DNA of 17,028 nucleotides, from assembly GCF_019127135.1 (NCBI RefSeq), contig NZ_JAHOEA010000064.1, forward strand, positions 1 to 17,028, in the 5' to 3' direction. The notes under the pieces were generated by a model that saw only the letters and a program-made list of their open reading frames with translations, was not told the origin of the DNA and searched no databases. This DNA comes from Segatella copri. Lineage in GTDB: Bacteria; Bacteroidota; Bacteroidia; Bacteroidales; Bacteroidaceae. Position numbers and translations under genes: made by a program. The first letter of the stretch is position 1, and each line of letters begins with the position of its first letter. Of this stretch, positions 1 to 17,028 are shown piece after piece.

Positions 1-185
1 AAATGCTCAATTCAGTTGTTTGCTTCCCTAATTAAGTTTTCGGACGACCTCCCCCATTCATTTTTTTTTATTACTTTTGCCCCAAGAAAATTCAAACAAT
101 CATGTAAACGGTTAATTTATATAATTACCTATTGATATAGTAAAAACGGAATAAACAAATAGACTTAACTAAACTCTTTTAATAG
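1..185 (+). promoter_or_regulatory. Leader and possible promoter of the DUF3575-DUF3868 unit
   Basis: This stretch holds no gene that I can support. The box TACTTTTG at 72-79 matches the Bacteroidetes -7 consensus TAnnTTTG, and would give an untranslated leader of about 100 bases before the ATG at 186. I find no TTG about 20 bases upstream for the -33 element, so the assignment is weak. The sequence just before the ATG is AT-rich with no Shine-Dalgarno, as is normal in Bacteroidales. Confidence 0.35.
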
Positions 186-761
186 ATGGTGAAACGATTA
201 ATTTTAGCTATAGTGTTACTCTTATTTGTATCTCTAGCTAATTATGCGCAAAACACGGGAGTAAAGTCCAACCTCTTATATTGGGCTACAACAACTCCTA
301 ATCTCGGTGTCGAGACTGCCTTAGGCAAGAAGCATACCGCTCAGGTATTCTTTGGCTTCAATCCTTGGAAACAGTCCGGTGGCGACCAGTCAAGCCTTCG
401 TCATTGGCTTTTGCAACCAGAATACCGTTACTGGTTCTGCCAGAGCTTCAATGGCTGGTTCTTGGGTGTTCATGCCATGGGCGGACAGTTTAATGCAGGA
501 GGAGTGAAGTTACCCCTTGGCATTTTCAAATCTCTACGTGACCATCGCTATGAAGGATGGTATGTAGGTGGTGGTGTGACCGCTGGTTATCAATGGCCTC
601 TTTCCAAGCACTGGAACCTGGAAACCTCTGTAGGTTTCGGATATGATTATATCCAGTACGACAAGTTCAAGTGCGGTGCCTGTGGCGAGAAGGAGAAGTC
701 ATCTCATGACAACTACGTGGGTCCTACCAAGGCAGCCATTTCTCTTATTTATATGTTGTAA
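186..761 (+). CDS. DUF3575 family outer-membrane protein
   Basis: A 191-residue protein with a signal peptide (residues 1 to about 22, hydrophobic core LILAIVLLLFVSLA, probable signal peptidase I cut near YAQ). The mature start SNLLYWATTTPNLGVE is the typical opening of DUF3575. The end, with a CxxC pair (CGACGE) followed by NYVGPTKAAISLIYML, is its typical close. The body alternates aromatic and glycine-rich segments, as in a small outer-membrane beta-barrel; that fold is inferred. DUF3575 genes are commonly found beside DUF3868 genes upstream of Bacteroidales fimbrial subunits, as here, and the next gene starts 17 bases downstream, so the two are probably co-transcribed. The biochemical role is unknown; a part in outer-membrane assembly or anchoring of the fimbria is a context guess. 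Length is complete for the family. Confidence 0.85.
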   Translation: MVKRLILAIVLLLFVSLANYAQNTGVKSNLLYWATTTPNLGVETALGKKHTAQVFFGFNPWKQSGGDQSSLRHWLLQPEYRYWFCQSFNGWFLGVHAMGGQFNAGGVKLPLGIFKSLRDHRYEGWYVGGGVTAGYQWPLSKHWNLETSVGFGYDYIQYDKFKCGACGEKEKSSHDNYVGPTKAAISLIYML

Positions 762-778
762 CTCATTAAACATAATCT

Positions 779-2203
779 ATGAGTATGAAAGATTTTAAGA
801 ACTACATATTATTATTCAGCTCTCTTTTGATGGCTATGCCTCTTGCAGCCCAGGATTGCAAGAGTCTCAAGTTGGCTGCCGATAAGATTCAGGTATCTAA
901 TGTACAGATGTCTCATTACAATGACCTGGTTACGGTTGCGATGGATTTGAATCTCGACTCCCTGGATCTCCCTACCAACAACCAGCTTGTCTATACTCCG
1001 ATGATCAAGCATAAGGGTGAGCTGCTCAAGATGCCGGAGATTGTTATCAACGGCAGAAGACAGCAGATTATGTATGACCGTGGAGTAGGAAAGAAACAGT
1101 TGCAGCTTTCACCTCAAGCACTGGTGGTGAAGCGAGACAACAAGAAGCAGCAGACCGTGAAGTATCTTGCTTCAGTTCCTCTGTCTTCTAAGGAAAGAAA
1201 CTACGATTTGGATATTCACGAAGACCTCTGCGGTTGTGGTGATCTGCAGGACGGCAATGATTTCACGGTTTCTCGCCGTCGCCAGCCGGTAGCTTCCTTC
1301 GTCCGTCCGGAGGTAGAGATAATCAAGGTCCGTCATCTGGATAAGCGCGCTTATATCGATTTCCCGGTAGACCGTATAGAACTGCATCCTGATTACCGCC
1401 GTAATCCGGAACAGTTGGATAGCATCATCCGCACCATCAATGCATTGAAGGAAGACAGGAACCTCGAAGTGAGCGGCATCAACATTCATGGTTATGCATC
1501 ACCTGAGAGTCCTTACACCCATAATGATTATCTGGCAAAGAACCGTGCCAAGACGCTGACCGAATATGTGCGCCGGATGGTGAAGTTGCCAAACAACCTC
1601 TTCACGGTTTCTTCTACTCCAGAGGATTGGGATGGTCTGATAGCTTATATTAAAGGTAGCAACCTGGAGCATAAGGATGCCATTCTGGCGATTATTGCCG
1701 ATAAGAGTCTGAATCCGGATGCCCGCGAGTTGAAGATTAAGAAGCAGTATCCTTCAGAGTATCGCTTTATGCTCGACACCTGGTATCCAGCCCTCCGCCA
1801 TTCCGACTATCACATTACTTATAAGGTGAAACCTTTCGATGTGGAAGAGGCAAAGGAGATTATCAAGACCAAGCCACAGCAGTTGAGCCAGGAGGAGATG
1901 TTCATGGTAGCCCAGACTTACGAGCCAGGCAGCAAGGAGTTTAATGAAGTGATGGAGATCGCCGTCCGCATGTTCCCAGAGAATGAGACAGCGAATCTGA
2001 ATGCAGCCATAACCCGCTTGAATGCCGGTGATGCAGATAATGCGAAACAATATCTCGACAAGGCTGGAACCAGTGCCGATGCCCAGAATGCCCGAGGGGT
2101 CTATGAGATGCTGAAGGGCAACGAGAAGCAAGCTCGTTATTATCTGGAGCAGGCAGCCAAGGCAGGTATTGCTTCTGCAAAAGAAAATTTACAGAATCTA
2201 TAA
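779..2203 (+). CDS. DUF3868 / OmpA-like protein with C-terminal TPR-like repeats
   Basis: A 474-residue exported protein. Residues 1 to about 24 form a signal peptide ending PLAAQ; C27 is not in a lipobox. Residues about 25-170 resemble the DUF3868 beta-rich domain. Residues about 175-345 resemble an OmpA-like peptidoglycan-binding domain: the strand with HGYASPESP starts at G238 and is followed by NDYLAKNRAKTLTEYV, the usual motif helix. The last 100 residues or so (SKEFNEVMEIAVRMFPENE, then LNAGDADNAKQYLDKAG and KGNEKQARYYLEQAAKAG) read as TPR-like helices. A second in-frame ATG lies two codons in (785) and is equally plausible as the start. The pairing with DUF3575 suggests a periplasmic or outer-membrane partner tied to peptidoglycan. 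A scaffold role for the downstream fimbria is inference. Confidence 0.82.
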   Translation: MSMKDFKNYILLFSSLLMAMPLAAQDCKSLKLAADKIQVSNVQMSHYNDLVTVAMDLNLDSLDLPTNNQLVYTPMIKHKGELLKMPEIVINGRRQQIMYDRGVGKKQLQLSPQALVVKRDNKKQQTVKYLASVPLSSKERNYDLDIHEDLCGCGDLQDGNDFTVSRRRQPVASFVRPEVEIIKVRHLDKRAYIDFPVDRIELHPDYRRNPEQLDSIIRTINALKEDRNLEVSGINIHGYASPESPYTHNDYLAKNRAKTLTEYVRRMVKLPNNLFTVSSTPEDWDGLIAYIKGSNLEHKDAILAIIADKSLNPDARELKIKKQYPSEYRFMLDTWYPALRHSDYHITYKVKPFDVEEAKEIIKTKPQQLSQEEMFMVAQTYEPGSKEFNEVMEIAVRMFPENETANLNAAITRLNAGDADNAKQYLDKAGTSADAQNARGVYEMLKGNEKQARYYLEQAAKAGIASAKENLQNL

Positions 2204-2447
2204 AGTTATACATACTGTCTGTTTAGGACAATATAGCTATTCCTTAGAGCCAGGGTACTGCCCTGGCCTGGGACAGGCTCCTAGCTCAGGCATATCTTTT
2301 CTAAGTACAAATATAGAAAGTGACTCAAATATAACGTATTAGATGATTTGTAAACCGAATATATAAAAATGTAATATAATTAGATTTTTAAGAACGTTTA
2401 TAAGTAAAGAAATAAAATATTAATAACAATAATAAAAAGTTAATAAG
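2204..2447 (+). promoter_or_regulatory. AT-rich control region ahead of the fimbrial operon
   Basis: This 244-base gap separates the DUF3575/DUF3868 unit from the fimbrillin gene. Its left part contains a degenerate palindromic element (listed separately). The rest is very AT-rich and probably carries the fimbrial promoter. A partial -7-like box, TAGATTTT, lies at 2381-2388, about 60 bases before the ATG, without a properly spaced TTG. Two exact TAnnTTTG boxes (TATATTTG) occur on the minus strand at 2308-2315 and 2326-2333, facing away from the fimbrillin gene. I cannot name the start site from sequence alone. Confidence 0.35.
2247..2295. repeat. Degenerate palindromic element, related to the 15.2-kb one
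   Basis: GCCAGGG (2249-2255) pairs with CCCTGGC (2261-2267) around a 5-base loop. Just after it, GCTCCTAGCTCAGG-CAT at about 2277-2293 is close to the GCTCCTAGCCCAGGGCAT in the left arm of the large palindrome near 15197. It therefore looks like a decayed copy of the same intergenic repeat family. It sits 45 bases after a stop codon and could also act as a transcription pause or 3'-end stabiliser. There is no T-run, so I do not call it an intrinsic terminator. Confidence 0.5.
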
Positions 2448-4265
2448 ATGAAGAAAACTTTATTATTTTCCGTTGCATTGGCGGGGCTGATGCTCGGTTC
2501 TTGTTCAAGTAGTGATGATTTGAATGGTGGTGGTAACAACACAGGTTTCAATGAGACTGGTAAGGGATATATTAATATCTCTTTGAACTTGCCTACACAG
2601 GGTAAGAATGTATCAAGAGCAGCAAATGATGTGACTGCAGATGGTGATGTTGATGAGTATAATGTGAAAGATGCTGCTTTGCTTTTGTTTGCAGGTTCAA
2701 ATGAAAATGATGCTGTATTTCAAGGAGCATATAACTTGGAAGGCTTGAAAAAAGATATTAGTGCTAATGCGCAGATTTCTACCCAATTAACTAAGGTTCA
2801 AGAGATTAGTTCTATTTCTGCATCTGGTAAAATCTATGCTTTTGTTCTTGTTAATAAAGGCACTAAGATTATCGTAGGTACTGATCATACTATAACCGTT
2901 AATGGTACTGCGTTCAGTGGTAATTTCTCTGATTTCTCTAAGCTTGAAGTTAATGGTGCTTTTGTTAAAGATAACTTGATGATGACTAATGTTCCTGTTG
3001 TAACTAAACCAGGTACTGCAGCATTTGATGATGCAACAGTTTTGGCTGATGTAACTACATCTATTTTTAAGACAGAAGCAGAAGCAAAAGCTAATCCTGC
3101 TGCTGATATTTTTGTTGAGCGCGTAGCTTCTAAGGTTACATTAGGTCAGACTGGTTCTGGAACTTCAATAGAAACTCTTTCTGCTGATGGTACACCTGCT
3201 AAGAATTTTAAATACACTTTGGAGGGTTGGAACTTGGCTAATGTAAATAAGTCTTCTTATTTGGTTCGTCAATATGATAATTCATGGAAAGACTTGAAAT
3301 CTGACGGTACTGATTTCCTCACTGGTGCTGATAAATCAGCTTTTGACGCTAATCCTTATCGTTTTGCAGGTATAAAATTGATTAAGACTAATGAGTCATT
3401 AAATCCTGCTGCTAATAAGTATCGTACATATTGGGGAAAGGATATTAATTATACGAATGATGCTCCATTTGCTTCGGATGCAATTGTAGGGGATGCGGAT
3501 TTGACATTAGAAAAGGATGCTAGTACCTATTGTTATGAAAATACCTTTGATGTAGCTCATCAGAATGTTTGTAATACTACTACTGCTATTGTAAAGATGA
3601 AGATTACTCCTGATTCTTATACAGATGGTACTACTTTCTATACAATTAATGGAGGTAAAGATGTTGTTTATTCATTAGCAAATGCAAAAACAAAGGTGGG
3701 TAATCAGTTCTTGGCTGAGAATACTGAGTCTTCTTTGAAGACTAAATATTTCTCTACTGTTACTGAGGCTGGTAAGATTAAGGTGTCTGATGTTGAATTT
3801 TCAGATAAAGCTGGTGCGGTTACTTTCACTAAGCTAGTTTTGACCTTTACACCAACTGCTACAGGTAGTGCAACAAAAACTGTTAATGTTACAGATGCTG
3901 CTGTATTAACAGCTCTTGCTAACAATATCAAGGTTGTAGAATATAAGGATGGTTATTCTTATTATAATATCTTGATTAAGCACTTTGGTGATGAGCTTAC
4001 TCCTTGGAATCCTTCTACAAAAACTTCAGGTATTTCATACCCATCTTCTAACGAAGCTAATTGGTTAGGTCGTTATGGTGTGCTTCGTAACAACTGGTAT
4101 GATTTGGATATTACTGGTGTAAGTCGACTTGGTGCAGCAACTCCAGAGGAACTTGATGTAAAGAATGATCCTACGCCAGATGATAATTTGAAGAGTTACA
4201 TCTCTGTCAAGATCAACGTCCTCTCTTGGGCTAAGCGTACACAGGGTGCAATCCTCGGTCAGTAA
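2448..4265 (+). CDS. Mfa1-like major fimbrial subunit (fimbrillin precursor)
   Basis: A 605-residue lipoprotein precursor. The signal ends in the lipobox LGSC (C19), then an S/D/N/G-rich linker and the first strand GYINISLNLP. A candidate processing site VSR57|A58 follows, matching where Mfa1/FimA precursors are cut by an Arg-specific protease to free the groove for strand exchange. DVDEYNVKDAALLLFAG is the usual N-terminal core strand. Near the C-terminus the family motif VLRNNWYDL (R547) leads to the last strand SVKINVLSWAKRTQ, the likely donor strand. Mfa1 homologues are usually about 450-600 residues, so this is long but complete. It is the first gene of the operon, 53 bases before the anchor gene, as expected for a shaft subunit. 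The body has A/T-ending codons while the last 80 bases or so are markedly richer in G+C (32 of 60 at 4201-4260), suggesting a mosaic gene. Confidence 0.85.
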   Translation: MKKTLLFSVALAGLMLGSCSSSDDLNGGGNNTGFNETGKGYINISLNLPTQGKNVSRAANDVTADGDVDEYNVKDAALLLFAGSNENDAVFQGAYNLEGLKKDISANAQISTQLTKVQEISSISASGKIYAFVLVNKGTKIIVGTDHTITVNGTAFSGNFSDFSKLEVNGAFVKDNLMMTNVPVVTKPGTAAFDDATVLADVTTSIFKTEAEAKANPAADIFVERVASKVTLGQTGSGTSIETLSADGTPAKNFKYTLEGWNLANVNKSSYLVRQYDNSWKDLKSDGTDFLTGADKSAFDANPYRFAGIKLIKTNESLNPAANKYRTYWGKDINYTNDAPFASDAIVGDADLTLEKDASTYCYENTFDVAHQNVCNTTTAIVKMKITPDSYTDGTTFYTINGGKDVVYSLANAKTKVGNQFLAENTESSLKTKYFSTVTEAGKIKVSDVEFSDKAGAVTFTKLVLTFTPTATGSATKTVNVTDAAVLTALANNIKVVEYKDGYSYYNILIKHFGDELTPWNPSTKTSGISYPSSNEANWLGRYGVLRNNWYDLDITGVSRLGAATPEELDVKNDPTPDDNLKSYISVKINVLSWAKRTQGAILGQ

Positions 4266-4318
4266 TTTGAGGGAATTATAAAACGATAAAATATAGAAAA
4301 CAATAATTGATTAGCGAT

Positions 4319-5398
4319 ATGATAGCGCAGAAGATAAATAAATGGTTAAAGGGTGTCATGGCAGCTGCCATGACCCTGACCGTCGCGACCTCATGCCACG
4401 ATATGTGGCACCAGGATTACAGCGATTGTCCTAATGGTGTATATGTGAAGTTTAAGTATGATTATAACCTCCAGCGTGCCGACATGTTCAACGACCATGT
4501 TGGACAGGTAACGCTGTATGTATTCGACGAGAACGGAAACTATATAACCCAACAGACCGAGACGAATTCTGCGCTATCATCGCCTCTCAAAGACCCAAAT
4601 TATGTGATGCACGTCGAGAACCTGCAGCCAGGTAAATATCAGTTCCTTGCCCTTGCCGGACAGAATGCTTACGCCGACCAGTTAACTTCAGGTCGTGCCA
4701 AGTTCGTTCGTACCGCTCCATCGGCTACAGGAGATAAGATGCAGAAACTGGAAGTGAATCTCGATCATGAAAATAGGGGAGAGTATGATGAGGTTGTCAA
4801 CAACAGCCTTCCTCTCGATACCCTCTGGCATGGTAAACAGCTGGAGGCAGTAGAGGTATCATCCTCAAAACCTTCTTATGCAACCATCCCTCTGGTGCGT
4901 GATACCAAGAAGATCAATGTGGCGCTCCGTGACCTTGACTCTCCACAGGATATGGATGTCAACGACTACACGATGACCATCGAAGACCATAATGCCCGCA
5001 TCCTTTGGGATAACTCTCTCGATGAGAGCCGTAAACTCATTTATACCCCTCATGCCACATGGAATACGGTAGATGAGGACGAGCAGGGCAAGATAGCCCA
5101 TGCTGACTTTATGACTTCCCGTATTCTGAAGCACGAAGATTACAACCAGGATGGCCGACTCCTGATTAAGAGTAAGGAGACCGGAAATACGGTAGTCAAT
5201 GTAGACCTGCCAGACCTCTTGAGTCGTCTTCGCACCAGCGAGGAGTACAGTTATAGTGCACAGGAATTCCTAGACCGTGCCTACGATTACAAACTTCAGT
5301 TCTTTATTCAGGGTGGCAAGCTCAAGTATTGCTACATCACCATCAGCGTGAATGTACTGAGTTGGAGCAAGCGCATCCAGTTCGAAGAACTCCATTAA
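4319..5398 (+). CDS. FimB/Mfa2 family fimbrial anchor lipoprotein
   Basis: A 359-residue protein from the ATG at 4319; an in-frame TTG at 4307 would add four residues but is less likely. The signal peptide ends in a relaxed lipobox ATSC (C26). The mature start DCPNGVYVKFKYDYNLQRADMF, then VGQVTLYVFDENGNYI, is diagnostic for the FimB/Mfa2 family, which anchors the fimbria to the outer membrane and limits its length. LQPGKYQFLALAG is another family strand. No SRA site follows the first strand, unlike the three fimbrillins here, consistent with a subunit that keeps its lipid. The C-terminus SVNVLSWSKRIQ nearly copies the major subunit's final strand, so the anchor may supply the donor strand for the first shaft subunit (inference). 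Codons are richer in G+C than in the gene upstream (32 of 60 at 4921-4980). Confidence 0.9.
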   Translation: MIAQKINKWLKGVMAAAMTLTVATSCHDMWHQDYSDCPNGVYVKFKYDYNLQRADMFNDHVGQVTLYVFDENGNYITQQTETNSALSSPLKDPNYVMHVENLQPGKYQFLALAGQNAYADQLTSGRAKFVRTAPSATGDKMQKLEVNLDHENRGEYDEVVNNSLPLDTLWHGKQLEAVEVSSSKPSYATIPLVRDTKKINVALRDLDSPQDMDVNDYTMTIEDHNARILWDNSLDESRKLIYTPHATWNTVDEDEQGKIAHADFMTSRILKHEDYNQDGRLLIKSKETGNTVVNVDLPDLLSRLRTSEEYSYSAQEFLDRAYDYKLQFFIQGGKLKYCYITISVNVLSWSKRIQFEELH

Positions 5399-5443
5399 CA
5401 TGTCCTACCCGGCTTTCAGCAAGCCGATATAAAAAGAAAGTGT

Positions 5444-6799
5444 ATGTTTAAAATGAAAACTATAACCCTCTCATTGCTAGCCATTTTGCTGGTTATGTCG
5501 TTTGCATCCTGTGCAAGTGACACTACTAGTGATTTGCCTCTGCCAAGCAAAGATATGAAGGCATATCTGCAGGTAAAGGTAACGGTGGAAGGTAGTGGAG
5601 ATACACGAGTGAGTAGGGCAACTAAAGGACCTCAAGGAGGTGAAAGCGGAGATGATAGAGAACCAGGAATCAATCATGAAAATGATGTCAATTCTCTTGC
5701 TGTCTTGCTATATGAATCTGATAAAAATGACCTGTCGGAAGCTGATGCTACAATAGATTATGTATATACATTCACCAATTTAAATAAGGTTACAACTTCT
5801 TCCGGCAGCGATGCAACTTATACTACCGTTCCAAGAGAAATAGATGCATCAATTGTCGGCAAGAATTATCATGTGATAGTGATTGCCAATGCAGACGATA
5901 TGACTTCCAGATGTAAAGGAAAGATTAGTGAAGTAAGAGATTTGCAGATGTCGAAGGTGTGCACCCGAGATGCTGATATTACAAAGTTCTCAAACTTCAT
6001 CATGTCATCAAAGAAGGATGCTATGATAGATTTCACCAAGGAAGGTTCAGAAACAGATCCGTATCAGGTAGATGTAGACATTGAGCGCTTGGCTGCCCGT
6101 ATCGACATCATTCCAAATGCTACTTTTGATGGCACCAGTCAAGGTTATTATTATAACGTAATGGATGGAACAAATGTAATAGGTGGTTTTAAGCTTGAAT
6201 CTGTAACTCCTACCAAGGTTATGACATCAGGAGAATACCTGATAAAGCGAGTATCTTCAGATAAAGATGTATCTACAGTTACTTATTTCGGCCAAGAAGT
6301 AATGAATCCTACAACCAAGGCTTCTACTAATTATGTGGTTTGTCCATGGACAAAGAATCGTACAGGTCTTACTCTCGCAGAAGCCGAAGGCCCTGCATCT
6401 CTATATAATGTAAAGAAGACAACTTCTACCAGTACAGCTGTAGGAGAAGCATCTTACATCCTCGATTATCTGATGGAGAATACGACCACCGATAATGCCG
6501 AGACTTATTCTACAGGTCTTATCTTTAAAGGCAAGTATTACGAGTCTTCCGAATGGGATGCAACCACAAAGAAGCCTAAGACTGGTTTTGCTGGAACAGA
6601 AAAGGAATATACCTATACACTCCGTCATAGCGACCCTTCTGGAAGTGGAACCACCGCTGACCCGATGCATTTTGGTGTTGTTCGCAACAACATCTATCAG
6701 GTAAAGGTAGATGGTGTAGAAGGAAAGTCTAAAGGTATCAAGTTGACCATACATGTAGTCCCTTGGGCACATTACGACCATGGGGAAGTAATATATTAA
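5444..6799 (+). CDS. Mfa1-like accessory fimbrillin lipoprotein
   Basis: A 451-residue precursor (or 448 from the second ATG, at 5453). The lipobox is FASC (C23). The first strand AYLQVKVTVEG is followed by a candidate maturation site VSR58|A59, the same VSRA found in the major subunit, then a G/E/D-rich linker. ENDVNSLAVLLYES is the core strand of Mfa1-type fimbrillins. Near the end, HFGVVRNNIYQVKVDGV (R414) is the conserved RNNxY motif, and IKLTIHVVPWAHYDHGEVIY closes the protein. This last strand differs from the NVLSW ending shared by the shaft and anchor proteins, so the protein may sit at the tip or as a minor subunit (inference). It starts 45 bases after the anchor gene, in the position of accessory genes mfa3-mfa4 of P. 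gingivalis; I cannot assign one-to-one orthology. Confidence 0.78.
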   Translation: MFKMKTITLSLLAILLVMSFASCASDTTSDLPLPSKDMKAYLQVKVTVEGSGDTRVSRATKGPQGGESGDDREPGINHENDVNSLAVLLYESDKNDLSEADATIDYVYTFTNLNKVTTSSGSDATYTTVPREIDASIVGKNYHVIVIANADDMTSRCKGKISEVRDLQMSKVCTRDADITKFSNFIMSSKKDAMIDFTKEGSETDPYQVDVDIERLAARIDIIPNATFDGTSQGYYYNVMDGTNVIGGFKLESVTPTKVMTSGEYLIKRVSSDKDVSTVTYFGQEVMNPTTKASTNYVVCPWTKNRTGLTLAEAEGPASLYNVKKTTSTSTAVGEASYILDYLMENTTTDNAETYSTGLIFKGKYYESSEWDATTKKPKTGFAGTEKEYTYTLRHSDPSGSGTTADPMHFGVVRNNIYQVKVDGVEGKSKGIKLTIHVVPWAHYDHGEVIY

Positions 6800-6831
6800 A
6801 CACTAAGATTAATTTACAAAGTATAACTAAA

Positions 6832-8265
6832 ATGAGAAAACATATAATGAAATATATGGCTTGCCTGGTGATGCTGCTTCTGACTTTTGCAGCATGTTCG
6901 CCTGATAGTGATGCTTCTGATCCGGGAAGTATCACCAACAAGACATATACTCTCCATTTTAATCTGTCTCCAGTATCAGGAAGTTCTGCTTCTTCCCGTG
7001 CAGAAACTAATACTGCAAGAACTCCCGATTCATGGGAGGGCGGTTCTAAAGAAGAGAACATGAAGAGTTGGACAGTTGTCTTTGTAAAGTCTGATGGAAC
7101 GGTAGCGAAAGTTGTCAAGCAGCCATCCGTAGAAGAAGGCAAAGAGGAAGATGATGTAATAGTTACCGGTTTGGAAGCAGAAACCAAATATACGGTCTAT
7201 TCTTTTGCCAATATATCAGATGCTGATCTCGGTACGATTACGGAGGGTTCTCCTTCTCCTAACTTCGATTCCAAATCATTTGCTGTCAATGGTAATGATA
7301 TGGATATTAAAGCGAATGGTATCCCTATGAGTAATAAACAGGTGGTAACTATCGGCTCTGACGGCCAACCGGATGTCAAGGATTTATATGTAGTAAGAAT
7401 GCTATCCAAGATTACGCTCAAGTTCCGCAACATGACAGGTGAAGATATTACCGTAAAGAATGTAAGTATCAGCGATATTACAAGCAATCCTACTACAGGA
7501 GCAAATATCAAGCTGCTTCCTGCAAACAATGTTGTTTCATCTACGAATGTTGCCCAAACACCAAATTTGGTAGAAAATGCTAAAAGAGATGATTTTACAC
7601 ATGCGATTACACCTGGTTTGACAATAGCCAAGAATACAACCGATTATGATACAGATAACAGCCGTTCGGTTTCTTTCTATGTCAACGAGAGTCAAGCCGG
7701 CAATGCTTATCCTTACTTTGTAGTAACGCTCGTAACGAATGTTGGTTCACAACGATATTTCATGTATACCGACTGGAATCAGATAGCCCGCAACGACCAT
7801 CATGTCTTAAAGTTGGCGCTGAGCGATTACAAGCTACGCCTCAAGGTAGAGGACTTTGGATCTATCGGTTCGGCTCCGTCATTGAAAGATGACGGAAAAC
7901 AGCTCAATCTCATTTTCCATGATTTAGAGGAGTTCCATATCATTCCTTCTGTTACGAAGTATAGTGATGAATCATCTGTCTCTTTCACTAATCTTGAGTG
8001 GACGAGACTCTCGGAATCGGAGACTGGAGCAGAATCAAAAGCCTTCAGTACGATACCATCTATCGTTTCTAGCAAAGACAGAATTGAGGCGGAAACCAAA
8101 GGTGAGTTAGGCAAGAAGATAGGTCCAATCATCTATCAGCTTTCTGTGAAAGTTAATGATGGAGTTGATTCACCAACGCTGGTATATCGGGTAGCCATCT
8201 CTCAGGATTTAACCTGGTACTCAGCAAGGCGCCATAACGGTGCATTTTGGATATGTAAACAATAA
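6832..8265 (+). CDS. Fimbrillin-like lipoprotein with an extra C-terminal domain
   Basis: A 477-residue protein. I choose the ATG at 6832 because it gives a clean lipoprotein signal (MRKHIMKYMACLVMLLLTFAAC, C22) and leaves a 32-base gap; an in-frame TTG at 6763 would overlap the previous gene and bury the signal. The first strand YTLHFNLSPVSG leads to a candidate cut SSR56|A57, aligned with the VSRA sites of the other subunits. GIPMSNKQ and VRMLSKITLKFRNMTGE are typical fimbrillin core strands. IARNDHHVLKLAL (about residue 318) matches the RNNxY position, but instead of ending soon after, the chain goes on for about 150 residues with a further beta-rich segment closing in ICKQ. That extension suggests a tip or adaptor role, perhaps joining the fimbria to the giant protein next door. 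No adhesin domain is recognised. Confidence 0.7.
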   Translation: MRKHIMKYMACLVMLLLTFAACSPDSDASDPGSITNKTYTLHFNLSPVSGSSASSRAETNTARTPDSWEGGSKEENMKSWTVVFVKSDGTVAKVVKQPSVEEGKEEDDVIVTGLEAETKYTVYSFANISDADLGTITEGSPSPNFDSKSFAVNGNDMDIKANGIPMSNKQVVTIGSDGQPDVKDLYVVRMLSKITLKFRNMTGEDITVKNVSISDITSNPTTGANIKLLPANNVVSSTNVAQTPNLVENAKRDDFTHAITPGLTIAKNTTDYDTDNSRSVSFYVNESQAGNAYPYFVVTLVTNVGSQRYFMYTDWNQIARNDHHVLKLALSDYKLRLKVEDFGSIGSAPSLKDDGKQLNLIFHDLEEFHIIPSVTKYSDESSVSFTNLEWTRLSESETGAESKAFSTIPSIVSSKDRIEAETKGELGKKIGPIIYQLSVKVNDGVDSPTLVYRVAISQDLTWYSARRHNGAFWICKQ

Positions 8266-8292
8266 TACTTATATTAAAAAACATTGAAGCTT

Positions 8293-11200
8293 ATGTTTAA
8301 GTCTAAGATTTTTAATAGTGTAATGAGATATATGTTGGTAGCAATGCTTGCATTGCTGCCAAATGCTATATGGGGATTAACAGAGACAACTGAAACCAAC
8401 ATTTCAAATGGTTCTTCCTTTACTTTGTCTGTTACTACACTTAGCAAATATGTAAAGGGTAGCGATTATTGGGCATTGTCTGTCATTGAACCAGATGGTA
8501 CAATAGTGGATGACTTGTCAGCATGGACTGTAAGCCAAAATGGATTCAATGACCATTCAAAATCAGGACAATATTTAAAGGTAAATAAAACTGGTTATGA
8601 TTTGACATATCAATTTTTAACCCTTACCGCTCCTTCTACTATAAGCAGTCTAGCACACTATAAGATTATTCTTTGGGTTTCTAAGAATGAGGCTTTTTAT
8701 AATAATCCTAGTGAAGTCTTAGCAGAGAAGAAGGTAACGTTTGATATAATTTCTAAGGATGAACTTCCTACTTTTAAGACATACTTTGGTCCAAACAGTG
8801 CTGAGAAATTAGTAACTGTTGCAGATGCAAATTTGCAAGGAGGTTCCATTTCTATTACTGATTTAGGTGAAACACTTGCAGACTTTGCAATTTGGGATAA
8901 AAATGCGGATTCTAATGGCTTAATATTGAGCAAGTATCCATTCTATCTCCGTCTATCTGTTGTTGATAAAGATGGAAATCCCGTTACAGATCTTAGTGGT
9001 TTTACTTTAAAAAGAAATGGTAATATAATTTCTGATACTCAATTAGGTGATCATGAATGGAATCTCGCATGTTATAAAAATGCTAAAGGCGTATATTGTC
9101 TTCGTGATAAGAAAGAAGGTGCTTTTGTTTCTTTCTCAGATCTCAACTTTACCATATCTTGTCCTAGTGATAAGAACATCAATGATTATAACGTTGTGGT
9201 ATATGTTGGTAATGAACAACCAAGTTTTTCTGGCAATCTGATTATGGAAGAGCCTACATTGGTAGGTAAGGTGAACTATACCATTTTGAGTCAAACCACA
9301 TTTGATGCAATTAAGTTGACTCCTTCTGTAGAGCCTACAGGTGCTGCAGTCCGAAATGTTTCTTCCATTGTTTTAGGTACTAATTTAAATGTAGATCTTA
9401 CTTCTAAAGATAATTTGAAGTTTATCAAGGAACAGTTAGGCTTATCTGAAACTCAGAATTTCGGCAAGTTATATGTTCGTTGGGCTATTAAAAAGAAGGA
9501 TGGCTCAGCCATAACCGGTGTGTCTTCTAAAGGAGCCCTAAAGCAACAGGAAGGTATGTACTGGACCTGGTATTCTGATGATGCATCAAGTTCTTTTGCT
9601 AATGCATTGAATGCTCATTTTGTAGTTCCAGAAGGACTGGATATTAATGATGTTGACATTTCTTGCGTCATCTCTGATGAAACGCCAACCACTCAGTATG
9701 GTTTCGTCACAATTGAACCTACTTTGAAGGCAAAGGTTAATGTGCAACTTTTGGATAAGTACAGCATGCCTTTCAATCATTATGTAGGCCATGCTAATAC
9801 TGCATTAGACGAAAAGGGTATGCAGCAGACTGCTGAATGGGAGTACTATGTCTATGTGAAAGATGCTAATGAGAAAGTAGAGTTAGTGCTGCCTTTCGAT
9901 AAGTATGAAAATAGCGGTGACCCTCTTGAGCCACAGGGATATTTCAGATGGTATAATTTTACAAAAGATATAGCTAGTGATAATTTAACTCCTAACACAG
10001 AAACTGGCACAACTTTTCTGAATCATATAAAATCAGGAAGTAACGACTATGGACTGTTTGCTTACAAACTTACTGCACCTCCGACAAGCAGTAATATAGG
10101 TGTTACATATACTGCACCAGCAGGAGCTTCATCTGATGAATGGGCTGGTGAAGATATTGCCTGTGATGTGAGCCGTTACATTGATGGTTTGGATGCAACA
10201 AAAACTTATCTGGTACACGAGCCTACGCTCTCTATCAGATACATTTTCCATATCCGTTCTGCTAAGCAGTTAGCAGACGATATTATGAATACGGCTATTG
10301 GAAAAAATACTCAAAGAGAAGGTTATAGAACTTATGAGGATGGTAAGTATTTAACAGTTGGTATGAAGGATCAAAGTTCTATTGTGACTCTTCGACTGGA
10401 TTTGTCAGATGCTACGAAATATTATTTTCATCCATTAGTTAATGGTGTATATAAGACAGGTACTACTACAGATGGTACTACCATCTATGGTTTCACGCAT
10501 CGAGTATATTATGCTGATGAAAAGGATAAACTCGTAGAATCAGATTTCGATGTAACAAAATTATGTAAGGCAACTAAGATTGAATGGTGGGCATACGATA
10601 AGAACAAGACATATTGTCTAAAGTTAAATGATTTTGGGAACGAGAGTAGTCGTTTCTTTAATTTGACGATGGGTAAGCTTAACGACAAATGGATGCCTGC
10701 ATCTATGACAGGATCTACTAAGAATTATACATTTACATATGGAGATCCAGTATACATCGTTGCATATGCAATGGATGATGACGGAAATCGTTGCCCTATA
10801 GCCAACTTTGATGTTCGATTCATGAATAATCATCCGATGACTAAAGATGAAATCGTTAAAGCAGGATTGAATAATAGACTTATTAGTTATCTTGATGAGC
10901 ATTATAAAATGGCTACCAAGCCAATTACGTTTGATGATGATGATGTAGAACAGACTGTGGCTGCTCCTACAACTCCTGATAACAACCAGGACCGTTTACC
11001 ATCTAAATGGAATCGCCGTGCTTATAGTTTCGTATATCGTGATTTGATCGACTACGATGCAACTAATTTTAATGGTTTCAAGACTATCGGTCATTCTCCA
11101 CTTCATGGAGATTATTGCTTGTATAAGTCTGCCAATGTTCCTGGTATATCCGGTGCAGGATCTTCACAAACCAACGGATATCTTTGGTGGGATGGTGGAA

Positions 11201-14200
11201 AGTTATATGATAAGACTTATGAGATGACCAATGGTTCTCAGTATGGCCATTTTCTCTATGTGGATGCATCTGATGAAAGTAGAAAAATCGCAGCATCAGA
11301 TTTCACTGCAGATCTTTGTACAGGACAGCAGCTTATCTTCATTGCGGGTATTGCAAACATGACTGACAAGACTAAGCCACAGATTATGTTTAAACTATAT
11401 GGTGTTAAAAGAAATGTCAATGGTGATATTGTTGATAAACACCTGATACATAGTTTTTCATCTGGTGATTTTACTACTAATGTAGAAAGTTTGGAATCTG
11501 CAACTTGGTACCAGGTATATGGTAAGATTACTTTGCAAAAAGAGTCAAATGTAGAGCAGTATTCAGATTTCCGACTGGAGATAGATAATTACTGTAGCAA
11601 TACTGATGGTGCCGACTATGCCGTAGATGATATCCGTATGTATCTTGCACCTGCTAAGGTTCAGGTGATTCAGGAGAAGCCTATTTGTGATGGTGCTGCA
11701 ACGGGAAATATCAAGCTGAAGATTCGTGCTATCCACGAGACTTTGAATGCTATTACCGGACATAAAGGACAGACTAAAATATACTTCCGTTTTGTCGATG
11801 AGGAAGGTAAGCCTGTAGAAGGTATTGATGAGAGTAATCCTTACTATCGGACGGAACTGGTTAATACATCTGATGGAACAAAAATTGAATACAAGAGCAA
11901 TAAATATGGAACTGTTGACGTATTCGATTCAGAGGGAACTTGCAACCAGTATACTATAGATGATACTCCTATGATCGAGAAGGATAGCGAAGGTGAAACT
12001 TATATCGTTATCAGTAATAGATATTATCCTCTTAAAGTAGGTAAGAAGTATTACGTATCTGTAGCTACAGAAACTCCTGATGCAACAGGCAACTCTAATT
12101 GGGGTTCACCTGCTGAAGTCTGCTCGTTGTACAGTAGCTGGTTTGAAATGGTTAGCCAGCATCCAATTATTACTGATACTTATGGTAACGTCATTACGGA
12201 TTATAAGATTCCTTGCGATCAAGCAGACAACTATTCGGTAAATATCAAGGGACAATTGGTTACAACTGACCCTAATACAGGCGGTAAGATAACATTGGAT
12301 AATGTGGAGTTCTTATGGTATATTGATGATCCTGCAGTAGCTTCCAACAAACTGAACGAAACAGCCAGCAACACAATCACTATCAGCAAGGAAAAGCTTC
12401 CTTTGGGTGAAATACATAAAATCTTTATGTTGCCAAAAGGAACTCCAAATGCAGATGGCTATATTCCATACGAAATCAATGGTAAGACCTATCTGTTGTG
12501 TACTAGTGCAATACCAGTACCATTGCGTGTAATGAAGGATGGTCCGCAGCTAAACTTCGGATTCAATAATGTGGATTATCCATTTAAAGATAACAGCTAC
12601 GAAGCTTCATTGCGTATCGGATTGCCACAGATAAAGAAGTTATTGGAAAAAACTTCCCAGGGTTTTCTCCAGGTACCATTGCATAGCGCAAGTTACAAGA
12701 CTGGTGTTACGGATAAGACTTTGACATTCATTGATGATAGTAAGACTGGTGCAGATAAGACTTCTGTAGATGTTTATGTTGCAACAACTAATGACCCTCT
12801 ATGGGATGCTTCTTTATTGAAGAAACCTGTTGCAAAATTGAGTTCTAGCACTCTTTCTGAAATCGTGCCAGATGTGCAGTCTACCCTCGACCTCAAGTTC
12901 TCTGACGCTGCCGTAGAGAATTTCCATGAGGGATACTACTACGAGCTTAGATTCGCCTTCGAGCAGAAAGCAGTAGCAACAGGTGGAACAAGCTGCCCAG
13001 GCGAGTCTTATCTCAAGGTAAAGATTGTACCGGAGTTCATTACCTGGTATCCTACTGCGGATGGTGGTATGAATGCCAACTGGAATAATGATGATAACTG
13101 GCATCGCTCATCATCTACTGAATTGTATGATGATAAGTATGAGGATTATCAGGCTTATGGTAATGCATCTGGTATTACAGCAAAGGTGAATATTCCTACG
13201 CTGAACAGCTATGTGCCAATGAAGTTTACCAAGGTTACTATTGATAACTTGAAGGGTTTGCCATTCCCTGACCTCGGTAATATCGTTTATCGTAGTACCA
13301 ATAAGATTGCTACCCAGCTGACCAATGGTAAGGGTAATGAGGCTACGAAGTATATCCAGTACGATATCATGGCGTTCTGGGATGAAGCGGCTACTGATAA
13401 GGGATTGGAATCGGGTAATCTGAAGTGCGAGAAGTTCTATGGCAATACCTGCCATCAGATTTACTTCAAGCCTCAGGGCGAGCTTCGCGACCAGTGCTAT
13501 CTGATATATGACAAGGCTTGGGTAGAGAAGGAACTAGTGCCTAACAAGTGGTACACCATGGCTTCACCTCTGCAGTATATCTACGCCGGTGATATGTATG
13601 TGCCAGCAAAGGATGGCCGACAGGAAACCAAGGCGTTTGAGGATATCACGTTTGATACGAATGTATATAGCCGAAGCAAGTATCCGGTTTATCAGAGAGC
13701 TTGGATGAAGAGTGATGTGAAGGAAATCACACCTAAGAGTGATTATCCTGCATCTCATTACCCAAGTGTAGCTGCTCCAGAAAATGTTGATATGAATCTC
13801 GGCTACTGGAGCCATGTATATAATAAGGTGGATGAGAGCTATGCCGATGCCGCAGATGGAACCTTCGGTGGTTTCTCTATCAAGGCGGGTAATGCGCTCT
13901 TGCCAAAGGATCAGACAAAGAAGGCGCTCCTCCGTTTGCCAAAGGCTGATACCAGCTATCAGTACTTTGATTATAATGGAACAGGGAACTCTTCAAGCGA
14001 AACTTCGGTTACGAAGGATCCTAAAGGTCGTGGCAGACTTCTCGTTGCTTTCAATAACGATGAGAAGCATCTCGCAGAGAAGACTCAGAGTTTAGGAACT
14101 GATAACAATAGCGGTTTCTATCTCGTGGCCAATCCATATACCTGTTCTATCTCGATGGCTAAGTTCTTCGAGGCTAATACTGGTTTGCAAAAGGCTATAT

Positions 14201-15057
14201 GGATGGTAGAGAATGGCGAGGTGAAGGCGATTTCCAATGCAGAATTGGATAAGCAGAACTACGCTATCCAGCCTACCCAGTCGTTCTTTGTCAAGAAGAA
14301 AGAAGGCGAAATGGTAGAAAATGTAAGATTCACGTCTACGATGTGTATAGACCGCACTATTACTCCTGGCCTTCGGATGGCATCAGACTATGTCAAGAGC
14401 ATTGAAGCAACGACAGAGAATTCCAACGGCCAGATTTCAAAGGCACGCATCGCTTTGCGTCCGGAGGCTTCTGCCGACTATGATGACCAGGAGGATGTGG
14501 ATCTCTTGTATGATCAGAACCTCAAGGATGTTCCGCAGGTTTATACCGTTGCCGGCAATGAGGCGGTGGCTGTGAATGCAGTTCCTGAGTTGTCCTGGAT
14601 TCCGCTCGGTATCGTGAGCCAGCAGGCTGAAGAGGTTTCACTTACCCTGAAGGGTGTGAACAAACTCGATGCTCCGGTTTATCTCTACGATGCTGCATCG
14701 GCAAGCTTTACCGAACTTCATGATGGCGAGGCTGTGAAGGTGAAGGCGGGTGACCACGGAAGATACTTCCTCACCCAGACCCGTACCTCAACCGGCATCG
14801 ACCGCATGGAGGCTGAAGAGCAGAGCGCACCGGTAAAGGTTTACTCACCTGCTGCCGGCATGATTGTTGTTTCTGCCTTGGGTGGTGAGAAGCTCGACAG
14901 GGTTCAGGTATTTACATTGGATGGCAAGATGGTTCACAGTTATCAGTTGCCTGACAAGCAGAGAATGATTCTCCGTGTTCCATCCGGCATTTACATTGTG
15001 AAGGCATCTACCCAGTCCTGTGCTCAGGCTAAGGGTCAGAAGATTGCCGTAAGATAG
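8293..15057 (+). CDS. Giant modular surface protein with T9SS-like C-terminal domain
   Basis: A 2254-residue protein from the ATG at 8293 (a TTG at 8284 is the alternative). It has a signal peptidase I-type signal ending NAIWG and no lipobox. Four related beta-rich modules run over residues about 35-655, each closing with a strand of the type EPTL-x-x-K-V (E145, where it is degenerate, then E320, E475, E643). Residues about 925-1120 resemble a jelly-roll/MAM-like domain (WWDGG, FLYVDASDES, FRLEIDN, YAVDDIRMYLAP). Residues about 1583-1606 (TWYPTADGGMNANWNNDDNW) and 1943-1990 (FYLVANPYTCSI, AIQPTQSFFVKKKEG) match segments common in Bacteroidetes T9SS cargo. Residues about 2181-2254 (VQVFTLDGKMVHSY, VPSGIYIVKA, QKIAVR) resemble a type A T9SS sorting domain. 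Last gene of the fimbrial operon, it may be a tip adhesin comparable to Mfa5. Base composition rises near 12860. Confidence 0.8.
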   Translation: MFKSKIFNSVMRYMLVAMLALLPNAIWGLTETTETNISNGSSFTLSVTTLSKYVKGSDYWALSVIEPDGTIVDDLSAWTVSQNGFNDHSKSGQYLKVNKTGYDLTYQFLTLTAPSTISSLAHYKIILWVSKNEAFYNNPSEVLAEKKVTFDIISKDELPTFKTYFGPNSAEKLVTVADANLQGGSISITDLGETLADFAIWDKNADSNGLILSKYPFYLRLSVVDKDGNPVTDLSGFTLKRNGNIISDTQLGDHEWNLACYKNAKGVYCLRDKKEGAFVSFSDLNFTISCPSDKNINDYNVVVYVGNEQPSFSGNLIMEEPTLVGKVNYTILSQTTFDAIKLTPSVEPTGAAVRNVSSIVLGTNLNVDLTSKDNLKFIKEQLGLSETQNFGKLYVRWAIKKKDGSAITGVSSKGALKQQEGMYWTWYSDDASSSFANALNAHFVVPEGLDINDVDISCVISDETPTTQYGFVTIEPTLKAKVNVQLLDKYSMPFNHYVGHANTALDEKGMQQTAEWEYYVYVKDANEKVELVLPFDKYENSGDPLEPQGYFRWYNFTKDIASDNLTPNTETGTTFLNHIKSGSNDYGLFAYKLTAPPTSSNIGVTYTAPAGASSDEWAGEDIACDVSRYIDGLDATKTYLVHEPTLSIRYIFHIRSAKQLADDIMNTAIGKNTQREGYRTYEDGKYLTVGMKDQSSIVTLRLDLSDATKYYFHPLVNGVYKTGTTTDGTTIYGFTHRVYYADEKDKLVESDFDVTKLCKATKIEWWAYDKNKTYCLKLNDFGNESSRFFNLTMGKLNDKWMPASMTGSTKNYTFTYGDPVYIVAYAMDDDGNRCPIANFDVRFMNNHPMTKDEIVKAGLNNRLISYLDEHYKMATKPITFDDDDVEQTVAAPTTPDNNQDRLPSKWNRRAYSFVYRDLIDYDATNFNGFKTIGHSPLHGDYCLYKSANVPGISGAGSSQTNGYLWWDGGKLYDKTYEMTNGSQYGHFLYVDASDESRKIAASDFTADLCTGQQLIFIAGIANMTDKTKPQIMFKLYGVKRNVNGDIVDKHLIHSFSSGDFTTNVESLESATWYQVYGKITLQKESNVEQYSDFRLEIDNYCSNTDGADYAVDDIRMYLAPAKVQVIQEKPICDGAATGNIKLKIRAIHETLNAITGHKGQTKIYFRFVDEEGKPVEGIDESNPYYRTELVNTSDGTKIEYKSNKYGTVDVFDSEGTCNQYTIDDTPMIEKDSEGETYIVISNRYYPLKVGKKYYVSVATETPDATGNSNWGSPAEVCSLYSSWFEMVSQHPIITDTYGNVITDYKIPCDQADNYSVNIKGQLVTTDPNTGGKITLDNVEFLWYIDDPAVASNKLNETASNTITISKEKLPLGEIHKIFMLPKGTPNADGYIPYEINGKTYLLCTSAIPVPLRVMKDGPQLNFGFNNVDYPFKDNSYEASLRIGLPQIKKLLEKTSQGFLQVPLHSASYKTGVTDKTLTFIDDSKTGADKTSVDVYVATTNDPLWDASLLKKPVAKLSSSTLSEIVPDVQSTLDLKFSDAAVENFHEGYYYELRFAFEQKAVATGGTSCPGESYLKVKIVPEFITWYPTADGGMNANWNNDDNWHRSSSTELYDDKYEDYQAYGNASGITAKVNIPTLNSYVPMKFTKVTIDNLKGLPFPDLGNIVYRSTNKIATQLTNGKGNEATKYIQYDIMAFWDEAATDKGLESGNLKCEKFYGNTCHQIYFKPQGELRDQCYLIYDKAWVEKELVPNKWYTMASPLQYIYAGDMYVPAKDGRQETKAFEDITFDTNVYSRSKYPVYQRAWMKSDVKEITPKSDYPASHYPSVAAPENVDMNLGYWSHVYNKVDESYADAADGTFGGFSIKAGNALLPKDQTKKALLRLPKADTSYQYFDYNGTGNSSSETSVTKDPKGRGRLLVAFNNDEKHLAEKTQSLGTDNNSGFYLVANPYTCSISMAKFFEANTGLQKAIWMVENGEVKAISNAELDKQNYAIQPTQSFFVKKKEGEMVENVRFTSTMCIDRTITPGLRMASDYVKSIEATTENSNGQISKARIALRPEASADYDDQEDVDLLYDQNLKDVPQVYTVAGNEAVAVNAVPELSWIPLGIVSQQAEEVSLTLKGVNKLDAPVYLYDAASASFTELHDGEAVKVKAGDHGRYFLTQTRTSTGIDRMEAEEQSAPVKVYSPAAGMIVVSALGGEKLDRVQVFTLDGKMVHSYQLPDKQRMILRVPSGIYIVKASTQSCAQAKGQKIAVR

Positions 15058-15101
15058 TATATTCTAGTTTTTTAAATATCATAGGGAATTATAAAGAACC
15101 T

Positions 15102-15138
15102 AAGGGGGGAGCCAAAGCGTTGGCTTCCCCCTTTTTTT
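15102..15138 (+). terminator. Rho-independent terminator of the fimbrial operon
   Basis: AAGGGGGGAGCCAA (15102-15115) pairs with 15120-15133 around the four-base loop AGCG, giving a 14-bp stem with one G-T pair and no other mismatch. It runs straight into seven Ts (15132-15138). It lies 44 bases after the stop codon of the giant gene and would end plus-strand transcription. Confidence 0.93.
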
Positions 15139-15155
15139 AGCTTTATACTTTACTG

Positions 15156-15173
15156 AAGTTTCGCATGTGGTTC
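15156..15173. repeat. Near copy of the AAGTTTCGCA-GTGGTTC motif
   Basis: This copy has a T where the other copies have an A (base 15166). It begins 17 bases after the T-run of the operon terminator and marks the left edge of the repeat-rich block that contains the palindromes and the ATPase gene. Confidence 0.7.
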
Positions 15174-15179
15174 AAGTAC

Positions 15180-15373
15180 GGGCTGAAGGCCCAAAAGCTC
15201 CTAGCCCAGGGCATCGCCCTGGGTATAATGGCAATCAGCAAGTCGCCCTGTAAGGGCAAAAGCTTTCAAATACCTGGCAATATACAAAGCTTTTGCCCTT
15301 ACAGGGCGACAGGTTTGCGTCCATAAATACCCAGGGCGATGCCCTGGGCTAGGAGCTTCTGCCCTTTCAGGGC
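15180..15373. repeat. Nested palindromic (REP/BIME-like) intergenic element
   Basis: An outer perfect 31-bp inverted repeat (15195-15225 with 15328-15358) encloses an inner perfect 24-bp inverted repeat (15243-15266 with 15286-15309). The spacers are nearly symmetric: 17 and 18 bases between outer and inner arms, 19 in the centre. Each arm also forms its own hairpin: CCCAGGGC/GCCCTGGG in the outer arms and GCCCTgtaAGGGC-type in the inner arms. Flanking hairpins lie at 15180-15192 (GGGCtgaagGCCC) and 15361-15373 (GCCCTttcAGGGC; preceding base C15361 excluded if read strictly). The element lies between convergent genes. No gene is visible inside it. The architecture resembles clustered REP elements; a role in transcript ends, DNA structure or as a transposase-REP target is inference. 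Confidence 0.85.
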
Positions 15374-15384
15374 GTGTGGGGCTT

Positions 15385-15439
15385 ACTTGCGAAACTTGAA
15401 TACTTTACTTGCGAAACTTTACAAGGGAGTTTCGCAAGT
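15385..15439. repeat. Three copies of the ACTTGCGAAACT motif
   Basis: ACTTGCGAAACTT occurs at 15385-15397 and again 22 bases later at 15407-15419. An inverted copy AGTTTCGCAAGT lies at 15428-15439. The last two form a perfect 12-bp inverted repeat around a 9-base loop, ending 9 bases before the ATPase stop codon. There is no following T-run on either strand, so this is a hairpin but not a classical terminator. Confidence 0.85.
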
Positions 15440-15448
15440 CTCACTTAT

Positions 15449-16813
15449 TTACAATAATGATAATGCATAGAGAGGTAGAATGGTAACATGCCTTACTGCA
15501 TCGTGATCCTCCTTGTCTATATAATCAAACGCTCCAAAATTCTCTAGAGAGCACCGGAAGGCATTGGTGAGTTTCTTCTCTCTCATGAATAGCCAGAGAC
15601 TCTTCATGCCGCCTTGTGTTCCAGATTTGATTTCAATAGGAGTAATCTTCATTTTATGAATCTCCAGATAGTCTATCTCTGCCACACTTTTCCCCTTCTG
15701 TTCCCAGAAGAACATCTTCTGACGTTGGATACACGGTTTGTTTCGCAAAATCTCAAGTCCTGCAACCATCTCCGTAAGTCCACCTTTGTTGACAAGTTCC
15801 TGAGGAGTACCAGCCAAAATGAGTTCTATAAGTTGCTGCGCCAGGTTGCCTTCCAACTGAAGCACGGCCAGCAGTAATCCGGAATCCAGAAACAGTACCT
15901 TCATGCTCTTCTCATCTGCCTCTGCATCCAGAGGAATACCATTGCCCGAGGTAGAGACTACAGGAGTTACGATACCTGCCAGGGTCAATAAACGGAGTGC
16001 CTCCCTAATCTGCGAACTTTGATAGTCGGCTGATATTTGCTTGAATGTCAACTTTTCACCTGCCTGATGGCAGACACCACGCATCGTAGTGCGCAACAGA
16101 TCAGAATTGACTCTCTTCTTATATTTACTGAAATCATCTTCGTACGTCAGCACAATATCTTCCAGAATGTTCCTGCATCGGTTGAAGTCATGAGTACGTG
16201 TCCAGGCAAGCACAGATTCCGGCATACCTCCAACAAGCAGGTAAATACGGAAGTATTCCACGAGTTTATCATGGAAAGCCTGTTCTAGGGGACGATTTCC
16301 ACAAGCTTCATTTCGCATTTTTACTAGCCCCTCTTCATTATTGGCATACAAGAATTCATCGAATGTCATCGGGTACATAAAGAGAGAATGAATTCTTCCT
16401 ACTCCAAAAGTGGGAAGTTCCTGAAGTGTGAATTCAAGAAGTGAGCCTGCGGCGATGACATGCAGCTCAGGATAATCTTCCTTGAAAAACCGAAGAGCCA
16501 TAATGGCCTCTGGGCATTCCTGTATTTCGTCAAGGAAGAGGAGCGTCTTGCCTGCTTCTACAGGGACATTGATGTAACTGCTGATCTTTTCAGCTATTGA
16601 ACGCACATCAAGATCACCATGGAAAAAGGTTTTAATAGCTTTGCTGCGCTCAAAGTTCACTTCTGCAAAATACTTAAACTGCTTTCCAAAATGTTTAACT
16701 GCAGATGATTTTCCTACCTGTCGGGCACCACGAAGCAACAGCGGTTTTCGCATGGAATCTTCTTTCCATGCTATAAGCTGAGTATCTATATTTCTTTTTA
16801 TATATTCTGTCAT
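15449..16813 (-). CDS. AAA+ ATPase with C-terminal DUF4143 domain
   Basis: A 454-residue protein from the ATG at 16811-16813 (MTEYIKRNIDTQL, the usual start of this family); an upstream in-frame TTG near 16861 would run through the promoter box and is rejected. Near the N-terminus the Walker A loop GARQVGKSS is followed by Walker B LLFLDEIQECP and the sensor-like strand VIAAGSLLEF, then the family motif YPMTFDEFL. The C-terminal half is DUF4143-like: YLLVGGMPESVLAW, a winged-helix-like LRLLTLAGIV, and EIDYLE...ITPIEIKSGTQGG, which resembles a PD-(D/E)xK nuclease-fold motif. Family members occur in many copies in Bacteroidetes and have no firmly established function; a toxin-antitoxin or mobile-cassette link has been suspected. 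It is convergent to the fimbrial operon and flanked by repeats, so a functional link to the fimbria is unlikely. Confidence 0.9.
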   Translation of the reverse strand: MTEYIKRNIDTQLIAWKEDSMRKPLLLRGARQVGKSSAVKHFGKQFKYFAEVNFERSKAIKTFFHGDLDVRSIAEKISSYINVPVEAGKTLLFLDEIQECPEAIMALRFFKEDYPELHVIAAGSLLEFTLQELPTFGVGRIHSLFMYPMTFDEFLYANNEEGLVKMRNEACGNRPLEQAFHDKLVEYFRIYLLVGGMPESVLAWTRTHDFNRCRNILEDIVLTYEDDFSKYKKRVNSDLLRTTMRGVCHQAGEKLTFKQISADYQSSQIREALRLLTLAGIVTPVVSTSGNGIPLDAEADEKSMKVLFLDSGLLLAVLQLEGNLAQQLIELILAGTPQELVNKGGLTEMVAGLEILRNKPCIQRQKMFFWEQKGKSVAEIDYLEIHKMKITPIEIKSGTQGGMKSLWLFMREKKLTNAFRCSLENFGAFDYIDKEDHDAVRHVTILPLYALSLL

Positions 16814-16823
16814 ATCTATAATT

Positions 16824-16863
16824 ATTTGAATATCAGCAGCAAAGATAATTAAAATATTCAAAT
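16824..16863 (-). promoter_or_regulatory. Probable promoter of the ATPase gene inside an inverted repeat
   Basis: Read on the minus strand, TATCTTTG (16840-16847) is an exact TAnnTTTG -7 box, ending 26 bases before the ATG. No clear -33 TTG is seen at the usual spacing. The box lies in the 20-base loop of a perfect 10-bp inverted repeat, ATTTGAATAT (16824-16833) and ATATTCAAAT (16854-16863), which would suit binding of a dimeric regulator, possibly for self-control. Confidence 0.5.
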
Positions 16864-16938
16864 CCGAGAAATAATTCGCGCTAAAATATTCAAATCCGAG
16901 AAATAATTTGCGCTAAAATATCCAAATCCGAGAAATAA
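16851..16938. repeat. 32-bp tandem repeat, about 2.7 copies
   Basis: Copies run at 16851-16882, 16883-16914 and (partial, 24 bases) 16915-16938. The first two differ at one base of 32, and the partial copy differs from the first at one base. The repeat begins AAAATATTCAAATCCGAG. It lies directly upstream of the ATPase promoter box, and its left edge overlaps the promoter's inverted repeat. Copy-number change here could alter expression; that is inference. Confidence 0.92.
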
Positions 16939-16943
16939 CAGGC

Positions 16944-16961
16944 AAGTTTCGCAAGTGGTTC
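16944..16961. repeat. Far copy of the AAGTTTCGCAAGTGGTTC motif
   Basis: AAGTTTCGCAAGTGGTTC at 16944-16961 matches 15156-15173 at 17 of 18 bases in the same orientation. The two copies bracket the palindromic element and the ATPase gene. After it, 16962-17028 shows no gene, hairpin or motif that I can support. Confidence 0.75.
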
Positions 16962-17028
16962 TGTCACTCATTCTGTCTTATACGTGAAAAAGTTGTCACC
17001 TTTAGGATGGTTAAACTAAATATGTTAC

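Follow-up and report, generated by a model that had tools for sequence, protein, structure and literature searches.

The studied case of a fimbrial protein exported by the T9SS is Mfa5, which is known from one oral species, P. gingivalis. Mfa5 carries a C-terminal sorting domain (CTD) and is a component of Mfa1 fimbriae, into which Mfa3 is proposed to link it, and fimbriae formed without any one of Mfa3, Mfa4, or Mfa5 miss all three, while mfa5 reportedly has a transcript of its own (available part of PMC5954841). Genotypes A–C of Mfa5 have a von Willebrand A (VWA) domain and genotypes D and E are described without one, with a C-terminal half common to all genotypes (available part of PMC8313007). 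The solved Mfa5 structure ends at residue 664. A literature search, with most subscription papers outside its scope, found no type V fimbria outside P. gingivalis whose terminal protein is exported by the T9SS, nor any case of a terminal protein that had switched export route.

The DNA analyzed here, a stretch of 17,028 nucleotides from Segatella copri (the window), contains a seven-gene type V fimbrial operon whose terminal gene, g7, encodes a giant protein. Its features are listed below, with fractions giving presence among the loci of giants with at least 6 kb of upstream sequence (n = 32).

186..761, + strand: g1, DUF3575 outer-membrane protein, first gene of the operon (PF12099, E 3.3e-78; 19/32 loci)
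779..2203, + strand: g2, DUF3868/OmpA-like protein (PF12984, E 7.8e-8; 23/32)
2448..4265, + strand: g3, Mfa1-family major fimbrillin, lipobox Cys19 by eye (NF038041, 199.3 bits, cut-off 130; PF15495; 23/32)
4307..5398, + strand: g4, Mfa2-type anchor pilin (PF08842, E 1.8e-58, 198.8 bits, cut-off 21.2; 29/32)
5444..6799, + strand: g5, FimA/Fimbrillin_C accessory pilin, lipobox by eye (PF15495, E 3.3e-7; PF06321, E 8.9e-5; 31/32)
6763..8265, + strand: g6, 500-aa ORF, accessory lipobox protein adjoining the giant, proposed adaptor (31/32)
8293..15057, + strand: g7, giant of 2254 aa, proposed T9SS-exported fimbrial tip protein (translation and TIGR04183)
15102..15133, + strand: intrinsic terminator-like site closing the operon (14 pairs, 8 of them G-C, then a T run)

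The giant ORF runs from an ATG at 8293 to a stop at 15057, starts 27 bases after g6, and is followed about 45 bases 3′ of its stop by the terminator-like stem, beyond which the next gene lies on the opposite strand. Together with the fimbrial families encoded upstream, this bears out the original prediction that a fimbrial operon ends with the giant. Homology searches returned at least 7795 matches at E ≤ 0.001 among 7999 candidates scored, and query coverage was 99–100% in the 120 matches listed; therefore, the giant is no chance ORF. Complete relatives range from 1635 to 3958 aa, and a search of the genus with a single protein as query found the giant in 13/60.

Both an Mfa1-family stalk fimbrillin and an Mfa2/FimB anchor are present in the operon, each above the cut-off of its family model. 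Translation of g4 probably starts downstream of the TTG given in the ORF list, and an ATG near 6832–6847 is the probable start of g6, a protein with no Pfam family above cut-off. Lipoboxes were recognized by eye in g3–g6 of the window; across loci, a crude lipobox pattern matched 21/23 g3, 27/28 g4, 21/30 g5, and 22/31 g6 proteins, as well as 11/32 g2 and 10/57 g7-type ORFs, with the giants L002, L095, L097, and L100 among its matches. No inverted repeats of the kind used for fimbrial promoter inversion were found in positions 1–800 or 2150–2500, and the Bacteroides-type promoter motif had no match in the window.

The terminal protein itself is built from the following parts.

8293..8376, + strand: Sec signal peptide, residues ~1–28, without a lipobox (translation inspected by eye)
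8380..10257, + strand: N-terminal array of probable Ig-like beta modules, residues ~30–655 (sequence and a weak model)
8443..8742, + strand: variable patch, residues 51–150 (57–61% mean identity among 110 close relatives)
11140..11727, + strand: conserved single-copy module, residues 950–1145, the part first described as MAM-like (one copy in 45/47 giants)
12463..14826, + strand: conserved C-terminal core, residues 1391–2178, with a variable patch at 1451–1550 (comparison of relatives)
14827..15054, + strand: T9SS type A CTD, residues 2179–2254 (family model, sequence profile, and fold)

The T9SS-type C-terminus that had been proposed is confirmed by a sorting-domain HMM, TIGR04183, which scored barely above its cut-off of 23 on the whole protein (23.6 bits, residues 2189–2242) and 26 bits on the last 120 residues. 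Profile and fold likewise match the final 76 residues to the T9SS type A sorting domain: the modeled beta-sandwich resembles known type A substrates, T9SS substrates lead the fold matches with the RemA CTD closest, and the fold is shared with the RgpB CTD. TIGR04183 was also matched at E ≤ 0.01 in 41 of 47 C-termini (the window and 46 relatives). The narrow whole-protein score would fit a CTD that is a relic in a protein leaving the cell by another path, but we regard this as very improbable, as residues 2051–2250 are the best-conserved stretch of the giant (96–98% among close relatives), the fold points to T9SS substrates, and in a related group of proteins described below the tail is missing where SprA and PorV are missing. 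The two-route logic first proposed for this operon is likewise supported, with lipobox-bearing pilins on one side and, on the other, a terminal protein without a lipobox but with a CTD, the signals being read by eye.

Within the N-terminal array, segment 160–335 matches segments 25–165 (phmmer E 1.9e-6) and 335–490 (E 6.9e-8), and these two match each other weakly (E 0.05), all in searches limited to five segments. The repeated beta modules of the original prediction thus stand for three segments and not for the fourth and fifth, which matched no other segment (E 0.1 or worse). Its jelly-roll or MAM-like domain was not recovered: at residues 950–1145 no Pfam family occurs in more than one of 42 members (the window and 41 of 45 relatives), and the structure model is poor there. 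MAM is absent from the Pfam matches of these members at E ≤ 0.1, Laminin_G_3 and CBM_4_9 appear in one member each, and profiles of the 42 members against Pfam and solved structures gave nothing solid for either fold. The module is nonetheless conserved and occurs once in each of 45 giants out of the 47 fetched; contig ends cut the other two. The absence of a VWA domain, for which the original prediction noted by eye the lack of a DxSxS metal site, agrees with Pfam, which has no VWA family in the giant at E ≤ 0.1; by structure, the profile of alignment A3 matches no solved structure at E ≤ 10, although residues 846–1032 are poorly modeled, so that a very divergent VWA could escape. A missing VWA, the basis of the original suggestion that the giant may be unrelated to Mfa5, does not set the two apart, because genotypes D and E lack it as well.

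The giant is closely tied to its upstream neighbor. The nearest recognized gene upstream is g6 in 37 of 38 cases, with gene models derived from the window and a subset of loci L001–L014, at which matches arise by construction. Divergence of g6 and the giant remained correlated after removal of g2, g4, and g5 (partial Mantel r 0.66, p 0.0005; 23 operons), while the corresponding value for g4 in the same operons was −0.12, and g6 and the giant are duplicated as a pair in two genomes (L109/L110 and L111/L133). Between the window and an S. copri operon, Mfa2 is 92% identical, Mfa1 47%, and g6 42%, and the giant falls to 25% over its first 650 residues and reaches 71% in its core. On sequence comparison, the operon is conserved across Bacteroidales and its terminal protein combines a constant rear with a changing front part.

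We favor, with a probability of roughly 0.6, a reading in which the T9SS exports the giant as a tip adhesin that g6 joins to the type V fimbria. By analogy with what is established for type V fimbriae, the pilins g3–g6 would be exported as lipoproteins, cut, and strand-exchanged into the filament. The giant would cross the inner barrier by Sec, have its CTD picked up, and pass through the T9SS, as its CTD and the SprA and PorV of relatives suggest; it may then join the fimbria via its paired accessory protein g6, with its N-terminal modules pointing outwards to bind a ligand. Alternatively, the giant could be a T9SS adhesin joined by PorU to the outer membrane, co-transcribed with the fimbria and not part of it. 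Its type A CTD shares the fold of RgpB, and gingipains that carry a CTD of this type are membrane-anchored. We consider this alternative unlikely, if the most serious one: g6 and the giant pair in duplication and divergence, and g6 is almost invariably the nearest upstream gene. CTD-bearing Mfa5, moreover, is part of the Mfa1 fimbria (available part of PMC5954841). The joint loss of Mfa3, Mfa4, and Mfa5 from mutant fimbriae in that source would also suit a giant acting mainly as an assembly or length factor of the tip complex, with adhesion secondary; sizes of up to 3958 aa and a fast-changing front look more like a binding part, and we rate this role improbable. For a fimbrial tip adhesin joined through g6, the pairing points to g6 as a concrete adaptor candidate.

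Export by the T9SS is consistent with the distribution of its components. SprA was found in 12/12 genomes of relatives, and both SprA and PorV in S. copri genome G001, a proxy for the window's own genome. An order-wide contrast was uninformative, with 233/247 genomes SprA-positive, and the contrast was therefore made at the family level, where full-length giants occur in 22 of 155 SprA-positive and 0 of 46 SprA-negative genomes of one family (Fisher p 0.003, kinship ignored).

A further group of proteins, most of about 1420–1615 aa, is related to the giants in the second part of their core; at 17 of 28 loci, DUF3575 and/or DUF3868 lies upstream. In SprA-positive genomes these terminal proteins bear a sorting tail; in SprA-negative genomes they bear a lipobox and no tail. 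The SprA-negative form has a lipobox and an acidic LES-like stretch where the other form has an SPI signal, and ends just past a conserved GRFxL motif (3 residues past its last match in L123, against 85 in L117) or, in G324, G673, and G741, before it. A CTD model built from giants only matched 17/18 SprA-positive proteins at E < 0.001 and 18/18 at 0.05, against 1/12 SprA-negative proteins at 0.05, a match of 16 positions; TIGR04183, a weak test here, matched 3/11 and 0/7, respectively. For nine further genomes, the SprA state was predicted correctly from the protein before it was checked. The lipobox pattern also matches SprA-positive G412, whose signal is SPI by eye and which G496 nearly equals at that place, and misses SprA-negative L127 and L128, both lipoproteins by eye. 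SprA absence in G372, G407, G425, and G508 was assigned by elimination, backed by the lack of PorV above cut-off (the G425 match is weak, 55.6 bits against 250), and for G416, split over two contigs with its N-terminus unread, the tail is a profile match only. G671, on a long branch, is an atypical partial member whose C-terminus differs from the rest.

The switched proteins form one clade, and the switch therefore counts as one event. It seems somewhat likely that these fimbrial terminal proteins can exchange their export route, using the T9SS if the genome has it and otherwise reaching the surface as lipoproteins, with the giants representing the T9SS state: the tip must reach the surface, and the machine is not fixed. 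The switch offers a natural experiment in how the terminal protein of a fimbria can change its secretion machine. These results suggest that type V fimbriae across Bacteroidales, including those of Segatella, have a lasting second option beside lipoprotein terminal proteins, namely terminal proteins exported by the T9SS.

Among known systems, Flavobacterium SprB and RemA resemble the giant in their very large size and T9SS export, and among fold matches to the giant's CTD, that of RemA comes closest. SprB and RemA serve gliding and are not known from fimbrial operons. The large DUF4906-type lipoproteins that end other Mfa1/Mfa2 operons are also large and follow Mfa1, Mfa2, and an accessory pilin in gene order, but differ in having a lipoprotein start by eye in 19/20 loci and no CTD match; of the two loci scanned for DUF4906, L175 scored above cut-off and L190 below. 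Mfa5 (PGN_0291) differs from the giant in length (1228 against 2254 aa), in the VWA of genotypes A–C, and in reportedly having its own transcript (available part of PMC5954841), where a 27-base gap separates g6 and the giant here. Like the giant, Mfa5 is encoded at the end of a pilus set, behind mfa1–4, has a T9SS CTD, is far larger than the pilins, and combines a constant C-terminal with a changing N-terminal half, with two tandem genes in some strains (available parts of PMC8313007 and PMC7835359).

The giant was predicted to close a fimbrial operon, and its surroundings agree: the six fimbrial genes lie ahead of it, a 14-pair terminator-like site lies behind it, and the next gene runs on the opposite strand.

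Genes and flanking features of the window (nucleotide positions, strand)
186-761, +, g1, DUF3575
779-2203, +, g2, DUF3868/OmpA
2448-4265, +, g3, Mfa1-family fimbrillin
4307-5398, +, g4, Mfa2 anchor
5444-6799, +, g5, FimA/Fimbrillin_C pilin
6763-8265, +, g6, 500-aa ORF with a lipobox
8293-15057, +, g7, the giant, 2254 aa
15102-15133, terminator-like site, 14 pairs, after the giant
15449-16861, -, AAA_14/DUF4143 ATPase gene adjoining the operon

A Pfam search with the window's g6 returned no family over the cut-off. The nearest locus from a named genome is that of Segatella copri iA622 (L001), whose Mfa2 is 92% identical to the window's; BLAST found no match to the window's ATPase among the ORFs of this locus. 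Beyond the terminator, positions 15145-15442 hold a nested palindrome with arms of 49 nt (88%) and 25 nt (100%), with a single-stranded DNA folding energy of -110.6 kcal/mol (z -19.7 vs shuffles). An Rfam search with it gave no match, and of 228 loci fetched just one contains its 13-base core; it could be a repeat or a small mobile element.

Judged by sequence, the giant's operon is conserved. Loci were retrieved by the giant sequence alone, with the operon genes playing no part, and upstream genes were counted for the 32 of 47 giants with at least 6 kb upstream. In these counts, where matches in the loci behind the gene models (the window and some of L001-L014) are by construction and L095 and L097 are near-copies of each other, g6 and g5 were each found in 31/32 loci, Mfa2 in 29/32, Mfa1 and DUF3868 in 23/32 each, and DUF3575 in 19/32. 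Where 1.5 kb or more of upstream sequence is available (38 giants), the nearest recognised gene on that side is g6 in 37, the sole exception being a second giant placed behind a first. L012 carries two giants in tandem, with g6 not recognised between them. The Mfa1 gene of L096 (10750-12504, minus strand) is broken into two ORFs, possibly a pseudogene or an assembly error. L011 and L014 are titled Clostridium sp., yet the fimbrial operon on their contigs is of the Bacteroidales type and their genomes encode SprA; they are probably mislabelled metagenome bins.

Within the giant, the predicted model of residues 1-1190 is weak (mean pLDDT 57.4), and its confident parts are mostly strands with low-Z matches to Ig-like folds. 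The original prediction of repeated beta modules held in part: segment 160-335 is similar to the segments on either side of it (25-165 and 335-490), which show weak similarity to each other. Residues 950-1145 are single-copy in 45 of the 47 giants fetched; contig ends cut the remaining two. Profile searches of Pfam and of solved structures assigned no fold to this stretch. Mean identity to the window's giant across 110 close relatives (P0012-P0121) is 57-61% at residues 51-150 and 96-98% at residues 2051-2250, with a second variable patch (47-57%) at residues 1451-1550 (window 12643-12942), within the otherwise conserved core.

The T9SS-like C-terminus that had been proposed is borne out by a type A sorting domain recognised from sequence (CTD, residues 2179-2254), and we infer that the giant is exported by this system, whose presence was judged by two components, SprA and PorV. 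SprA was found in 12/12 genomes of the first giant loci. In the 201-genome family of G001, 155 genomes have SprA at E <= 1e-20, of which 154 also pass the cut-off of the model, and 46 lack it; with up to four candidates scored per genome, full-length giants were found in 22, all with SprA (three of them as two matched pieces; Fisher p 0.003, kinship ignored). Across the order, the core profile matched 53 of 247 genomes at E <= 1e-20, most over only about its last 320 positions, a more widely shared tail cassette.

A related group of shorter terminal proteins (1181-1615 aa among the ORFs read) matches the giants over the core's second part, and their sequences show a switch of predicted export route. 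DUF3575 and/or DUF3868 lies upstream in 17 of 28 loci examined; neither was recognised in the fetched stretch of the other 11. A profile built without signal and tail found this group at E <= 1e-100 in 28/399 family genomes, 17 with SprA and 11 without, from which we read 18 proteins (16 of the 17 genomes) and 12 proteins (all 11 genomes), respectively. With SprA, all 18 begin with an SPI signal as read, and 17 extend 85-92 residues beyond a GRF/YxL motif, the exception being an odd partial member from G671. Without SprA, all 12 have a lipobox (by eye), 11 with at least two acidic residues in the four positions after its cysteine, and the proteins end 2-4 residues past the motif in nine and before it in three. 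The CTD model built from giants matched the tail of 17/18 proteins of the first set (E < 0.001) and 1/12 of the second (E < 0.05). PorV was over its cut-off in 20/20 SprA-bearing genomes tested, in seven more giant-bearing genomes outside the SprA search, and in 0/11 genomes without SprA. Predicted beforehand from the protein alone, SprA status was right for 9/9 further genomes (four with, five without). In a tree built after trimming residues 1-60 and the tail, the 12 proteins from SprA-lacking genomes form one fully supported clade, at a guess Bacteroides, so the switch is one event and the agreement amounts to a single evolutionary observation instead of eleven.

Across 23 operons, g6 divergence tracks that of the giant's core beyond g2, g4 and g5 (partial Mantel r 0.66, p 0.0005); the value is 0.41 for g5 (p 0.0005) and -0.12 for g4. 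By this ranking the parts would follow one another as anchor, g5, g6 and giant, which is the gene order. Neighbouring genes recombining in linkage would yield a similar pattern. In the reading we prefer, g6 would act as an adaptor for a giant located at the tip, where it may serve in adhesion. The g6-giant pair is doubled in G461 and G488 (loci L109/L110, L111/L133), and G070 has two g5-g6-giant sets on a single contig. Such repeats on a single contig, of g6-giant pairs or, in one genome, of g5-g6-giant sets (these two locus pairs and L135/L137), look as though the tip might be an exchangeable part.

Something other than a giant stands at the end of many type V operons. SprA was found in 59/59 genomes of the family of G009, a genome that carries a giant (L010). 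The best 20 of the 70 Mfa2 matches listed for this family (L174-L193), fetched with 7.7-16 kb each and not including G009's own operon, all have a protein of 761-1186 aa downstream of Mfa2; a lipoprotein start was read for 19, that of the twentieth, in L174, being uncertain. None of the listed operon-strand ORFs at these 20 loci matched the core or CTD model, and DUF4906 was found in the two downstream proteins scanned, below cut-off in one. Predicted lipoprotein-type ends and giants both occur among T9SS-bearing Bacteroidales.

Published work describes Mfa5 as a T9SS-exported part of Mfa1 fimbriae that is bound by Mfa3, the proposed link from Mfa5 to Mfa1 (PMC5954841), with a VWA and two Ig-like domains in its N-terminal half (PMC7835359). 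A survey of 74 strains distinguishes five genotypes with the C-terminal half and CTD in common, D and E being without VWA, and reports two mfa5 genes in some strains (PMC8313007). Giants and Mfa5 are alike in a constant rear, a changing front and tandem copies. The giant probably works like Mfa5 but is not filed as Mfa5, the likeness being one of design; giants are a larger version of the Mfa5-like kind, which is spread more widely than the single studied case suggests.
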